Shown here: positions 1 to 64,000 of the stretch, piece by piece
Layout of the letters: each line of letters opens with the position of its first letter
Position numbering within the stretch: position 1 is the stretch's first letter
Assembly: GCF_011299555.1 (NCBI RefSeq)
Contig: NZ_CP049857.1
Span: 4,234,356-4,298,355 of the forward strand
Reading direction: 5' to 3'
DNA length: 64,000 bases
Source: Dysgonomonas sp. HDW5A
GTDB taxonomy: Bacteria; Bacteroidota; Bacteroidia; Bacteroidales; Dysgonomonadaceae
The notes under the pieces: generated by a model
What the model was told of the DNA's origin: nothing
What the model saw: only the letters and a program-made list of their open reading frames with translations
The model's database searches: none
Made by a program: the position numbers and the translations under genes

Positions 1-950
1 AGAATCAGCTCATCAGCATCTATATGAACCTTTTTCAATGGGCGTATATAGTTGTTGATATTAAGCACCGAAGGTTTCTCAAATTTGCGAGGACCTTCAA
101 TTACCCAATCTTCTGCATTTTTATGATGGAAACGGCAATCGTTACAGATAAACTCATCAACTTCATGATATACATCTTTACGACCAGTTACCCGTTGTAC
201 TTTGTCTCCAAACATCCAAAGGGTTACTTTACCCGAACATGTTGGACAGTCACGGTGTGCCGTATAAGGTTTATTAAACCATACACGAGACTCGAAACGG
301 AAAGTTTTATCGGTTAACGCTCCGACAGGACATACATCAATCATGTTTCCTGAAAAATCGTTATCAATAGCCTTCGATATATAAGTTGATATCTGAGCAT
401 GGTCACCACGTCCGATAACACCATGCACACGTTCTGGCGTAAGTTGATCCGCCAATTTTACGCAGCGGTAACAAAGCACACAACGGTTCATGTGTAATTG
501 TATGTATGGGCCAATATCTTCGGGTTCAAATGTTCTTCGGGGTTCTTTATAGCGAGTCTTGAAGTTCTTATTTCCATAAGCCAAATTTTGCAAATCACAT
601 TCACCTGCCTGATCACACACAGGACAATCTAAAGGGTGATTGATCAATAAGAATTCGCTTACAGCTTTACGAGCCTCCAACGCTTTAGGGGATGTAGCAC
701 TTTTAACCTCCATTCCATCTTGAACTGCTGTAACGCATGATGGTTGTAATTTAGGCATAGGACGAGGATCCTTTTCGCTCCCCTTACTTATCTCTACTAA
801 ACAACAACGACATTTGCCACCACAATCTTTCAGTTTAGAATAGTAACACATGGTAGGAGGTACACTAGGTCCACCAATAGCACGTGCTGCTTCCAATACA
901 GTAGTACCAGCTTCTACATCTATTGTATGTCCATCTATTGTAATTTTCAT
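1..950 (-). CDS. nuoG: NADH-quinone oxidoreductase subunit G (N-terminal part)
   Basis: This is the Fe-S/molybdopterin-fold subunit of the peripheral arm of complex I, which carries electrons from NuoF toward quinone. About 316 N-terminal residues are in the window; the rest lies before base 1. The start is the ATG at 948-950, six bases after the nuoF stop. Visible motifs are the N-terminal 2Fe-2S ligands C35, C47 and C50, followed by the His-Cys ligand block HPLDCPVCDQAGECDLQ and then CVLCYRCV. These are the standard NuoG cluster sites. It is the last nuo gene visible; nuoH-N would be expected beyond the edge. Confidence 0.95.
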   Translation of the reverse strand, partial: MKITIDGHTIDVEAGTTVLEAARAIGGPSVPPTMCYYSKLKDCGGKCRCCLVEISKGSEKDPRPMPKLQPSCVTAVQDGMEVKSATSPKALEARKAVSEFLLINHPLDCPVCDQAGECDLQNLAYGNKNFKTRYKEPRRTFEPEDIGPYIQLHMNRCVLCYRCVKLADQLTPERVHGVIGRGDHAQISTYISKAIDNDFSGNMIDVCPVGALTDKTFRFESRVWFNKPYTAHRDCPTCSGKVTLWMFGDKVQRVTGRKDVYHEVDEFICNDCRFHHKNAEDWVIEGPRKFEKPSVLNINNYIRPLKKVHIDADELI

Positions 951-956
951 AGGTAC

Positions 957-2315
957 TTATAATGAGAGTAAATGTCTAACCTTTTCCATAGGTTCATTTA
1001 CAAAATGATTTCTATTTTTTATTTTCTCAGGAAAACGTACATGATATTCAAATTCTTCACGGAAATGGCGAATTGCAGCAGCCACAGGCCATGCAGCAGC
1101 GTCACCTAGCGGGCAAATAGTATTTCCTTCTATTTTGCTTTGAATATCCCAAAGTAGATCTATATCTTCTTGACGTCCATGACCGTTTTCGATACGTTCG
1201 AGTATTTTTTCCATCCATCCTGTACCTTCACGACATGGTGAACATTGTCCGCAACTTTCGTGATGATAGAAGCGTGAAAAATTCCAAGTATTACGCACTA
1301 TACATGCTGAATCATTATAGACAATAAATCCTCCTGATCCCATAGATGATCCGGTTGTAAAACCACCATCAGCTAGAGATTCGTAAGTCATCAAACGATC
1401 TTCGCCATTTGCAGTTTTAAAGATATATTGCGCAGGTAAAACCGGTACTGATGAACCTCCGGGAATGAACGCTTTTAAAGGACGGTCGTCAATCATACCA
1501 CCAAGGTATTGATCGGAGTTCATAAATTCGTCTACAGTCATACCCATTTCGATCTCATACACTCCCGGATTTTTGATATGTCCCGAAGCTGAAATCAATT
1601 TAGTTCCTGTTGATTTTCCCAATCCTATTTTAGCATATTCTTCGCCAGTATTGTTTACAATCCACGACACAGCCGAAATAGACTCTACATTATTCACAAC
1701 AGTCGGCTCAGCCCATAATCCGCTTACAGCAGGAAAGGGTGGTTTGATACGAGGATTACCTCTTTTACCCTCTAGTGATTCGATAAGAGCAGTTTCTTCT
1801 CCGCAAATATATGCTCCTGCTCCACAGTGTACATATAGATCGAGATTGTAGCCTGTTCCCAATATATTTTTACCTAACCATCCATTGGCATAGGCTTCTT
1901 TTATAGCTTTTTCTAGGATCTTGAATACCCACATATATTCACCACGAATGTAGATATATGATAGGTTAGCTTCTAATGCGAAACTCGATATAATTGCTCC
2001 CTCAATCAATAAGTGAGGGATGTGCTCCATCAAGAAACGATCTTTAAAAGTTCCGGGTTCCGACTCATCGGCATTTACTACCAAGTGACGAGGTTTACCT
2101 GATCTCTTATCGATAAAGCTCCATTTAAGTCCCATGGGAAATCCTGCTCCACCACGTCCTCTAATACCCGAAGTTTTAACCTGTTCTACGATCTCATCGG
2201 GAGTCATTGTTTTAATAGCCTTTTCTACAGCTCTATAACCTCCGTTTTTGCGATAAACTTCGTAATCCTTTATTCCGGGAATATCTATGTTCTCAAATAA
2301 TATCTTTCTAGCCAT
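957..2315 (-). CDS. nuoF: NADH-quinone oxidoreductase subunit F
   Basis: NuoF is the NADH- and FMN-binding subunit that accepts hydride from NADH in the cytoplasmic arm of complex I. The glycine-rich nucleotide/FMN motif GRGGAGFPMG is at residues 53-62. The 4Fe-4S ligands are in SCGQCSPCREG (C355, C358, C361), with the fourth at C401 in CPLGDAA. At 452 residues it is of normal family length. It lies between nuoE and nuoG with six-base gaps on each side, so it is surely co-transcribed. Confidence 0.97.
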   Translation of the reverse strand: MARKILFENIDIPGIKDYEVYRKNGGYRAVEKAIKTMTPDEIVEQVKTSGIRGRGGAGFPMGLKWSFIDKRSGKPRHLVVNADESEPGTFKDRFLMEHIPHLLIEGAIISSFALEANLSYIYIRGEYMWVFKILEKAIKEAYANGWLGKNILGTGYNLDLYVHCGAGAYICGEETALIESLEGKRGNPRIKPPFPAVSGLWAEPTVVNNVESISAVSWIVNNTGEEYAKIGLGKSTGTKLISASGHIKNPGVYEIEMGMTVDEFMNSDQYLGGMIDDRPLKAFIPGGSSVPVLPAQYIFKTANGEDRLMTYESLADGGFTTGSSMGSGGFIVYNDSACIVRNTWNFSRFYHHESCGQCSPCREGTGWMEKILERIENGHGRQEDIDLLWDIQSKIEGNTICPLGDAAAWPVAAAIRHFREEFEYHVRFPEKIKNRNHFVNEPMEKVRHLLSL

Positions 2316-2321
2316 CGCAAA

Positions 2322-2846
2322 TCAATCTAGTTTTATTTTACCTTGTTTACAGTCTTCAACTAACGCATCGAACTTTTCTTCGGTTAAATGCTCGTGATAA
2401 AAATCACCTAATTGAAGCATAGGACCATAACCACAAGCCCCTAAACATTCTACACCTACAACACTAAACATACCGTCATCGGTGGTTTCGCCTTCTTTAA
2501 TACCCAACTTATTGCAGGCATAATCCAACATATCCTCGCCTCCACGGATACTGCAACATGATGTACGGCAAAATTCGAATGTATATTTACCTCTTGGGTG
2601 TTGATTGAACATGGTATAAAATGTAACCACCTCATACACCTCAATCGGATGAACTTCCAATATCTCGGCAACCTTATTCATTAAAGGAACACTAAGCCAA
2701 TTATCATGAGCATCTTGTACTGCATGAAGAACCGGCAACATTGCTGATTTTTTCTTATCTGCAGGATAGTGACTGATAAACTCATTGATCCGAGTCATCA
2801 GTTCTTCCGTTATATTTATCTCTTGATTATATTCTCTTTTTTCCAT
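2322..2846 (-). CDS. nuoE: NADH-quinone oxidoreductase subunit E
   Basis: This thioredoxin-fold subunit carries a 2Fe-2S cluster beside NuoF. I chose the ATG at 2844-2846 (174 aa, starting MEKREYNQE) rather than a longer open frame to 2957, because the extra residues lie inside nuoD and look nothing like NuoE. The chosen start overlaps the nuoD stop by one base (TAATG), a classic translational-coupling junction. Cluster ligands are visible in CRTSCCSIRGG and CLGACGYGP. The length matches small bacterial NuoE proteins. Confidence 0.95.
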   Translation of the reverse strand: MEKREYNQEINITEELMTRINEFISHYPADKKKSAMLPVLHAVQDAHDNWLSVPLMNKVAEILEVHPIEVYEVVTFYTMFNQHPRGKYTFEFCRTSCCSIRGGEDMLDYACNKLGIKEGETTDDGMFSVVGVECLGACGYGPMLQLGDFYHEHLTEEKFDALVEDCKQGKIKLD

Positions 2847-4081
2847 TATGCGTCTAATTCTCCGGCAATAACATTTATACTTGACAATGTAGCTACCGCA
2901 TCCGAAAGCATTCCTCCTTTGATCATTTCCGGAAATGCCTGATAATATATAAAACAAGGTCTGCGGAAATGCAAACGATATGGAGTACGCGAACCGTCAG
3001 TAATCAGATACATACCCAACTCACCGTTAGCTCCTTCCACCGAATGATATACTTCTGCTATAGGAACAGGAATTTCTCCCATGACAATCTTAAAGTGATT
3101 TATCAAAGCTTCCATGCTTGTATATACTTCATCTTTAGGAGGAAGGTAATAATCAGGCACATCTGCATGATAGTCACCTTCTGGAAGATTGTCTTTTGCC
3201 TGACGAATAATCTTCAAGCTTTCTTTTACTTCCGAACAACGTACGCAGAAACGATCGTAAGTATCTCCCGATTGACCAACCGGTACTATAAAATCGAAAT
3301 CTTCATACGAACTATATGGTTTTGCTACACGCACATCATAATCAATACCGGTTGCTCTCAAATTTGGACCTGTAAAGCCATAATTCATAGCCTTTTCAGC
3401 TGAAATAGATCCTACATTTACCGTACGATCCATAAATATACGGTTTCTCAGATAAGCTCTTTCGAGCTCATCCCAAGCTTTTGGAAACCCTTCAAGGAAT
3501 TCGTCCAGCTTTCGCCATGCAGCCTCACTCCAATCTCTTTCGAAACCACCGATGCGTCCCATGTTGGTAGTTAAACGACCTCCACAAATTTCTTCATAGA
3601 TTTCGTAAACCAGTTCACGGTACTTCATTACGTATAAGAAAGGAGAATATGCACCTAAATCGACACCTAAAATACCATTACAGATAAGGTGATCGGTAAT
3701 ACGTGCCAATTCCATAACAATAACACGCATATATTGTGCACGCTTAGGAACTTCTACCCCCAAAGCTTTTTCTACGGTCATCCACCAACACATATTATTG
3801 ATTGGTGCAGAACAGTAATTCATACGGTCTGTCAACGGAGTAATCTGATAGAATGCTCTGTTTTCCGCTATTTTCTCAAAAGCTCTGTGTATATAACCAA
3901 CAGTGGTATCGGCATCCAAAATACGCTCTCCATCCATAAGCAGTATATTTTGAAATACACCGTGTGTGGAAGGGTGCGTAGGGCCGAAGTTTAGAACCGA
4001 CAGCTCGCGCCCATCTTCGGGAGTATGCTCTCTTAAGATTTTCGCAAAGCGATGTTCGGGGTGTAATAATAGGTCTGACAT
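2846..4081 (-). CDS. nuoD: NADH-quinone oxidoreductase subunit D
   Basis: This is the 49-kDa-type subunit that lines the quinone pocket of complex I. The hallmark segment NFGPTHPSTHGVF lies near the N-terminus and the protein ends in the typical family tail. It is 411 aa. NuoC and NuoD are separate genes here, about 100 bp apart, whereas several bacteria (E. coli for example) have a fused NuoCD. The stop codon overlaps the nuoE start by one base. Confidence 0.96.
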   Translation of the reverse strand: MSDLLLHPEHRFAKILREHTPEDGRELSVLNFGPTHPSTHGVFQNILLMDGERILDADTTVGYIHRAFEKIAENRAFYQITPLTDRMNYCSAPINNMCWWMTVEKALGVEVPKRAQYMRVIVMELARITDHLICNGILGVDLGAYSPFLYVMKYRELVYEIYEEICGGRLTTNMGRIGGFERDWSEAAWRKLDEFLEGFPKAWDELERAYLRNRIFMDRTVNVGSISAEKAMNYGFTGPNLRATGIDYDVRVAKPYSSYEDFDFIVPVGQSGDTYDRFCVRCSEVKESLKIIRQAKDNLPEGDYHADVPDYYLPPKDEVYTSMEALINHFKIVMGEIPVPIAEVYHSVEGANGELGMYLITDGSRTPYRLHFRRPCFIYYQAFPEMIKGGMLSDAVATLSSINVIAGELDA

Positions 4082-4167
4082 TTTCAGTCTTTAGCTTATA
4101 TTATTTCTATTGCCATATCAGTTAACTATAACGTCCTTTAGTTTACGGCACTAACCAAAGAGACATA

Positions 4168-4182
4168 AAGGTCTGAGACCTT
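4168..4182. repeat. Short palindrome at nuoC 3' end
   Basis: A perfect 15-base palindrome (AAGGTCT, G, AGACCTT) overlaps the nuoC stop codon (tta at 4181-4183). A near-copy (AGGTC, three bases, GACCT) overlaps the nuoB stop at 4731-4743. The two share the arrangement of stop codon followed at once by a small hairpin. It could be an mRNA-processing or stabilising element within the operon. It is too short, and lacks a U tract, to be a terminator. Confidence 0.4.
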
Positions 4183-4711
4183 ATTTGGGTTGATAGTTAT
4201 TAGTTGTTCTACCAAAGAAGCGGTCGTCTTTATCACTACGTCCAGAGTCTTCTAATGGATATTCTTTACGCATCGGAAATGAAGTCATTCCATCGTCATT
4301 CAATATACGCTTTAAGTTTGGATGTCCGATAAACTTAATACCATAAAAGTCATAAGTTTCTCTTTCCATCCAATTGGCTGCAGCAAAAATATCGGTCATT
4401 GTATCAACCTCTACTTTTTCGCCATTCAAGAAAGTTTTCACCCTCACTCGTATATTATCAACCCAGTTATGTAATAAATATACAACTGCAAACTGAGCCT
4501 CAACATTATTATCCGGATAATGTACTGCACAAAGATCTGTCATGAAATTGAAACGTAAAGCTTCATCCTCTTTCATAAAACGAATTACGTCTTTTATTAC
4601 AGAAGGTGCAGCTTCGAATGTTAGAATGTCTTGTTCCATTCTAAAATTCAGAACATCTGTTCCAAATTTTTCTACTATTTTATTTTGAATATCGATAGTT
4701 TCCAATGACAT
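4181..4711 (-). CDS. nuoC: NADH-quinone oxidoreductase subunit C
   Basis: NuoC is the 30-kDa-type subunit of the peripheral arm that packs against NuoD. The diagnostic C-terminal stretch MERETYDFYGIKF, then HPNLKRI and FPMRKEYPLED, is intact. At 176 aa it is a stand-alone NuoC. It starts about 31 bases after the nuoB stop and is followed by a roughly 100-bp spacer before nuoD, the widest gap inside this operon apart from the nuoA-nuoB spacer. Confidence 0.95.
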   Translation of the reverse strand: MSLETIDIQNKIVEKFGTDVLNFRMEQDILTFEAAPSVIKDVIRFMKEDEALRFNFMTDLCAVHYPDNNVEAQFAVVYLLHNWVDNIRVRVKTFLNGEKVEVDTMTDIFAAANWMERETYDFYGIKFIGHPNLKRILNDDGMTSFPMRKEYPLEDSGRSDKDDRFFGRTTNNYQPK

Positions 4712-4730
4712 TATATACTGTATTTATAAC

Positions 4731-4743
4731 AGGTCTCCGACCT
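4731..4743. repeat. Short hairpin at nuoB 3' end
   Basis: AGGTC, three bases, GACCT directly abuts the nuoB stop (tta at 4743-4745). It resembles the palindrome at the end of nuoC (4168-4182), and the shared TAAGGTC-nnn-GACC layout suggests a recurring small element at gene junctions in this operon. Confidence 0.35.
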
Positions 4744-5294
4744 TATTCAAATTTATATGACTCTAAAAGCTCCTGATACACTTCAGATCCTCTGCGATGT
4801 ATAGATTCACTTTTTACGATCTCCTGCAATTGCATCACACCATCCAATATCTGTTCGGGACGAGGTGGACAACCCGGAACATACACATCTACAGGTATGA
4901 TTTTGTCAATACCCTGCAGGACTGAGTAGGTATCAAAAACACCTCCAGACGAAGCACAAGCTCCAACAGCAATAACCCATTTAGGTTCTGCCATTTGCTC
5001 ATATACATGACGTAAAATGGGACCCATTTTTTTAGAAATAGTTCCCATCACTAGCAACATATCGGCTTGACGTGGAGAGAAGCTGTTACGCTCGGCTCCA
5101 AAACGCCCCATATCATAGGTTGACGCCATAGTTGCCATAAATTCGATACCACAACATGATGTTGCAAAAGGAAGAGGCCACATAGAGTTAGCCCTAGCCA
5201 AACCAATTACATAATCAAATTTGGTAGCAAAAAAGCCATTCCCGGTATATCCATCCGGTGCAGGTACTATGTTTATTTTAGTTGATTCACTCAT
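4743..5294 (-). CDS. nuoB: NADH-quinone oxidoreductase subunit B
   Basis: This subunit carries the N2 4Fe-4S cluster, the last Fe-S cluster before quinone. The vicinal cysteine motif is seen in FATSCCGIEFMA, with the further ligands in GACASSGG and VPGCPPRPEQI. At 183 aa it is of normal length. Gene order between nuoA and nuoC is canonical. Confidence 0.97.
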   Translation of the reverse strand: MSESTKINIVPAPDGYTGNGFFATKFDYVIGLARANSMWPLPFATSCCGIEFMATMASTYDMGRFGAERNSFSPRQADMLLVMGTISKKMGPILRHVYEQMAEPKWVIAVGACASSGGVFDTYSVLQGIDKIIPVDVYVPGCPPRPEQILDGVMQLQEIVKSESIHRRGSEVYQELLESYKFE

Positions 5295-5380
5295 GATTCA
5301 TGTTTTAAGTACTGAATAATAACGTTTGTTATAACCCTACCTGTAACAAGTTTAGTTTACAATAATTAAGGCCTTAAAAC

Positions 5381-5749
5381 CTATTTTTCCCACTCTAAAG
5401 CTTTTCTCTTTACAATATAAAGATAGCCTACCAAGAGAAGAGCTATAAAGCCTCCCATCTTTAACAAACCAGCAAGACCTATTGTTTTAAAATTAACAGC
5501 CCAGGGGTACATGAAAATAATCTCGATATCGAAAAGTACGAAAAGAATAGCCACTAAGAAATATTTGACTGCAAAAGGAGTACGTGCATCACCAATTGAA
5601 TCAATTCCACATTCAAAGTTTTGATTTTTTTTAGATGATCGGTGCTTAGGACCAAGATAGTTTGAGGCAAGTATTGTACCAAATACAAATACAACTGAAA
5701 ATGCCACTTGCATCAGGATCGGTACAAAATCATATAGATTCGATTCCAT
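5381..5749 (-). CDS. nuoA: NADH-quinone oxidoreductase subunit A
   Basis: A small membrane-arm subunit of complex I with three predicted transmembrane helices (about residues 10-30, 60-82 and 90-112). The family motif FECGIDSIGDAR lies in the loop before helix 2, followed by the acidic helix segment LFDIEIIFMYPWA. It is the first gene of the operon, with 284 bp of non-coding DNA upstream. Confidence 0.96.
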   Translation of the reverse strand: MESNLYDFVPILMQVAFSVVFVFGTILASNYLGPKHRSSKKNQNFECGIDSIGDARTPFAVKYFLVAILFVLFDIEIIFMYPWAVNFKTIGLAGLLKMGGFIALLLVGYLYIVKRKALEWEK

Positions 5750-5797
5750 AATTAGTTCTTTAGGATCTTAAAATGACAGATAGATACATTTCTCCGA

Positions 5798-5805
5798 CAA
5801 ATATA
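5798..5805 (-). promoter_or_regulatory. Candidate -7 box for the nuo operon
   Basis: On the minus strand this reads TATATTTG, matching the Bacteroidetes TAnnTTTG -7 consensus, about 50 bases before the nuoA start. A TTTG lies upstream (CAAA at 5819-5822 on the plus strand), but the 13-base spacing is shorter than the usual 19-21, so only the -7 element is supported. Nothing else is recognised in 5750-6033. Confidence 0.45.
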
Positions 5806-6033
5806 AACCTTTTCCTTTCAAATATCATCTATTAGCTCATATATTTTATCAATATAACACACACTGGCACACACAGAAAACAAAAAAGCATCATTTTGTC
5901 AAGCCCACCTTACAAATTACCTCATTAACTTTTTCTAGATAGTTTGTCACTTTATCCTATAAGTAATAAATGCTATCTATACATTAAAGAAGTATCTTAA
6001 AAAGAACAAAATATTCCCACAAACAACCCATCT

Positions 6034-7212
6034 TTATAATTTTTCTTTTTTCATATGGGGAGTAAGTATTTCGAAAATAGCAATACAAACAAATACAGTA
6101 ACCACGATGCTATTTATTATCAAAATACTTATGAAAAAGCACACAGGGATAAATAAAAGCAACACAAGAATAGCAATTGAATGAGAGACAGATATAGTAT
6201 GACTGGTTATCCATTTAAAAACCATATTGGTTAATAAATAAATGACCGGACCAAAAATCAACACATATAACGAAGTATATGTTACTGTTGAAGAAGGCTC
6301 GCTTCCAACTAATTCATCACCCACCGCACAAACAATAATTGCACCTACCAATATTACATGTACAGCATGATATTTAAGACCTAAAAGTCCGGGGTTTACA
6401 GAATGTCGTATTTTGTGGATAGCAGCTTCACTACTAACATCAAAATAGATCCACCACATTGATAAACTGCCTACAAAAGAAACAAGAGCTGCAATGATCC
6501 GTTCAGCAGTCCAAACTTCAACTTCGCTAAGTGATAAACCTGTCATTAAGATAGTTTCGCCAAAAGCTATAATAACAAACAATTGGCATCTTTCGACCAG
6601 ATGATGACCATCGATAGTCCATTCTTTACCCGAATCGGAACGTCCCAAAAAGGGTAAATAAAAGCCAAACATAGGAGAGACGTAGTCTAACAGAACTGCC
6701 ATTGCCCATAATAACACTCGAATATATCCGTCATTGAAACCTCCTAAAATCCAAAGAAAAGCTGAAATGCACGACCAGCCTAATATTCGTTTAAAATTAG
6801 GTGTAAGGTGATGATTATTTCCTAATAAGGATAATATTACCAGAGTTCGCCCAACTTGAATTGACACATAACAAATAGCAAAGATGAGTCCTCTATCTTC
6901 AAAAGCTTTGGGTAGCGAAGCAGCCATCAACAAACTAACGAGCATCACCCCAAACAATATTAATCTAATGGGACGTGTATCGGGATTAAACCAATTGGTA
7001 ACCCATGTGGTATGTTGCCACACCAACCATACTCCAAACCAGAGTATGGTAGTCTGAATGACTCCCAGAAAATTAAGGTGATACAACAAATAATGGGAAA
7101 GTTGTGTTACTGCAAACACATAAATCAGGTCGAACAGAAGTTCTGAATAGGAAACCGAAGCATTATGATCGCCTCGCTTTCTCAGTAATTGGTGTGACTT
7201 ACGTTCTTCCAT
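6034..7212 (-). CDS. Low temperature requirement protein A family (LtrA-like) membrane protein
   Basis: A 392-aa polytopic membrane protein with roughly ten hydrophobic helices. The N-terminal block SYSELLFDLIYVFAVTQLSH and the later HLVERCQLFVIIAFGETIL are hallmarks of the LtrA (bacterial low temperature requirement A) family. The biochemical role of this family is not established, so no substrate is proposed. It stands alone, 284 bp from nuoA and 268 bp from the DUF3686 gene, and is probably a single-gene unit. Confidence 0.8.
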   Translation of the reverse strand: MEERKSHQLLRKRGDHNASVSYSELLFDLIYVFAVTQLSHYLLYHLNFLGVIQTTILWFGVWLVWQHTTWVTNWFNPDTRPIRLILFGVMLVSLLMAASLPKAFEDRGLIFAICYVSIQVGRTLVILSLLGNNHHLTPNFKRILGWSCISAFLWILGGFNDGYIRVLLWAMAVLLDYVSPMFGFYLPFLGRSDSGKEWTIDGHHLVERCQLFVIIAFGETILMTGLSLSEVEVWTAERIIAALVSFVGSLSMWWIYFDVSSEAAIHKIRHSVNPGLLGLKYHAVHVILVGAIIVCAVGDELVGSEPSSTVTYTSLYVLIFGPVIYLLTNMVFKWITSHTISVSHSIAILVLLLFIPVCFFISILIINSIVVTVFVCIAIFEILTPHMKKEKL

Positions 7213-7293
7213 ATGATAATCAAATACCGGCTGTCGCTCAGTTATTCTATAGAACGAATAAGTCCTTTATTTGTTTAGCTTATAAAATAGAGA

Positions 7294-7317
7294 AGGCTGT
7301 CATTTTCATGACAACCT
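7294..7317 (-). terminator. Possible terminator after the membrane-stress operon
   Basis: An inverted repeat (AGG-C-TGTCAT, TTTC, ATGACA-A-CCT) with one internal mismatch lies between the DUF3686 gene and ltrA. It is followed on the minus strand by a weak pyrimidine-rich run. Its location suits the end of the five-gene operon, but the U tract is poor. Confidence 0.4.
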
Positions 7318-7480
7318 CCCCTGTTTCTTATTTATTTTTCCTTAAAGCAGTCTATATCCAACTGTAAAGAAAGCATTACGATTATATATACTAACAATTC
7401 CTTGAGAAATATTACTCAAACCATATTCGCTACCGTTAAAAAGACTTTTTTATAATATTCATAGTATACCTGTTTGATAT

Positions 7481-10400
7481 TTATAATTCAAGATTATTGT
7501 TACCGGTGTATTTTAAGACTTTCTTGATGCCATCGAGATTATCGTTAAACTGAGCCAGCTGAGCGATAACTTGTCCGATTTCATTATCCTTACTTATTCC
7601 CGCTAATTTATTATTTTTATTAAATACTTCTTTAATATGTTTCCATCTTTCGACTTCGGAAAAAGTAAGTTGCCCGGCAATTTCTTTCAACCTCAACAAA
7701 TTCGACTCACTGTCAGAAGTTAAGGTTTGTGCCTCGCTAATGTAATGAGATAGAATAAGCTCTTCAACCTCTTTCTGATTCATCAGCGGAACAATCTGGC
7801 AAACCATTTTATTCATATTCCGATACGAACCTTGCAATTTAAAAGGAGGTTCTACACGATAAGCATCTTGTGTGGCTGCACTTGATATATAATTTTGATT
7901 TACTTTAAGTACAATATCCCTTACTTTTAAGCTGCTTTTGGCGACTGCGATGAAGTCATCTACATCTTGTTGTGTATAATTACCTTCCAAATCGGGCATA
8001 TCCTCACTCCTACTCTCAATATATTCAATTAAATTATAAAAGTCAGAGAAACTACGTCCGGCTATCTTTTGTAAATAAGGGTTCTCTATAATTGCATTTT
8101 CGAGTAAACTTAACTTAAATAAATGATCCGACGTACCTATCACATCTCCTAGATTATATACATCCGCACGATTGGCTAGCATATCGGGGATCTGAAATTT
8201 ATCGCCACTTTCGGTATAAGGATTACCCGCCATAATGACGCAGAAACGTTTTCCTCTCAAATCGTAGGTCTTACTCTCGCCTTCAAATATACCATCCATC
8301 TTACGCTGCCCATCAGCTAGAGATATAAATTTTTGTAAAAATTCTGAGCTGCAATGCTGTATATCATCTAAATATAGCATTACGTTGTCAGCCATTTCAA
8401 AGGCAAGATTTATTTTTTTCAATTCCTCACGTGCTCCCGAGGTTTTAGCTTCTGCCGGATCAATAGATGTTATAGAATGCCCAATGGTTGGTCCATTTAT
8501 TTTCACAAAATTCAAACCCATCGTTTTAGCTAAATACTCCATAAGGGTAGTTTTACCGTATCCGGGAGGGGAAACAAGCAGCAACATTCCCATCCTTGAG
8601 GTACGCTTATTTTCACCTGCTACTCCCAACTGTTTCGTCAGATTAGAACCGATCAAAGGCAGATATACTTCATTGATTAATTTATTTCTGACAAAAGAGG
8701 TCAAAACCTTAGGATTTAGCTCATGCACCTTTAATGTCTTTTTATAATCAGAGACCAATCTTTCTTTTAGCTCAGAAAAACGATTGTATGCAGGTACATT
8801 ATCAAGAGTAAAAGATCTCATTTTTCTAATAAACTCATGATAATCTATCACATAGTGACCATTATCCATTACACCATGGCTTCCTCTCAACTCATTAACA
8901 TCTAAGATATCAGACGCAATCGTTAATGAATACGACTGGTTCTTCAGCAACAACAGGCAGGCTGTTTCCTCTACATACTTATTATATAGGGAATAATCAT
9001 CAGACAATTCGACAAAAGATTTTAGCCAGTTCTGAACTAAATAGAATCTGTCTACAGGATTAAATGATTCATTACGAACATCTTCTTCAAAATTATTCGA
9101 TAATTTATTTTTATCTAAATATTCGACAAAAAATTTCCTCAAATTTTCAGATTGCTTGCTATAGCTTAAGGACATCAAATCTGAAAATTCTTCAAACAAA
9201 TAATTGGCAATTTGTTGTTCGAAGCCAATAGGTACAGTAAAATATGTATTCCACGATTTAAACAGACCTATAATCCGATCTATCACATATTGATAATTTG
9301 TTGAGCCGGGGAACGCTTTCAATACAATATTAGCTGAACTTATTAGCTTTGACAGATGCTCTTTCTCCTCCGCTTTCATCATATACCAGAAAAGTTGTGC
9401 TGCAACCCTCAAACGGGGAGGATAAGCCAAGACTCCTAATTGATAATGAACAGATTCCAAACAACGGAAAATATGTAAAGCATCGTAATCGTGTACTCCT
9501 TTTAGATACGATTCTGAATAGTTTTGTTCTACTCTTTTAGATATGAAATCATTCAGATCAAAATCTTTAGATTTTTGTCTCTCCAGAAATGCCAAATACG
9601 CCAAATACTCGGATCTATATACCTTCGAATTTTCGGAAACAATTTCTTGCTCCCATAAATCTTTGTGTTTATAGATTTCATTTTCTTTCAGCTCATGATA
9701 GAAGCTCGTTCCGGTTAGATGATAGAAAAGCCTATCCTCTTTACGCACAACAGTCAAATCAAGCGATTGTCTGTTTACTGCAAACTTATAACTGCCTAAT
9801 GATATTATATTTTCGCCATCAACAAACAGTTCATTTTTGTCTTTTAGTATACGCAGCGAATCTTCTAGGGAGGTTTTTAGGCTGTTTTCTAGATTTTCAG
9901 CCTTTGATACATCTCCAAGCTCTTTCAACTCTTCAATCAGTTTGCGGATCTTGTCGATCATCAGATCTGTAGAAAAGAATGCTTGTATTTCTTCTTTTGT
10001 TTTAAAAGATTGCGCTTTATTCTCTACATTCTTTAAAATGCGAAGACCGATTTGCTCCAATGCAGATGTCCGCTTATTTATCTGCTCAATCAATTGGGCT
10101 TTCTTTCCATCGAAAGCCTTTACCAGCTCGCTCCTTTTATCGGAAATTTTAATAATAAACTCATCAAAATCGGCAAACTTACTTTCCAGTTCTTCAACCT
10201 GTACACTAACCTTAGTAAAGTATTCGTCACATTTTTCAGGAGAAGTAGCCAAGTCCAGAAAGTTGACAATGCTTTGCTCCAACAAAGTTAATTGGGCACG
10301 AAAATCAGCCACCGATTCTTTGTTCTTCAACGAATCGATCTGTCTTTTGAGTTGTGCCCGAACTTCATTCAGAGAAGAAAATATGACAGATATCTTTTCC

Positions 10401-12346
10401 ACAATACGGGTAGCCTGTGTCGTATCATCAATCTTTAGGCTATTCAGAATGTCAATCAGCAGTTCCAGTTCTGACGAAATCGATTTGCAATTAGTATCAA
10501 TCTTATTGGCGTCAATAACTTTTGTAACCAATTGGACTTGTTCTTTTTCGATACGAACCTTTTCTTCATAAGGGAATAACGCCTCATCTCGAAGAAGAAA
10601 TTCTACCGTTCTATCCGATAGTTTTCCATTAGTGGCAGCTAATTGCTCTTTAAGATCATTGACATTATTTAAGTCAATGTATTTGACATTAGCCAATTCA
10701 ATAACTTCACCTTGCAACTTGCGTGTTTCAGCTAACGATTTAACTAACTTATCTAGTGTATCAAACTTTGCATTCTTGATACTAAACAACAAGCCTTCTA
10801 CTTTCTCTTGAATAGCAATCAAAACAGCCAACGAATGTCGCTTTTGCTCCTGAACCTTTTCAAATTCATCAATAGCTGTATTAGCTATTTCTTTTATCTG
10901 AACAAGAGGCTCGGCTATCGAATATATTTCCTTGTTGGATGCCCAGAAAAAAGCATCTACAATATCGTTTGACTTCTTTACAATATCGCTGTACAATCCT
11001 TCATAAGAGTCTTCCTTATTTATAAGATAAATCACCTCCTGACATTCTGCCATTGCTTTCACAATATCCTTATTACCTATTTTATAAAGTAAGTTATCGG
11101 TCTTCTCGATATTTTCAATTAACTCTCTCTGATAGGGTGTTTTCCAGATTTGTACCTGATGATGCTTTGTTGCTTCATTTTCGGAACGAAAATATATTAA
11201 CGAGCCATCCTTAAAAAAAGTAAAGCCATTACATACAATGGGAGTTTCAACTTGCTGCCTAATTATATTATACGACATCAAGACATAAATATTCCGTTCG
11301 TTTTGATAGAAAATAAACAAATAATCTTCACCATTAGGAGAGGGTATTTTTCGAATAAATTCAAGATCTGTCAATTCACTCTCAAAAACTTTGTACTCTC
11401 CATTCTGCAAATAATATCCATTAGGGAATATTACCCCATGATTATCGGGTAATAATACCCCAATATCATTTAATGCCTTTATATTATGTACCTCTTTTGT
11501 TCGGGTATTAAATACAAAGGCTCTAAAATCCTCCTGATAAGGTTTTATTCGAATTAGGATTAAATTACCCAAATCAGCATAATAATACTCAGCATCATCC
11601 AATTGCTGATCTTTGTTCTCTACAGCTTCCGAATATATACCTTTTCCTGTTTGCGTATTATCTTCTATCTTAAAAGTAATATCGCCGCCCATGGCTTCAA
11701 TAAATACTTTATCCTTAATAGAAATATGTGGATAAACCCCTAAACGACGATCTTCCAGCGTGGTCTTAATCCATTTGAATTCATGCTGAGGAGCTTTAGT
11801 CACCTCATGAATACTCCTGTCATCCTGATAAATGAGTTTATTTCCTTTAATCAGCCATTTAAAAGCTTTAGCGTCAGCTACAGTTTTTCCGGTTTGAAAA
11901 ATCATATACAGATAATTCTCCGTTCTTCTGTATCTTGAGAAAATAGAATCGCGATAGTATTTATAGAGATTATTGTAGTCGTTAATAAAATCTGGATTGC
12001 TGATTAGCTCCAAGGGCTGCGGTATAAACTGATTGTCTTCAAATAAGTATATACTAAAAACGTCACTTAGCTGAATATCCGAACGCAATCCGAAATGAAC
12101 GTTATAGCCGAAAATACATAGATTATCAAGAGCCATAATACCTCTTGATACACAATTATTCTCGGTACTGATGCGCTGATTGGCAATCAAAGAAAAATCA
12201 GTTGTATTAAATACTTCCTTGCGGGCTTCGTTTAACTGATTCAAGCGCTTTTGAAGTTCTTCGCGCTGAGTCAGTAAACGTTTTCTTATTATCTCATATG
12301 TTCCTGCATCAAGTGTCTCAGCAGATCTATCCTCTGTGTCTTGCAT
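7481..12346 (-). CDS. Giant DUF3686-type AAA+ ATPase (annotated elsewhere as DNA repair ATPase)
   Basis: A 1621-aa protein. The N-terminal half is a long non-enzymatic region, including coiled-coil stretches around residues 450-850. The ATPase is C-terminal: Walker A PPGYGKTT with K1265, Walker B MLYLDDIQH with D1327-D1328, and a sensor-like asparagine in MAGNPYTESGDKF. The architecture matches the DUF3686/AAA family, which in many Gram-negative bacteria is encoded beside flotillin, an OB-fold membrane protein and PspA. The DNA-repair label is a database name with little support here; a remodelling role on a membrane flotillin/PspA assembly is a better inference from context. It is the last gene of its operon, 91 bp after the flotillin gene. 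Confidence 0.85.
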   Translation of the reverse strand: MQDTEDRSAETLDAGTYEIIRKRLLTQREELQKRLNQLNEARKEVFNTTDFSLIANQRISTENNCVSRGIMALDNLCIFGYNVHFGLRSDIQLSDVFSIYLFEDNQFIPQPLELISNPDFINDYNNLYKYYRDSIFSRYRRTENYLYMIFQTGKTVADAKAFKWLIKGNKLIYQDDRSIHEVTKAPQHEFKWIKTTLEDRRLGVYPHISIKDKVFIEAMGGDITFKIEDNTQTGKGIYSEAVENKDQQLDDAEYYYADLGNLILIRIKPYQEDFRAFVFNTRTKEVHNIKALNDIGVLLPDNHGVIFPNGYYLQNGEYKVFESELTDLEFIRKIPSPNGEDYLFIFYQNERNIYVLMSYNIIRQQVETPIVCNGFTFFKDGSLIYFRSENEATKHHQVQIWKTPYQRELIENIEKTDNLLYKIGNKDIVKAMAECQEVIYLINKEDSYEGLYSDIVKKSNDIVDAFFWASNKEIYSIAEPLVQIKEIANTAIDEFEKVQEQKRHSLAVLIAIQEKVEGLLFSIKNAKFDTLDKLVKSLAETRKLQGEVIELANVKYIDLNNVNDLKEQLAATNGKLSDRTVEFLLRDEALFPYEEKVRIEKEQVQLVTKVIDANKIDTNCKSISSELELLIDILNSLKIDDTTQATRIVEKISVIFSSLNEVRAQLKRQIDSLKNKESVADFRAQLTLLEQSIVNFLDLATSPEKCDEYFTKVSVQVEELESKFADFDEFIIKISDKRSELVKAFDGKKAQLIEQINKRTSALEQIGLRILKNVENKAQSFKTKEEIQAFFSTDLMIDKIRKLIEELKELGDVSKAENLENSLKTSLEDSLRILKDKNELFVDGENIISLGSYKFAVNRQSLDLTVVRKEDRLFYHLTGTSFYHELKENEIYKHKDLWEQEIVSENSKVYRSEYLAYLAFLERQKSKDFDLNDFISKRVEQNYSESYLKGVHDYDALHIFRCLESVHYQLGVLAYPPRLRVAAQLFWYMMKAEEKEHLSKLISSANIVLKAFPGSTNYQYVIDRIIGLFKSWNTYFTVPIGFEQQIANYLFEEFSDLMSLSYSKQSENLRKFFVEYLDKNKLSNNFEEDVRNESFNPVDRFYLVQNWLKSFVELSDDYSLYNKYVEETACLLLLKNQSYSLTIASDILDVNELRGSHGVMDNGHYVIDYHEFIRKMRSFTLDNVPAYNRFSELKERLVSDYKKTLKVHELNPKVLTSFVRNKLINEVYLPLIGSNLTKQLGVAGENKRTSRMGMLLLVSPPGYGKTTLMEYLAKTMGLNFVKINGPTIGHSITSIDPAEAKTSGAREELKKINLAFEMADNVMLYLDDIQHCSSEFLQKFISLADGQRKMDGIFEGESKTYDLRGKRFCVIMAGNPYTESGDKFQIPDMLANRADVYNLGDVIGTSDHLFKLSLLENAIIENPYLQKIAGRSFSDFYNLIEYIESRSEDMPDLEGNYTQQDVDDFIAVAKSSLKVRDIVLKVNQNYISSAATQDAYRVEPPFKLQGSYRNMNKMVCQIVPLMNQKEVEELILSHYISEAQTLTSDSESNLLRLKEIAGQLTFSEVERWKHIKEVFNKNNKLAGISKDNEIGQVIAQLAQFNDNLDGIKKVLKYTGNNNLEL

Positions 12347-12387
12347 ATACTGTTTTTCAAATGAAATTATCTCATCGGATTAATTAA

Positions 12388-12418
12388 GCAGAGATGCGAT
12401 GTTTTATCACATCTCTGC
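12388..12418 (-). promoter_or_regulatory. Intercistronic hairpin between flotillin and ATPase genes
   Basis: A perfect 9-bp stem (GCAGAGATG with CATCTCTGC) encloses a 13-base loop in the 91-bp spacer. On the minus strand it is followed by an AT stretch without a clean U run, so it may attenuate, process or stabilise mRNA rather than end it. A second hairpin flanks the other side of the flotillin gene at 14668-14689. Confidence 0.5.
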
Positions 12419-12437
12419 AAGAAAAAGACAAAGTCGT

Positions 12438-14624
12438 TTATGATAACTTCTTATTGGATATCCCCAATGAATTTGACATATTAAGCAGATTGCTCAAAAA
12501 TCCTTTATCCTCACTCTCGGTACTTTGACTTTGCATTTTCAAGATAAGACCTGCAATACTCAGATTTTTAATATCTTCTGTTGATATATTGAATTTATTC
12601 ACATAATATCTGATTCTGTCAAATAATTCACCTTCGGAACCATTTCCAATCAATGCTTTCTTTATTTGCTGAATATTTTCACTCTTATTCACCAAACTAT
12701 CAAACCCTTTTGCATTTGAAACTTGCTTCACAATATTTTCGAAGAACATGGTCTCTCCACCAACGATATCGATATCAGCAGATTTCAATGCCTCTGACAA
12801 TACCTGTGCCTGTGCATCGGCAATATCTTTTTGGATATTGATTTGTGCCATTTCAACATCTTTTTCTTTTTGTAACTGCAATTTGAATTCTTCGTGGTCT
12901 TTTCCTGCACCATCCAGTTTTTTCATTGCTGTCGCTTTTTCTTCTATACCCGTAGCTTCGGCTAGAGCTTTTTCTTTGGAAACTTCGGCTTCCATAAGAC
13001 CTTCCTTACGTCTAGCCTCTGCTTTTGCTTCTATTCCTGCAGCTTCGGCTATCGATGTTTTCTCTATAATACTGGCTTGTCCGGTAGCAGAAGCAAATGC
13101 TTTTTCTCTTGTGATTTCAGCATCTACCAATCCATCTTTTCGCTTGGCCTCAGCTCTGGTTTCGATGCTGTAAGCTTCGGCTTTTGCTTTCTTCTCAATA
13201 ATAGAAGCTTCTACAATACCTTGTTTCTCTTCAGCATCTGCTTTGGCTTTCATGATTTCTGCTTCCGCTAAACCATAAGTAGCATCTTCTTTTGCCTGAG
13301 CTTCGGCTAAAATTTTCCTTGCTTCGGCTTGTTTTGTTGACGCTTCTTTTTTTGCATCCGCATCTATCAACAATTGTTTAGCTCTTTCTTCTGCCGCTTT
13401 TTTATCAGCCTCGGCTCCTTTTACGGTTTTAATTAATTTCTCTTCCGCTTCCTGAGCAGCCATAGTTATACCTACTTGTTTCTGACGGTCTACCTCCCTG
13501 AAAGCTTCAATATCTTTGATATTTTGTTTTTCCTCAACTACTCCTTTTTCGAGCTGGACACGCTCACGGATTACATCCTGAATATTTTTCTTCTCAACTT
13601 CCAGAACACGTTCTTTTTCAATTTGAGCCAAAGTCACTATTCGTTCTCTTTCCGTTTGTTCTAATGCACGATCTTTTTCTACACGTTCCTTTTCGATTGC
13701 TTCTGTTCTTTCTTTATTTTTTTCAGCAATAATTATCTGACGGCGCTTATTTTCTTCCTGTATTGCCAAACTTTCGTCTGTTGATATTCTTACAGTTTCA
13801 GACTTCAATCGCTCTTCTTCTCTTACTTTCTGAATCTCGGCTTCTTCACGAGATTTCACATTATCTATCTCTCTCTTTTGTTTCTCTTCTTTTTCAGCTA
13901 ATTGTCTTTCCAATTCGAGAATCGCTTCACGTGCTTCAACATTTTGCTTTTTTATAACTTTTTCTTCTTCTCTGCGAATTAAATTCGCATTGATATTCTG
14001 AGCAGCGGTCAACTCGGTAATCTTGCGGATACCTTCCGAGTCGAGAATATTTTCAGCACTCATATATTTCATCTCTGTTTGCTCCAGATAATCTATCGCA
14101 CAGTCATCCAAAATATAACCATTCAAATCGGTACCTATAATATTTATGATTTCGTCTCTAAATTCTCTACGGGCTTCATATAATTCTATAAAATCGAACT
14201 TTTTACCTACCGTTTTTAAGGCTTCCGAAAACTTGGCTTCAAATATATTTTTAAGTGTTTCTGAGTCACTGGCACGTTCACAGCCCAGTGTTTGAGCTAC
14301 ATTGATGACATCATTTACTGATTTATTGACCCGAACAAAGAAAGCAACCTTAATATCTGCTCGAATATTGTCTTTACAAATCAATCCGTCATGCTGCATT
14401 CTTTCTATTTGAAGTTTTTTGACTGAAATATCCATTATTTCCATTTTATGGAAAATAGGAACTACATACATTCCTTTATTAAAGGCAACATTAGTTCCAC
14501 CGACACCGGTACGAACGATAGCCTTACCTTGAGGTATTTTTTTATAAAATGATGCTAAAATGCCTAAAAGCACAAGCAAAACAAACAGGACTGAGCCTAC
14601 AAGAATGATAATAATGTGTTCCAT
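12438..14624 (-). CDS. Flotillin/SPFH-family protein, YqiK type
   Basis: A 728-aa membrane scaffold protein. Residues about 3-27 are one hydrophobic helix, followed by an SPFH/Band-7 domain to about residue 200. A very long charged coiled coil (about 210-600) has imperfect repeats of the form AEA-x-x-IE-x-KA-x-AEA, as in flotillins. Flotillins of this type organise membrane microdomains, with YqiK being the E. coli relative. The neighbours are an NfeD-type OB-fold protein and a PspA protein, partners known from YqiJ/YqiK-like loci. The C-terminal 100 residues are globular and of unknown role. Confidence 0.88.
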   Translation of the reverse strand: MEHIIIILVGSVLFVLLVLLGILASFYKKIPQGKAIVRTGVGGTNVAFNKGMYVVPIFHKMEIMDISVKKLQIERMQHDGLICKDNIRADIKVAFFVRVNKSVNDVINVAQTLGCERASDSETLKNIFEAKFSEALKTVGKKFDFIELYEARREFRDEIINIIGTDLNGYILDDCAIDYLEQTEMKYMSAENILDSEGIRKITELTAAQNINANLIRREEEKVIKKQNVEAREAILELERQLAEKEEKQKREIDNVKSREEAEIQKVREEERLKSETVRISTDESLAIQEENKRRQIIIAEKNKERTEAIEKERVEKDRALEQTERERIVTLAQIEKERVLEVEKKNIQDVIRERVQLEKGVVEEKQNIKDIEAFREVDRQKQVGITMAAQEAEEKLIKTVKGAEADKKAAEERAKQLLIDADAKKEASTKQAEARKILAEAQAKEDATYGLAEAEIMKAKADAEEKQGIVEASIIEKKAKAEAYSIETRAEAKRKDGLVDAEITREKAFASATGQASIIEKTSIAEAAGIEAKAEARRKEGLMEAEVSKEKALAEATGIEEKATAMKKLDGAGKDHEEFKLQLQKEKDVEMAQINIQKDIADAQAQVLSEALKSADIDIVGGETMFFENIVKQVSNAKGFDSLVNKSENIQQIKKALIGNGSEGELFDRIRYYVNKFNISTEDIKNLSIAGLILKMQSQSTESEDKGFLSNLLNMSNSLGISNKKLS

Positions 14625-14667
14625 AAAGGTTTTTTATTTATTTAGTTAGAATTATTCATGTGTTGCT

Positions 14668-14689
14668 GATTACAAATAGGTTTGTAATC
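14668..14689 (-). promoter_or_regulatory. Hairpin directly after the nfeD-like stop codon
   Basis: A perfect 9-bp inverted repeat (GATTACAAA, TAGG, TTTGTAATC) abuts the stop codon of the upstream NfeD-like gene (tta at 14690-14692). It is inside the operon, so a 3'-end stabiliser or processing site is more likely than a terminator. Confidence 0.5.
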
Positions 14690-15388
14690 TTAATAAGTAT
14701 CTTTAATTACATAGTATATATGTTTATCGGGTACTTCTTCGGTGATTATTACCGTGTCTCCATATTTAATAGGTTCTCCATTAAGACTAATAACATTTAA
14801 CTTAATCGGGTTTCTATTTACCAGAAATTCAGCAGTCCCCACTTTCTGTCCCTCTATATTAGAAAGCATTTTACCTGAGCATCCAAAGAAGTCTGTAGCT
14901 TCTTCTCCCTGATAATTTATCTCTTTAAAAAGTTTTGCCATAGGAGTGGTTGCCACCTTTGTCAAAAAAAATCCAACAATGACCAAAGGTAATAATACAA
15001 AAACTGACCTCCATCCTAAATGATCAACATGAAAGAAATGTGTTGTAATGAGTGACCCTATCCATAATAGAAAAATAAAAGTGGATAATACCAACATAAA
15101 AGGCACTTGTCCTACGTTTATAAATGACAAACATTTTAACAGTATTCCCTGAGGAACTTTCTCTACTACAATATGACTATCGGTATCCACATCCGCTACA
15201 TCAATTTCAATATCGGGAACTTCAACATCGACATCTACTTCCGGTGAAAAGTTAATATCCAAATCAATATCATCAAAACCAATGCCTCCGATCAGGACAA
15301 ATAACCAATAAATAGCTATCACTAACATCAACACGGTCATGATCCCGTTAGGAAGTGGGTGAAATAAAGTATATAAAAAGTCTGTCAT
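14690..15388 (-). CDS. OB-fold membrane protein, YqiJ/NfeD-like
   Basis: A 232-aa protein with hydrophobic helices near residues 12-36, 95-118 and 126-148, then a C-terminal beta-rich OB-fold-like region (about 165-228). Such proteins partner SPFH/flotillin proteins in NfeD/YuaF and YqiJ systems. Between helix 1 and helix 2 lies a strikingly acidic Asp/Val/Ile segment (about residues 38-73) with alternating DVDV/EVPDIEIDV character, reported separately as a finding. It lies 19 bases after the PspA gene. Confidence 0.82.
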   Translation of the reverse strand: MTDFLYTLFHPLPNGIMTVLMLVIAIYWLFVLIGGIGFDDIDLDINFSPEVDVDVEVPDIEIDVADVDTDSHIVVEKVPQGILLKCLSFINVGQVPFMLVLSTFIFLLWIGSLITTHFFHVDHLGWRSVFVLLPLVIVGFFLTKVATTPMAKLFKEINYQGEEATDFFGCSGKMLSNIEGQKVGTAEFLVNRNPIKLNVISLNGEPIKYGDTVIITEEVPDKHIYYVIKDTY

Positions 15389-15406
15389 TGTACTATTTTT
15401 AGAGTA

Positions 15407-16108
15407 TTATTGCATTCCCAATTTTCGCTTAATCTCATCAAGCTCCGAATCTACATTTTGCTCATTCGCTCCAATCGCTATATCTATTTCGTCATCAACA
15501 GAAATATTACATTTATTCAATGCAGCATAAGCCTGAAACAACGCGTCCTCTTCCGCAATTTTTTCTTTTATTCGCTCCAACATATTTAAAGTGCTGTCAC
15601 TATCTATTTTAGCCATTTGCTTATTCACTTCTTGAGTAACTTTACTTATACGGATTTTCGCCTTTAGAGTTTTCAGCTCATTTTCCCACTTGGTAATATT
15701 AAACTTAAGTATTTCAATATTTTTCTGAATATCCGATGCTATATTTTCATGCTCAATACGCTGCACATCCAGTTCATTTATTTCTGAAATCAATTGCTCT
15801 TTGCGAAGCAAAGCTTCCTTTGCCAATCTTTCTGCTTGAGCTATATCAATGTCTCCATTCTGAGCTTTCGAAATCAGTATAACAGCCTTATTCCCATAAT
15901 CCTGAGCCTCTGATCTTTTTTTCTCTTTTTCGTTTTTAGCACGGATGACCATTGCTTTAACCTTCGCTAAAGACTCTAAAGTTAGAGTCAGATTCTCTTT
16001 CATTTCCACAATCCCGGTCTCCGTAATTTGTACAGGATCTTCAACGCCATCTAATACCGCATGTATCTCAGCCTGACCAATTCTAAATAGTCTTTTGAAT
16101 ATATTCAT
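15407..16108 (-). CDS. PspA/IM30 family protein
   Basis: A 233-aa, almost wholly alpha-helical coiled-coil protein. The N-terminal signature MNIFKRLFRIGQAEIHAVLD is the amphipathic membrane-binding helix of the PspA/IM30/Vipp1 family, which forms ESCRT-III-like polymers on stressed membranes. It lies 4 bases after the ybjN-like gene and 18 before the nfeD-like gene, clearly in one transcript. No PspF or PspBC homologues are nearby, so regulation must differ from the enterobacterial Psp system. Confidence 0.88.
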   Translation of the reverse strand: MNIFKRLFRIGQAEIHAVLDGVEDPVQITETGIVEMKENLTLTLESLAKVKAMVIRAKNEKEKKRSEAQDYGNKAVILISKAQNGDIDIAQAERLAKEALLRKEQLISEINELDVQRIEHENIASDIQKNIEILKFNITKWENELKTLKAKIRISKVTQEVNKQMAKIDSDSTLNMLERIKEKIAEEDALFQAYAALNKCNISVDDEIDIAIGANEQNVDSELDEIKRKLGMQ

Positions 16109-16112
16109 AATC

Positions 16113-16511
16113 TTATTTTTTAGCGAACTCTATAATTTGCTCGTAATACTCACTCAGCAACAACCCCAAAGAATTTAAGGCTCCTTCAAACTCATTTATA
16201 CCCATATTTTCTATCTGCATGGTATATCTGAATATAACTTTCGTTCCATCTTCATTCAAAACAAATCCTCCATGTATAATATCCCTATTCTTAATTAATA
16301 AAGATTTCAGAATTTCTTTATCATCATTCTTCAATGTGAAAATAAATTGTTCTATAATAAGAATAGGAGGAGCTACTCCAATAATCAAATTCTTGATTCC
16401 ATCGGCTTCACTTTCTATACAGAATACGCCTTTAGCTTCATCGTGATACGTAATCGAATAGCCCAACTTCAAAATATATGTTTCTATCTTTTTAAAATAC
16501 ATATCATTCAT
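16113..16511 (-). CDS. YbjN-like small protein
   Basis: A 132-aa protein of the YbjN/CesT-like alpha-beta fold, suggested by length, the hydrophobic pattern and the family's frequent presence beside PspA/flotillin/DUF3686 loci. Such domains resemble secretion chaperones, but no enzyme motif is present and no function is demonstrated. It is the first gene of the five-gene operon, 147 bp from the divergent regulator. Confidence 0.65.
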   Translation of the reverse strand: MNDMYFKKIETYILKLGYSITYHDEAKGVFCIESEADGIKNLIIGVAPPILIIEQFIFTLKNDDKEILKSLLIKNRDIIHGGFVLNEDGTKVIFRYTMQIENMGINEFEGALNSLGLLLSEYYEQIIEFAKK

Positions 16512-16564
16512 TATATATAAGTAATAAACGTAGCTTGTTTCATTAAGAAATTATGAGGGCAAAA

Positions 16565-16614
16565 TTTGTATTCTGCTAATTAATATCCTATATTTGCTAA
16601 TATTTTTAGCTAAA
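16565..16614 (+). promoter_or_regulatory. Promoter and operator-like repeats upstream of the XRE regulator
   Basis: A textbook Bacteroidetes promoter reads rightward: -33 TTTG at 16565-16568, a 20-base spacer, and -7 TATATTTG at 16589-16596. Overlapping it are two direct TGCTAAT repeats (16574-16580 and 16595-16601, 21 bases apart, two helical turns). A palindrome TTTAGCTAAA lies at 16605-16614. Their placement over and just after the -7 box suggests operators for the adjacent regulator and shared control of the divergent operon (inference). Confidence 0.6.
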
Positions 16615-16658
16615 TTAGATAAATAATTTAACTATACAAACAAAAAATATATTTTTTT

Positions 16659-17333
16659 ATGAGTAAAGTTGGAAAAAATATAAAAAAAATAAGAAATGTA
16701 AAGGCTTTGAGTCAACAGGCATTTGCTGATTTATTTCAACTGACAAGAGGAAATATATCTTCATATGAAGAGTTTAGAGCCGAACCCAAAATAGAAATCA
16801 TTGTAAACATTGCTAAATATTTTGGCATTCCGTTAAATGACTTTATTTTGAAAGAATTATCAGTCAACGAACTCCTGCATTACAATACAGAGCTGGTATT
16901 AGAAACCGAGAAACTAAAGAAAACCCACCACTTTATAGAGGTTCCTTATGTATCTTCGTTAGATATTGTTGATTATGAAGCACATTACAATGACGAGAAC
17001 TTCATACACAATCTTCCCCATATTAGTATTCCGAGCAGTGCCAAGTCTAAATTGATAGCTATTGAGATACAAGATTCGGAATCGCTGCCTTTAGGTTTTA
17101 ACTTTAAGAATGGAGATATTCTAATTTATGAGCAAGTAATAAGAGAAAATATTCATAGAATAGAAAACAAACTCGGATTAATGGTCGATACTGATGGTAT
17201 AAAATCAGGTGTATATAAAGAACATGAAGGCAAAATATTTTTATCGCTTAATGAATGGGTAAAGTATCCTTTTGAAATAGACTCACCTGCTCATTATTGG
17301 TTGCTCAGGGCATTATTTACTCAAATTATATAA
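16659..17333 (+). CDS. XRE-family regulator with S24/LexA-like C-terminal domain
   Basis: A 224-aa protein. Residues about 6-62 form a Cro/CI-type helix-turn-helix (ALSQQAFADLF, then LTRGNISSYE). The C-terminal half (about 110-215) has the S24 peptidase-like pattern: IEIQDSESLPLG, FKNGDILIYEQ and then VYKEHEGKIFLSLN. A serine just before LPLG and a lysine in VYKE could be the Ser-Lys dyad, but alignment is uncertain, so self-cleavage is not assured. It is divergent from the PspA/flotillin operon and shares its 147-bp upstream region. Confidence 0.8.
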   Translation: MSKVGKNIKKIRNVKALSQQAFADLFQLTRGNISSYEEFRAEPKIEIIVNIAKYFGIPLNDFILKELSVNELLHYNTELVLETEKLKKTHHFIEVPYVSSLDIVDYEAHYNDENFIHNLPHISIPSSAKSKLIAIEIQDSESLPLGFNFKNGDILIYEQVIRENIHRIENKLGLMVDTDGIKSGVYKEHEGKIFLSLNEWVKYPFEIDSPAHYWLLRALFTQII

Positions 17334-17336
17334 TAG

Positions 17337-17364
17337 AAAGAACAATCCAAATGGATTGTTCTTT
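17337..17364. terminator. Bidirectional terminator between regulator and sdaA
   Basis: A perfect 12-bp stem (AAAGAACAATCC with GGATTGTTCTTT) and 4-base loop, with A and T runs at either side. It lies between the convergent 3' ends of the XRE gene and sdaA and can serve both strands. Confidence 0.8.
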
Positions 17365-17417
17365 TGTTATAATCAATTATAAATCGACGTTTATTAAAGG
17401 AACCGAAAACTCAAATA

Positions 17418-18623
17418 TCAATCTTCGTGATCGATATATTTAGCCAATCCCCCGTGCGAAGTTTCTTTATACAAACTTGGCAGATCATGTCCTGTCTCTT
17501 TCATTGTACGAACTACTTTATCAAAACTCACCATATGTTTTCCATCTGATAACATGGCATATGAACATGAGTCTAAAGCCCGTACCGCTGCAAAAGCATT
17601 TCGCTCAATACAGGGAACCTGCACTAATCCGCAAATAGGATCACAAGTTAAACCTAAATGATGCTCAAGTCCCATTTCAGCTGCATATTCAATTTGAGCA
17701 GTAGACCCGCCGAATAATTGAGCTCCCGCAGCAGCTGCCATGGCACAAGCTACTCCTATTTCACCCTGACAGCCAACCTCTGCTCCTGATACCGATGCAT
17801 TATTTTTAACGAGAGTCCCTATTAAGCCGGCAGTTATCAAAGCCCGTATAATCTTTTTATCACTAAAATCATGATGACTTGTGTGTAAATGGTATAAAAC
17901 AGCAGGCAATACACCGCATGAGCCACAAGTTGGAGCTGTAACCACTTCCCCACCCGATGCATTGGTTTCTGACATAGCTAAAGCATAAGCAAATAGCTGT
18001 GCTCTGCTTTTCATCGACCCTTGATATCCTTTTGATTTCACATAATACATAGAAGCCTTTCGCTGCAAGCCTAAGCCTCCGGGCAATACTCCTTCTTCAT
18101 CCAAGCCTTTTAATACCGCCGCCTTCATTACGTCCCACACATGACTCATATAATCAAAAATTTCGGGACCTTCTACATCTAAAACATATTCCCAAAAAGT
18201 TTTTCCCGTTTTTTGACACCAACCTAAAATTTGTGTCATTGTAGTCATATCATATAATGATTCTCTGGAGGTTTTAGTATTTTCATCTGCTAGATCGCCT
18301 CCACCAATACTATAAATAGTCCAACTATCTGTTATTTTCTTCTCAGCAGATAATGCATGAAGGATCATTCCGTTAGGATGAAAAGGCAGCTCTGTCTCGG
18401 GTTTCCATATAATCTCGACATTTTTAGGGGCAAACATAGCTTCAATAGCCACGTCTGTCATATGTCCTTTACCTGTAGCAGCCAAACTTCCATATAATTC
18501 AACCTGAAAAGATGTTGCATTTGGATTCTTTTCGTTAAAAATCTTAGCAGCATTACCAGGTCCCATCGTATGACTACTCGATGGACCAAACCCTATTTTG
18601 AAAATACTTTTTACAGATTCCAT
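17418..18623 (-). CDS. sdaA: L-serine dehydratase (ammonia-lyase), Fe-S type
   Basis: Converts L-serine to pyruvate and ammonia using a 4Fe-4S cluster. The N-terminal SIFKIGFGPSSSHTMGP is the family signature. Cysteines likely to hold the cluster are in PTCGSCGVLPA, VGCQGEIGVAC and TCDPICGLVQVPC. At 401 aa it is the single-chain form with alpha and beta domains fused. It has its own terminators on both sides and is probably monocistronic. Confidence 0.93.
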   Translation of the reverse strand: MESVKSIFKIGFGPSSSHTMGPGNAAKIFNEKNPNATSFQVELYGSLAATGKGHMTDVAIEAMFAPKNVEIIWKPETELPFHPNGMILHALSAEKKITDSWTIYSIGGGDLADENTKTSRESLYDMTTMTQILGWCQKTGKTFWEYVLDVEGPEIFDYMSHVWDVMKAAVLKGLDEEGVLPGGLGLQRKASMYYVKSKGYQGSMKSRAQLFAYALAMSETNASGGEVVTAPTCGSCGVLPAVLYHLHTSHHDFSDKKIIRALITAGLIGTLVKNNASVSGAEVGCQGEIGVACAMAAAAGAQLFGGSTAQIEYAAEMGLEHHLGLTCDPICGLVQVPCIERNAFAAVRALDSCSYAMLSDGKHMVSFDKVVRTMKETGHDLPSLYKETSHGGLAKYIDHED

Positions 18624-18722
18624 AAAGCGTCTATTTTGTTAGCAAAATTAATCATAAGATTATCACTTTGCAAGATGAATCAGATGTTATATAGTATACA
18701 ACAGACTTTTTATTTACAAAAA

Positions 18723-18749
18723 GAAAGGATAGCTTAAAGCTATCCTTTC
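18723..18749 (-). terminator. Rho-independent terminator of the ABC transporter unit
   Basis: A 12-bp perfect stem (GAAAGGATAGCT with AGCTATCCTTTC) with a 3-base loop is followed on the minus strand by TTTTT. It lies just after the 526-aa membrane gene. Confidence 0.85.
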
Positions 18750-18776
18750 CGATATGTATATATGCTATATGAAATA

Positions 18777-20357
18777 TTATTGTTCAGGTAAACTCTTCCA
18801 CTTTCTTAAGATCACTTGGATGAAAAACCACATAGAAACAAAAGTCAAACATATATTAGCCCAAATAAACTCTATTATATGCTCATCCATGAAAAGGTAA
18901 GTTTCGTATAAGCCATTATTGTTATAGGTATAATCATTATAAGAGTATTGATTATGCCCTATAATATAGATAGCCATAAAAATAAGTGCAGGCACAGCAG
19001 GCACAAACCAGACGAGATGATTCATATATATATCAGATCTGCCTTTCGCCTTTCTATTTATATTCTTTCTCAATACAGATATCAATTCTAAAGAAAAGAT
19101 TGCCAGTAAAACAAAGATATAAAATAGAGGACCAAGTATATCCACGCGAAATGGACTTGATATTGCAAAAGATAATATCCCATTAATAAACAAAATCAGA
19201 CCTATTGATATTAATGCTATAAGCCATGATTTTCCGGTAGTAGACCTAAAAGAGAATACCAATAAAGAAATAGACAGCGCCATTGTTATGCTAATCATAA
19301 AAAATGCCAGACTTTCCTCTTTATCAACATATGCATTCATTATTTTATTATAAGAGCGTTCTAATTCATCATAAGAGACGTAATAACCATTAGGAGTGTT
19401 ATCTCTTGAATTATAGTAATAACTATACTCATTTTTAGCCTCTTCATCTTCGTAATTATAGGATGTAATTAAGTTAAAATCCCCTACCGGGTATTTCGAT
19501 GGATTATACACCAACTGCAACCACTGATCTTTAGTTAAATTAGTTTTCAGATTGTGCTTATTTTGCAATGCGATGAAATTATCCATTAATCGACTTATTT
19601 CCTCTTTATTTTGTTGTCTCAACCATTTTTTGACAGTATCTGCATCACGTATTGTAAAATCAGATTTCGAAGAAATATAAAACTGATTCAGAGAACCATA
19701 ATTCAATAACGACAGTTGAGCAAAATCAGGATAATCGGGATAGTACAAATCATTCGATTCTGCATATTCTACGGGATCAACGTATTCTGTTACAGGTGCT
19801 GAGCTATCCAAATTTTCAGAGTGTTTATCCGGTGCAGATTTCATATAATAATCAGAAGGTAAATCTGTAGGATATTCCTGATAATAACTAGTTTTATCTG
19901 TAGGGATCAATATTCTAATCAGATTAAGAGTTTCAACAGCTTTAATCATTTCCTGCTTACTTACGTAGGATCTAACTTTTGAAGCAGAACCTTGATAATA
20001 AGAGAAAGGGAATAATATGAATCCACAAATAATAACGAATGACAAAACCCACTCTAAATACAATCCCCCGCTACTTTTAGGGTAAAACGATTTGAATGCA
20101 TTATTTTTAGAATAAAAAACTAACCATATAATAAATAATAAAATAGCAGTCAGGACTGCTCCCATATAGATCAGTGCCGCTCCGGAAAAAGAACTGCTGT
20201 AACTATATCGATCTGAAAAATCTATTTTTGTTAGAAAATATCCTGCAAGAAAAAATAAAATATTAATTACAACCGCTCCCAAAAAGGCTGGAACGATCTT
20301 TATATTCCATAAAAGAGGATAATTTAAGAGGAGATATTGTTGGATTTTCTTTAACAT
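18777..20357 (-). CDS. Polytopic membrane protein, likely partner of the adjacent ABC ATPase
   Basis: I do not recognise a named family. The 526-aa protein has hydrophobic helices near residues 22-44, 57-82 and 100-120. A large Tyr- and Asp-rich non-membrane region (about 130-345) follows, then helices near 352-372, 382-402, 408-428, 447-468 and 495-518. It starts 60 bp after the ABC ATPase gene and both end at one terminator. This suggests it is the permease-like partner of an ABC-2-style exporter, though no ABC-2 motif is clear. Confidence 0.6.
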   Translation of the reverse strand: MLKKIQQYLLLNYPLLWNIKIVPAFLGAVVINILFFLAGYFLTKIDFSDRYSYSSSFSGAALIYMGAVLTAILLFIIWLVFYSKNNAFKSFYPKSSGGLYLEWVLSFVIICGFILFPFSYYQGSASKVRSYVSKQEMIKAVETLNLIRILIPTDKTSYYQEYPTDLPSDYYMKSAPDKHSENLDSSAPVTEYVDPVEYAESNDLYYPDYPDFAQLSLLNYGSLNQFYISSKSDFTIRDADTVKKWLRQQNKEEISRLMDNFIALQNKHNLKTNLTKDQWLQLVYNPSKYPVGDFNLITSYNYEDEEAKNEYSYYYNSRDNTPNGYYVSYDELERSYNKIMNAYVDKEESLAFFMISITMALSISLLVFSFRSTTGKSWLIALISIGLILFINGILSFAISSPFRVDILGPLFYIFVLLAIFSLELISVLRKNINRKAKGRSDIYMNHLVWFVPAVPALIFMAIYIIGHNQYSYNDYTYNNNGLYETYLFMDEHIIEFIWANICLTFVSMWFFIQVILRKWKSLPEQ

Positions 20358-20417
20358 TGTCTAAGTATTTAAGTACTGTAATAATAAATAATAAGAATAT
20401 GAAACCTGGTCTCTTCT

Positions 20418-21578
20418 TTATGACAGGAAGAAACGGCGTGTAGAGTTAGATATATTTCTGAAATAATTCAATGGTATATGATTATCTACAATAACCTGGA
20501 GAAATCGTTCTTGTGAAATATTTGCAGGGAAAATAGCAATATAGGTTCCCCCTTTTATTTGTAAAGTTTCCAGTTCCAGATTAGAGAATACAGTACGAAG
20601 CTCTTCTTGGCTCCAGTCACTTTCAAATTCGACAATAAACTTTGCGACCTCTTTAAATTCAGCAACACCTTCTTTTACATCTGCATTTTGAGGTTGTCCC
20701 TTTTTTAAGAAAATAACCCTATCCGATGTTTTTTCGACTTCATACAATTGCTGAGAACTCAAGACTATCCCCAATGGACGGAATGGTGATTTTGCAATAT
20801 CTCTAAAATCATCTAAGACGACTTGTTGAGCCAAAATATCAAGATTAGCAAGAGGCTCATCAATCAACAGAAGTTTAGGCTTACGAAGTAACATTCTTGC
20901 TAACTCAAACCTCATCTTATAACCTGATGACAGACTATTCCAATTCAGATTACGATATCCCCTCAATCCCATTCGTGCTATAACAAGCTGAACCAGGTTT
21001 TCGTTTTCCTCTCCTAAGATTCCATAGGAAGCCGCAGTAAATTGCAAATTAGATAATAATGTTCCATGCCAATCTTTAGTTCGTTGCGGTATATATATCA
21101 ACTGGGAACGAAGATCATAATTATCTTTATATTCAAATAAATAATCGATTTTGCCATTTGTTGGAGCTAATTCACCACACAGTGAGCGTAATAATGTTGT
21201 TTTCCCATTACCATTCTCTCCTACCAATCCAATTATTTCGCCCTCAGAGATATCGAAGCTAATTGGTCCTAAAGCAAAATAAGATTGAGTATAAGCTTTT
21301 ATTAAATTCTGAACAATAAGTAGTTTTTCACCCTGACTATTCCCTTTTTTCTGTAAAAAAGCAAAAAGATCGTCCAATAAAATTTTAAATCGTTCCCGTA
21401 TTTCTGGAATATTAGTTTGATTCAGCTCTAGCCAATCGAGTAAATACACTGTCTTTTTGTAATAAGACAAATCTTCTGTATCTAATGCCAAATCAATTAT
21501 TTTTTTCAGAAGATTTGGATAATCTTCATATTCTAACAATTGGTATATGTTTTTGTAATGAGTTTCAAAAAGAGACAT
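20418..21578 (-). CDS. ABC transporter ATP-binding protein with N-terminal helical extension
   Basis: A 386-aa ATPase. After about 95 residues of helical extension without similarity to transporters, the ABC domain starts. It has Walker A GLVGENGNGKTTLL, a signature in place of LSGGQ reading LSSGYKMRFELAR, Walker B KLLLIDEPLANLD and a Q-switch region SSQQLYE replacing the usual H-loop His. The unusual signature and extension set it apart from common exporters. The adjacent 526-aa membrane protein is the likely partner. Confidence 0.8.
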   Translation of the reverse strand: MSLFETHYKNIYQLLEYEDYPNLLKKIIDLALDTEDLSYYKKTVYLLDWLELNQTNIPEIRERFKILLDDLFAFLQKKGNSQGEKLLIVQNLIKAYTQSYFALGPISFDISEGEIIGLVGENGNGKTTLLRSLCGELAPTNGKIDYLFEYKDNYDLRSQLIYIPQRTKDWHGTLLSNLQFTAASYGILGEENENLVQLVIARMGLRGYRNLNWNSLSSGYKMRFELARMLLRKPKLLLIDEPLANLDILAQQVVLDDFRDIAKSPFRPLGIVLSSQQLYEVEKTSDRVIFLKKGQPQNADVKEGVAEFKEVAKFIVEFESDWSQEELRTVFSNLELETLQIKGGTYIAIFPANISQERFLQVIVDNHIPLNYFRNISNSTRRFFLS

Positions 21579-21701
21579 AGTTGTAGTGTGAATTAAAATA
21601 TTAACAGCTAAGATATATACTTTCTATAAATAACTAACGAAGAAGTTGCTTTTTTATGATTTACGACTGCATTCCTTCCATAAACAATTTTCAGAATTGA
21701 G

Positions 21702-22481
21702 CTACTCTTGTTCCTCCATTTGCAAATTATAATTATCTAATTTCGATTTTTTCGTGGAAAAATAAAACAATAAGCGAATTGTATGATTAAGATTATATAC
21801 ATTTCCGGCTGCTGTTTGCTGAAAAATAGGGAAATATCCTAAATCATACGCCACACCCTTTCCTAATGAATGACGAATACCGACAAATAAGCGGATTTGA
21901 TCTAATGGATTATTTACGATCTGCTTACCAAATTGGAGTAAAATTTCATTACTAAACATAAGTTGTGGTACAGATGTATTTTTAGATATAGGCAAACGGA
22001 AAGTATATAAATACCGAATACGTTCTGAAAATGTTCTACCTACAGTTTGATCTCCTTCAACTCTTTCCCGCCAACGCGATTCTATTCTGAAACGTTGTGT
22101 AACATTAAATTTCCATAGACTAGATACTACAACCAATTGTTGATCGAAGCGGTATTCCAGTATAAAATTCTTATCCCTGAGTTGAGGTCTGTATAGCCAA
22201 AGATTTCCATATGCCATCGCAAGAGAAATATTATCACTGAACCAATATCCTGCTCCCAGCCGCGCAAAATAAAAACCCGGTTCTTTAAGAAATTCATCTC
22301 TTCGGATAATTAAATCGGCTGTCATTCCCCAATTATCGGAAAAACGATGGGTAGTAAGAAGTCCTGTCCAAGTATGCATACTATGATTTATCTGTTTAGT
22401 TGGAACATTATTCTCTTGTGAGTGAACAGCCAATTCCATCAAAAAAAAAGTAAGTGTAATAAATAATATTCTATGCTTCAT
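21702..22481 (-). CDS. DUF2490 family outer-membrane beta-barrel protein
   Basis: The start chosen is the ATG at 22481 (MKHRILFITLTFF), which gives a clean Sec signal peptide of about 20 residues. A longer frame to 22502 adds only seven residues. The mature part is a run of amphipathic strands rich in Trp, Tyr and Arg with the DUF2490 pattern (MHTWTGLLTTHRFSDNW, then YWFSDNISLAMAYG). Members are thought to sit in the outer membrane; the substrate is unknown. It is 123 bp upstream of the ABC ATPase gene and may be co-transcribed. Confidence 0.75.
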   Translation of the reverse strand: MKHRILFITLTFFLMELAVHSQENNVPTKQINHSMHTWTGLLTTHRFSDNWGMTADLIIRRDEFLKEPGFYFARLGAGYWFSDNISLAMAYGNLWLYRPQLRDKNFILEYRFDQQLVVVSSLWKFNVTQRFRIESRWRERVEGDQTVGRTFSERIRYLYTFRLPISKNTSVPQLMFSNEILLQFGKQIVNNPLDQIRLFVGIRHSLGKGVAYDLGYFPIFQQTAAGNVYNLNHTIRLLFYFSTKKSKLDNYNLQMEEQE

Positions 22482-22502
22482 GAGAAAATTTGTAATTATC
22501 AA

Positions 22503-23280
22503 TATAACATTTCCTTTTATTGATTGTTTTAAGATCTAAGACCTCTTATTCCTTAGCAAGTATACACCTATAATTTGTTATAACTTAACATAAAGCATTG
22601 TTGTTGCTTTTCAATTTATTAATTCGCTATTTTTTTTTATGCTCTTAAATAATTCTATTCGAAGATAATATTTATAACGTATGATTTTCATCTTAGAAGC
22701 AACAGAAATAATAATAAACTTAACATTTCTATAAAAATTAAACATATAAAGGAGTAACATGAAAAATCACTTTTATTCGTATCATACATATCCTATCTGA
22801 GGTTGTTATTAGTGGATATAAGAGAAAAGAGTTTAAGCCTATAAAAAGATGCTGGCTAATTGAACGAAGTTTTAATCGGATTGGTTATAAGAGAAGACTA
22901 TATCGGAATTATGAAATGAAAGAACTTTTGATCCTGCTGAGGAAATCGTCAAAGCTACAACTCTAAAATTATTATATTCAGCTTAAACATAACCTGATAG
23001 AGATTTCACTAAGATTATTCATTTGTGATTACTCATTAAATATTGAACTTATCCAAACATCATCATGAAAAAATTATCATAATGAACATTATTCTTTACA
23101 ATATGTTTTAATTTTAGTTAAAAACCATCATCATTAAGTCAGTGTGAGTTCTCTTCTTGATTAGAGATTTGCTCTTAGATAATACAGCCTTATTAGGCAT
23201 TACGTTTTATGATTTATATAAGATTAGTATCAAAAATATACTACTAATAAGGATTCGATTAACTAAACAATAAAAATCAA
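22503..23280. other. 778-bp intergenic stretch with a transposase remnant
   Basis: AT-rich DNA between divergent genes. The only recognisable content is the IS5-like transposase tail at 22802-22986. No RNA gene and no clear promoter pair were found; the remaining sequence up to the alkylsulfatase start contains only short dyads. Confidence 0.6.
22802..22986 (+). pseudogene. IS5-family transposase C-terminal remnant, frameshifted
   Basis: The frame from 22802 reads KRCWLIERSFNRIGYKRRLY and then RNYE. This resembles the conserved C-terminal region of IS5-type DDE transposases (W-x-VERTF followed by RRL-x-x-DYE). After the NYE the family sequence continues in another frame (ERTFDPAEEIVKAT, ending at a stop at 22984-22986), so the fragment carries a frameshift. 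No intact element ends were seen. Confidence 0.6.
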
Positions 23281-25359
23281 ATGAGAAAATTAATCTGTAT
23301 TTTAACTACCGCATTACTGTGTATTCCACTCAGCAGTAAATCTCAAAGCATGTCAAGTGAAAAGACATCATCACCCAAACATTTCGATCCCAAAGGCAAA
23401 GACCCGTCAAAGTTTACCATTAGTAAATGGGAAGAACTAAAAAGCACTCTTCCTTTTGAAGACAAGCAGGATTTTGAAGAACAAAAAAAGGGTTTTATTG
23501 CTGCACCCGACTTTAAGCAGATCATGGCAGAAGATGGTCATACTGCATGGGATATGGGTAGATATGACTTCCTTCTGGATGGAAAAGATTTTTACAGCAT
23601 CAATCCATCGCTCCAGAGACAAGCTATTTTAAATATGAATTACGGATTATATGAAGTGATACCCGGTATTTATCAGATTAGGGGCTTTGATTTAGCCAAT
23701 ATCAGTTTTATAAAAGGAGATACAGGCTGGATTATTTTTGATCCCCTTACATGTAAAGAAACAGCTGCAGCAGCTCTAAAATTTATTAATGAACAACTTG
23801 GTGAAAGGCCTGTTGTAGCAGTCGTTTATTCGCACTCTCACGGTGACCATTTTGGTGGGGTTAGAGGTGTAGTTGATGAAGCTGACGTAGTAAATGGAAA
23901 AGTAAAAATAATAGCTCCTGAAGGATTTATGGAACATGCTGTTGCTGAAAACGTTTATGCAGGCACGGCAATGAGCCGGCGTCTATTTTATCAATATGGA
24001 GTATTATTACCTGCAGATCCTCATGGCCATGTAGATCAGTCTATTGGTAAGAATGTATCAGCTGGTAATTTAGGTCTTATTGAGCCCAATATAATTATTA
24101 CTAAAGATATTGATACATTAACTATTGATGGCGTTAAGATGGTATTTCAAAGTACTCATGGTACAGAAGCCCCTGCTGAGATGAATACTTATTTCCCTGA
24201 CATGAAAGCTTTCTGGGCAGCAGAGAATATAACAGGAACAATACATAATATTTATACATTAAGAGGTGCCCTTGTGAGAGATGCTTTGGAGTGGTCTAAA
24301 AAAATCAATGAAGCATTATGGCTTTTTGGACCGGATACACAAGTAATGTTTGCCTCACATTCGTGGCCACGTTTCGGTAATCAACGTGTTCAAGAGGTAA
24401 TGAAAGGGCAGCGTGACACATATGCTAACTTGAACAATGGTGTCTTATTCTTAGCTAACCAAGGAGTGACGATAAATGAGGTACACAATGTCTATCAAGT
24501 TCCACTAAGTTTGCAAAATCAATGGTATGCACGCAGTTATCACGGATCAGTAGAGCATAATAGTAGAGCAGTCATCAACCGATATTTAGGCTATTGGGAT
24601 TGTAATCCTGCGACGTTAATCCCCTTATCACCTGCCGAATCTGCTCCATTGTATGTAGAGATGATGGGTGGAGCTAACTCTATTATCAAAAAAGGAAAAG
24701 AGTTATTTGATCAAGGTAAATATCTCTATGCGGTTGAGATACTTAATAAATTAGTATATGCCGAACCTAAAAATCAAATTGCTAAAGACTTACTAGCCGA
24801 TTGTTATGAACAAATTGGCTATCAAAAAGAAAGTCCAAGTGTCAGGAATAGTTTTCTCGCAGGAGCTTATGAACTGCGTAATGGTATTCCTCAAGGAGCT
24901 TCGCCTAAAGGAACTGGTCCGGATATGATTAAGGCGATGGGAGTGAACTTATGGTTAGATTTTCTTGGAATCCGTGTGGATAGTAAAAAAGCTGAAGGTA
25001 TGCATTTTGTTATTAATCTGATTTTACCAGATATAAATGAAAAATACATTGTTGAAATGAGCAATGCTACCTTGACAAATATCCAAGGTTTTCAATCTCC
25101 AAATCCTGATTTAACACTAACGGTCAATAGAAACGACCTGAGTTTAATAATGATGGGAGTGAAAAATTTTGACGATTTAATAGCTTCCGGCATTGTTCAA
25201 GCTAAAGGAGATACAAAAATTATCAGCCAATTAGCATCCGTGCTGGATCAATTTGAAATTGGTTTTGAGATTTTACCAGGAACCATATCTAAGAAGACTG
25301 ACCAACCGAAAAATCCTTCTTTTAAACAGGATCAACCTGCTGTTATCGGAGCCGATTAA
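23281..25359 (+). CDS. Secreted alkyl sulfatase, SdsA/BDS1 type
   Basis: Hydrolyses alkyl sulfate esters such as detergents to alcohol and sulfate. A Sec signal peptide covers about residues 1-21. The metallo-beta-lactamase motif HSHGDH places the zinc ligands at H185, H187, D189 and H190; further family blocks follow (GTEAPAEMNTYFPDMKAFWA). An alkylsulfatase dimerisation region and a C-terminal SCP2-like domain (about 550-665) complete the normal 692-aa architecture. It stands alone with its own terminator. Confidence 0.9.
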   Translation: MRKLICILTTALLCIPLSSKSQSMSSEKTSSPKHFDPKGKDPSKFTISKWEELKSTLPFEDKQDFEEQKKGFIAAPDFKQIMAEDGHTAWDMGRYDFLLDGKDFYSINPSLQRQAILNMNYGLYEVIPGIYQIRGFDLANISFIKGDTGWIIFDPLTCKETAAAALKFINEQLGERPVVAVVYSHSHGDHFGGVRGVVDEADVVNGKVKIIAPEGFMEHAVAENVYAGTAMSRRLFYQYGVLLPADPHGHVDQSIGKNVSAGNLGLIEPNIIITKDIDTLTIDGVKMVFQSTHGTEAPAEMNTYFPDMKAFWAAENITGTIHNIYTLRGALVRDALEWSKKINEALWLFGPDTQVMFASHSWPRFGNQRVQEVMKGQRDTYANLNNGVLFLANQGVTINEVHNVYQVPLSLQNQWYARSYHGSVEHNSRAVINRYLGYWDCNPATLIPLSPAESAPLYVEMMGGANSIIKKGKELFDQGKYLYAVEILNKLVYAEPKNQIAKDLLADCYEQIGYQKESPSVRNSFLAGAYELRNGIPQGASPKGTGPDMIKAMGVNLWLDFLGIRVDSKKAEGMHFVINLILPDINEKYIVEMSNATLTNIQGFQSPNPDLTLTVNRNDLSLIMMGVKNFDDLIASGIVQAKGDTKIISQLASVLDQFEIGFEILPGTISKKTDQPKNPSFKQDQPAVIGAD

Positions 25360-25389
25360 TAGATCATTTCTAAGTGAGAAAATGATAAG

Positions 25390-25430
25390 AAAAAGTATCC
25401 GATAATCATTAGATTATCGGATACTTTTTC
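25390..25430. terminator. Strong bidirectional terminator
   Basis: A 13-bp perfect stem (GTATCCGATAATC with GATTATCGGATAC) is flanked by A5 and T5 runs. It ends the alkylsulfatase transcript and may also stop leftward read-through from the capsule operon. Confidence 0.9.
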
Positions 25431-25633
25431 TTATTGCTTGTTTAAAGTTAGGTCATATCATAAATCATTATTCAAAATCGATATAATTATTTGTTTTTCC
25501 ACTATTAATATCATTTGAATCTCTGTCTTCGCAATTCAAACACAAGGAAATATACAAAGTTAATATTTGTCAGCAAAAGCTAGGATTTTATATATAACAA
25601 TTCCGATGTTTAATTTAACTGTTGGTATACTTC

Positions 25634-27574
25634 TCAATTATTATTTACACTTAATACATCCACATCCATAGATTCAAATTCAGAATTGTTGCTTAAGAAC
25701 TCGGGGACAATTTTTTTCATTGTTGCAACAAGCTGATACTTATCTTCTTTTTGTGCAATAGAAATAATAGATTCGATTTGAGGTAAAATATCCTGAAAGT
25801 GGTATTCGCGTACCTTAGCTTTCATTATCTTCTCATGAGTTGTTTGTTCAGTAATCTCTGAATCATTTAGTAACTCTTCATATAGCTTTTCACCGGGGCG
25901 TAATCCCGAAAATTCAATTCGGATATCTTTTTCGGGAATAAGCCCTACCAGTTTAATCATTTTTTCGGCAAGGTCATATATCTTAACAGGCTGTCCCATA
26001 TCAAATACATAGATGTATCCGGATTTTCCGATAACAGACGCTTCTAATACCAAACGACAGGCCTCAGGTATTGTCATAAAATAACGGGTTATCTCGCGAT
26101 GGGTAACAGTTATAGGTCCCCCACTCTCTATTTGTTTTCTAAATAGTGGAATTACAGACCCATTACTGCCTAAAACATTACCAAAGCGAGTGGTTACGAA
26201 TTTTGTCCTGAATTTATTCTTATATAAGTCATTGGCACAACTTTGAACGTATATTTCGGCTAGACGTTTTGTGGCACCCATAATATTGGTTGGATTAACA
26301 GCCTTATCTGTAGATATCATGATAAACATTTCAACTGCATTTTCGATTGCCAGATCTACTACTAGTTTTGTTCCATGAACATTGGTAAGTACAGCTTCAC
26401 ACGGGTGTTTTTCCATTAAAGGAACATGTTTGTATGCTGCAGCATGATAAACAATATTAGGACGATATTCCGTGAAAACTTGTGCAAGTTTACTTCTGTT
26501 ACGAACATCACCTACAATTGCAGTATAATTGAGGTTAGGATACTTCTTCTGCAATTCTATATCCAAGTCATACAAGGGAGTCTCTGCCTGATCCAAACAT
26601 ACTATATATCGAGGTCCTAAATTTGCTAATTGTCTGACAATCTCACTTCCTATCGAACCAGCAGCCCCCGTTACTAATATTGTTTTATCCTTTACATTTT
26701 CTCCAATTATTTCTAAACTAATATTTATTTCGGATCGCCCCAACAGATCTTCAATTTGAATAGGACGTATACGATTTACAGCATCCGTCAGTTGAGACAT
26801 GTTATCTATATTAGTTTCTTGTGTTATATAGATATGAGTATTTGAACTAAATAACTTTTCAACATAGGCAACATGATCTTTCAGGTCGGATTCTTTCGTA
26901 AATAATACATCTTTAATCTTATATTTATTAAGATCATCAGGTTTTTTGAGAACAAAAACAGGAAGATCAATTACTTTCTTCAATTGAGAATCGGATTCGA
27001 CAGTAAGGAACCCTATTATTTTAAATTTATGCGAACTTGTTCTTAGTAATTGTGCGGCAGCAATAGTGGCTTCATCTAATCCCCAAACATATACAGGAAT
27101 AGCCAGTTTATATTCATATCTCTGAATCAATATTTGATAGCTACATACAACAATGATACGAAAACTATAAAGCCCAACCAGTGATGCTAAAAACAGTGTG
27201 GTACAATAGGCCAGAGAAACACCGCCCGACAACCCCATTACTTTGTGAAGAGTGAGAAAGAGTAGAGAGTCAGCAAATAATGTAGCAATAAGTATACGTT
27301 GAAATTCGTAAACAGTAGAATAACGAACAATTCCTCTGTATGTTTTAAATACCCAAAAAAACAAAAGATTGAAAAAGATAGCAACACCCAGATATTCAAC
27401 AAAGCGAGGATGATACACTATCGTGATTTTATTATATATCTTAAGAGTTAGGAAATACGAAATCACTGTAGCACATAAAATATTGCTGATATCAATGAAC
27501 AATATAAACCACCTGCTTAACAAGCGGTTTTTGAGAAATTTATTATATATAATTCTTCCTATTTGATTAATCAT
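25634..27574 (-). CDS. Nucleoside-diphosphate-sugar 4,6-dehydratase, PglF/WbpM/CapD type
   Basis: Makes a UDP-4-keto-6-deoxy-HexNAc, the first step to bacillosamine-type sugars. Four N-terminal transmembrane helices (about 20-125) are followed by a CoA-binding-like domain and then an extended SDR domain with GAAGSIGSEI. The active-site segment STDKAVNPTNIMGATKR has Met (M432) in place of the usual SDR tyrosine and K436, the signature of this dehydratase group. At 646 aa it is full length. It is the last gene of the polysaccharide operon, next to PglE-, PglD-, PglC- and PglA-like genes. Confidence 0.88.
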   Translation of the reverse strand: MINQIGRIIYNKFLKNRLLSRWFILFIDISNILCATVISYFLTLKIYNKITIVYHPRFVEYLGVAIFFNLLFFWVFKTYRGIVRYSTVYEFQRILIATLFADSLLFLTLHKVMGLSGGVSLAYCTTLFLASLVGLYSFRIIVVCSYQILIQRYEYKLAIPVYVWGLDEATIAAAQLLRTSSHKFKIIGFLTVESDSQLKKVIDLPVFVLKKPDDLNKYKIKDVLFTKESDLKDHVAYVEKLFSSNTHIYITQETNIDNMSQLTDAVNRIRPIQIEDLLGRSEINISLEIIGENVKDKTILVTGAAGSIGSEIVRQLANLGPRYIVCLDQAETPLYDLDIELQKKYPNLNYTAIVGDVRNRSKLAQVFTEYRPNIVYHAAAYKHVPLMEKHPCEAVLTNVHGTKLVVDLAIENAVEMFIMISTDKAVNPTNIMGATKRLAEIYVQSCANDLYKNKFRTKFVTTRFGNVLGSNGSVIPLFRKQIESGGPITVTHREITRYFMTIPEACRLVLEASVIGKSGYIYVFDMGQPVKIYDLAEKMIKLVGLIPEKDIRIEFSGLRPGEKLYEELLNDSEITEQTTHEKIMKAKVREYHFQDILPQIESIISIAQKEDKYQLVATMKKIVPEFLSNNSEFESMDVDVLSVNNN

Positions 27575-27583
27575 GAGAGTTCT

Positions 27584-28726
27584 TTATAACTTTAATAATA
27601 GTTTGATTGAATCAGTTACTCTATATAAATCATTTGAACTTAGGTTTGTTCCTGATGGCAGGCATAAACCATTTTTAAATAATTGCTCGCTCGTTCCATC
27701 CCCAAAAAATGGATAATCTTTAAATACGGGTTGTAGATGCATTGGTTTCCAAAGTGGTCTTGATTCTATATTAGCATCATTGAGTATCTCATATAGCTTT
27801 TCTCTGGTTATACCATTCATTTTTTGTGGATCAACCAAAATAGATGTCAACCAATAATTGGAAAAATAATCGGAAGAGGGCTCTGTTTGAAAACTGATAC
27901 CATCCAATCCTTCTAGCTGTTCTCTATAAAATTGATTATTTTCTCTTCTTTGTTTAACTCGCTCTTGTAGTACCAACATTTGACCACGTCCAATACCTGC
28001 CACAACATTACTCATTCTATAGTTATATCCTATATGTGTATGTTGATAATGAGGTGCTGCATCACGGGCTTGAGTTGCCAGGAAACGAGCTGTTTTTATA
28101 TATTCTTCGTTATGTGAAACCAAAGCTCCACCACCTGATGTTGTGATAATCTTATTTCCGTTAAATGACAGAATAGATATATCTCCGAGTGTTCCGCAAT
28201 GTTGATGTTTATACTCCGAACCTAATGCTTCGGCAGCATCTTCAACAATCGGTATTTCATATTTGACTGAAATTGCTTTTATTTCAGCCATATTTGCCGG
28301 CATTCCATAAAGGTGGACAACGATGATAGCTTTAGGTTTCTTCCCTTTGGATAGGCGGTCTTTGAGAGCCCTTTCTAAATGCTCGGGCGACATATTCCAT
28401 GTCTCCTTTTCACTATCAATAAAAATTGGGGTTGCTCCTTGATAAACTATCGGATTGGCAGATGCCGAAAATGTAAAGCTTTGGCAAAGAACCTCATCTC
28501 CGGCTTTTACTCCTAAAATAATTAATGCGAGATGTAGTGCTGCTGTACCAGCACTTAATGCTGCAACTGAGACTCCGTCATGAAGATAATCAGCTAATTG
28601 CTTTTCAAAAGCATCCACATTAGGTCCCATTGGTACAATCCAATTAGTATCAAATGCTTCTTTTACAAAATCTAGCTCACGACCTCCCATATGTGCCAGA
28701 GAAAGCCAAATACGATTATTGCTCAT
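27584..28726 (-). CDS. DegT/DnrJ/EryC1-type sugar aminotransferase, PglE-like
   Basis: PLP-dependent enzyme that aminates the 4-keto group made by the neighbouring dehydratase. The Schiff-base lysine is K192 in FNGNKIITTSGGG, and VEDAAEALGSEY carries the Asp that contacts the PLP ring. At 380 aa it is normal. It overlaps the acetyltransferase gene by four bases, so the two act in sequence. Confidence 0.88.
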   Translation of the reverse strand: MSNNRIWLSLAHMGGRELDFVKEAFDTNWIVPMGPNVDAFEKQLADYLHDGVSVAALSAGTAALHLALIILGVKAGDEVLCQSFTFSASANPIVYQGATPIFIDSEKETWNMSPEHLERALKDRLSKGKKPKAIIVVHLYGMPANMAEIKAISVKYEIPIVEDAAEALGSEYKHQHCGTLGDISILSFNGNKIITTSGGGALVSHNEEYIKTARFLATQARDAAPHYQHTHIGYNYRMSNVVAGIGRGQMLVLQERVKQRRENNQFYREQLEGLDGISFQTEPSSDYFSNYWLTSILVDPQKMNGITREKLYEILNDANIESRPLWKPMHLQPVFKDYPFFGDGTSEQLFKNGLCLPSGTNLSSNDLYRVTDSIKLLLKL

Positions 28727-29322
28727 ATCTTTTCTAAATATTTTATGACCTTACAAGGCACGCCTGCGGCAACTACATTGTCAGGAATATCGTTTGTGAT
28801 TACCGATCCGGCTCCAATGATGCACCATTGCCCAATCTTAATACCTGGTATAACAGTCGATCCAGCACCTATTAAAGTACCTTCTCCAACTTCGACTCCC
28901 CCACATAAGTTTACTCCGGGAGCAATGTGTACAAAATCGTGGATATTGCAGTCATGATCTACAGTGGCTGCTGTATTTATAATCACATGTTTTCCTATTT
29001 GTGAACAAGATTGTATAATTGAGCCTTGAACGATAACAGTTCCATCACCTATGGATACATTCCGTGATATCACAGCATTCGTCGATATTGCTTTATCATA
29101 GGTAACTTCGTTGAGATCTGTAGCAATTTTTTTCCGTATCGAATTATTACCGATACTGATGATCAATGGTGATTTGATTTCCGGAGAAACAGGTATTCCC
29201 ATAAAATCTTTGATTGTTTTATTATCATCATATAACTCTTCAACAGTAATGTCATTTAATTGAAGAATGTCTATAATTACCTTAGCATGGCCACCTGCAC
29301 CAAACAGATATACTTTTTTCAT
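28723..29322 (-). CDS. Sugar O/N-acetyltransferase, NeuD/PglD family
   Basis: N-terminal Rossmann-like segment (KKVYLFGAGGHAKVIIDIL) followed by left-handed beta-helix hexapeptide repeats with the conserved VDHDCNIHDFVHIAPG; the His in this block is the usual catalytic base. PglD acetylates the 4-amino group of UDP-4-amino-sugars. The overlaps of four bases with the aminotransferase and the sugar transferase support that reaction, although the sialic-acid O-acetyltransferase NeuD is a near relative. Confidence 0.85.
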   Translation of the reverse strand: MKKVYLFGAGGHAKVIIDILQLNDITVEELYDDNKTIKDFMGIPVSPEIKSPLIISIGNNSIRKKIATDLNEVTYDKAISTNAVISRNVSIGDGTVIVQGSIIQSCSQIGKHVIINTAATVDHDCNIHDFVHIAPGVNLCGGVEVGEGTLIGAGSTVIPGIKIGQWCIIGAGSVITNDIPDNVVAAGVPCKVIKYLEKI

Positions 29323-29930
29323 CTTTCTTGATTTCCTTCAAATTTTTCTATTGTAACACTTTTTTCGGAAGTAATCCCTTCCGACTTAAATACTTTTACT
29401 ATCGTAAGACATATTATTTTAATGTCTAACAACAGAGATATATGATCAACATACCAGACATCAAGCCTGAATTTTTCTTGCCACGAAATAGCATTTCTAC
29501 CATTTACTTGTGCCCATCCTGTAATTCCAGGACGAACCTCGTGTCTACGTACCTGATCCTCATCATATAACGACAGATACTCTATCAATAGAGGACGGGG
29601 TCCCACCAAACTCATATCTCCTTTAATAACATTGAGTAATTGAGGTATTTCATCTAAGGAAGTTTTTCTTACAAATCTGCCAATAGAGGTCAATCTATCC
29701 TCATCAGCTAGAAGATTTCCATTAGAATCTTTTCGATCATTCATTGTTTTAAACTTAACAATTTTGAATACCCTATTGTTCTTACCAGGACGTGTTTGAA
29801 AGAAAAAAGGTTTTCCATTATTAGCTATTGTAAAAAATAGAATTAGAATTAAGAACATGGGTAACAGTATGATAAATGCTACTAATGAGAAAATTAAATC
29901 CAAGACAGGTTTAAAAATATTTTTATACAT
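29319..29930 (-). CDS. Initiating sugar-1-phosphate transferase, PglC-like
   Basis: A small (203 aa) polyprenyl-phosphate phosphosugar transferase that starts the repeat unit on undecaprenyl phosphate. One N-terminal re-entrant hydrophobic helix (about 10-32) precedes FFQTRPGKNNRVFKIVKFKTM, TSLDEIPQLLNV with the catalytic Asp-Glu pair, and GPRPLL. The monotopic short form is that of PglC, which uses UDP-diNAcBac. The neighbours fit this. Confidence 0.9.
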   Translation of the reverse strand: MYKNIFKPVLDLIFSLVAFIILLPMFLILILFFTIANNGKPFFFQTRPGKNNRVFKIVKFKTMNDRKDSNGNLLADEDRLTSIGRFVRKTSLDEIPQLLNVIKGDMSLVGPRPLLIEYLSLYDEDQVRRHEVRPGITGWAQVNGRNAISWQEKFRLDVWYVDHISLLLDIKIICLTIVKVFKSEGITSEKSVTIEKFEGNQER

Positions 29931-31074
29931 CGCCTAACAATTTGTTATAAAATTTAATCCACTCATTAGTAATTGTCTGTCCCGAAAAATTATCAAGAAC
30001 ATATTGTCTGCCATTCTTTCCCAGCAACATTCTCTTCTCTTTATTTATGACTAGAGTTTCCATTAATAAGTATAATCCATCCACATTACTAACCTCATGT
30101 CTGAGGCCTGTTTTATCGTTTATTATGGTTTCTCTAAGCCCATATGTATCGCTACAGATTATAGGTTTCTCTAATAAGGAGGCTTCGATCACGCTAGTGC
30201 CAAATCCTTCCCGATAGCTTGGTAAGCAAAATATATCACATGCTTGTATCATCTTCTCGGCTATTGTTGTTGGTCCTCCAAAATATATAGAATCTATATT
30301 TTGATATTTAAGTCGAGTAATACTCTCTATATTCTCTTCATCAAATCCAATAAGTAATAAGCGTATATCTTGATATTTTTCTTTCAGTTTAAGAAATGCA
30401 TCTATAAGATCAAAAATACCTTTGTCCTTATTTAGACGCCCTAGAAACATAAATACTATTTCATGAGGCTCAATACCCAATTCTTTTCTCATATATTGTG
30501 ATACCAGATCATCAGGAACAAACCTGTTAGTATCTACTCCACTAATAGAGCCTTTTCCTAATACTTTGGAATCTTTCGCCTTTATAATTTTATTTTGTAT
30601 CAGATATTCTCTCTGTGACTGTCCATCAACCAATATACAAGTAGAATTGGTCGCTATACATATGTCCATGAACTTAAGTAATGCTCTCATGAATCCCTTT
30701 TGAGTATGCCAAACCTGTCCTGTGAAAATGTGGATGCGATTCTTTATTCCGCTCAATCTGGCAGCAGTCATGGCTATCAATCCCGCCTTTGGTGTAACAG
30801 AATGGACTGCATCAAAATTGTTTTCTTTTAAATATCTACGAAGCAGCAATAGTGCCTTTGTATCCTGCACTATATTTATTTTTCTAAAGAGTGGAATACT
30901 TTTTATTTCGACTAAAGGTATATCCTTGAGAGTATCCATATTTTCATTAACCAGATTGGCTACTAAATAAATATCATAGTCACGAGACAGCTCTCTTATG
31001 TGATTATATAAGAAAGCTCTTACTGTTATAGGAGATGATACTACAAAGCATATTTTCTTTTTCATAAAAGACAA
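29923..31074 (-). CDS. Glycosyltransferase family 4, PglA-like
   Basis: GT-B fold enzyme of 383 aa. The C-terminal family motif is present (FCLPSYREGFGTSVIEASLL with the E-x7-E pattern), and a UDP-sugar-binding region lies around VFMFLGRLNKDKGI. PglA-like enzymes add the second sugar to undecaprenyl-PP-diNAcBac. It overlaps the PglC-like gene by eight bases, which suits the second transfer step. Confidence 0.85.
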   Translation of the reverse strand: MSFMKKKICFVVSSPITVRAFLYNHIRELSRDYDIYLVANLVNENMDTLKDIPLVEIKSIPLFRKINIVQDTKALLLLRRYLKENNFDAVHSVTPKAGLIAMTAARLSGIKNRIHIFTGQVWHTQKGFMRALLKFMDICIATNSTCILVDGQSQREYLIQNKIIKAKDSKVLGKGSISGVDTNRFVPDDLVSQYMRKELGIEPHEIVFMFLGRLNKDKGIFDLIDAFLKLKEKYQDIRLLLIGFDEENIESITRLKYQNIDSIYFGGPTTIAEKMIQACDIFCLPSYREGFGTSVIEASLLEKPIICSDTYGLRETIINDKTGLRHEVSNVDGLYLLMETLVINKEKRMLLGKNGRQYVLDNFSGQTITNEWIKFYNKLLGDV

Positions 31075-31110
31075 ACATTAATTTTGAGATACTGATTATC
31101 GATACATTGA

Positions 31111-32064
31111 TCAGATTACTTTCAATTTTGTTAGAATTAGAAAAACAGACCGAAACAAGTTCTTTTTCTTATTCTTCAATGGGTGATTCAGGTATATTAA
31201 GTCCAGCTCGTATAACTTATTTTTCATTTCCTTATATTCGGATAGTTTACACTTGTCTTTAGAAAGTTGATAAAATAACGAGACATTCAAGAAAGTTAAT
31301 CTTTCCTCAATTAATGAAATCGATCGCTTGTCATCACAGTCATATGCCAACGATTTGATATGCTCCATAACCGTTATGAGGTCTGATCGCAATTTCAACC
31401 TTTTTGAACGATCGGTATTTCGGGTTATTGAACTCTGATTCTGAAAGAAACATGCAACAAGTAGCGATGTTGAAGCAAATCTCTTTGCTTTTAGAAACAC
31501 TCTTGTATTAAATTCATAATCTTCGATGTATATTCTCTCCAGGAAAAAGAGATTATGCGAAATCAAAAATTCTCTTAAATAGATTTTATTACAAGCCGAA
31601 TCCATACAATTTGTTTTCGAATAATAATCTACTCCGCTATAAATACCCGAATTTGTAAATATTTTGCTGTACGTAATCTTCCCATCCTCATTAACGCCCT
31701 GGGCTCCAAATTCTAAGACATCTACACTTAATTGGATACACTGGTTTATTAACATTCCCAAAGTATTATCTAAATAATAATCGTCTGAATCAAGAAACAA
31801 CAGATATCTACCCTGAGCTTGTTCGATTCCCGTATTGCGAGCCCCCCCCAGTCCTTTATTCTTTTGGCTTATGATTATAATATTGTCTTTATCTTTTGCA
31901 TATTCTTCCACAATAAACCTGCTGTTATCAGGAGACTCATCATCTATGACTACAACTTCAAAGCGATTGTGATCAATATTTTGTCTATATACAGAATCTA
32001 AACAAGACCTAATATATTTCTCTACATTGTATATGGGTATTATTATACTTAATTCTTTCATCAT
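31111..32064 (-). CDS. Glycosyltransferase family 2
   Basis: A GT-A fold enzyme (317 aa). The N-terminal SIIIPIYNVEKYIRSCLDSV, the DDESPDNS nucleotide-binding block and LFLDSDDYY (DxD metal site) are all clear. Sugar specificity cannot be read. Like the other transferases it should build the polysaccharide repeat unit at the inner membrane face. Confidence 0.9.
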   Translation of the reverse strand: MMKELSIIIPIYNVEKYIRSCLDSVYRQNIDHNRFEVVVIDDESPDNSRFIVEEYAKDKDNIIIISQKNKGLGGARNTGIEQAQGRYLLFLDSDDYYLDNTLGMLINQCIQLSVDVLEFGAQGVNEDGKITYSKIFTNSGIYSGVDYYSKTNCMDSACNKIYLREFLISHNLFFLERIYIEDYEFNTRVFLKAKRFASTSLLVACFFQNQSSITRNTDRSKRLKLRSDLITVMEHIKSLAYDCDDKRSISLIEERLTFLNVSLFYQLSKDKCKLSEYKEMKNKLYELDLIYLNHPLKNKKKNLFRSVFLILTKLKVI

Positions 32065-32073
32065 ATTCTTAGA

Positions 32074-33165
32074 TCAATATATTATTACATTCATTATGAA
32101 GGTAAAAGAGAAATATGCTAATAAAACAAACCCAATTTTAACCTGTTGATTATTTACCAGATTTTCTTTTAAAAGGGGATAAATAACTATCAAGGCGAGT
32201 ATAAACCAAGATAGATAGGCAAACCTGTTTGAATAACTGGCTCTAATTATAAGTATCCAGAAGGCATTGGATAGAAGATATATAGTATAAAGGCAATTAT
32301 ATATTCTATCCTCAAAATGCAGCTTATTGATATAATACCATCCGGCAAATGCTCCGATACTGCTATAAAGAAGAAAATCCCAGCGAAACCTTGTTGCTGC
32401 AATGATACTACTATTACCTTCATTAGTCAGGTAACTAATTCGATCATCAATATTTAAGTTTGAAAAAAGATTCTCCCAAAAATGACCTAGAGAGACTGAC
32501 AATAGAATACATAATACCCAAAACATAAGTATCCTGTTCGGTTTATGATATAATTGAGCTACTATAAAACAGATTGTAGGGAGTAATATTGATTTATGAA
32601 AACCAATAGCGACTATTATCCAAAGTATTTGAAATAACCGTTTATCACGGGATATAGCCAGAATAAACAAGCTTGTAGATAAACCGTTTCGTATACCATT
32701 AGTTCCATAAGCCCAAAAGGAAAATGAAATAATCAATGCCAGGAATGCATAAAAAGCATATTCTCCAAACCATTTCTTTGAAACAATGTAGAGGGGAACA
32801 ATATATATAATAGCACAAAGAAGAAAGTACGATTGAACATTCATTATTTTGGAACATAAAAACGAATAGGCATCAAACAGAACATCTCCTGTAATGGGTA
32901 TAAATTGTGATCCCTGTTTTGTCATATTAAAAAATGCAGCATATGATACCATATCAACAAATACCTCATTAATAGGGCGTAACCCTATATAAAAGATGGA
33001 GAAGAACAATACAAAGAAGTTCATGTTCCTTATATAAGACAGATTTTTGCGATCATCAATATCCAAAGTAAAACTATGTAGTATTGTAAATAGCACAACA
33101 AGTAGCATTACATAAAAATATATGGATGCATAAATATTTGCAGATATAAAATCAATAGTCATCAT
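32074..33165 (-). CDS. wzy: EpsG/Wzy-type polysaccharide polymerase
   Basis: A 363-aa integral membrane protein with about ten helices. The EpsG-like features include an early R-P-x-N segment (GLRPINEVFVDMVSY) and GTNGIRNGLS in the middle loop, where polymerase arginines are expected. It is the only plausible Wzy in the locus and sits two bases from the next glycosyltransferase gene. Polymerases diverge strongly, so the assignment rests on topology, motif and context. Confidence 0.8.
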   Translation of the reverse strand: MMTIDFISANIYASIYFYVMLLVVLFTILHSFTLDIDDRKNLSYIRNMNFFVLFFSIFYIGLRPINEVFVDMVSYAAFFNMTKQGSQFIPITGDVLFDAYSFLCSKIMNVQSYFLLCAIIYIVPLYIVSKKWFGEYAFYAFLALIISFSFWAYGTNGIRNGLSTSLFILAISRDKRLFQILWIIVAIGFHKSILLPTICFIVAQLYHKPNRILMFWVLCILLSVSLGHFWENLFSNLNIDDRISYLTNEGNSSIIAATRFRWDFLLYSSIGAFAGWYYINKLHFEDRIYNCLYTIYLLSNAFWILIIRASYSNRFAYLSWFILALIVIYPLLKENLVNNQQVKIGFVLLAYFSFTFIMNVIIY

Positions 33166-33166
33166 C

Positions 33167-34246
33167 CTACATCATTTTAGTATTGATGAAATCTACCAAA
33201 TGCCGACAAATCTCATTTATATTGTATTTTTCTCGTACCTTAATTGCTTCATTCTTTAATCTGTTTCGCCTCTCCTTGTCATTCATCAATTGCTTTAATT
33301 CGGAAGTAAATAGCTCCCGATTTTTCAATGGAATAAGGATTCCATTTCTATTATGGTCTATAATATCGGCAGGACCAACTTTACAATCATAGGCAATACA
33401 AGCTAAAGGAACCGACATTGCTTCAATCAGGACATTCGGAAAACCTTCGGAAAGAGACGTAAATGCAAAAATCTCAGCATCGTTTAAATAATCATCTACA
33501 TTTGATTTGGGACCTTCCAAAAATATATTATGCTGTAAAGGGTTATTCTCAATTTTACTTTTCAGGTGATCATATAACTCCCCTCCTCCAACAATTACTA
33601 AATTCCAAGTATCATCGTTTATGGCCGTAAAAATATCAATCAGTTCTTCATGATTTTTCAGCTTATCAAGTCTGCCTACAGTCAGTATAGTATGCGATTT
33701 AGGAGAATCTCCTTTATATCGAATCTGCTTTATCGGATTATTCAATACCAAAATATTCTCATTCAACTTTAATTTATGGAAATGCTTTTGCGCCTCAGTT
33801 GTTTGAGCAATAATACCTTTAGCAAAGGGATAAAGAGCATTTCTTAATTTATCATTCACATATCCGTTGTTTGCATAAGGATTGTTTCTGTCTGATACAA
33901 ATATTTCTTTTATACCAAGGCTTCTGCATGCCAGTATGGAAAGGCTGTTAAATCTTTCACCAAAAGAAAGAAATACATTCTCCTCTAATTTAAGTCGTTT
34001 AAGATTATGCCTCAGATTCAACATAATTTTCAGTTTATTGAAAATTTTTCCCGTATAATCAATATCCGATGTTATAAGTTCAACTTTGGGGTTAATATCA
34101 TACTGTATCGTATGTTTGATCAATGTTACAATCGATACAATATAATTATCCTGAACCAAGTGATTCGATAGTTCTGTAACTACTCTCTCCATGCCACCTA
34201 AACCCAAAGTTGGCAATATGAATATTATATTTCGATCCTTCTTCAT
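33167..34246 (-). CDS. Glycosyltransferase family 4
   Basis: A 359-aa GT-B enzyme with GGMERVVTELSNHL near the N-terminus and TVGRLDKLKNHEELI plus AFTSLSEGFPNVLIEAM in the C-terminal domain. This combination is common in transferases using UDP-HexNAc. It directly abuts the acetyltransferase gene (no spacer) and the polymerase gene. Confidence 0.88.
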   Translation of the reverse strand: MKKDRNIIFILPTLGLGGMERVVTELSNHLVQDNYIVSIVTLIKHTIQYDINPKVELITSDIDYTGKIFNKLKIMLNLRHNLKRLKLEENVFLSFGERFNSLSILACRSLGIKEIFVSDRNNPYANNGYVNDKLRNALYPFAKGIIAQTTEAQKHFHKLKLNENILVLNNPIKQIRYKGDSPKSHTILTVGRLDKLKNHEELIDIFTAINDDTWNLVIVGGGELYDHLKSKIENNPLQHNIFLEGPKSNVDDYLNDAEIFAFTSLSEGFPNVLIEAMSVPLACIAYDCKVGPADIIDHNRNGILIPLKNRELFTSELKQLMNDKERRNRLKNEAIKVREKYNINEICRHLVDFINTKMM

Positions 34247-34723
34247 CTACTTCTTGTATGAAATTATTCTTGCAGGATTTCCAGCTACAACAGCATTGTT
34301 TGGAACATCCGATAAAACAATTGATCCGGCTCCTATAGTGACATTATTCCCGATATGGATATTTCCGATAATTACAGCATTCGCGGAAATAATAACGTTA
34401 TCGCCAATAGTTGGATAAATATTCTCCTTAGTTGATTTTACACCGATTGTTACATTCTGAAATATCCTGCAATCGTAACCAAGAGATACACCTTCTCCTA
34501 TAACAATTCCAACGGGATGAGGCAGAACTGTTCTTTTTTTTCCCAGATACCGCATTCCTCGGGTAATATCACAAGACCTCACAGGTTTGAATGACAAATA
34601 GTATTTGAATGAATAATAAAGTTCTTTGGGGATATGAATGTATCGTTGGAAGGCAAAATAGATATTCTTCACCTTTGCTCCCTCCCAAAGCTTAATATTG
34701 GCAATTCTTTTTATAGTATCCAT
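34247..34723 (-). CDS. Serine-acetyltransferase-like hexapeptide acetyltransferase
   Basis: A 158-aa left-handed beta-helix acetyltransferase. The C-terminal hexapeptide coils (IGNIHIGNNVTIGAGSIV, then VVAGNPARII) resemble CysE/serine acetyltransferase and capsule acetyltransferases. A role in decorating the polysaccharide is inferred from position; a stray CysE is unlikely because the N-terminal CysE domain is missing. It overlaps the flippase gene by 13 bases. Confidence 0.82.
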   Translation of the reverse strand: MDTIKRIANIKLWEGAKVKNIYFAFQRYIHIPKELYYSFKYYLSFKPVRSCDITRGMRYLGKKRTVLPHPVGIVIGEGVSLGYDCRIFQNVTIGVKSTKENIYPTIGDNVIISANAVIIGNIHIGNNVTIGAGSIVLSDVPNNAVVAGNPARIISYKK

Positions 34724-35976
34724 TTGCGTAAACTTTGATTGTTATTAAAGATGTATAACTTATAAAAAGTTTCGAACACGATAGAGCTTATGAAAATAAT
34801 GACTAAAACATATAAGTTACATTTCAGAAATAAGATAGGTAATAGAGCAATAAAAAGAAATAAACTATAGAAAGTAGTCTTAAGCATAATGTTTTTATCA
34901 CTATTAATTATCAGGTAATAATTGAGCAATGTATTTACTGCAAAAAATGTTGCCGAGATTGTCAATAATATTACATAAGGAATTGCGGGAGCCAATTCTT
35001 CTCCTCCCAGAAAAAGAACAATTTGTTTCGAGAAAATAAATATCAAAAGACTATAAAGAACTCCTACAAATATAGTTGCTATAAAAACCAACTTCGAAAA
35101 AGAATGATTCCTGTTTTTTATTAATCTTGGTAATACGGCAACAGGTACAGTTTGATACAAGGAGGTGAAAAGCCCAACCAATTTCATAGCCAAATCGTAA
35201 TATGCAACTACGGTTTTGGTAAAAAGAATTCCGACTAAGACTATAACGGTTTTATCTCTCAGGTTATAAGACAGTTTTGTTGAAAATATGGTAAAACTTT
35301 CAATAAAATAAGTCTTCATAATTTGAATGGATGGTAAGACAAAACGAATTTTCTCTTTTACAAAAACTATGTATAAAGCAATCATTCCTCCAATGAAAGC
35401 TCCCAGTCCATTCAGTAATGGGATTTTAAAATAATCTGATTGATCTTTAATTACAAAAAATACCAAAACGAGAAAAATAGAACGGGTAAAGACATTTATG
35501 AAGGTCACATACTTCAATTTTTCGATGCCTTGAAAGAAAAATTGAGGAAATAGAAACTCATTAAATGTAAACGTAAATGCAAATAGATAAAGAATTTTAT
35601 GTTCCCTCATAACAGGAAGCATCCACATACATAGTGCAAGTACGCCTAAGCAAATAATCCAGAGCATAAGTTTTAGTAATAGTATTGACGACACGACTTC
35701 TGATATTTTACGAGTATCATGTACATTCTCTGAAATACTTTTCGTTCCGGAAATATTAAATCCAAATTCTATTACAAGAGAAAAATATCCAATAATGGAT
35801 TGTGCAAATACAACTGTACCATACATTTCGGGCCCTACAACCCGTATTAAATAGGGATATGTAATCAATGGCACTAATAAATTGAAAATTTGAAGAAGTG
35901 ACAGATATGAAAAATTTTCAATAAACTTATAGTTATTCTTAAAAGATTGAGGTATTCTTAATTTACTCATCATCAA
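34711..35976 (-). CDS. wzx: Oligosaccharide flippase Wzx
   Basis: A 421-aa MOP-superfamily membrane protein with about 12 helices, starting with the family's NFSYLSLLQIFNLLVPLITY and PYLIRVVGPEMYGTVVFAQ. It moves undecaprenyl-linked repeat units to the periplasm. It sits between the precursor genes and the transferase genes. Confidence 0.9.
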   Translation of the reverse strand: MMMSKLRIPQSFKNNYKFIENFSYLSLLQIFNLLVPLITYPYLIRVVGPEMYGTVVFAQSIIGYFSLVIEFGFNISGTKSISENVHDTRKISEVVSSILLLKLMLWIICLGVLALCMWMLPVMREHKILYLFAFTFTFNEFLFPQFFFQGIEKLKYVTFINVFTRSIFLVLVFFVIKDQSDYFKIPLLNGLGAFIGGMIALYIVFVKEKIRFVLPSIQIMKTYFIESFTIFSTKLSYNLRDKTVIVLVGILFTKTVVAYYDLAMKLVGLFTSLYQTVPVAVLPRLIKNRNHSFSKLVFIATIFVGVLYSLLIFIFSKQIVLFLGGEELAPAIPYVILLTISATFFAVNTLLNYYLIINSDKNIMLKTTFYSLFLFIALLPILFLKCNLYVLVIIFISSIVFETFYKLYIFNNNQSLRKWIL

Positions 35977-36037
35977 AAATTAATCATTAAATATGCCTTT
36001 ATTTTCATAGCATAAACCACTTCATATCATACGGTCT

Positions 36038-37291
36038 TTAGCTTTTCTTTAAGCTATAGCATACTCCCTTATCTTTGATTGAAGCAGAAAAGTCTAAACC
36101 CTCAAACTCCTTATGTGTAACAGCTAGAACAACTGCATCGAATTTTGCTGTCGGAAGTTTAGTTTCAATATCCAATCCATACTCGTGATAAACCTCCTCC
36201 GGATTTGCCCACGGATCATATATTACAACATTAGTATCATATTCCTTCAACTCACGAATAACATCTACCACCCTGGTATTCCTAACATCGGGACAGTTCT
36301 CCTTGAAGGTTATGCCCAACACCAGAATATCAGCCCCTTTAACTTGAATACCTGATCTTATCATTTTTTTCACCACCTCGCTGGCAACATATTCGCCCAT
36401 ACTGTCATTCATACGTCTGCCCGAAAGAATTATTTCGGGGTGATAACCGTATTCTTGAGCTTTTTGTGCTAAATAATAAGGGTCTACACCTATACAATGA
36501 CCTCCCACTAACCCCGGGTTGAATTTTAAAAAATTCCATTTGGTGGCAGCAGCCTCAAGAACCGCAGTAGTGTCAATATCCATGCGATCGAATATCTTCT
36601 TCAGTTCGTTTACAAAAGCAATATTAATATCTCGTTGCGAATTCTCAATTACTTTAGCAGCTTCGGCGACTTTTATGGAGGGCGCTAAATGTGTACCGGC
36701 AGTTATAACTGAGGAATATAAGGCATTGACTTTTTCTCCTATTTGAGGAGTCGATCCTGAGGTTACTTTCTTAATTTTTTCGACTGTATGTTCTTTATCT
36801 CCCGGATTTATTCTTTCAGGAGAATATCCGGCAAAGAAATCTACATTAAATTTGAGTCCCGATATTTTTTCTACAACCGGTATACAGTCATCTTCCGTAG
36901 CTCCCGGATATACCGTAGATTCGTAAATGACAATATCATCTTTGCCAACCACCTTACCTATAGTCTCACTCGCTCTATAAAGAGGAGTAAGGTCTGGACG
37001 ATTATTTTTATCTACAGGAGTGGGTACAGTAACAATATAATAGTTACAATCTTTAATATCATCAAGGTCGGATGAACAATATAATCCGTTCGTATCATCA
37101 CTTTCGTTCTTTAATACAGATCGAAGAACCGACTCTTCCACCTCCAATGTACAATCATATCCACTCATCAGTTGATCAACCCGAGACTTGTTTACATCAA
37201 AACCGACTACAGGATATTTAGTTGCAAATAATCGGGCTAGTGGTAGTCCTACGTAGCCAAGACCTATAATTCCTATTTTAGCTTTATCCAT
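36038..37291 (-). CDS. UDP-HexNAc 6-dehydrogenase, TviB/WbpO type
   Basis: Oxidises the 6-hydroxyl of a UDP-N-acetylhexosamine to an uronic acid with two NAD. An N-terminal Rossmann motif (GIIGLGYVGLPLA), the catalytic cysteine C266 in GGHCIGVDPYY and a C-terminal FKENCPDVRNTRV block are all intact. At 417 aa it is full length. With the adjacent 4-epimerase it should supply UDP-GlcNAcA or UDP-GalNAcA, so the polymer is predicted to be acidic. Confidence 0.92.
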   Translation of the reverse strand: MDKAKIGIIGLGYVGLPLARLFATKYPVVGFDVNKSRVDQLMSGYDCTLEVEESVLRSVLKNESDDTNGLYCSSDLDDIKDCNYYIVTVPTPVDKNNRPDLTPLYRASETIGKVVGKDDIVIYESTVYPGATEDDCIPVVEKISGLKFNVDFFAGYSPERINPGDKEHTVEKIKKVTSGSTPQIGEKVNALYSSVITAGTHLAPSIKVAEAAKVIENSQRDINIAFVNELKKIFDRMDIDTTAVLEAAATKWNFLKFNPGLVGGHCIGVDPYYLAQKAQEYGYHPEIILSGRRMNDSMGEYVASEVVKKMIRSGIQVKGADILVLGITFKENCPDVRNTRVVDVIRELKEYDTNVVIYDPWANPEEVYHEYGLDIETKLPTAKFDAVVLAVTHKEFEGLDFSASIKDKGVCYSLKKS

Positions 37292-37292
37292 T

Positions 37293-38279
37293 TTATTTCA
37301 GATTTTCCCAGTACCATTGGACTGCTTCTTTGAGACCTTGTTTCATACTATATTGCGGATGATATCCGAGTAAACTTTCGGCTTTCTCTATACTTGCCAA
37401 TGAATGAGGTATATCTCCCGACCTATTATCGCCGTATATTACTTCAATATTCGCTATTTGAGAGTCGTATTGACTCAAGTATTCTTTGAGATACCCAACT
37501 AATTGATTTAATGTAGTCCGTTCGCCATATGCAGTATTATATACAGTATTCAGAGCACTCTTATCAGAAACAGAAAGAGCCAGTAGGTTCATTTGAACTA
37601 CGTTTTTGATATACGTAAAATCTCTTGAATACTCACCATCTCCATTAATAACAGGTGATTCGTGATCTATTAGTTTCTTTACAAACAAGGGAATCACTGC
37701 TGCATAGGCTCCATTGGGATCTTGTCTACGCCCAAATACATTAAAATACCTCAACCCAATACATTCCATACCATATGTTCTCGAAAATACATCTGCATAT
37801 AATTCATTCACATATTTGGTTATTGCGTATGGCGACAATGGTTTTCCAATAACATCTTCCACTTTGGGTAATGACTTGGAATCACCATAAGTAGAAGAAC
37901 TGGCTGCATAAATAAACCGCTTTACATTGGCTTCTCTTGCTGCAACAAGCATATTCAGGAAACCTGATACATTAACATCGTTGCTCGTTATAGGATCGGC
38001 AATCGAACGGGGTACTGATCCTAAAGCGGCTTCATGTAAAACGTAATCAACTCCTTTTGTAACTTTCTGACAATCTTCTATTTTGCGAATATCTCCGACA
38101 ATTAACTTGAAGTTTTTATTATCAAATAAATGAAGTATGTTCTCTATTTTACCGGTAGAAAAATTATCTAAGCAAACTACTTTACAATCCTGTTTTAGTA
38201 ACTCTTCACATAGATTAGAACCTATAAATCCGGCTCCCCCCGTAACTAGTATCGTCGAATTATTTAATTTGATATCCAT
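37293..38279 (-). CDS. UDP-HexNAc 4-epimerase, TviC/WbpP type SDR
   Basis: Extended SDR enzyme: TGGAGFIGSNL cofactor motif, YAASSSTYGD with the catalytic Ser, and SPYAITKYVNE giving the Y-x3-K pair. The start chosen is the third possible ATG (38279, MDIKLNNST), which fits the family N-terminus; an upstream ATG at 38297 adds six residues. Either start overlaps the wzc gene. It is one base from the dehydrogenase gene, its metabolic partner. Confidence 0.9.
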   Translation of the reverse strand: MDIKLNNSTILVTGGAGFIGSNLCEELLKQDCKVVCLDNFSTGKIENILHLFDNKNFKLIVGDIRKIEDCQKVTKGVDYVLHEAALGSVPRSIADPITSNDVNVSGFLNMLVAAREANVKRFIYAASSSTYGDSKSLPKVEDVIGKPLSPYAITKYVNELYADVFSRTYGMECIGLRYFNVFGRRQDPNGAYAAVIPLFVKKLIDHESPVINGDGEYSRDFTYIKNVVQMNLLALSVSDKSALNTVYNTAYGERTTLNQLVGYLKEYLSQYDSQIANIEVIYGDNRSGDIPHSLASIEKAESLLGYHPQYSMKQGLKEAVQWYWENLK

Positions 38280-40575
38280 AAGCTTTTCCATATCCATATT
38301 TGTAGTTACTGTCTAAATGTGAATCATTTAAAACTAAATACATATTCATTAATTTACCTTCTTCCTTTTGAGCATTCATAAAATTGACTGCAGTCTTAGG
38401 TGTAATACCTTCACGGACAATATACAAAGTAGCATCTACGTATTCATCGATAAGGTATGTATCTGATACCAAACCTACTGGAGCAGTATCAATTATTATA
38501 AAATCATATTCTTTTTTAACCTCTGAAAGAAGCTCTTTGAGACGTGGATTCATTAGCAATTCATTCGGATTTGGAGGAATTGTTCCTGACTGCATAATTT
38601 TCAAATTCTTATGTAACTCCGAATCACTTACATAATTCTCCCATGGGTCTTCATCTGCTAAATAATCACTTAATCCTCTTTTGTTATCTAATTTTAAATA
38701 TCTATGCAGTTTGGGATTTCTTATATCGCCTCCGATCAATAGTACTTTCTTACCCGATAAAGCAAAACTCATTGATAAGTTTAAGCTTATAAATGTCTTA
38801 CCTTCCCCTGTTGTAGTAGATGTAACTAGAATCAGCTGATTCACTTTATGATAAAATATAAAGTTCAGATTGTTTCTTAAAGAGCGAAACATTTCTGCTA
38901 TTCCCGAGTTCTGGTTCGATTGTATTACAATTTGATCTTTAACCGCATTACGTGCAATCTGCCCGACAATAGGTATAGTGGATAATTTTTCAAGTTCACT
39001 TCTGTTTTTTATCTGCGTTTTAAAGAGGCTTCTTATATAAATAACCAATATTGGAATTACAAGTCCTAAAATAAATGCAGTGAAAATAATAATCTGAGTT
39101 CTGGGAGCTATAGGTGGGGTATTCTCTTGAGGTGAAACTATAATACGAGCTTTATTGGGTGTGGAAGCAATAGACAGATTTGTTTCCTCCCGTTTTTGCA
39201 TAAGGAATAAAAACAGATTTTCTTTAATCTGCTGTTCACGCACTTTTTCAATCAAGCCTCTTTCTTGCTGAGGAATAGATGTTACTTTCGATTTTGTAGA
39301 GGAAGATTGTCGTAGAATATCCTGTTTTGCTACATTGTAAGATTGCTTCACATTTTTCAATGAGTTTACAATGCTATTATGCATATTATTAATATCGGCA
39401 GTCAGCCTTATATAGCTGGGGTTATCTTGCCCCATCCCTTTTAACTGAACTTCAGAATTAAGTAGCTTATTATTATACTCTCCGATTATTTGAGTCAATC
39501 CCAAATCCGATATTCCGATATTGGGTATTACGGCAAGTTTATTGTTTGGATCATTTACAAAACGTTCAATTAAAGAAATCAGATTTATCTGAGTCTCTGC
39601 ATCCATCAGCTTTTGATCGTTTACACCTGTCTGTTGAACAAACAATTGAGCTTCGGAGGTTAAGTCCGTAATCTGATTTTCTTGTTTAAAGTTTACCACA
39701 TTTTCTTCGGCACTACCCAATTCAACTGATATTTCTTTTAGTCTATCATTAATAAAAATGGCTGTATTATAAGCTATCTCATTTTTAATATTGACATTCA
39801 TTTCATTGTACTGCTTTATTAACTCCCTAAGTATGGCACTGCCTTTTTCTGTACTGTTACCCAAAAAAACAAGATTGAGTACCGACGATGTTTTACTGAA
39901 TGGTGATACTGTCAATCGACCGCAAAGAGAGGAAACTGTTGATGCTATATCATTTATCTGGACATAGTACTCCTCTCCGTCAACAACCTCTTTTCCTGTC
40001 AATTGAATAGTAAGTTCAATATCGTCTACTTTTATTTTAGCAGGTAATACCTGTAGATTTTCGCTTATTTTATGATTTCCAGATGCACCATAAACTTCGT
40101 ATTCAGCACCATTCTTTTGTATATAAAACTCAATATTTCCAATCTTATCCCGTTTTTGAGGATCAAAACTTACTAAGAATGGAGATTCCTTATATAATTC
40201 TATTTTCCTAAGTTTTTCATTAATATAATATACTGCTTGCAAATTCAATGTGTCTACAACTGAATACATCAAGTCGGGAGAAGACAGTATTGCAATTTCA
40301 TTATCTAGATTATTAGTTGTTGATAACAAACCCAGAGCATTTAAATCCAGTTCGGCAGCAGCATTGCTTTTGCCTGAGCCTTTGTCTTCATTCAACAATA
40401 TCGACAACGATGACTTATATTCTTTTTGAGTTACAAGTATTCCCATTGCACTAATGACCAAACAAATTATAACAGATATTATAAACCATTTCCAATAGCG
40501 CAAATATTCGAATACAGTATCCGCTAAAGATGTTGTATTATTGAGATTCTTCCGATTTTCATTTCCTTTTTCCAT
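38260..40575 (-). CDS. wzc: Polysaccharide co-polymerase / tyrosine autokinase Wzc
   Basis: A 771-aa inner-membrane protein that controls chain length and works with Wza. Two transmembrane helices (about 34-55 and 505-527) bracket a periplasmic Wzz domain with coiled coil. The cytoplasmic BY-kinase domain has Walker A TTTGEGKT (K593), an A' motif GGDIRNPKLH where many homologues have D-x-D, and Walker B FIIIDTAPVG. The tyrosine-rich tail NYKYGYGKAYGYQIK is the expected autophosphorylation cluster. Confidence 0.93.
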   Translation of the reverse strand: MEKGNENRKNLNNTTSLADTVFEYLRYWKWFIISVIICLVISAMGILVTQKEYKSSLSILLNEDKGSGKSNAAAELDLNALGLLSTTNNLDNEIAILSSPDLMYSVVDTLNLQAVYYINEKLRKIELYKESPFLVSFDPQKRDKIGNIEFYIQKNGAEYEVYGASGNHKISENLQVLPAKIKVDDIELTIQLTGKEVVDGEEYYVQINDIASTVSSLCGRLTVSPFSKTSSVLNLVFLGNSTEKGSAILRELIKQYNEMNVNIKNEIAYNTAIFINDRLKEISVELGSAEENVVNFKQENQITDLTSEAQLFVQQTGVNDQKLMDAETQINLISLIERFVNDPNNKLAVIPNIGISDLGLTQIIGEYNNKLLNSEVQLKGMGQDNPSYIRLTADINNMHNSIVNSLKNVKQSYNVAKQDILRQSSSTKSKVTSIPQQERGLIEKVREQQIKENLFLFLMQKREETNLSIASTPNKARIIVSPQENTPPIAPRTQIIIFTAFILGLVIPILVIYIRSLFKTQIKNRSELEKLSTIPIVGQIARNAVKDQIVIQSNQNSGIAEMFRSLRNNLNFIFYHKVNQLILVTSTTTGEGKTFISLNLSMSFALSGKKVLLIGGDIRNPKLHRYLKLDNKRGLSDYLADEDPWENYVSDSELHKNLKIMQSGTIPPNPNELLMNPRLKELLSEVKKEYDFIIIDTAPVGLVSDTYLIDEYVDATLYIVREGITPKTAVNFMNAQKEEGKLMNMYLVLNDSHLDSNYKYGYGKAYGYQIK

Positions 40576-40582
40576 TTCTATA

Positions 40583-41407
40583 TCAACGGGTTAAGATGGC
40601 TACAACTGATATAACAGATACGATGATAGACAAGGCGGATAGTCCTATTGATTGCATAGTACCAAAGCTCGAATTGTTTCCTTTAGCTTTATTTGTCTCT
40701 ACATAAAGTTTATCGTTTTGCTGCATATAGAATATATTTTCGTTTTTCAACAGATTTTTATCCTGCATATTTATTCTGTACATAACTGTTTCTCCACTTT
40801 CAAGTGTTCTTAGCAGCAATACATTATCTCTCTTACCATAAATAGTCATATCTCCGGCTTCGGCAAGGGCATCAAAAATGGTTATTTGCCCATTTTGGGA
40901 ATTATATACTCCGGGTTTATTTACTTCTCCAAGAACAGAAACTTCAAAATTTAAGAATCTTACATTTACAATTGGTTTTTCGACGATATAGCGGGGATAA
41001 ATAAGCGAAACCAAGTAGTCCTGCACTTCATTCGTTGTCATTCCTCCAACTTTTAGCGTTCCTAATACGGGGAAGTCTATTTTTCCGTCTTTGTTTACCA
41101 TATAATTTTGTAAGCCTCCTGAATTGGCAGTTGACGGAGCAATGGTAGTTTGTAAAGGACTACTCAGATTGGTTGGCACTAATGGCAAATTAAAATCAAC
41201 TGCGGCACCGGGTACTGTAGAGTTGACCGTGATGCTGATTATATCATTAGGCATGATCTTGGCTTCATGCACAGAGGTAGATAATATCTCGGGAGAAATT
41301 TCTCCTGCATCTTTCAAATAAGGTAGTTGTTTATAACTATTACAGGAACTAAAGACAATAATAAAAAAGAGTAGCAAAGAAGTAAAATTTCCGGATAAAT
41401 GTTTCAT
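40583..41407 (-). CDS. wza: Outer-membrane polysaccharide export lipoprotein Wza
   Basis: A 274-aa lipoprotein with lipobox FSSCNSYKQL (Cys near residue 22). A poly-export domain begins at MPNDIISITV and an SLBB domain at VSVLGEVNKPGVY. A C-terminal hydrophobic helix (about 247-271), usual in Bacteroidetes Wza-like proteins, follows. It is the first gene of the polysaccharide operon, eight bases before wzc. Confidence 0.9.
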   Translation of the reverse strand: MKHLSGNFTSLLLFFIIVFSSCNSYKQLPYLKDAGEISPEILSTSVHEAKIMPNDIISITVNSTVPGAAVDFNLPLVPTNLSSPLQTTIAPSTANSGGLQNYMVNKDGKIDFPVLGTLKVGGMTTNEVQDYLVSLIYPRYIVEKPIVNVRFLNFEVSVLGEVNKPGVYNSQNGQITIFDALAEAGDMTIYGKRDNVLLLRTLESGETVMYRINMQDKNLLKNENIFYMQQNDKLYVETNKAKGNNSSFGTMQSIGLSALSIIVSVISVVAILTR

Positions 41408-41723
41408 CGTTTCCTAAATAAAATGCTTGACTAATTATACTAAAATATAAGATAAACTGTTATCGATTTTGAGACTAACACATAATATAATTTAATCACC
41501 CTACCACTTACTGACGTTTTGAATAAAGTCAATTAAAGAATAATAAACTTGTTAAATTGAATACTTAAACATATGAACATACATAGTATGTGATTAGTTC
41601 ATATGAAGGACAACATCTTTTAAACTGAGGGATCGATTATGCTTGGATGTGAAAAGAGAGATTTTTTGAAGGCTTGCAACAGATGCTCTAGTTATCTCCT
41701 AGATTATCAGGGATAATATATCT
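41408..41723. other. Upstream region of the capsule operon with a nested dyad
   Basis: No gene is seen here. A nested inverted repeat at 41570-41605 combines an outer 9-bp arm (CATATGAAC with GTTCATATG) and an inner 6-bp arm (ACATAC with GTATGT). It lies about 165 bases before wza and could be an operator or a leader hairpin. No UpxY-like antiterminator gene, usual before Bacteroides capsule operons, is present, and no clear TTTG/TAnnTTTG pair was found. Confidence 0.45.
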
Positions 41724-41947
41724 TATTCATAACAGAAGGTCGCTTTAAAGCTATCGGCAATATCTAATGAATCGGTATAGATATGGAAATCAACATCTCT
41801 GGGCTTCATCAGTAAGCCCATTCTGGTAGAACCTACACGGTTAACCATATATAAAATTGATTATCATTCACTTACTTCGTTCAAGCCTTCTACTATCTTT
41901 TCTGCTTTTGCCTGATTTTTTTCTGCTGTTTCTAAATAATTTTCCAT
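41724..41947 (-). pseudogene. Remnant of a nucleotidyltransferase-like gene
   Basis: Minus-strand pieces in two frames: 41864-41947 reads MENYLETAEKNQAKAEKIVE and onward to a stop; 41724-41848 reads MVNRVGSTRMGLLMKPRDVD and continues FHIYTDSLDIADSF before a stop. The second piece has the GS followed by D-x-D-F-H pattern of nucleotidyltransferase-fold proteins that I recall from Bacteroides genomes. The frames are offset and the C-terminal bulk is missing, so it is a decayed gene. Confidence 0.5.
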
Positions 41948-42000
41948 TTTTGATTAGTTTTTTGATTCGAGATATCCTGTCAATTCATTGATAGCATATA

Positions 42001-42055
42001 GAGGTACGTGGAAAAAACGGATAAAATGACCCCTAAAAAACGCAGTAAAATGACC
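42001..42055 (+). repeat. IS21 left terminal inverted repeat
   Basis: 55 bases identical to the reverse complement of 44697-44751; begins GAGGTACGTGGAAAAAACGG and contains two AAAATGACC units. If the palindromic target is counted the identity runs to 65 bases (from 41991). Confidence 0.9.
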
Positions 42056-42236
42056 ACCTGAAGTTATCCTTTCAAAATAGTCAAAAGTTGTCCTCGGGAT
42101 TGGGGGCAAAAAGGAAGGAGATTCAGCCCGAGTTAAACTTCTATTAATTTATTAGCTTTCCCTTATTTGGGGTCCACTTGTTTTGCAAAAATACATATTC
42201 ATATCAAAATATCATTGACAGGTCCATTTAAATTTA

Positions 42237-42983
42237 TCATTGGAAGCTGCTTTCATTCTTTGTTTTTCTTTTTCTGATTGATTCTCCGTACAATTCAACT
42301 CTTAAAGAATGGTGTACCAGTCTATCCAGGATTGCGTCAGCGACAGTCTTTTCCCCGATTGTATCATGCCATGCCTTTACCGGCATCTGTGAAGTGATCA
42401 CCGTTGCTCGTTTTTGATGCCTGTCTTCTATGATATCCATTAGTATTCCTCTGGACTGCGAATCGAAGGTTTGCATGGCAAAGTCATCGAGGATTAACAG
42501 ATCAGTTCTTTCTATTCGCTTAAAATCATTTAAGATTGTTCCTTTTACCTTGACTATCTTTAATTGACTCATAAGTTTAGCGGTACTGGCGTAAAATACC
42601 CTGTATCCATCCTGACAGGCCTTATAGCCTAAAGCTGTGGCTAAATAACTTTTCCCGGTTCCTGTAGGTCCTGTTATAAGCATGTCTTTACTATCTCTGA
42701 CAAATTCGAGGGCCGCCAGGAGGTCCACCTGATTACGGTCCAGTCCGCGCTCGAAGCTATAATCTATATCTTCCAGGCAAGCATTATAGTGGAAGTTGGC
42801 TGCCTTAATGGCTCTTTCAATAGCCCTGTTTCGACGATTATCCCATTCACTGGATACTAAATGGAAGATAAACTGGTCTTTTGTCATCTGCTCTTTTAGT
42901 GTATTTTCCAATGATGTCTTAAAAGCATCGTGCATCCCGTATAGACGCATCTGACGTAGTTTTTCTAATGTTCGATTATTCAT
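42237..42983 (-). CDS. istB: IS21 helper ATPase IstB
   Basis: A 248-aa DnaC-like AAA+ ATPase that assists target selection by the transposase. Walker A is GPTGTGKSYLATAL, Walker B LLILDDFAMQ, and the IstB N-terminal domain is complete. The gene starts 55 bp after istA on the same strand. Confidence 0.95.
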   Translation of the reverse strand: MNNRTLEKLRQMRLYGMHDAFKTSLENTLKEQMTKDQFIFHLVSSEWDNRRNRAIERAIKAANFHYNACLEDIDYSFERGLDRNQVDLLAALEFVRDSKDMLITGPTGTGKSYLATALGYKACQDGYRVFYASTAKLMSQLKIVKVKGTILNDFKRIERTDLLILDDFAMQTFDSQSRGILMDIIEDRHQKRATVITSQMPVKAWHDTIGEKTVADAILDRLVHHSLRVELYGESIRKRKTKNESSFQ

Positions 42984-43038
42984 GATTCTTTGTTGTTTTT
43001 GATTTGTTTAAAATTAACGTTAGCTTGTTCTTATATGA

Positions 43039-44613
43039 TTATTCATAGTACTCTTTGCCTCTTATGTTTTCATGTTCAGGGATATCGCCAGTTTCTTCCT
43101 CTACCTCGACTTGTTCCGATTTGGTTTTCAGGATATCCTGTATCTCAAGGAAACTATACCTGCCATAGCTGTTGGCTAAGCGACAGGCGGCCGCCAGACG
43201 GGCAGGACCAACTTTACGAGCCAGATTCAATATGCCGGAGCATATCTTGTTTGCCTGGTCTATATCTCGTTTTGTTTCCAGTATTTTACGGATATAACAT
43301 TCATCATCTTCGTGTATCTCTGCTGCCTGAGCAAGGAACGTTTCCGGCGACCATTCCATGATAGCTTTGTGCTTAGGACTAAGATGTTCCGGTTTAAATG
43401 TATGTCGGAACTCCTTACGATCGCGGACATGAGTTGCCACACAAGTATATCCATCATAGATAAACACATCGCTGGCTGTATTAGATATTTTAAGTTTTTT
43501 ATTGATGTAGATGTAAGGCACACTATAGATGTGAATGTCTTCCCGTAAACGCACGTACCCATCTCTGCCAACAGTAGTCATGACATGCTTCTTAATTTGA
43601 TAACAGATAGGATTCAAAGGACCCTGCGTGTCTTTTTCTATATCTTCAAAATAGCTTCGACGGGAGTATTTACGATTAGTCATCGGACGATTGTTATAAA
43701 GTTCCAGAGCCGAACGGATAGCAGTGTTTAAACTCTTAAGATCCGGACAGTGTAACGACTCGATATGAGTAAAAATATCTTTATAAGTCAACTTAACAGC
43801 ATTCTCAACATGGGATTTATCACGAGGCTTACGCACACGGGCCGGAACAACAGTTACACCATAATGTTCGGCAAAACGTTCAAACTCTTCATTCAGTAAA
43901 GATTCGTAACGTCCGGGGTTGATTACTGCTGCTTTTAAATTATCCGAGACAATAGCTTGGGGGACTCCTCCATAGTAGTAAAACGTATTTTCACAAGCTG
44001 AGATAAAGTCTTCTTTGCTTTGACCTGCGACCGCTTCAACATAGGTTAATAAACTACATCCAAGGATGGCTACAAAGACATCTATCTGACGGGGTGATTC
44101 CCCATGAGGGTAAATCCATAGCTTCGATCCGGTGTAGTCGACAAACATTTTATCGCCGGCCTTATGCTCCATACGCATGGTAGGGTTGGTAATTAACCGG
44201 TAACGCTGTAAGGCTAACCGGAACTGTGTTAACCCATAACCATCAGGGTGGTTTTCAATGTAATCATGCCATTGTTTAAGAGTTGTCATACCCTTTTTAG
44301 TGAGTGCTTTACAAATATCAGGCAGAAGAGATTGTAAGGTATCCTGACGAGGATTGGGTGTGGAGGGTTGGTGGCAGACACAAAACAACTCATGCAGTTC
44401 GGAATCGCTCTTGGATAAAAACTCTTCGTAGCTCATATCCAGACTGTTCCATTGATGGATATACTTCTTGATAGTATTACGTGAGATGTGGACCATCCCG
44501 GCAATAGGTTTGAGACCTGTCTGGGCCTCATACAAACGGATAATTGTTCTTAATTTGTTCATAGTAATGGTCTTATTAGGCATAAATCTTAAAGTTTTAG
44601 TTTGCTTTTGCAA
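43039..44613 (-). CDS. istA: IS21 transposase IstA
   Basis: A 524-aa DDE transposase. An N-terminal helix-turn-helix (GMVHISRNTIKKYIHQW) is followed by the rve catalytic core: VDYTGSKLWI holds the first Asp, VSDNLKAAV the second and HVENAVKLTYKDIF the Glu. A C-terminal Mu-type beta-barrel follows. It appears intact and the element may be active. Confidence 0.95.
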   Translation of the reverse strand: MQKQTKTLRFMPNKTITMNKLRTIIRLYEAQTGLKPIAGMVHISRNTIKKYIHQWNSLDMSYEEFLSKSDSELHELFCVCHQPSTPNPRQDTLQSLLPDICKALTKKGMTTLKQWHDYIENHPDGYGLTQFRLALQRYRLITNPTMRMEHKAGDKMFVDYTGSKLWIYPHGESPRQIDVFVAILGCSLLTYVEAVAGQSKEDFISACENTFYYYGGVPQAIVSDNLKAAVINPGRYESLLNEEFERFAEHYGVTVVPARVRKPRDKSHVENAVKLTYKDIFTHIESLHCPDLKSLNTAIRSALELYNNRPMTNRKYSRRSYFEDIEKDTQGPLNPICYQIKKHVMTTVGRDGYVRLREDIHIYSVPYIYINKKLKISNTASDVFIYDGYTCVATHVRDRKEFRHTFKPEHLSPKHKAIMEWSPETFLAQAAEIHEDDECYIRKILETKRDIDQANKICSGILNLARKVGPARLAAACRLANSYGRYSFLEIQDILKTKSEQVEVEEETGDIPEHENIRGKEYYE

Positions 44614-44696
44614 GCGAACTAAATCATTCCTTTTTATCCTTACAAGAACAACCTAAATGAACTATTTTAAGGGGTCACTTTAAACCGTTTCTCAAG

Positions 44697-44751
44697 GGTC
44701 ATTTTACTGCGTTTTTTAGGGGTCATTTTATCCGTTTTTTCCACGTACCTC
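44697..44751 (-). repeat. IS21 right terminal inverted repeat
   Basis: Perfect inverted copy of 42001-42055, ending at the TATA target duplication (44752-44755). Confidence 0.9.
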
Positions 44752-44755
44752 TATA

Positions 44756-45017
44756 TGCTATTCGACTTGTGAATACACTCGAAAACCCAAAACAACATAA
44801 TCTCACAAAATTATTAAACTCTGTAAAGAAATATTCTAATGAGTTTATCAAAGTCTTTCCGCTTGATACAGCTGAAGAAAAACGGCTTTTCGAGCTTATC
44901 AAAGCTGCTTATGTAAATGGACGATATGATCCTGATTTTGTTGTTACAAAGGAGGATATTGATGCGCTTGTTCCTAAACTCAGCACTCATAATGCAAGAA
45001 TCAGAAAAACGGCGTAA
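44756..45017 (+). pseudogene. HEPN-domain protein remnant, split by the IS21 element
   Basis: The frame reads AIRLVNTLENPKQHNLTKLL, then NSVKKYSNEFIKVFPLD, to a stop at 45017. This matches, as I recall the family, the C-terminal HEPN part of Bacteroides proteins that join a minimal nucleotidyltransferase to HEPN. If the IS and one TATA copy are removed, the frame runs without interruption back into 41966-42000 (FEISCQFIDSIY) until a TGA at 41963-41965. The N-terminal nucleotidyltransferase part is absent, so the gene had probably decayed before or after insertion. Confidence 0.6.
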
Positions 45018-45323
45018 GTATCTAATACATTGGTGATAACTTCATTATTCTTCTCTCCGCTGCAAGCAGTAAAAAAGCAAAATATTGTGTATTTAGGAAG
45101 ATGTTCCGTTACGAATACGTTACCTGTTTTAAAACTGTGGCAACCCATTCAAATAACGAATTTTCCTCTAACAGTAAACGATTTTGAACGAATTCGACAA
45201 ACAAAGCTACGCTCTGTTCGTTTTATAGACTGAATCAGTTTCCTATTCACTAATTCACAATATTTTGCGTATCGTTGATTAGCTCTATAACAGTTAATTT
45301 TATAACCTGTAAAAGAGTTAATT
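45018..45323. other. 306-bp spacer before the integrases; possible element end
   Basis: No convincing gene: the open frame at 45030-45233 has no family features. The stretch lies between chromosomal debris and the tandem integrase genes, so the left attachment site of the mobilizable element is expected here, but its core cannot be identified without the other end. Confidence 0.4.
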
Positions 45324-46568
45324 ATGCAAGAAGTAAAAGTAAGTTTCTACCTCAAACGAAATGAGGAGAAAGCAGACGGAACAGTTCCCATTCTGGGACG
45401 TATCCGCATCGGAAAATCAATGGTACAGTTCAGTGCCAAAGTTTATGTCCCTGTATCCCTTTGGGATACTACCTCGGGAAGAGCTATCGGAAAAAGCAAA
45501 ACTGCCCTTTCTATCAATACATCCTTGAATAAAATCTGCGTAGCCATCCATTCCGCTTATCGGGAACTTTCGCTAAAGAATAACAATGTATCAGCTTTGG
45601 AAGTCAAAAATGCTTTTCAAGGTATTGCATCTGAGCAAGATACCCTTGTCAAATACTTTGAGGCTCATAATGAGAAATTCTTACAAAATGTAGGTGTAAA
45701 CCGTGCAGAAGGAACGTATAAGCGTTTTCTAACCTCCCTTGGTCACCTGAAACGTTTTATGCGAAAGAAATATAATATTTCCGACATACCCTTTCAGGCA
45801 TTGACTCCTTCCTTTGTTGCCGATTATGACTACTACCTGCGTATTGAACTTGGTCTTGCTTGTGGAACAATAATCAATACAATCGTTCATCTGCGAAGAA
45901 TCATTAAAATAGCGATAAACAACGGCTTGGTTCGCTCCGACCCGTTTATGGACTACAAGTACATTGTCCAAGAGGCTGTTCCCAAATCATTGACTTCGGA
46001 TGAGTTGGATACACTGATAAAAGCAAAACTGTCCCGCCCGAATCTGAACTTTATTCGGGATATGTTCTTATTTTCCTCATTCACAGGTATCGCATTCAGC
46101 GATATGCGTAATTTGACTGCAAAAAATATTTCCAAAGCCGAAGATAGAGTCTGGTGGATTCATCTCAATCGGAAGAAGACAGGAGCACCCTGTCATATTC
46201 CACTATTGGAAATACCTCTTCAACTGATCAAAAAGTATCGAGGAATAGCCAAAGAAGGAAAACTGTTTCCGATGATAAGTTGCAGTAAAACCAATATCTA
46301 CCTGAAACGAATCGCTAAGGAATGCGGTATAGACAAGCGAGTTACCTTCCACATGGCACGTCACTGCTATGCTTCGGTTGTTACACTCTCACAGGGAGTT
46401 CCGCTCGAAACAGTAGGCGAACTGCTTGGACATACCGATTGGAGAGCCACCCGAATCTATGCACAGGTCAGCAATGATAAGATCGGGGAAGATATGCAAT
46501 TGCTTAACAAACGCTTGTCGGACAAATACGATTTTGAGGGGAGTAACTCTGCTGATGCAGTATTGTAA
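45324..46568 (+). CDS. Tyrosine integrase 1
   Basis: A 414-aa site-specific recombinase with an Arm-binding-like N-terminus, SAM-like core-binding domain (about 100-200) and catalytic domain. H343, R346 (HMARH) and the nucleophile Y379 are present. The first catalytic arginine is replaced (FTGIAFSDMRNL), as in the Bacteroides IntDOT group, which is known to work without it. It is followed after three bases by a second integrase gene. Confidence 0.92.
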   Translation: MQEVKVSFYLKRNEEKADGTVPILGRIRIGKSMVQFSAKVYVPVSLWDTTSGRAIGKSKTALSINTSLNKICVAIHSAYRELSLKNNNVSALEVKNAFQGIASEQDTLVKYFEAHNEKFLQNVGVNRAEGTYKRFLTSLGHLKRFMRKKYNISDIPFQALTPSFVADYDYYLRIELGLACGTIINTIVHLRRIIKIAINNGLVRSDPFMDYKYIVQEAVPKSLTSDELDTLIKAKLSRPNLNFIRDMFLFSSFTGIAFSDMRNLTAKNISKAEDRVWWIHLNRKKTGAPCHIPLLEIPLQLIKKYRGIAKEGKLFPMISCSKTNIYLKRIAKECGIDKRVTFHMARHCYASVVTLSQGVPLETVGELLGHTDWRATRIYAQVSNDKIGEDMQLLNKRLSDKYDFEGSNSADAVL

Positions 46569-46571
46569 TTT

Positions 46572-47924
46572 ATGGAGGAAAGAGAAATGAATGCAACAAG
46601 GAACAAGAATAAAAACAACACGAAAAGCACCGTTTACAGCACTTTTGCTGTTTTGTTTTACATCAATCGACAAAAGATAAAGAAAAACGGCAGGTGTCCG
46701 TTGATGGGCAGAATATCCATCAATGCAGAAATGGCTCAGTTTTCTGTCGGGATAGATGTCGACCCGAAACTTTGGAATGCAAAAACTTATCGCCTGACAG
46801 GCAGAAGTCGTCATGCATCCGAAGCAAACTATCAGATAACACAGTTGACCGAAAAGATTAACCGGTATTATAAAGAGATACTTAATGAACAGGGATATAT
46901 TACAGCAGAGTTAGTCAAAAATGCCGTGGGTGGTATTGGTCGAAAGAAAGAAAACTTATTGGAACTCTTTCGGGAGCATAACGAAGAATATTCCAAACAA
47001 GTAGGTATTACCCGTTCTGCTGAAACTATGCGAAACTACATTTCGGTGTATAATCAAACAAAAAGTTTCTTATGCACCCACTATAATACGGAAGATATTC
47101 CACTCAGACAATTAGAATTATCTTTTATCGAAAAGTTTGATTCGTTTATGCGTATAGAACAGGGTTTTACGGCACATACAGTTTCTTCCTATACAATTAT
47201 GTTACGAAAGATAATCCGCAGGGCAATCAGTCAGGGGATATTGCACAAAAATCCTTTCGCTGGCTATATTCCTGAGCAACCACCCCGTAAACGCAGGCAC
47301 ATGACTCGCGAAGAACTGGATAAATTTATGAATGTATCGATAGCCTCCAAACGTGTATGCCACACTCGCGACATGTTCATCTTTGCAACCTTCACAGGTT
47401 TGTCGTATGCCGATATGCGAAATCTATCAGAAGAAAATATCCACCAAGAGCAGAACGGAAGCCTTTGGTTAAAGATAAAGCGGCAAAAGACGGGCAGTAA
47501 ATGCAATATTCCACTATTGGATGTACCATTACAAATCATGGAGAAATATAAATCAGAGCGAAAGGGAAGCAAGATTTTCAATATGATAACCCTGTCATGC
47601 ATGGAAGTTAATTTGAAGAAAATTGCGAAACTATGTAAGATAGAAACACGGATTACCTACCACATGGCCCGACATAATTTCGGAACGCTAATTACGCTCT
47701 CACAGGGAGTTCCGATGGAAACCGTCAGCCAAATGATGGGGCACAAGTGCATTAAAACCACCCAGATTTATGCCAAGCTAACACGACAGAAGCTTAATGA
47801 GGATATGAAGAAGTTAAGTAGCCGTATTGGTCAAAAATATAAATTACCAGATTATACAGGAAATAAAAATGAAGCAAATCAATGTAAAACGGTGCAATTA
47901 AAACCAAACAAGCATGGAAAATAG
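46572..47924 (+). CDS. Tyrosine integrase 2
   Basis: A 450-aa paralogue of integrase 1. H364, R367 (HMARH) and Y400 are present, and the first Arg position again reads FTGLSYADMRNL. The three-base spacing suggests the two are co-expressed and may act together in integration, as in other Bacteroidetes elements with paired integrases. Its 3' end overlaps the following broken small gene by 11 bases. Confidence 0.92.
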   Translation: MEEREMNATRNKNKNNTKSTVYSTFAVLFYINRQKIKKNGRCPLMGRISINAEMAQFSVGIDVDPKLWNAKTYRLTGRSRHASEANYQITQLTEKINRYYKEILNEQGYITAELVKNAVGGIGRKKENLLELFREHNEEYSKQVGITRSAETMRNYISVYNQTKSFLCTHYNTEDIPLRQLELSFIEKFDSFMRIEQGFTAHTVSSYTIMLRKIIRRAISQGILHKNPFAGYIPEQPPRKRRHMTREELDKFMNVSIASKRVCHTRDMFIFATFTGLSYADMRNLSEENIHQEQNGSLWLKIKRQKTGSKCNIPLLDVPLQIMEKYKSERKGSKIFNMITLSCMEVNLKKIAKLCKIETRITYHMARHNFGTLITLSQGVPMETVSQMMGHKCIKTTQIYAKLTRQKLNEDMKKLSSRIGQKYKLPDYTGNKNEANQCKTVQLKPNKHGK

Positions 47925-48300
47925 AAAAATCATTCTATCAGATAATGGAACAGTAATCGTTCCGGGTGAAACAAAAATGAGTATTTAGGAAATTGCCGAC
48001 TTGTTTGGTATCTATTATCATACGGCAAAAAAGCATATTCGTGCTATTGAGAAACAACGTTCAACGAAACGAAGTGTAGTTAAATCCGGTGTTGCCGGTG
48101 AAGACTATTCGGGAAGTTGTACTTGTGAGGATTCAAAAATATATCCTGATTATTACGGATTGGAGATGGTTATTGCCGTTGCTTTTCGCGTACAGTCGGC
48201 AAATGCAGAGGTATTTCGGAAGTGGCTGACAAGAAAGCTGACCAAAATGGAAATACCCGAAATACTGGTAAAGGCGGTTAAAAATCCGACATTGAATTGA
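47914..48300 (+). pseudogene. Small DNA-binding-like protein interrupted by an amber codon
   Basis: A 129-codon frame beginning MENRKIILSDNGTVIVPGE has one in-frame TAG (after MSI), then continues EIADLFGIYYHTAKKHIRAI, a helix-turn-helix-like stretch, and ends at 48300. The second part keeps a well-formed protein (YPDYYGLEMVIAVAFRV, FRKWLTRKLTKMEIPE). Homologous small genes commonly follow integrases in Bacteroides elements. The stop is probably an inactivating mutation; the remainder could restart poorly at an internal codon. Confidence 0.65.
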
Positions 48301-48318
48301 ATGAATTTTCCCCAATAT

Positions 48319-48350
48319 GAACAGCAGGCTATGTATTTAGCCTGCTGTTC
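48319..48350 (+). terminator. Strong hairpin after the integrase operon
   Basis: A 12-bp perfect stem (GAACAGCAGGCT with AGCCTGCTGTTC) around an 8-base loop, 19 bases after the small gene's stop. No U run follows, so it may be a stabilising hairpin instead. Confidence 0.55.
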
Positions 48351-48406
48351 TCGTGCTGTAATCCAAAGTTTTAGAAGAACATAGTATCTGTATCCCAAAT
48401 ATTTAT

Positions 48407-48414
48407 TATTTTTG
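48407..48414 (+). promoter_or_regulatory. Possible -7 box for the lincosamide-resistance gene
   Basis: TATTTTTG matches TAnnTTTG about 190 bases before the lnu start, but no TTTG lies at the right distance upstream, so support is weak. Confidence 0.25.
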
Positions 48415-48454
48415 TGCAATACGCATTTTTAATAACTTATGTGCCTGTTTATAA

Positions 48455-48464
48455 GTTAGCGGTA
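48455..48464 (+). repeat. Left cassette-end repeat
   Basis: GTTAGCGGTA, an inverted match to 49380-49389 just after the lnu stop. It belongs to a segment (TTTATAAGTTAGCGG) that recalls recombination-site ends of environmental Bacteroidetes gene cassettes. Confidence 0.4.
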
Positions 48465-48603
48465 ATTTTGCCGAAAAACATGTAAACAAAAAGAATAATC
48501 CGATGAAGCTATAAGTAACTGTCCAAATAATCAAAGTAGAACTTTTCATTGCTTTCTGACAGGTAATGTGAAATTGTATTATCAACTTTTAAAAATTAGA
48601 AAA

Positions 48604-49374
48604 ATGACACAGTTACAAATGATTAATCAAACTAAATTTATAGCTCAACAAGACGAAAATGTTTCCGCAATTTTTATGTATGGTTCATTTACCAAAAATG
48701 AAGGAGACAAATATTCTGACATCGAATTTTATATCTTTCTAAAAAGCAAAGAAAACTTCTCAGCAGAAAAGTGGGTAAATCAAATTTATCCGGTTGCTCT
48801 ATATTTCACAAATGAATATGGAAGCGAAGTCGCTATTTTCGAGAATATGATTAGAGGTGAATTTCATTTTTTAAAAACAGATGAAATTGGAATTATAAAA
48901 TCGTGGGAAGGAATTGTTTCGTTTAGTGATTTTGACCAAATGAACCTCATTGACAAGGACGGACTTTTATCGAAAACGCTTAATCTAATCAAAATAAAAT
49001 TGCCTGACAGAATAACAAACGAAAATATTTTGTGGTTAAGTCAATCACTATTGAATGTTTTGCTGACAACAAGTAATTTGATTAAACGGGGAGAATTTGC
49101 TCACGCTCATCAAAGTTTGTCAAACATCCATAAGTATTTGCTTTGGCTTATCAGGTTAGCAAATCAGCAAACTCAACATTGGGAAAGTCCAACCAAAAAT
49201 TTAGAAAAAGATATTGAAAAAATTTGGTATTCTGAATATAAAACAACGACATCGGATTCAACCCCGGAAAATTTAAACATAGCGGTTCAAAACTCATTAA
49301 AGTTATCAAATACATTATTTGACAAACTGAATGTAGAATCAAAACTGAAGCAAATTCTAAAACGAATTGAATAA
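48604..49374 (+). CDS. lnu: Lincosamide nucleotidyltransferase, LnuB/F/H type
   Basis: Transfers AMP to lincosamides, inactivating lincomycin and clindamycin. The N-terminal FMYGSFTKNEGDKYSDIEFY is nearly the LnuB/LnuF sequence: the GS pair at residues 27-28 and D39, E41 form the nucleotidyltransferase site. Conserved blocks EYGSEVAIFENMIRGEFHFL and KNLEKDIEK follow. The start at 48604 was chosen over 48568 because the family begins near this Met. The LnuA/LnuAN2 type is shorter and different. It sits within an apparent cassette inside the mobilizable element. Confidence 0.85.
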   Translation: MTQLQMINQTKFIAQQDENVSAIFMYGSFTKNEGDKYSDIEFYIFLKSKENFSAEKWVNQIYPVALYFTNEYGSEVAIFENMIRGEFHFLKTDEIGIIKSWEGIVSFSDFDQMNLIDKDGLLSKTLNLIKIKLPDRITNENILWLSQSLLNVLLTTSNLIKRGEFAHAHQSLSNIHKYLLWLIRLANQQTQHWESPTKNLEKDIEKIWYSEYKTTTSDSTPENLNIAVQNSLKLSNTLFDKLNVESKLKQILKRIE

Positions 49375-49379
49375 AAAAC

Positions 49380-49389
49380 TACCGCTAAC
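49380..49389 (-). repeat. Right cassette-end repeat
   Basis: TACCGCTAAC, reverse complement of 48455-48464, six bases after the lnu stop. The pair brackets the gene exactly. Confidence 0.4.
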
Positions 49390-49564
49390 ATGAGCAGTTT
49401 GCCATAATGCGGGATGTATCCTATTTTTCAATGCTCAAAAGTTATTTACCGTCCAACTTCAGTTATTTTCGCTTATAGCTTCCCTGCCGTTTTGAGGGCG
49501 GAAGCTCGCAGAATAACTGATTGTCCGATAATAACTTCAGCATAATGGTAGCCTCTGATTCTGG

Positions 49565-49867
49565 CTACTTCCTAAAACTCTCTTTGTAACCATCTTGCAG
49601 TAATTTTTCAATATCCGACGAACGATACAATATCTTACCGCCCAGTTTGATGTATGGGATTCTCCCCTCGTTACGATAATCTTGTAGACTTCTCCTGCTT
49701 AGCTTTAGTTTTTTCGAGAGTTCTTCATCCGTATAAAAGCTCTCTCCGTTCAAAGTCGGCTTGCGGAAAGGAAACAATCGCTCCATTAGCGAAGCCAGCC
49801 GATCCAATGAAAGAAGAAACGATTTTACACGTTCATTGTTCTCCGATGTGATTAATTGGTTACTCAT
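49565..49867 (-). CDS. Excisionase-like helix-turn-helix protein
   Basis: A 100-aa protein. FYTDEELSKKLKLSRRSLQDY followed by EGRIPYIKLGGKILYRSSDI is the MerR/Xis-type winged helix of HTH_17 family proteins encoded in pairs in Bacteroides mobile elements. Such proteins often direct excision. It is 40 bases from the DUF3876 gene, on the same strand. Confidence 0.85.
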   Translation of the reverse strand: MSNQLITSENNERVKSFLLSLDRLASLMERLFPFRKPTLNGESFYTDEELSKKLKLSRRSLQDYRNEGRIPYIKLGGKILYRSSDIEKLLQDGYKESFRK

Positions 49868-49906
49868 AATCTTGTTATTATTTTATTGATTTACATGTAA
49901 TTTAGT

Positions 49907-50197
49907 TTAACACTTTATATAACTACCCCAACTTGTGATATGAAGCCCATAAGGAGAACTTTCAGACATTAATAGGCAACACTTCATTCCCATTCGAATA
50001 TACCACCCATTTTCATCTGCATTCATGTCGTAGCAAGAAAAATTTCCTCGCTCCGATTCTTTGTCATAGTTGTACGCAAGCAGATAATAATTGCCATCAT
50101 ATCCCTGAAAGATATACACATCGGGATTAGCGTTGATACTTTCCCATGCTCCCAGCCATTCAGTTGGAAAACCTTGATAGATTTGATATTCTTCCAT
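49907..50197 (-). CDS. DUF3876 family protein
   Basis: A 96-aa protein of no known function; the segment GAWESINANPDVYIFQGYDG and the spacing of aromatic residues match DUF3876, found almost only beside HTH excisionase genes in Bacteroidetes conjugative and mobilizable elements. It lies between the two HTH genes with two bases to the upstream one. Confidence 0.75.
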   Translation of the reverse strand: MEEYQIYQGFPTEWLGAWESINANPDVYIFQGYDGNYYLLAYNYDKESERGNFSCYDMNADENGWYIRMGMKCCLLMSESSPYGLHITSWGSYIKC

Positions 50198-50199
50198 AC

Positions 50200-50514
50200 T
50201 TACAGTTTCTTTCCCTGATGATTGGCTTGTTTACGCTTTTCTTCCACCAATGGAAGAGCTTTTTCTACGTCTTGGGGCTTATAGTAAGTCTTATGATTGA
50301 TCTGCGAATATGCCAGCGTTCCGTTGTCCCGAAGCGTTTGTAGGGTTCGGGGCGAAATATTCAGGAGCATACATACATCCTGATTATCCAACCATTCACT
50401 TTCCTTGTCGCCATACAGACGGCAAAGGTATTCCATCCGGGTAGCGAAACTTTCAAATTTGGAAAGCATCGCCTCAAATGTTTTTGCTTCAATATTTACT
50501 ATCTCCATATGCAC
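50200..50514 (-). CDS. Excisionase-like helix-turn-helix protein
   Basis: A 104-aa paralogue of the 49565-49867 protein, with LDNQDVCMLLNISPRTLQTL and NGTLAYSQINHKTYYK forming the winged HTH. The ATG at 50508 (MEIVNIEAK) is an equally good start. It is the first gene of a three-gene leftward unit. Confidence 0.82.
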   Translation of the reverse strand: MHMEIVNIEAKTFEAMLSKFESFATRMEYLCRLYGDKESEWLDNQDVCMLLNISPRTLQTLRDNGTLAYSQINHKTYYKPQDVEKALPLVEEKRKQANHQGKKL

Positions 50515-51155
50515 TATATTTTTAAATTATTATTCCTATTTGTTCCAAAAGTAAATCTTTCAATTATCACATTCCAACTGATAGATCCCTTTGCATCCGC
50601 ATGTTGTATTTTACTCATAAACAGGCAAATTAAACTGTGATAGCTTCATTGTTCTGCTGTGAAGTAAAAAAGAAAAACACAACCTTTAATAAGCATTTAG
50701 TCCGGTGGCAGTCAGTGGCGCCGATTTGGCTACAAGAGGCGTCACCTCTCTCTCATTTTTCTTTCTTCCGATACGAAGTAAAGCAGAAATATTTATCCTT
50801 CAATGCCTTTTAAATCCGGTGGTAGCTTGTGGCAGGGGTTGTCTATAGTGTAATTCTATTTTTCTCATTTTAAGTGGCAAAAGCAATTTCTATTATGACT
50901 AAAATGTGCATTCAAATTTCTAAAAAAGGTACATCGTTTTAATACATTATATTTCGCTTGTATAGTTCAATTAGATGAGCAAAATACAGCAGTCTGCACT
51001 GCTCACACATTCGGCACAGTTGAAAGATATTGCAGATTACTTCATACAAACCAACTTTGTTAATACTGGTGACTAATAGTTGTTTATTTGCTGTCGATAA
51101 TCGGTTTTCCATCTATTGGAGAATCATACTATTTACATTCTAAACATCAATTTCT
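50515..51155. other. 641-bp non-coding region between excision and mobilization genes
   Basis: No gene is supported. Two related 19-base segments occur, TCCGGTGGCAGTCAGTGGC at 50700-50718 and TCCGGTGGTAGCTTGTGGC at 50818-50836, 118 bases apart, plus a small hairpin AGCAGT-CTGC-ACTGCT at 50988-51003. The repeats may be protein-binding sites for excision or replication/transfer functions. Confidence 0.45.
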
Positions 51156-51686
51156 ATGAACAGTAAACAAACTGACAACGGTCAGCAAAAAAAGACAATG
51201 CCCGAAGACTGGTCACCTGTACCTTCGGTTGAAAGGAAACCCAGTACCCCAAAATCCAATAATGAAAGCAAAGAAGAACTTCTGAAAGAATTTCTTGGAA
51301 TGGAGGATTCCAGTGTAGTGGACATTGGAGCAAGTAAAGAGAATGCCAATAGAGGCATCGGACAAAGTATCCAAACAGAAGATGAGATTAATACAAAGGA
51401 TAGTATGCAAACAGAACCAGTGATAGATACACGTTCCACGGTGAAGCGTATAAGTAGCAAACAACGTAAAGAATCATTGGAGGAATATCAGCAAACATTC
51501 CTATCTGTTCCAACCCTCGAAGATCGCAAACCGGTATTTATAAGTCGAGAAATACGTGACAGTCTGGATGAGATTGTCCGTAAGTTGGGTGGACGAAGAA
51601 TGAGCGTATCGGGCTTTATCGAAAACCTTGCACGCCACCATTTGGAAATTTATCAGGATGACGTTGAGTTATGGAAGAAGCTCTAA
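51156..51686 (+). CDS. DUF3408 mobilization-associated protein
   Basis: A 176-aa protein with a long disordered, charged N-terminus and a C-terminal ribbon-helix-helix-like region (FISREIRDSLDEIVRKLGGR then MSVSGFIENLARHHLE). DUF3408 proteins accompany relaxase genes of Bacteroides elements and probably bind near oriT. It leads the rightward mobilization unit. Confidence 0.8.
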   Translation: MNSKQTDNGQQKKTMPEDWSPVPSVERKPSTPKSNNESKEELLKEFLGMEDSSVVDIGASKENANRGIGQSIQTEDEINTKDSMQTEPVIDTRSTVKRISSKQRKESLEEYQQTFLSVPTLEDRKPVFISREIRDSLDEIVRKLGGRRMSVSGFIENLARHHLEIYQDDVELWKKL

Positions 51687-51771
51687 TGTTTAGCTTCTAT
51701 CCATTGTAGAGTAAGTCTGTATAGTGTAACGACTTAGCTTTTAATGGAACATTTCATGTTCATTTTAGCGT

Positions 51772-51870
51772 AGCGAGGTTATGTTTTCATTACATGAAAA
51801 CCCTCGCTTTGGCTTATCAGCCAAAGGAGAAACCGCTCCCGATGGTCGCAGTTTCAGGGGTCACAGACCC
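51772..51870 (+). other. Candidate origin of transfer (cluster of hairpins)
   Basis: In the 224-bp gap before mobC lie four close dyads. They are AGCGAGG with CCTCGCT (51772-51808), enclosing GTTTTCAT-TAC-ATGAAAAC (51783-51801); then CTTTGGCT-TATC-AGCCAAAG (51807-51826); then GGGTC-ACA-GACCC (51858-51870). Such clustering directly upstream of MobC and relaxase genes is typical of oriT regions. The nick site is not identified. Confidence 0.5.
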
Positions 51871-51910
51871 TTTTGTTATTGCTTTTATTAGCAAATAAGA
51901 ATCGAAAAAA

Positions 51911-52300
51911 TTGAATCAAGACAATCAAGATAAACGAAAAGGAGGACGCCCAAAGAAGAGTTCTATTACTCGGAAAGACAAGACCATTGCTGTCTGCTTT
52001 TCCGAGCCGGAGTTCTATGCCATTCGGCATCGGGCTGCGAAAGCAAACCTCCCACTTAGTGTCTATTGTCACGATGCTATCCTGAACGGTGAAATAAAAG
52101 AACCGCTCAAAAAAGAAGAATTGGATACGCTTCGAAACCTCTCCAACATGGGAAATAATCTAAATCAATTGGTAAAAACCTCCAAATTTTTAAGTGTAAA
52201 GCGGCTTGAAAATATGGCTGTTCCATTATTGGAATCGATCCAAAATATAATAAATAAGCTCTCGGATGATTGGAAAAATAGTAAAAGGACGAAGCTTTAA
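51911..52300 (+). CDS. mobC: Mobilization accessory protein MobC
   Basis: A 129-aa relaxosome protein that helps open DNA at oriT. The KRKGGRPKK basic segment, VCFSEPEFYAIRHRAAKANL (ribbon-helix-helix) and LRNLSNMGNNLNQLVKTS match the MobC family. The start is TTG at 51911: no ATG occurs before the conserved LSNM, and a TTG start is the only way to keep the RHH. It overlaps the relaxase gene by 35 bases. Confidence 0.85.
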   Translation: MNQDNQDKRKGGRPKKSSITRKDKTIAVCFSEPEFYAIRHRAAKANLPLSVYCHDAILNGEIKEPLKKEELDTLRNLSNMGNNLNQLVKTSKFLSVKRLENMAVPLLESIQNIINKLSDDWKNSKRTKL

Positions 52301-53201
52301 GGGGTGTATTTCATATGTTTTGGCTGATAAAGATGCAAAGATTTTGGCGAGTGAAGGCGTGTTGGAGGTTGATACAAAATCCATCATCAACAGTTTTTAT
52401 ATGCAAAGTCTGCTGAATCCGAAGCTGTCTAAATGTGTCGGGCATATACCATTAGCATTCTCTCCCGATGACAAAGAGCGGATGACGGATCAGTTTATGG
52501 AACGCTTGGCAAAAGAATATATGAAGTTGATGGGCATAGAGAATACGCAATATATCATCGTTCGCCACAGCAATACTTCTCACCCACATTGTCATATTGT
52601 ATTTAACCGAGTGGATAACGATGGCAAAACTGTCTCCGACAGAAATGACCAATATCGTAACGAAAAGGTATGCAAGCAGTTGAAGGACAAGTATAATCTG
52701 ACTTATGGGAAAGGTAAGGATAAAGTCAATGTTCAGAAGTTGAAGGGAGCCGAGCAAACCAAGTATGAAATCTACCATGCGATCAAAACGATTCTTCCCA
52801 AAGCTAAGAATTGGCAACAGTTTGAAGAAGCTCTCAAACAAAAAGGCATATCTATAGAGTATAAGCGCAAAGGACAAACGGATGAAATACAGGGAATTTC
52901 GTTTAAGAAAGGAGAGCATTCGTTCAAAGGTTCGGAAATAGATCGGAAATTCAGCTATTCCAAGTTGAATATAGTGTTCAACGATAGTAGCTATATTCTG
53001 GAGCAACAACAAGAGCAACAGACGGCTATTCCAAAAGCAACAGAGACTAATTTGATAGAAAATATTGCTTCGGGGGTTGCCGATGCAGTATCAGGTATAG
53101 GTAGTTTGTTTGATATCCAACCATCAAATTACGATATGAATAAAGCCGATGCCTTAAGATTAAAAAAGAAAAAGAAGAAAATCAAGAGACCAAGACTCTA
53201 A
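52266..53201 (+). CDS. Relaxase / mobilization nuclease, MOBP/BmgA-like
   Basis: A 311-aa single-strand DNA nuclease that nicks oriT and leads the strand in transfer. The probable catalytic tyrosine is Y17 (GCISYVL), and the metal-binding HxH motif is HPHCHIVFNRV with H106, H108 and H110. The C-terminal third (about 240-311) is Lys-rich and poorly conserved. It lacks a helicase domain, as in mobilizable elements. Confidence 0.9.
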   Translation: MIGKIVKGRSFKGCISYVLADKDAKILASEGVLEVDTKSIINSFYMQSLLNPKLSKCVGHIPLAFSPDDKERMTDQFMERLAKEYMKLMGIENTQYIIVRHSNTSHPHCHIVFNRVDNDGKTVSDRNDQYRNEKVCKQLKDKYNLTYGKGKDKVNVQKLKGAEQTKYEIYHAIKTILPKAKNWQQFEEALKQKGISIEYKRKGQTDEIQGISFKKGEHSFKGSEIDRKFSYSKLNIVFNDSSYILEQQQEQQTAIPKATETNLIENIASGVADAVSGIGSLFDIQPSNYDMNKADALRLKKKKKKIKRPRL

Positions 53202-53236
53202 AACTAATTATTAATCACTTAAAAAAATAAAAGAAT

Positions 53237-53740
53237 ATGGCACAATCAGTATCGAACGATGCCCTTTGGGAAAAACTTTCAGAGGTAGATAAGAAGCTGG
53301 AAAAATTTTCCGAAATGCAGAAATCATCAAATTTAAGAGATGAGCAGGCAATCATTAAGCCTGATTTTCAGAAAGAAAAAGACGAGATAGTCTCAAAATT
53401 AGAAAAGTATATACAAGGACTGGGAACACACTGCGATTCGCATTTCAAAGTTATTCATAAAGATATTGAGCAGTTAGAAAAGGATACGGAAGGAGTATAT
53501 AAAATTTTGTCTTATATGTCATCAATACTGAAAGAACCCGCAGAACAGCCTGCAATAAAGTCAGATGATAAAAAGTCCTTCTTGAATTTCAAATTATTCA
53601 AACTTCGGAAATCGTCTTTATTAATTGCTATTCTTAGCTTGTTGGTATTTATTTTGACACTATTTTGTATGAAACAGCAGAATGATTATGCACTCCTAAT
53701 GAATGAGTATTATAAGAAAGGAATTGAGTTAACAAGGTAA
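53237..53740 (+). CDS. Small coiled-coil protein with C-terminal membrane anchor
   Basis: No named family recognised. The 167-aa protein has a heptad-rich N-terminal two-thirds and one hydrophobic helix near residues 128-147 (SLLIAILSLLVFILTLFCM), then a short polar tail. It lies 35 bp after the relaxase gene and may tether the relaxosome or be an accessory mobilization protein (inference). Confidence 0.6.
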   Translation: MAQSVSNDALWEKLSEVDKKLEKFSEMQKSSNLRDEQAIIKPDFQKEKDEIVSKLEKYIQGLGTHCDSHFKVIHKDIEQLEKDTEGVYKILSYMSSILKEPAEQPAIKSDDKKSFLNFKLFKLRKSSLLIAILSLLVFILTLFCMKQQNDYALLMNEYYKKGIELTR

Positions 53741-53865
53741 TAAATTGAAGTCAATAACCTGGAAGTTTGTTGATTTCAATATGCGAACTTGTTTTTACTG
53801 ATTATTTAGGATTATTCGCTAACTTTGGAATTCCAAATTAATTCATTTTAGGAATATTAGCATCT

Positions 53866-56835
53866 ATGATAAGGGAAGCACAAATAGAAGAATTGTTTAT
53901 AAAAAAGTTACAAGAACTAAAATATACATATCGCAATGATATTCGTGATAAGAATTCTCTTGAGAGTAATTTCCGAGAGAAATTTGAGACTCTGAATAGA
54001 GTGAGATTGACAGAGAGTGAATTTGAGCGCTTAAAAGCGGAAATTATAACTCCTGATGTATTTGCAGCTTCAAAATTATTGCGAGACAGGAACTATTTTC
54101 AGCGTGAAGATGGGACACCTCTTCATTATACATTGGTAAATATAAAAGACTGGTGCAAAAATGAATATGAGGTTATTAATCAATTGAGAATAAATACAGG
54201 AAATAGCAATCAGAGATATGATGTAATTATTCTTATCAATGGTATCCCAGTGGTTCAGATTGAATTGAAAACTCTTGAGATTTCTCCTCGCAAAGCGATG
54301 CAACAAATCGTTGATTATAAAAATGATCAGGGAAATGGTTACAATAATACATTGCTTTGCTTTATGCAATTATTTATTGTTAGTAACAGAAGTAATACGT
54401 ATTATTTCTCTAACAACAAGAATCAGCATTTTAGTTTTAACGCTGATGAACAGTTCTTGCCTGTTTATCAATTTGCTGATGAGCAGAATAAAAAGATTAC
54501 TCATTTAGATTCTTTTGCTGAAAAGTTTTTACCCAAATGTACATTGGGTGAAATGATTAGTAAATATATGGTTTTGGTGGAAAGTGAACAGAAGCTATTG
54601 GTAATGCGTCCGTATCAAATTTATGCCGTAAAAGCTATTGTAAACTGTATTCATCAGAATCGAGGCAATGGCTATATCTGGCATACAACAGGAAGTGGAA
54701 AAACACTTACCTCTTTTAAAGCCTCAACATTGTTGAAAGACAATCCAGATGTAGAAAAATGTCTTTTTGTCGTGGATCGTAAAGACTTGGATAGACAAAC
54801 GCGCGAAGAATTCAATAAGTTTCAAGAGGGAAGTGTTGAAGAAAATACGAATACGGAGACTTTAGTAAGGCGCTTATTATCTACTGATTATGCGGACAAG
54901 GTAATTGTGACTACCATTCAGAAATTAGGATTAGCCTTGGATGGAAATAACAAAAGGAATTACAAAGAGCGACTAGAACCGCTAAGTAAAAAGCGAATTG
55001 TTTTCATTTTTGATGAATGTCATCGTTCGCAATTTGGTGAAAATCATAAGGCGATTAAAGAATTCTTTCCCAATGCTCAACTCTTTGGTTTCACAGGAAC
55101 TCCTATTTTTGATGAAAATTCAACTCAAAGTATAAGGGAAGGAGAATATGCCTCCAACAAAACAACCAAAGATATTTTTGAAAAGGAACTTCATGCCTAT
55201 ACGATTACCAATGCAATAGATGACAGAAATGTACTTCGTTTTCATATAGATTATTTTGAAGGGCAAGGTAATATAAAACCTAAAGTTGGAGAAACAATTA
55301 CCCAACAAGCTATTGTGGAAACTATTATAGAAAAACATAATGCTGCAACTAACTCTAAGCGTTTTAATGCTGTCTTAGCAACAGCCTCTATCAATAATGC
55401 GATAGAATACTACAATCTCTTTAAAGAGATTCAGAAACAAAAACAAAAAACAGACAAAGATTTCATTTCACTAAATGTGGCTTGTGTTTTCTCTCCTCCT
55501 GCAGAAGGCAATAAAGACATTCAGCAAATTCAGGAAGATTTGGAACAAGAAAAAGAAGACAATAAGCAGAATCCTGATGAAAAAAAAGCAGCTTTAAAAA
55601 GTATAATTAAAGATTATAACAAGCAATATGGTACCAATCATAGTATTTATGAATTTGATTTGTATTATCAAGATATACAAAAGCGTATAAAAGATCATAA
55701 ATATAGCAATTCGGATTATCATCATAAAAATAAGATTGATATTGTAATTGTGGTAGATATGTTACTCACTGGATTTGATTCTAAATATCTAAATACACTT
55801 TATGTAGATAAGAATCTAAAATATCATGGCCTGATACAGGCTTTTTCGAGAACTAATCGTGTGCTCAACGATACTAAGCCGTATGGAAACATTTTAGATT
55901 TTCGACATCAAGAAACATCCGTAAATGAAGCCATTGCATTATTTTCCGGAGAAAAATCAGATGAAGAGGCTAAGAAAATTTGGCTAGTAGATCCTGCACC
56001 GGTAGTAATTGCAAAATACAAAGAAGCTGTGGTTGCTTTGGGTGATTTTATGGCGCAAAATAATTTAGTCTGTGAACCGCAAGCAGTATATAATCTAAAA
56101 GGGGATGCAGCCCGAATAGCTTTTGTTAAGAACTTCAAGGAAGTTCAACGTTTAAAAACTCAACTTGATCAATATACAGATTTAGATGAAGACCAAAAAA
56201 CTGTAATTGAATCAATATTACCAGAAGAAAACCTTCGATCATTCAGAAGCTCATATATAGAAACGGCTAAACAGTTTAGGGAAATACAGCAAAAACAAGG
56301 GGATCAAGCTCCTGTCGAAGTGCAACAACTTGACTTTGAGTTCGTACTTTTTGCATCCGCAGTGATTGACTATGATTATATCATGGAATTAATTGCTGAT
56401 AGTACCCAAAAGAAACCAACTAAGCAAAAACTGACTAAAGGTCAAATTATTAGTTTGCTTAGCTCTAATTCTAATCTGATGGATGAGCAGGAAGATTTGA
56501 CGGAATATATCAATAGTTTAGATTGGAATAGTGGACAAGATGTAAATTCATTACGTGAAGGTTACGACACTTTCAAAATAGAAAAAAATGAGAAGGAGAT
56601 AGCAGAGATTGCAAATAGGCACGGGTTGCCGCCATCAATCTTAAAAGATTTTATAGATAAAATTATGCGTCGGATGATTTTTGACGGAGAGAAACTGACT
56701 GATTTATTGGAACCTTTAGATTTAAGTTGGAAAGAACGTCGTACAAAAGAACTCGCATTGATGATAGACTTAGTTCCTCATTTGAAAAAACAAGCTCAGG
56801 GACGTGAAATATCTGGGTTAGCAGCATACGAATAA
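53866..56835 (+). CDS. hsdR: Type I restriction enzyme R subunit
   Basis: The 989-aa motor and nuclease of a type I system. The N-terminal PD-(D/E)xK nuclease has D119, E133 and K135 (QIELKT). The Snf2-like translocase has Walker A GSGKT (residues 276-280), the DECH box at 383-386 and FTGTP as motif III. A C-terminal helical region binds HsdM. It heads an operon with a PrrC-like nuclease, hsdM and hsdS. A 125-bp non-coding gap separates it from the mobilization genes. Confidence 0.95.
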   Translation: MIREAQIEELFIKKLQELKYTYRNDIRDKNSLESNFREKFETLNRVRLTESEFERLKAEIITPDVFAASKLLRDRNYFQREDGTPLHYTLVNIKDWCKNEYEVINQLRINTGNSNQRYDVIILINGIPVVQIELKTLEISPRKAMQQIVDYKNDQGNGYNNTLLCFMQLFIVSNRSNTYYFSNNKNQHFSFNADEQFLPVYQFADEQNKKITHLDSFAEKFLPKCTLGEMISKYMVLVESEQKLLVMRPYQIYAVKAIVNCIHQNRGNGYIWHTTGSGKTLTSFKASTLLKDNPDVEKCLFVVDRKDLDRQTREEFNKFQEGSVEENTNTETLVRRLLSTDYADKVIVTTIQKLGLALDGNNKRNYKERLEPLSKKRIVFIFDECHRSQFGENHKAIKEFFPNAQLFGFTGTPIFDENSTQSIREGEYASNKTTKDIFEKELHAYTITNAIDDRNVLRFHIDYFEGQGNIKPKVGETITQQAIVETIIEKHNAATNSKRFNAVLATASINNAIEYYNLFKEIQKQKQKTDKDFISLNVACVFSPPAEGNKDIQQIQEDLEQEKEDNKQNPDEKKAALKSIIKDYNKQYGTNHSIYEFDLYYQDIQKRIKDHKYSNSDYHHKNKIDIVIVVDMLLTGFDSKYLNTLYVDKNLKYHGLIQAFSRTNRVLNDTKPYGNILDFRHQETSVNEAIALFSGEKSDEEAKKIWLVDPAPVVIAKYKEAVVALGDFMAQNNLVCEPQAVYNLKGDAARIAFVKNFKEVQRLKTQLDQYTDLDEDQKTVIESILPEENLRSFRSSYIETAKQFREIQQKQGDQAPVEVQQLDFEFVLFASAVIDYDYIMELIADSTQKKPTKQKLTKGQIISLLSSNSNLMDEQEDLTEYINSLDWNSGQDVNSLREGYDTFKIEKNEKEIAEIANRHGLPPSILKDFIDKIMRRMIFDGEKLTDLLEPLDLSWKERRTKELALMIDLVPHLKKQAQGREISGLAAYE

Positions 56836-56844
56836 GAAAGACAA

Positions 56845-57990
56845 ATGAACCAATCCTGTAAAATATATGAATACAAAACACTTCCTAATCTTGTTACAAG
56901 GTTACGAGATGACTTAAATAATTCAGATTTTGTATTACTTTATGCTTACAATGGAACTGGTAAAACTCGACTATCTATGGACTTCAAAGAAAAAGGGAAA
57001 GTGAAAAAGGAAGGACAGTCTGATACACTATATTTTAACGCTTTCACGGAAGACCTTTTTTCATGGGATAATGATTTGGAAAACGATACAAATCGTGTCC
57101 TCAAAATAAATGCAAGATCAAACTTTTTTAGCGGATTTAGAGAGTTAGCACTGGAAGAGAAAATATTTGCTTATTTGGAGAGATATGCTGAATTTGATTT
57201 CAAAATTGACTATGAAAAATGGGAGGTCTCTTTTAGCAAAGTAATTAAAAATCCCATACATAAATCGAATTCAGAAGTACCTGAGTATATCGTTCAGAAT
57301 AATATAAAAATTTCTCGTGGTGAAGAGAATATATTTATATGGTGTGTTTTTCTTGCTATTTGCGAATTGACTATCGATGGGCAAGAATCTTATAATTGGG
57401 TTAAATATATTTATATTGATGATCCAATTTCTTCATTAGATGATAACAATGCAATTGCTGTAGCAAGTGATTTGTCAAAGTTAGTAAGAAGTGGAATTAA
57501 CAAAGTTAAAACAGTTATTTCTTCTCATCACAACCTCTTTTTTAACGTGATGTGTAATGAGTTAAAGAAAAATAGATGTAAACGTTATTTTCTGCATAAA
57601 AATGGAGCTGATGGACATACCTTGCGAGCAACGGATGATGCTCCATTCTTCCACCATGTTGCACTGTTAAGCGAGTTGAAAGATGCGGTTGATTCAGATA
57701 AGATCAATACTTATCATTTCAATATGTTACGCAGTATTATGGAAAAAACATCTACATTCTTTGGTTATGATGACTTTTCGAAATGTATTCATGGAGTAGA
57801 TGATGAAACTCTGTATGCACGTTCATTGAACTTGTTAAGTCATGGAAAATATTCCATTTACGAACCAATAGAAATGGGTATAGACAACAAAGAACTTTTT
57901 AAAAACATACTACAAGCATTTCTCGAAAAATATGAATTTTATCTTCCTGAAATACTTGTTGAAGAAACAAAACAATCCAGCCTATTATGA
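56845..57990 (+). CDS. prrC: PrrC-like anticodon nuclease (AAA_13-type ATPase)
   Basis: A 381-aa ATPase with an ABC-like head: Walker A YNGTGKT (35-41), signature SRGEE (157-161), Walker B YIYIDDPISSLDD (D192-D193) and H-switch SSHHN (H228, H229). In its C-terminal domain R296, E300 and H333 match the spacing of the R-x3-E-x31-H triad of PrrC (320, 324, 356), which cuts tRNA-Lys in E. coli. PrrC is held silent by its type I enzyme and released when a phage inactivates it. Here it lies nine bases after hsdR and overlaps hsdM by four, so it is part of the operon. Target tRNA is unknown. Confidence 0.75.
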   Translation: MNQSCKIYEYKTLPNLVTRLRDDLNNSDFVLLYAYNGTGKTRLSMDFKEKGKVKKEGQSDTLYFNAFTEDLFSWDNDLENDTNRVLKINARSNFFSGFRELALEEKIFAYLERYAEFDFKIDYEKWEVSFSKVIKNPIHKSNSEVPEYIVQNNIKISRGEENIFIWCVFLAICELTIDGQESYNWVKYIYIDDPISSLDDNNAIAVASDLSKLVRSGINKVKTVISSHHNLFFNVMCNELKKNRCKRYFLHKNGADGHTLRATDDAPFFHHVALLSELKDAVDSDKINTYHFNMLRSIMEKTSTFFGYDDFSKCIHGVDDETLYARSLNLLSHGKYSIYEPIEMGIDNKELFKNILQAFLEKYEFYLPEILVEETKQSSLL

Positions 57991-59612
57991 CATTACAAGA
58001 TCAAAAGCAATTGGGTAAAACCCTTTGGGATATAGCAGATCAACTGCGGGGAGCGATGAATGCGGATGATTTCCGTGATTATATGTTGTCATTCCTATTT
58101 CTCCGATACTTGTCTGACAACTACGAAGAAGCAGCCAAGAAAGAATTGGGTAGAGATTATCCACAATTAAATGAAGTAGATAAACACACTGCTTTAGGAA
58201 TATGGTATAAAAATAATGACGCAGACATATTAGATTTTGAAAAACAGATGCGTCGGAAAGTCCATTATGTTATAAAACCAGAATTTTTATGGAGTAATAT
58301 TGCGGAAATGGCTCGGACTCAAAATGGAGAGTTGTTAGAGACGCTTGAAAATGGTTTTAGATATATTGAAAATGAATCATTTGAAAGTGCTTTTCAAGGT
58401 TTATTTTCAGAAATCAATTTGAACTCAGAAAAGCTAGGCAAAATACCTTCTGAAAGAAATAAAAAGCTTTGTGTCATTATTCAGAAAATAGCTGAAGGAA
58501 TAGCTAAGTTTTCTACCGATACAGATATTTTAGGTGACGCATATGAATATCTTATTGGACAATTTGCTGCTGGTTCTGGAAAAAAAGCAGGAGAATTTTA
58601 TACACCTCAACAGTTATCTACTATTTTATCTAAAATTGTCATTTTGGATAGCCAAAATCCGGCATTAGGCGAAAAGAATAAATTAGATAAGGTGTTGGAC
58701 TTTGCCTGTGGATCAGGTTCTTTATTACTGAACGTCCGCAGACAGATGGGCGACAGTAATGGAAGCATAGGCAAAATATATGGACAAGAGAAAAATATCA
58801 CGACATATAATCTTGCCCGAATGAATATGCTCCTACATGGACTTAAAGATACTGAGTTTGAAATTCATCATGGAGACACCTTATTAAATGACTGGGATAT
58901 TCTGAATGAGATGAACCCCGCAAAAAAAATGGAATTTGATGCAATTGTTGCTAATCCTCCATTTAGCTTAAAATGGGAGCCTAATGATACATTGGCAGAA
59001 GATTTTCGATTTAAAAGTTATGGCATTGCACCAAAATCTGCAGCTGACTTTGCATTTTTATTACACGGTTTTCATTTTCTCTCAGGAGAGGGTACAATGG
59101 CGATAATATTGCCACATGGAGTTTTGTTCCGCAGTGGAGCCGAAGAACGTATTCGTACAAAATTACTGAAAGATAATAACATAGATACTGTTATTGGTTT
59201 ACCTTCTAATTTGTTTTTTTCAACAGGTATTCCGGTTTGTATTTTGGTATTGAAAAAGTGCAAAAAGTTTGAAGATGTCCTTTTCATTAACGCCAGTGAG
59301 CATTTTGAGAAGGAGAAAAGACAGAATCGTTTACGAGAAGGTGAAGATGGAAAACCTAATGATATTCAGAAAATAATTGAAACCTACCAATTCAGGAAAG
59401 AGGAGGATCGCTACTCTCGAAGAGTTTCATTAGATGAGATTGAGGAGAATGGATATAATCTGAATATATCTCGGTATGTAAGTACCTTTGTAGAAGAAGA
59501 ACCAGTTGATATTCATGCTGTAATGGCTGAGATCAAAGACCTTGAAGCTAAACGTGCAGAACTTGATAAAGAAATCGAAGTTTATCTCAAAGAATTGGGA
59601 TTAGTTCCTTAA
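57987..59612 (+). CDS. hsdM: Type I restriction enzyme M subunit
   Basis: An N6-adenine methyltransferase of 541 aa. The SAM-binding motif I is DFACGSGSLL (from D238) and the catalytic motif IV is NPPF (323-326). The N-terminal HsdM helical domain (RDYMLSFLFLRYLSDNYEE) is complete. The start overlaps the PrrC-like stop (ATGA). Confidence 0.95.
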   Translation: MTLQDQKQLGKTLWDIADQLRGAMNADDFRDYMLSFLFLRYLSDNYEEAAKKELGRDYPQLNEVDKHTALGIWYKNNDADILDFEKQMRRKVHYVIKPEFLWSNIAEMARTQNGELLETLENGFRYIENESFESAFQGLFSEINLNSEKLGKIPSERNKKLCVIIQKIAEGIAKFSTDTDILGDAYEYLIGQFAAGSGKKAGEFYTPQQLSTILSKIVILDSQNPALGEKNKLDKVLDFACGSGSLLLNVRRQMGDSNGSIGKIYGQEKNITTYNLARMNMLLHGLKDTEFEIHHGDTLLNDWDILNEMNPAKKMEFDAIVANPPFSLKWEPNDTLAEDFRFKSYGIAPKSAADFAFLLHGFHFLSGEGTMAIILPHGVLFRSGAEERIRTKLLKDNNIDTVIGLPSNLFFSTGIPVCILVLKKCKKFEDVLFINASEHFEKEKRQNRLREGEDGKPNDIQKIIETYQFRKEEDRYSRRVSLDEIEENGYNLNISRYVSTFVEEEPVDIHAVMAEIKDLEAKRAELDKEIEVYLKELGLVP

Positions 59613-59659
59613 TTTTTTTGCTTTTCTGAAATCCTTAATGCTACAGATTAAGAAAATAA

Positions 59660-60862
59660 ATGTCAACAATGAAAGAAGAAAATAAAAAAAAGGGCTATGT
59701 GCCAAATTTGAGATTTCCGCAATTTGAAGGGGAGTGGAAGAAATATAAAGTATCAGATGTTTTAGAGTTCTTTCCAACTAATTCTTTATCATGGGATCAG
59801 CTAGAATATGGAACAGATAATATATACAATTTGCATTATGGACTAATTCATAAAGGTCTCCCGACTCAAATAGAACTAGATAAATGCTCTTTACCAAACA
59901 TTCGGGAGGAATCTGGTCCTAAAAATTATGTTTTTTGTAAAGATGGTGATGTTGCTTTTGCAGATGCATCAGAAGATACAAATGATGTTGGAAAAGTTGT
60001 TGAATTCTTAAACTGTAAAAATAGGAATATAGTATGTGGTTTGCATACAATTCATGGTAGAGATAAAAACAATTTAACCATTAAGGGCTTTAAGGGGTAT
60101 GCTTTTTCTTCGAAAGTATTTCGGCACCAGATTAGAAGACTATCTCAAGGGACAAAAATATATTCAATTAGTTCAAAAAATTTTAAGGATATCTCTATTG
60201 GAATTCCTTCGAAAGAAGAACAATATAAAATTGCAACTTTGCTAAGGCTTCTTGATGAACGCACTGCAACCCAAAACAAAATAATAGAGGATTTGAGGTT
60301 GTTAAAGAGTACGATAAGCAATCTACTTCTTCGAAACCCAAATTGGAAGAAATATAAGATTAAAGATATTGGAGAATTAGGAAGGGGGCGTGTAATAAGT
60401 ACAACAGAAATAAAAAGTCAACAAACCCCCAAATATCCCGTATATTCGTCTCAAACATCGAACAATGGAATTATGGGATACCTTGATACATATGCTTTTG
60501 AAGGAGAGTATTTAACGTGGACTACTGATGGGGCTAATGCTGGCACCGTGTTTTATCGTAAAGGAAAGTTTAACTGCACCAACGTTTGTGGTACGATAAA
60601 AGTTAACGATCAGCACAATCCATATTTTGTTTCACAATGTTTGCAATTGGTTACAAGGAAGTATGTATCAACAGATCTGGCTAATCCAAAACTTATGAAT
60701 AATACAATGGCTTCGATTGAAATTACTCTCCCTGATAAAGAAACACAAGAATTTATTTCCGACTTGCTTTGGTGCATTGATGAAAAATATAGTCTTGAGA
60801 ATGAGTTAGTAAGTCGACATATGGATGTGAAAAAATATTTGCTTTCAAATCTGTTTGCTTGA
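59660..60862 (+). CDS. hsdS: Type I specificity subunit S (expressed copy)
   Basis: A 400-aa DNA-recognition subunit with two target-recognition domains (about residues 20-190 and 225-380) separated by conserved helical spacers (ERTATQNKIIEDLRLLKSTI). It follows hsdM by 47 bp and has its own ATG, so it is the expressed copy. Its first TRD begins just inside a 43-bp repeat shared in inverted orientation with the second hsdS at 61967-63007. Confidence 0.93.
   Translation: MSTMKEENKKKGYVPNLRFPQFEGEWKKYKVSDVLEFFPTNSLSWDQLEYGTDNIYNLHYGLIHKGLPTQIELDKCSLPNIREESGPKNYVFCKDGDVAFADASEDTNDVGKVVEFLNCKNRNIVCGLHTIHGRDKNNLTIKGFKGYAFSSKVFRHQIRRLSQGTKIYSISSKNFKDISIGIPSKEEQYKIATLLRLLDERTATQNKIIEDLRLLKSTISNLLLRNPNWKKYKIKDIGELGRGRVISTTEIKSQQTPKYPVYSSQTSNNGIMGYLDTYAFEGEYLTWTTDGANAGTVFYRKGKFNCTNVCGTIKVNDQHNPYFVSQCLQLVTRKYVSTDLANPKLMNNTMASIEITLPDKETQEFISDLLWCIDEKYSLENELVSRHMDVKKYLLSNLFA
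59697..59739 (+). repeat. hsdS inversion repeat A, left copy
   Basis: 43 bases encoding VPNLRFPQFEGEW, identical to the reverse complement of 62967-63009. Recombination here would exchange the first TRDs of the two hsdS copies. Confidence 0.9.
60266..60289 (+). repeat. hsdS inversion repeat B, left copy
   Basis: 24 bases in the central spacer (encoding ATQNKIIE), identical to the reverse complement of 62531-62554. Exchange here would swap second TRDs with the inverted copy. Confidence 0.85.
60307..60318 (+). repeat. hsdS inversion repeat C, left copy
   Basis: GAGTACGATAAG, found inverted at 61405-61416 in the silent half-gene A; could allow a swap of the second TRD, though 12 bases is short. 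Confidence 0.55.
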
Positions 60863-60863
60863 T

Positions 60864-61418
60864 CTATACAAATAAATTGTCTAAAAAACATCGTTTTTCG
60901 GTTGACAATAGGTAGAGGTAATCAGTTTCCATTTTAATCTTTTTATCTAATGCCGTGAAAAGGTTTGAAAGACTATTCTGCACTTTAACCTCAGGAATAT
61001 ACATTGGCATAGACTCTACTTCAGAAATGTAATGACGTTTATGGTCACTTGATGTAAGATCAAGAAAAGAGAGGTATTCAAAAACATATTTGATATTTAC
61101 GTTAGACCCCGAAGTCAATATTTTTATCGCTGATGACTTAACCTTGAATGGAAAATTAACATACTTCAAATCCATAGTAAAGTCATCAAATATTATGCAA
61201 TCTCCTTTATCATAAATGCCATAGTTCTCAGAGGTATAACCTAATACAAAGGCTTTATTGGCTGTTAATACTGGAATTAGGGATATATCGTTTTGGTAAT
61301 CTGTATTTTCCACTATATACTTAGTAGGTTGCTCATAATCAAGAATATCTTTTATTCGTTTTGTTTCAGCATTAGACTTGTCAATTTCCGTAAATAGAGT
61401 ATGTCTTATCGTACTCAA
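60864..61418 (-). CDS. Silent hsdS half-gene A (second TRD only)
   Basis: A 184-aa open frame in inverted orientation, one base from the end of hsdS. It contains one TRD and the C-terminal tail (ALDKKIKMETDYLYLLSTEKR), preceded by spacer residues STIRHTLFTEIDK that match the hsdS spacer. The frame in fact continues upstream of the ATG to about 61446 (IRDYISLLS). It lacks a first TRD, so it is probably a donor cassette, not a working subunit. Confidence 0.8.
   Translation of the reverse strand: MSTIRHTLFTEIDKSNAETKRIKDILDYEQPTKYIVENTDYQNDISLIPVLTANKAFVLGYTSENYGIYDKGDCIIFDDFTMDLKYVNFPFKVKSSAIKILTSGSNVNIKYVFEYLSFLDLTSSDHKRHYISEVESMPMYIPEVKVQNSLSNLFTALDKKIKMETDYLYLLSTEKRCFLDNLFV
61405..61416 (-). 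repeat. hsdS inversion repeat C, right copy
   Basis: Inverted copy of 60307-60318 at the 5' end of half-gene A. Confidence 0.5.
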
Positions 61419-61430
61419 GAGTGAAATATA

Positions 61431-61974
61431 ATCTCTAATTAAAGGACTAACTCACTTTGCATTAAACGGGGAACAGGCTAATGTCAGATTAAAGGATTGT
61501 GTTGCTTGTAACTCTTCTGCACTAACAGAAAGTGAATTTGAGGGAATCGTCGGGCTGCATCCAGTATATGGTGCAACAGGCATTATAGCATATTCGTCTC
61601 AATACGCTGTGAATGAGGATTCTATTTTAGTTATTAAAGATGGAGCCAGCGTAGGCAGGGTGCAATATGTTACGGGAAAATATTCTGCAATAGGCACTCT
61701 CAATTATCTGACAGCAAAGAATGGTTTTTCGCTCAAATACATCTACTACCTTTTACGTTATTTTAATTTTGATAAATACAAAGTAGGCTCCGGCATACCT
61801 CATATCTATTTCAAAGACTATGGTAACGAGTTGATCTACTGCCCATCTATCAAGGAACAATATAAAATAGCCCGAATGCTCTCACAGGTGGATAAAAAAC
61901 TTGATTTAGAGCAAATTTTGTTAGATACCTATTCCTTGCAGAAACAGTATTTGCTAAAAAATATGTTTATATAA
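61431..61974 (+). pseudogene. Silent hsdS half-gene B (second TRD only)
   Basis: A continuous frame reading SLIKGLTHFALNGEQANVRL to FI at 61974 with one TRD and the hsdS tail (KEQYKIARMLSQVDKKLDLE, QKQYLLKNMF). There is no true start; a GTG at 61609 is internal to the TRD. It lies head to head with half-gene A and tail to tail with the inverted hsdS, overlapping its stop by eight bases. A donor cassette is the best reading. Confidence 0.75.
61432..61446 (+). repeat. hsdS inversion repeat D, left copy
   Basis: 15 bases (TCTCTAATTAAAGGA) at the start of half-gene B, inverted copy at 62507-62521 in the second hsdS. Confidence 0.6.
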
Positions 61975-63007
61975 AGAGGTTCTGTAATAGATAGATTTTT
62001 TGTTTCTGATACACTAAGATTGCGGATTTCTCTAATTCTATCTTTAATATTATTTTGTCGAGTGTATCTGAAATTTCTTTTTGATTCAACAATGATGGCA
62101 TAGGAATGCAGAAATGAGATAAATCTTTCTTTTGTATATTAGGAAGTCCGCTACCTATGCGCAATGCCATTATCTGAGGTTCATTAGCTTTCAAATAGTG
62201 AAAAAGATACCTGTCATCTATATCTTTGTCAATATCATCTAATGTGTAACAATGCCCCCCACTCCAAAAAGGGACTTCATTATACTGTACATATCCACAA
62301 GAATTACCTCCTTCACTGATAGATATTGTATTCGCCTTAGTATTATATGAATGATAAAAGCCCGAAGGAGTAATACCTCCATTCATTACATAATATTTAT
62401 CATCATCCAATAATTCAGTCCTATTTATCTGCTCACCTTTTTTAATTTGACAAAATTCTCCTAATTTTCTGTATTTATCAGACTCTCCTAAAAGATAGGT
62501 ATAAATTCCTTTAATTAGAGATTTATATTGCTCTATTATTTTGTTTTGGGTTGCTATACGTTCGTCAAGAAGAGATAGTAGTGAAGCTATTTTACTTTGT
62601 TCTGGTTGAGTTGGAATGTAAACTTCTATTTGTTCTATTGTTTTCTTGGATAGGCTTGGTACTCCAGAAGCTTCATTGTATCTCATCCAATCTATATTTT
62701 GAAAAACGTAAAAAACAAACTTGGGTAAAGCCTTTTTATATAAATAAGTATAAAATAGCGTATCAACAGTCCAGAGTTTACCTGAATAATAAAAGGGTTT
62801 ATTAATGGTTCCTTTTCTTCCAATACAAACAGTTTCTCCATCTATCAAATATTCATTAACAGAAGTCATATATCCTCCCGTACCAAATACTGGAATTTCA
62901 CCTGATTTAAGGTGTTTGTAATCGCGTCCATTTCCAATCGTTAGTATATTACTTATTTTTGAAAGTTTCCACTCCCCTTCAAATTGCGGAAATCTCAAAT
63001 TTGGCAC
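61967..63007 (-). CDS. Second hsdS, inverted, probably silent
   Basis: A 346-aa frame with two TRDs (about 15-165 and 185-320) and the same spacers (ERIATQNKIIEQYKSLIKG). It begins with GTG at 63007 inside repeat A, without the 13 N-terminal residues of the expressed copy and without an obvious ribosome site or promoter. It is therefore likely a storage copy that gains expression by inversion. Confidence 0.8.
   Translation of the reverse strand: MPNLRFPQFEGEWKLSKISNILTIGNGRDYKHLKSGEIPVFGTGGYMTSVNEYLIDGETVCIGRKGTINKPFYYSGKLWTVDTLFYTYLYKKALPKFVFYVFQNIDWMRYNEASGVPSLSKKTIEQIEVYIPTQPEQSKIASLLSLLDERIATQNKIIEQYKSLIKGIYTYLLGESDKYRKLGEFCQIKKGEQINRTELLDDDKYYVMNGGITPSGFYHSYNTKANTISISEGGNSCGYVQYNEVPFWSGGHCYTLDDIDKDIDDRYLFHYLKANEPQIMALRIGSGLPNIQKKDLSHFCIPMPSLLNQKEISDTLDKIILKIELEKSAILVYQKQKIYLLQNLFI
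62507..62521 (-). repeat. hsdS inversion repeat D, right copy
   Basis: Inverted copy of 61432-61446, in the central spacer of the second hsdS next to repeat B. Confidence 0.6.
62531..62554 (-). repeat. hsdS inversion repeat B, right copy
   Basis: Inverted copy of 60266-60289. Confidence 0.85.
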
Positions 63008-63009
63008 AT
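62967..63009 (-). repeat. hsdS inversion repeat A, right copy
   Basis: Inverted copy of 59697-59739, at the 5' end of the second hsdS. Confidence 0.9.
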
Positions 63010-63077
63010 TAAGCCTATTTTATACTCAAATCCTTTTATGTATATTCTTGTGATTAATAATATAAAACCAGATTAAT

Positions 63078-64000
63078 ATGGCAGAAAAAACAAAAATTAG
63101 TACAGTTATCAACTTATGGAAAGAAGACAAAAAGCAGTATGTGAAAAAATCCAGTTATTCGGCTTATATGCTTCTAATTGAGAATCATTTATTGCCAACT
63201 TTTGGACATAAGCATGAAGTGCATGAAGCAGATGTTCAGGAGTTTGTATTTGCTAAGTTAGATGAGGGATTAAGTCAAAAAACGATTAAGGATATCTTGA
63301 TTGTACTGAAAATGATCCTAAAGTTTGGCATGAAGAATAAAGTCTTCGAGTATCAGCAATTTGATATCCAGTTTCCAACAGAAAGAGAAAATAATGGGAT
63401 TGAGGTGCTTAGTAAAAGCAACCAAAGAAAAATTATGAATTATGTACAAGAGCATTTTACATTCAAAAACTTAGGAATTTATATTTGTTTGAGTGCTGGA
63501 ATACGTATTGGCGAAATTTGTGCTTTGACATGGAACGAAATTGATACGGATATGGGGGTTATCCACATTCGAAAAACGATACAGCGGATCTATATTATCG
63601 ATGATTCTGACAGGCATACAGAACTTATCCTCGATAGCCCTAAAACCAAAAATTCTATTCGAGATATTCCAATGAGCCGAGATCTTTTAAAAATGCTAAA
63701 ACCGATAAAAAAAATAGTGAACAACTCCTTTTACGTTTTAACTAATGACATGAAACCTACCGAACCACGTACTTACAGAAATTACTACAAACGATTGATG
63801 AAAGAGTTGGATATGCCAGAACTGAAATTTCATGGATTACGTCATAGCTTTGCAACAAGGTGTATAGAGAGTAATTGTGACTATAAAACTGTTAGCGTAA
63901 TTCTAGGGCACTCGAATATCAGTACAACGCTGAATCTATACGTTCATCCTAATATGGAACAAAAAAAGAAGTGTATTGACCAAATGTTTAAAGGATTGAG
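63078..64000 (+). CDS. Tyrosine recombinase, probable hsdS invertase (3' end beyond window)
   Basis: At least 307 aa starting MAEKTKISTVINLWKEDKKQ. A core-binding domain (about 10-100) precedes the catalytic domain with R143 (AGIRIGE), H252 and R255 (HGLRH), and the nucleophile Y288 (LNLYVHP). All key residues are in the window; only a few terminal residues are missing. It differs from the tandem integrases in keeping the first Arg. Position 70 bp from the inverted hsdS suggests it drives hsdS inversion, although an element integrase is the alternative. Confidence 0.88.
   Translation, partial: MAEKTKISTVINLWKEDKKQYVKKSSYSAYMLLIENHLLPTFGHKHEVHEADVQEFVFAKLDEGLSQKTIKDILIVLKMILKFGMKNKVFEYQQFDIQFPTERENNGIEVLSKSNQRKIMNYVQEHFTFKNLGIYICLSAGIRIGEICALTWNEIDTDMGVIHIRKTIQRIYIIDDSDRHTELILDSPKTKNSIRDIPMSRDLLKMLKPIKKIVNNSFYVLTNDMKPTEPRTYRNYYKRLMKELDMPELKFHGLRHSFATRCIESNCDYKTVSVILGHSNISTTLNLYVHPNMEQKKKCIDQMFKGL

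Follow-up and report, generated by a model that had tools for sequence, protein, structure and literature searches.

A predicted PrrC-family anticodon nuclease encoded within a type IC restriction-modification operon with an invertible hsdS cassette in Dysgonomonas

The window, i.e., the whole stretch of 64,000 nt that was analysed, stems from Dysgonomonas sp. HDW5A (GCF_011299555.1, NZ_CP049857.1, positions 4,234,356-4,298,355 of the forward strand). On its forward strand it contains hsdR (53866-56835), encoding a type IC restriction subunit of 989 aa, prrC (56845-57990), encoding a predicted latent anticodon nuclease of 381 aa, and hsdM (57987-59612), encoding a type I methyltransferase of 541 aa. 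The prrC gene starts 9 bp past the stop codon of hsdR and overlaps the start of hsdM by 4 nt. Its product is composed of an ABC-ATPase domain (residues ~1-264) and a helical, putatively HEPN-like domain (~265-365). An initial annotation had placed an ABC-type ATPase with R296, E300 and H333 between hsdR and hsdM, and the open frame indeed occupies exactly 56845-57990 on the forward strand and has the three residues.

The partner enzyme is read as type IC and EcoR124-like from the EcoR124_C domain of HsdR (220 bits), the structural matches of HsdR and the scores of HsdM. At E ≤ 1e-5, HsdR matches five PDB entries, all of them HsdR chains of 1038 aa with 383-385 bits; one is labelled EcoR124II, and the remaining ones we take to be EcoR124 as well. 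HsdM, which contains the Pfam domains N6_Mtase and HsdM_N, scores 296 bits against the M subunit of EcoR124II versus 43 bits against that of EcoKI; its best match is 3lkd, a type I M chain without system name (373 bits). According to part of the literature (PMC3874168), prrC is invariably linked to type IC enzymes.

By its sequence, the product of 56845-57990 is a member of the PrrC family with intact catalytic and ATPase motifs, as had been claimed at the outset. The PADLOC model for PrrC yields 462 bits over residues 7-369, and 490 bits with the E. coli-type PrrC of locus L037, to which the window protein is 36% identical (BLASTP, E 2e-58). Pfam recognises AAA_13 (50 bits); the NCBIfam scan found no family near its cut-off. 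The E. coli anchors L037 and L038 are plasmid loci selected by published features of EcoPrrC. The L037-type protein has 396 aa, is labelled 'anticodon nuclease' and displays R320, E324, R349 and H356. We infer that it is the published EcoPrrC from the matching triad, gene order and length: the triad is given as R320-E324-H356 in the accessible part of PMC2610378, and gene order and length agree with what passages of PMC3014915 report.

In the N domain, Walker A, signature, Walker B and H-loop are all present. The Walker A motif AYNGTGKTR (residues 34-42; 56944-56970, forward strand) is conserved throughout an alignment of 246 rows, which comprises the window protein, two lists of the best 120 homologues and five loci. 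The likewise conserved block NAFTEDLFxWDNDL (residues 65-78; 57037-57078, forward strand) is common to the window PrrC and EcoPrrC; at a guess, it might be the 15-residue 'PrrC box'. In the C domain, Arg296 (codon 57730-57732), Glu300 (57742-57744) and His333 (57841-57843), all on the forward strand, align with Arg320, Glu324 and His356 of EcoPrrC, respectively. The spacing, too, is as first proposed: R-x3-E is present and the distance from E to H is 33 residues versus 32 in EcoPrrC (E324-H356). Arg326 (57820-57822, forward strand), which corresponds to EcoPrrC position 349, precedes His333 in the spacing R-x6-H, as in the HEPN motif. R296 and E300 are each found in 245 of the 246 rows, R326 and H333 in all of them. 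A second set of 96 rows from many phyla, the window included, gave 96/96 for R296 and E300, 93/96 for R326 and 94/96 for H333, the misses being in L067 (split frame), L094, L044 and L045; frames below 280 aa were left out of this set, as were L093, which shares its contig with L041, and L034, which is close to L036.

A survey of HEPN proteins assigns, in the part at hand, the nuclease domains of both PrrC and RloC to this superfamily (PMC3710099). The isolated C domain of the structure model is a helical bundle, and its fold search had HEPN entries (1wol, AbiV and HEPN toxins) near the top, with weak scores that were tied with unrelated bundles. No solved PrrC structure was found by a sequence search of the PDB. 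RloC and PrrC entries are absent from the fold-search lists for the whole model and for the C domain, an absence that carries no weight.

That the ATPase is RloC, PtuA of Septu or another ABC-type defence protein instead of PrrC is barely conceivable. The ABC-ATPase fold is shared, and the fold searches were led by structures of PtuA and Rad50. RloC also shares the catalytic residues (R692/E696/H737 in G. kaustophilus) and the ABC-ATPase head, as documented in sections of PMC2610378. Yet RloC proteins measure 658-897 aa according to the same sections (PMC2610378) and, unlike the window PrrC, contain a zinc-hook insert, are rarely linked to R-M systems and respond to DNA breaks (excerpts of PMC2610378 and PMC3874168). 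With its 381 aa and no long insert relative to PrrC, be it coiled coil or zinc hook, the window protein was rejected as an RloC, and a score of 20 bits with the PtuA model, compared to 462 with that of PrrC, led us to discard PtuA.

The host genome gave 50 tRNA matches; the 30 with the highest scores include two genes for tRNA-Lys(UUU) with the anticodon loop CUUUUAA and one for tRNA-Lys(CUU). We presume that this loop of tRNA-Lys(UUU) is identical with that of E. coli. In the window itself, the Rfam and tRNA scans yielded no matches. The tRNA-recognition loop of the window PrrC is two residues shorter than that of EcoPrrC and poorly alignable; Asp287 of EcoPrrC pairs with D265 when aligned by MAFFT, with D264 by BLASTP. 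Of the 96 rows, 76 have D and 13 have E in the column of D265, 89 in total. D287 affects the preference for the wobble base, and substrates may vary because the recognition sequence varies among PrrC proteins (both from part of the review PMC3014915). RloC, with the same triad, targets tRNA-Glu and tRNA-Gln in Acinetobacter, as stated in a portion of PMC3874168. The shorter loop, the discordant pairing of Asp287, the variation that the review allows and the example of RloC could all suggest a HEPN-type RNase that cuts another tRNA, rRNA or mRNA instead of tRNA-Lys. We consider such a target rather unlikely; the prevalence of D or E in the column of D265 and the two host tRNA-Lys(UUU) genes with the loop CUUUUAA speak against it.

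Downstream of hsdM, the specificity genes form a cassette of alternating orientations. The hsdS in the expressed position (59660-60862, forward strand, 400 aa, Methylase_S) is followed by an inverted silent fragment (60864-61451, reverse strand, open frame of 195 aa, its 184-aa form without Pfam match), a silent target-recognition fragment (61432-61974, forward strand, open frame of 180 aa, Methylase_S) and an inverted, silent full-length hsdS (61967-63019, reverse strand, open frame of 350 aa, with Methylase_S in 61967-63007). The last gene encodes a tyrosine recombinase (63078-63998, forward strand; Phage_integrase, 105 bits), of which 307 aa are seen, as the frame reaches the end of the window. 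An exact repeat search revealed an arm A of 43 bp in the 5' end of hsdS (59697-59739, forward strand) and its 100% complementary counterpart A' (62967-63009, reverse strand), as well as two pairs of central arms, B with B' (24 bp; 60266-60289, forward, and 62531-62554, reverse) and C with C' (17 bp; 61430-61446, forward, and 62507-62523, reverse). In 100 first-order Markov simulations, the longest exact repeat did not exceed 19 bp (mean 12.7), as compared to 43 bp in the cassette; the 17-bp pair alone is thus unremarkable.

The cassette is best understood by comparison with a sister genome (G003), which we infer to be that of Dysgonomonas macrotermitis DSM 27370; the genus is the same and the gene layout is that of locus L093. 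HsdR, PrrC and HsdM are 98.4-98.6% identical between the two. The HsdS in the expressed position of D. macrotermitis, in contrast, is only 28% identical to that of the window and 64% identical to the window's silent full-length hsdS. Part of the sequence that is silent in one genome thus occupies the expressed position in the other. Moreover, a segment of ~1.2 kb (window 61391-62604; 92% nucleotide identity) is reversed in D. macrotermitis, whereas on either side window 53702-59741 and 62966-64000 retain their orientation there. With inverted hsdS copies, exact arms, a recombinase and a cassette that is rearranged in D. macrotermitis, the link of the nuclease to an inverting type I enzyme, which had been claimed from the window, holds. 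One could argue that the cassette is a fossil, in which inversion has ceased and one specificity is fixed. We regard this as very improbable: the 43-bp arms are perfect, the segment is inverted between the two genomes, the recombinase is constrained (dN/dS 0.075) and the hsdS in the expressed position has kept an open frame of 385-413 aa in 5/5 cassette loci. PrrC, too, is under purifying selection, as judged from a dN/dS of 0.10 between the window and D. macrotermitis.

How common is this arrangement? A GTDB-wide scan with one genome per species yielded 312 confirmed PrrC loci, of which the best 80 were taken. Within these, the nearest upstream R-M gene of prrC is hsdS in 75 loci and hsdR with downstream inverted hsdS in two, Bacteroides acidifaciens (L047) and D. 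macrotermitis (L093); none is visible in three, so that hsdS lies directly upstream in 75 of the 77 readable loci. In 72 of the best 80, hsdS precedes and hsdM follows prrC. These counts are to be read with the proviso that hsdS was detected by phmmer with limited queries and that some contigs are short, whereby distant or divergent inverted hsdS could be missed; S fragments below 100 aa were counted as neighbours only where L069 and L094 reach the end of their contig. In 199 relatives, the PrrC model found matches at E ≤ 0.001 in 31, mostly weak ones. Seven genomes exceed 300 bits, the window's own included; four of them have the cassette (window, G003, G018 and G023), and none is in view in the other three (L044, L045 and L046). 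At E ≤ 1e-60, searches of the order and of the phylum hit 4/393 and 5/395 genomes, respectively, own genome included in both, and together they added six loci (L159-L164), in all of which hsdS adjoins prrC.

In 5/5 cassette loci, prrC directly follows hsdR. These five loci, which span Dysgonomonas, two other genera of its family and Bacteroides acidifaciens, form one branch with a support of 100/100 in a tree of HsdR, PrrC and HsdM; the tree covers 26 of the 96 loci, picked as Bacteroidota plus outgroups, 25 of them with HsdM. In a quick tree of PrrC alone with 96 rows, they are not one supported branch: it requires two changes and does not separate them from L004. The five-locus clade fits a single origin, and the arrangement probably arose once. 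In the simplest history, a PrrC-guarded type IC operon would have acquired a shuffling hsdS module on one occasion in the Bacteroidales and lost its fixed hsdS, which would have left prrC directly behind hsdR. The toxin itself may have changed little: the only residue that is fixed in the five cassette loci and rare elsewhere is E116, seen in 2/86 comparison rows (which omit the distant L037, L044, L045, L046 and L160), and one of these two carriers is L004, a plasmid locus with fixed hsdS. Since only E116 stands out, an altered toxin in the phase-variable clade finds no support. L044 and L045 encode divergent PrrC-like proteins (~34% identity) next to hsdR and hsdM, which share 70-73% identity with those of the window. 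The two proteins keep the columns of R296 and E300, not that of R326, and are possibly a further subfamily.

The recombinase family occurs at 17 places in 15 of the 199 genomes. Four places have PrrC, and four are type I cassettes without PrrC (L152, L153, L154 and L156; two in one genome); three show no R-M gene (L155, L157 and L158), and six are at contig ends (including L165-L167). A PrrC search of the six genomes with contig-end recombinase found none, in a run without positive control and with G085 being 51% complete. As the PrrC-less type I cassettes show, PrrC and the cassette are separable modules. HsdM of a genome with a PrrC-less cassette (G017) is 53% identical to that of the window, as compared to 89-99% in the three other genomes with a PrrC cassette. 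The gap between hsdR and hsdM was read in three PrrC-less loci and contains an accessory gene in each: a DUF5655 gene in L152 (7574-8494), one that resembles it by eye in L154 (~5.5-6.4 kb) and a RhuM-family gene in L156 (5364-6368), family names being those of Pfam. Cassette-bearing type I loci apparently have an accessory slot, filled in L152 and L156 by genes of the DUF5655 or RhuM family instead of prrC. In B. acidifaciens, which has PrrC, an extra gene lies between hsdM and hsdS (L047, 12741-13823). The window recombinase recurs with 100% identity in L136 (G039:C6:90-1010) and with 99% in L137 (G085:C130), both at contig ends in genomes of another genus, which suggests recent transfer of the cassette; the PrrC search above gave no match in either of the two, and in G039, HsdM was not matched at E ≤ 1e-40.

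Among known systems, EcoprrI of E. coli prr resembles the locus in the PrrC family, the catalytic triad, the ABC-ATPase motifs and the tight type IC hsdRMS operon. It differs by the 36% identity of its PrrC and by the order hsdM-hsdS-prrC-hsdR with one hsdS, compared with hsdR-prrC-hsdM-[invertible hsdS]-recombinase in the window. The plasmids of L037 and L038 carry terminase and late promoter-activating genes, which makes them phage-plasmid-like; in L038, the next gene after hsdR is annotated as '3'-phosphatase' on the opposite strand. The same PrrC subfamily is found in hsdR-hsdS-prrC-hsdM loci of E. coli chromosomes (L034-L036), an IncC plasmid (L003) and a Parabacteroides plasmid (L004). 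Four of these that were compared are 51-71% (PrrC), 67-79% (HsdR) and 69-78% (HsdM) identical to the window. Loci of this order have one hsdS, immediately before prrC, and inverted hsdS copies were not detected in them. L003 has a different tyrosine recombinase ~2.8 kb past hsdM and, between hsdR and hsdS (2925-6712), a gene for a TrlF-family ATPase and one for an RNA-binding domain.

The phase-variable type I systems of pneumococci and Bacteroides fragilis, as described in part of PMC7394358, share with the window an expressed hsdS, inverted silent copies and a recombinase at the locus. In the main text of that REBASE survey, a term search for PrrC or anticodon gave nothing (PMC7394358), and within a partial coverage of the literature no description was found in which PrrC or an anticodon nuclease occurs together with inversion of hsdS, phase variation, a shufflon or a recombinase. 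PrrC and inverting type I systems are each known; their stable combination in one operon appears to be new. The well-studied guard against phages that disable a restriction enzyme here shares a gene cluster with an enzyme that changes its target, and one clade across several genera has retained both, with the residues of the toxin intact.

What may this combination achieve? The Hsd complex of E. coli keeps PrrC silent, and HsdR is precipitated by anti-PrrC serum; in extracts, activation requires DNA whose EcoprrI sites are unmodified, together with GTP and either Stp or high dTTP (all from segments of PMC3014915). By analogy, we consider it probable that the window encodes a guard: a PrrC silenced by Hsd in a switchable type IC operon that cuts a tRNA anticodon, likely that of tRNA-Lys, upon phage attack. 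The Hsd complex would hold PrrC silent, and a phage that disables the complex would release anticodon cleavage. PrrC would dock on HsdR, possibly on HsdM, rather than on the half of HsdS that recognises the target, and one toxin could thereby serve every HsdS isoform. If the E. coli scheme holds, docking on a constant subunit is most likely, since HsdS is replaced while HsdR, PrrC and HsdM are conserved; the adjacency of prrC to hsdR in the five cassette loci was counted in its favour, alongside the co-precipitation of HsdR in E. coli. The near-identical HsdR, PrrC and HsdM with very different HsdS are, so to speak, a natural experiment that points to the constant subunits.

From the arrangement of the operon it follows, at least on paper, that PrrC would have to stay silent in every HsdS isoform, and the 98% identity of HsdR, PrrC and HsdM beside the 28% of HsdS strengthens this demand. 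The problem appears to be a real one, because switching of hsdS would expose unmodified sites, which E. coli PrrC needs for activation. As in E. coli, activation would be an AND-gate of unmodified cognate sites, an anti-restriction factor (or high dTTP) and GTP. Inversion of hsdS would deliver the first key, as it would leave sites on the host chromosome unmodified and thereby provide half of the signal for activation, and cells would survive switching since the second key is missing. The best-supported reading is that latency would hold through this missing second signal. It becomes testable here which part of Hsd silences PrrC, and how a cell distinguishes a phage attack from DNA of its own that has just become unmodified.

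Two variants have to be weighed against this guard. An ordinary PrrC guard, working as in E. coli with the adjacent invertible hsdS being incidental and of no effect on latency or activation, stands at about even chances; these overlap with those of the guard preferred here, as identity, latency and docking are common to both. The near lack of clade-specific change in PrrC and the separability of the two modules, as seen in the PrrC-less type I loci, fit it well. E. coli activation, however, needs unmodified cognate sites, which implies that a change in specificity bears on PrrC, whether PrrC is changed or not. The opposite extreme would be a toxin armed by switching. Because inversion turns the host chromosome into an unmodified substrate, the licensing signal of PrrC, each hsdS inversion would arm PrrC until re-methylation is complete. 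We consider this doubtful. If true, the operon would couple epigenetic switching with a built-in cull, in which translation would stop in cells that switch during phage inhibition or methylate too slowly.

Just upstream of hsdR (window 51156-53201) lies a mobilisation module with DUF3408, NikA-like and MobA relaxase genes, and the nucleotide match with D. macrotermitis ends at window 53702 (0.7 kb upstream was compared). Together, these observations suggest that a mobile element may carry the R-M/PrrC locus as cargo. Window 48568-49374, some 4.5 kb before hsdR, encodes a LinB-like nucleotidyltransferase (LinB-like_C, 85 bits); genes of this type are linked to lincosamide resistance. The chromosome record that holds the window has, at its beginning (L002, 476-2991), genes for DUF3732 and ABC-3C middle component 3, which, if the record is circular, are candidates for a further defence system near the operon.
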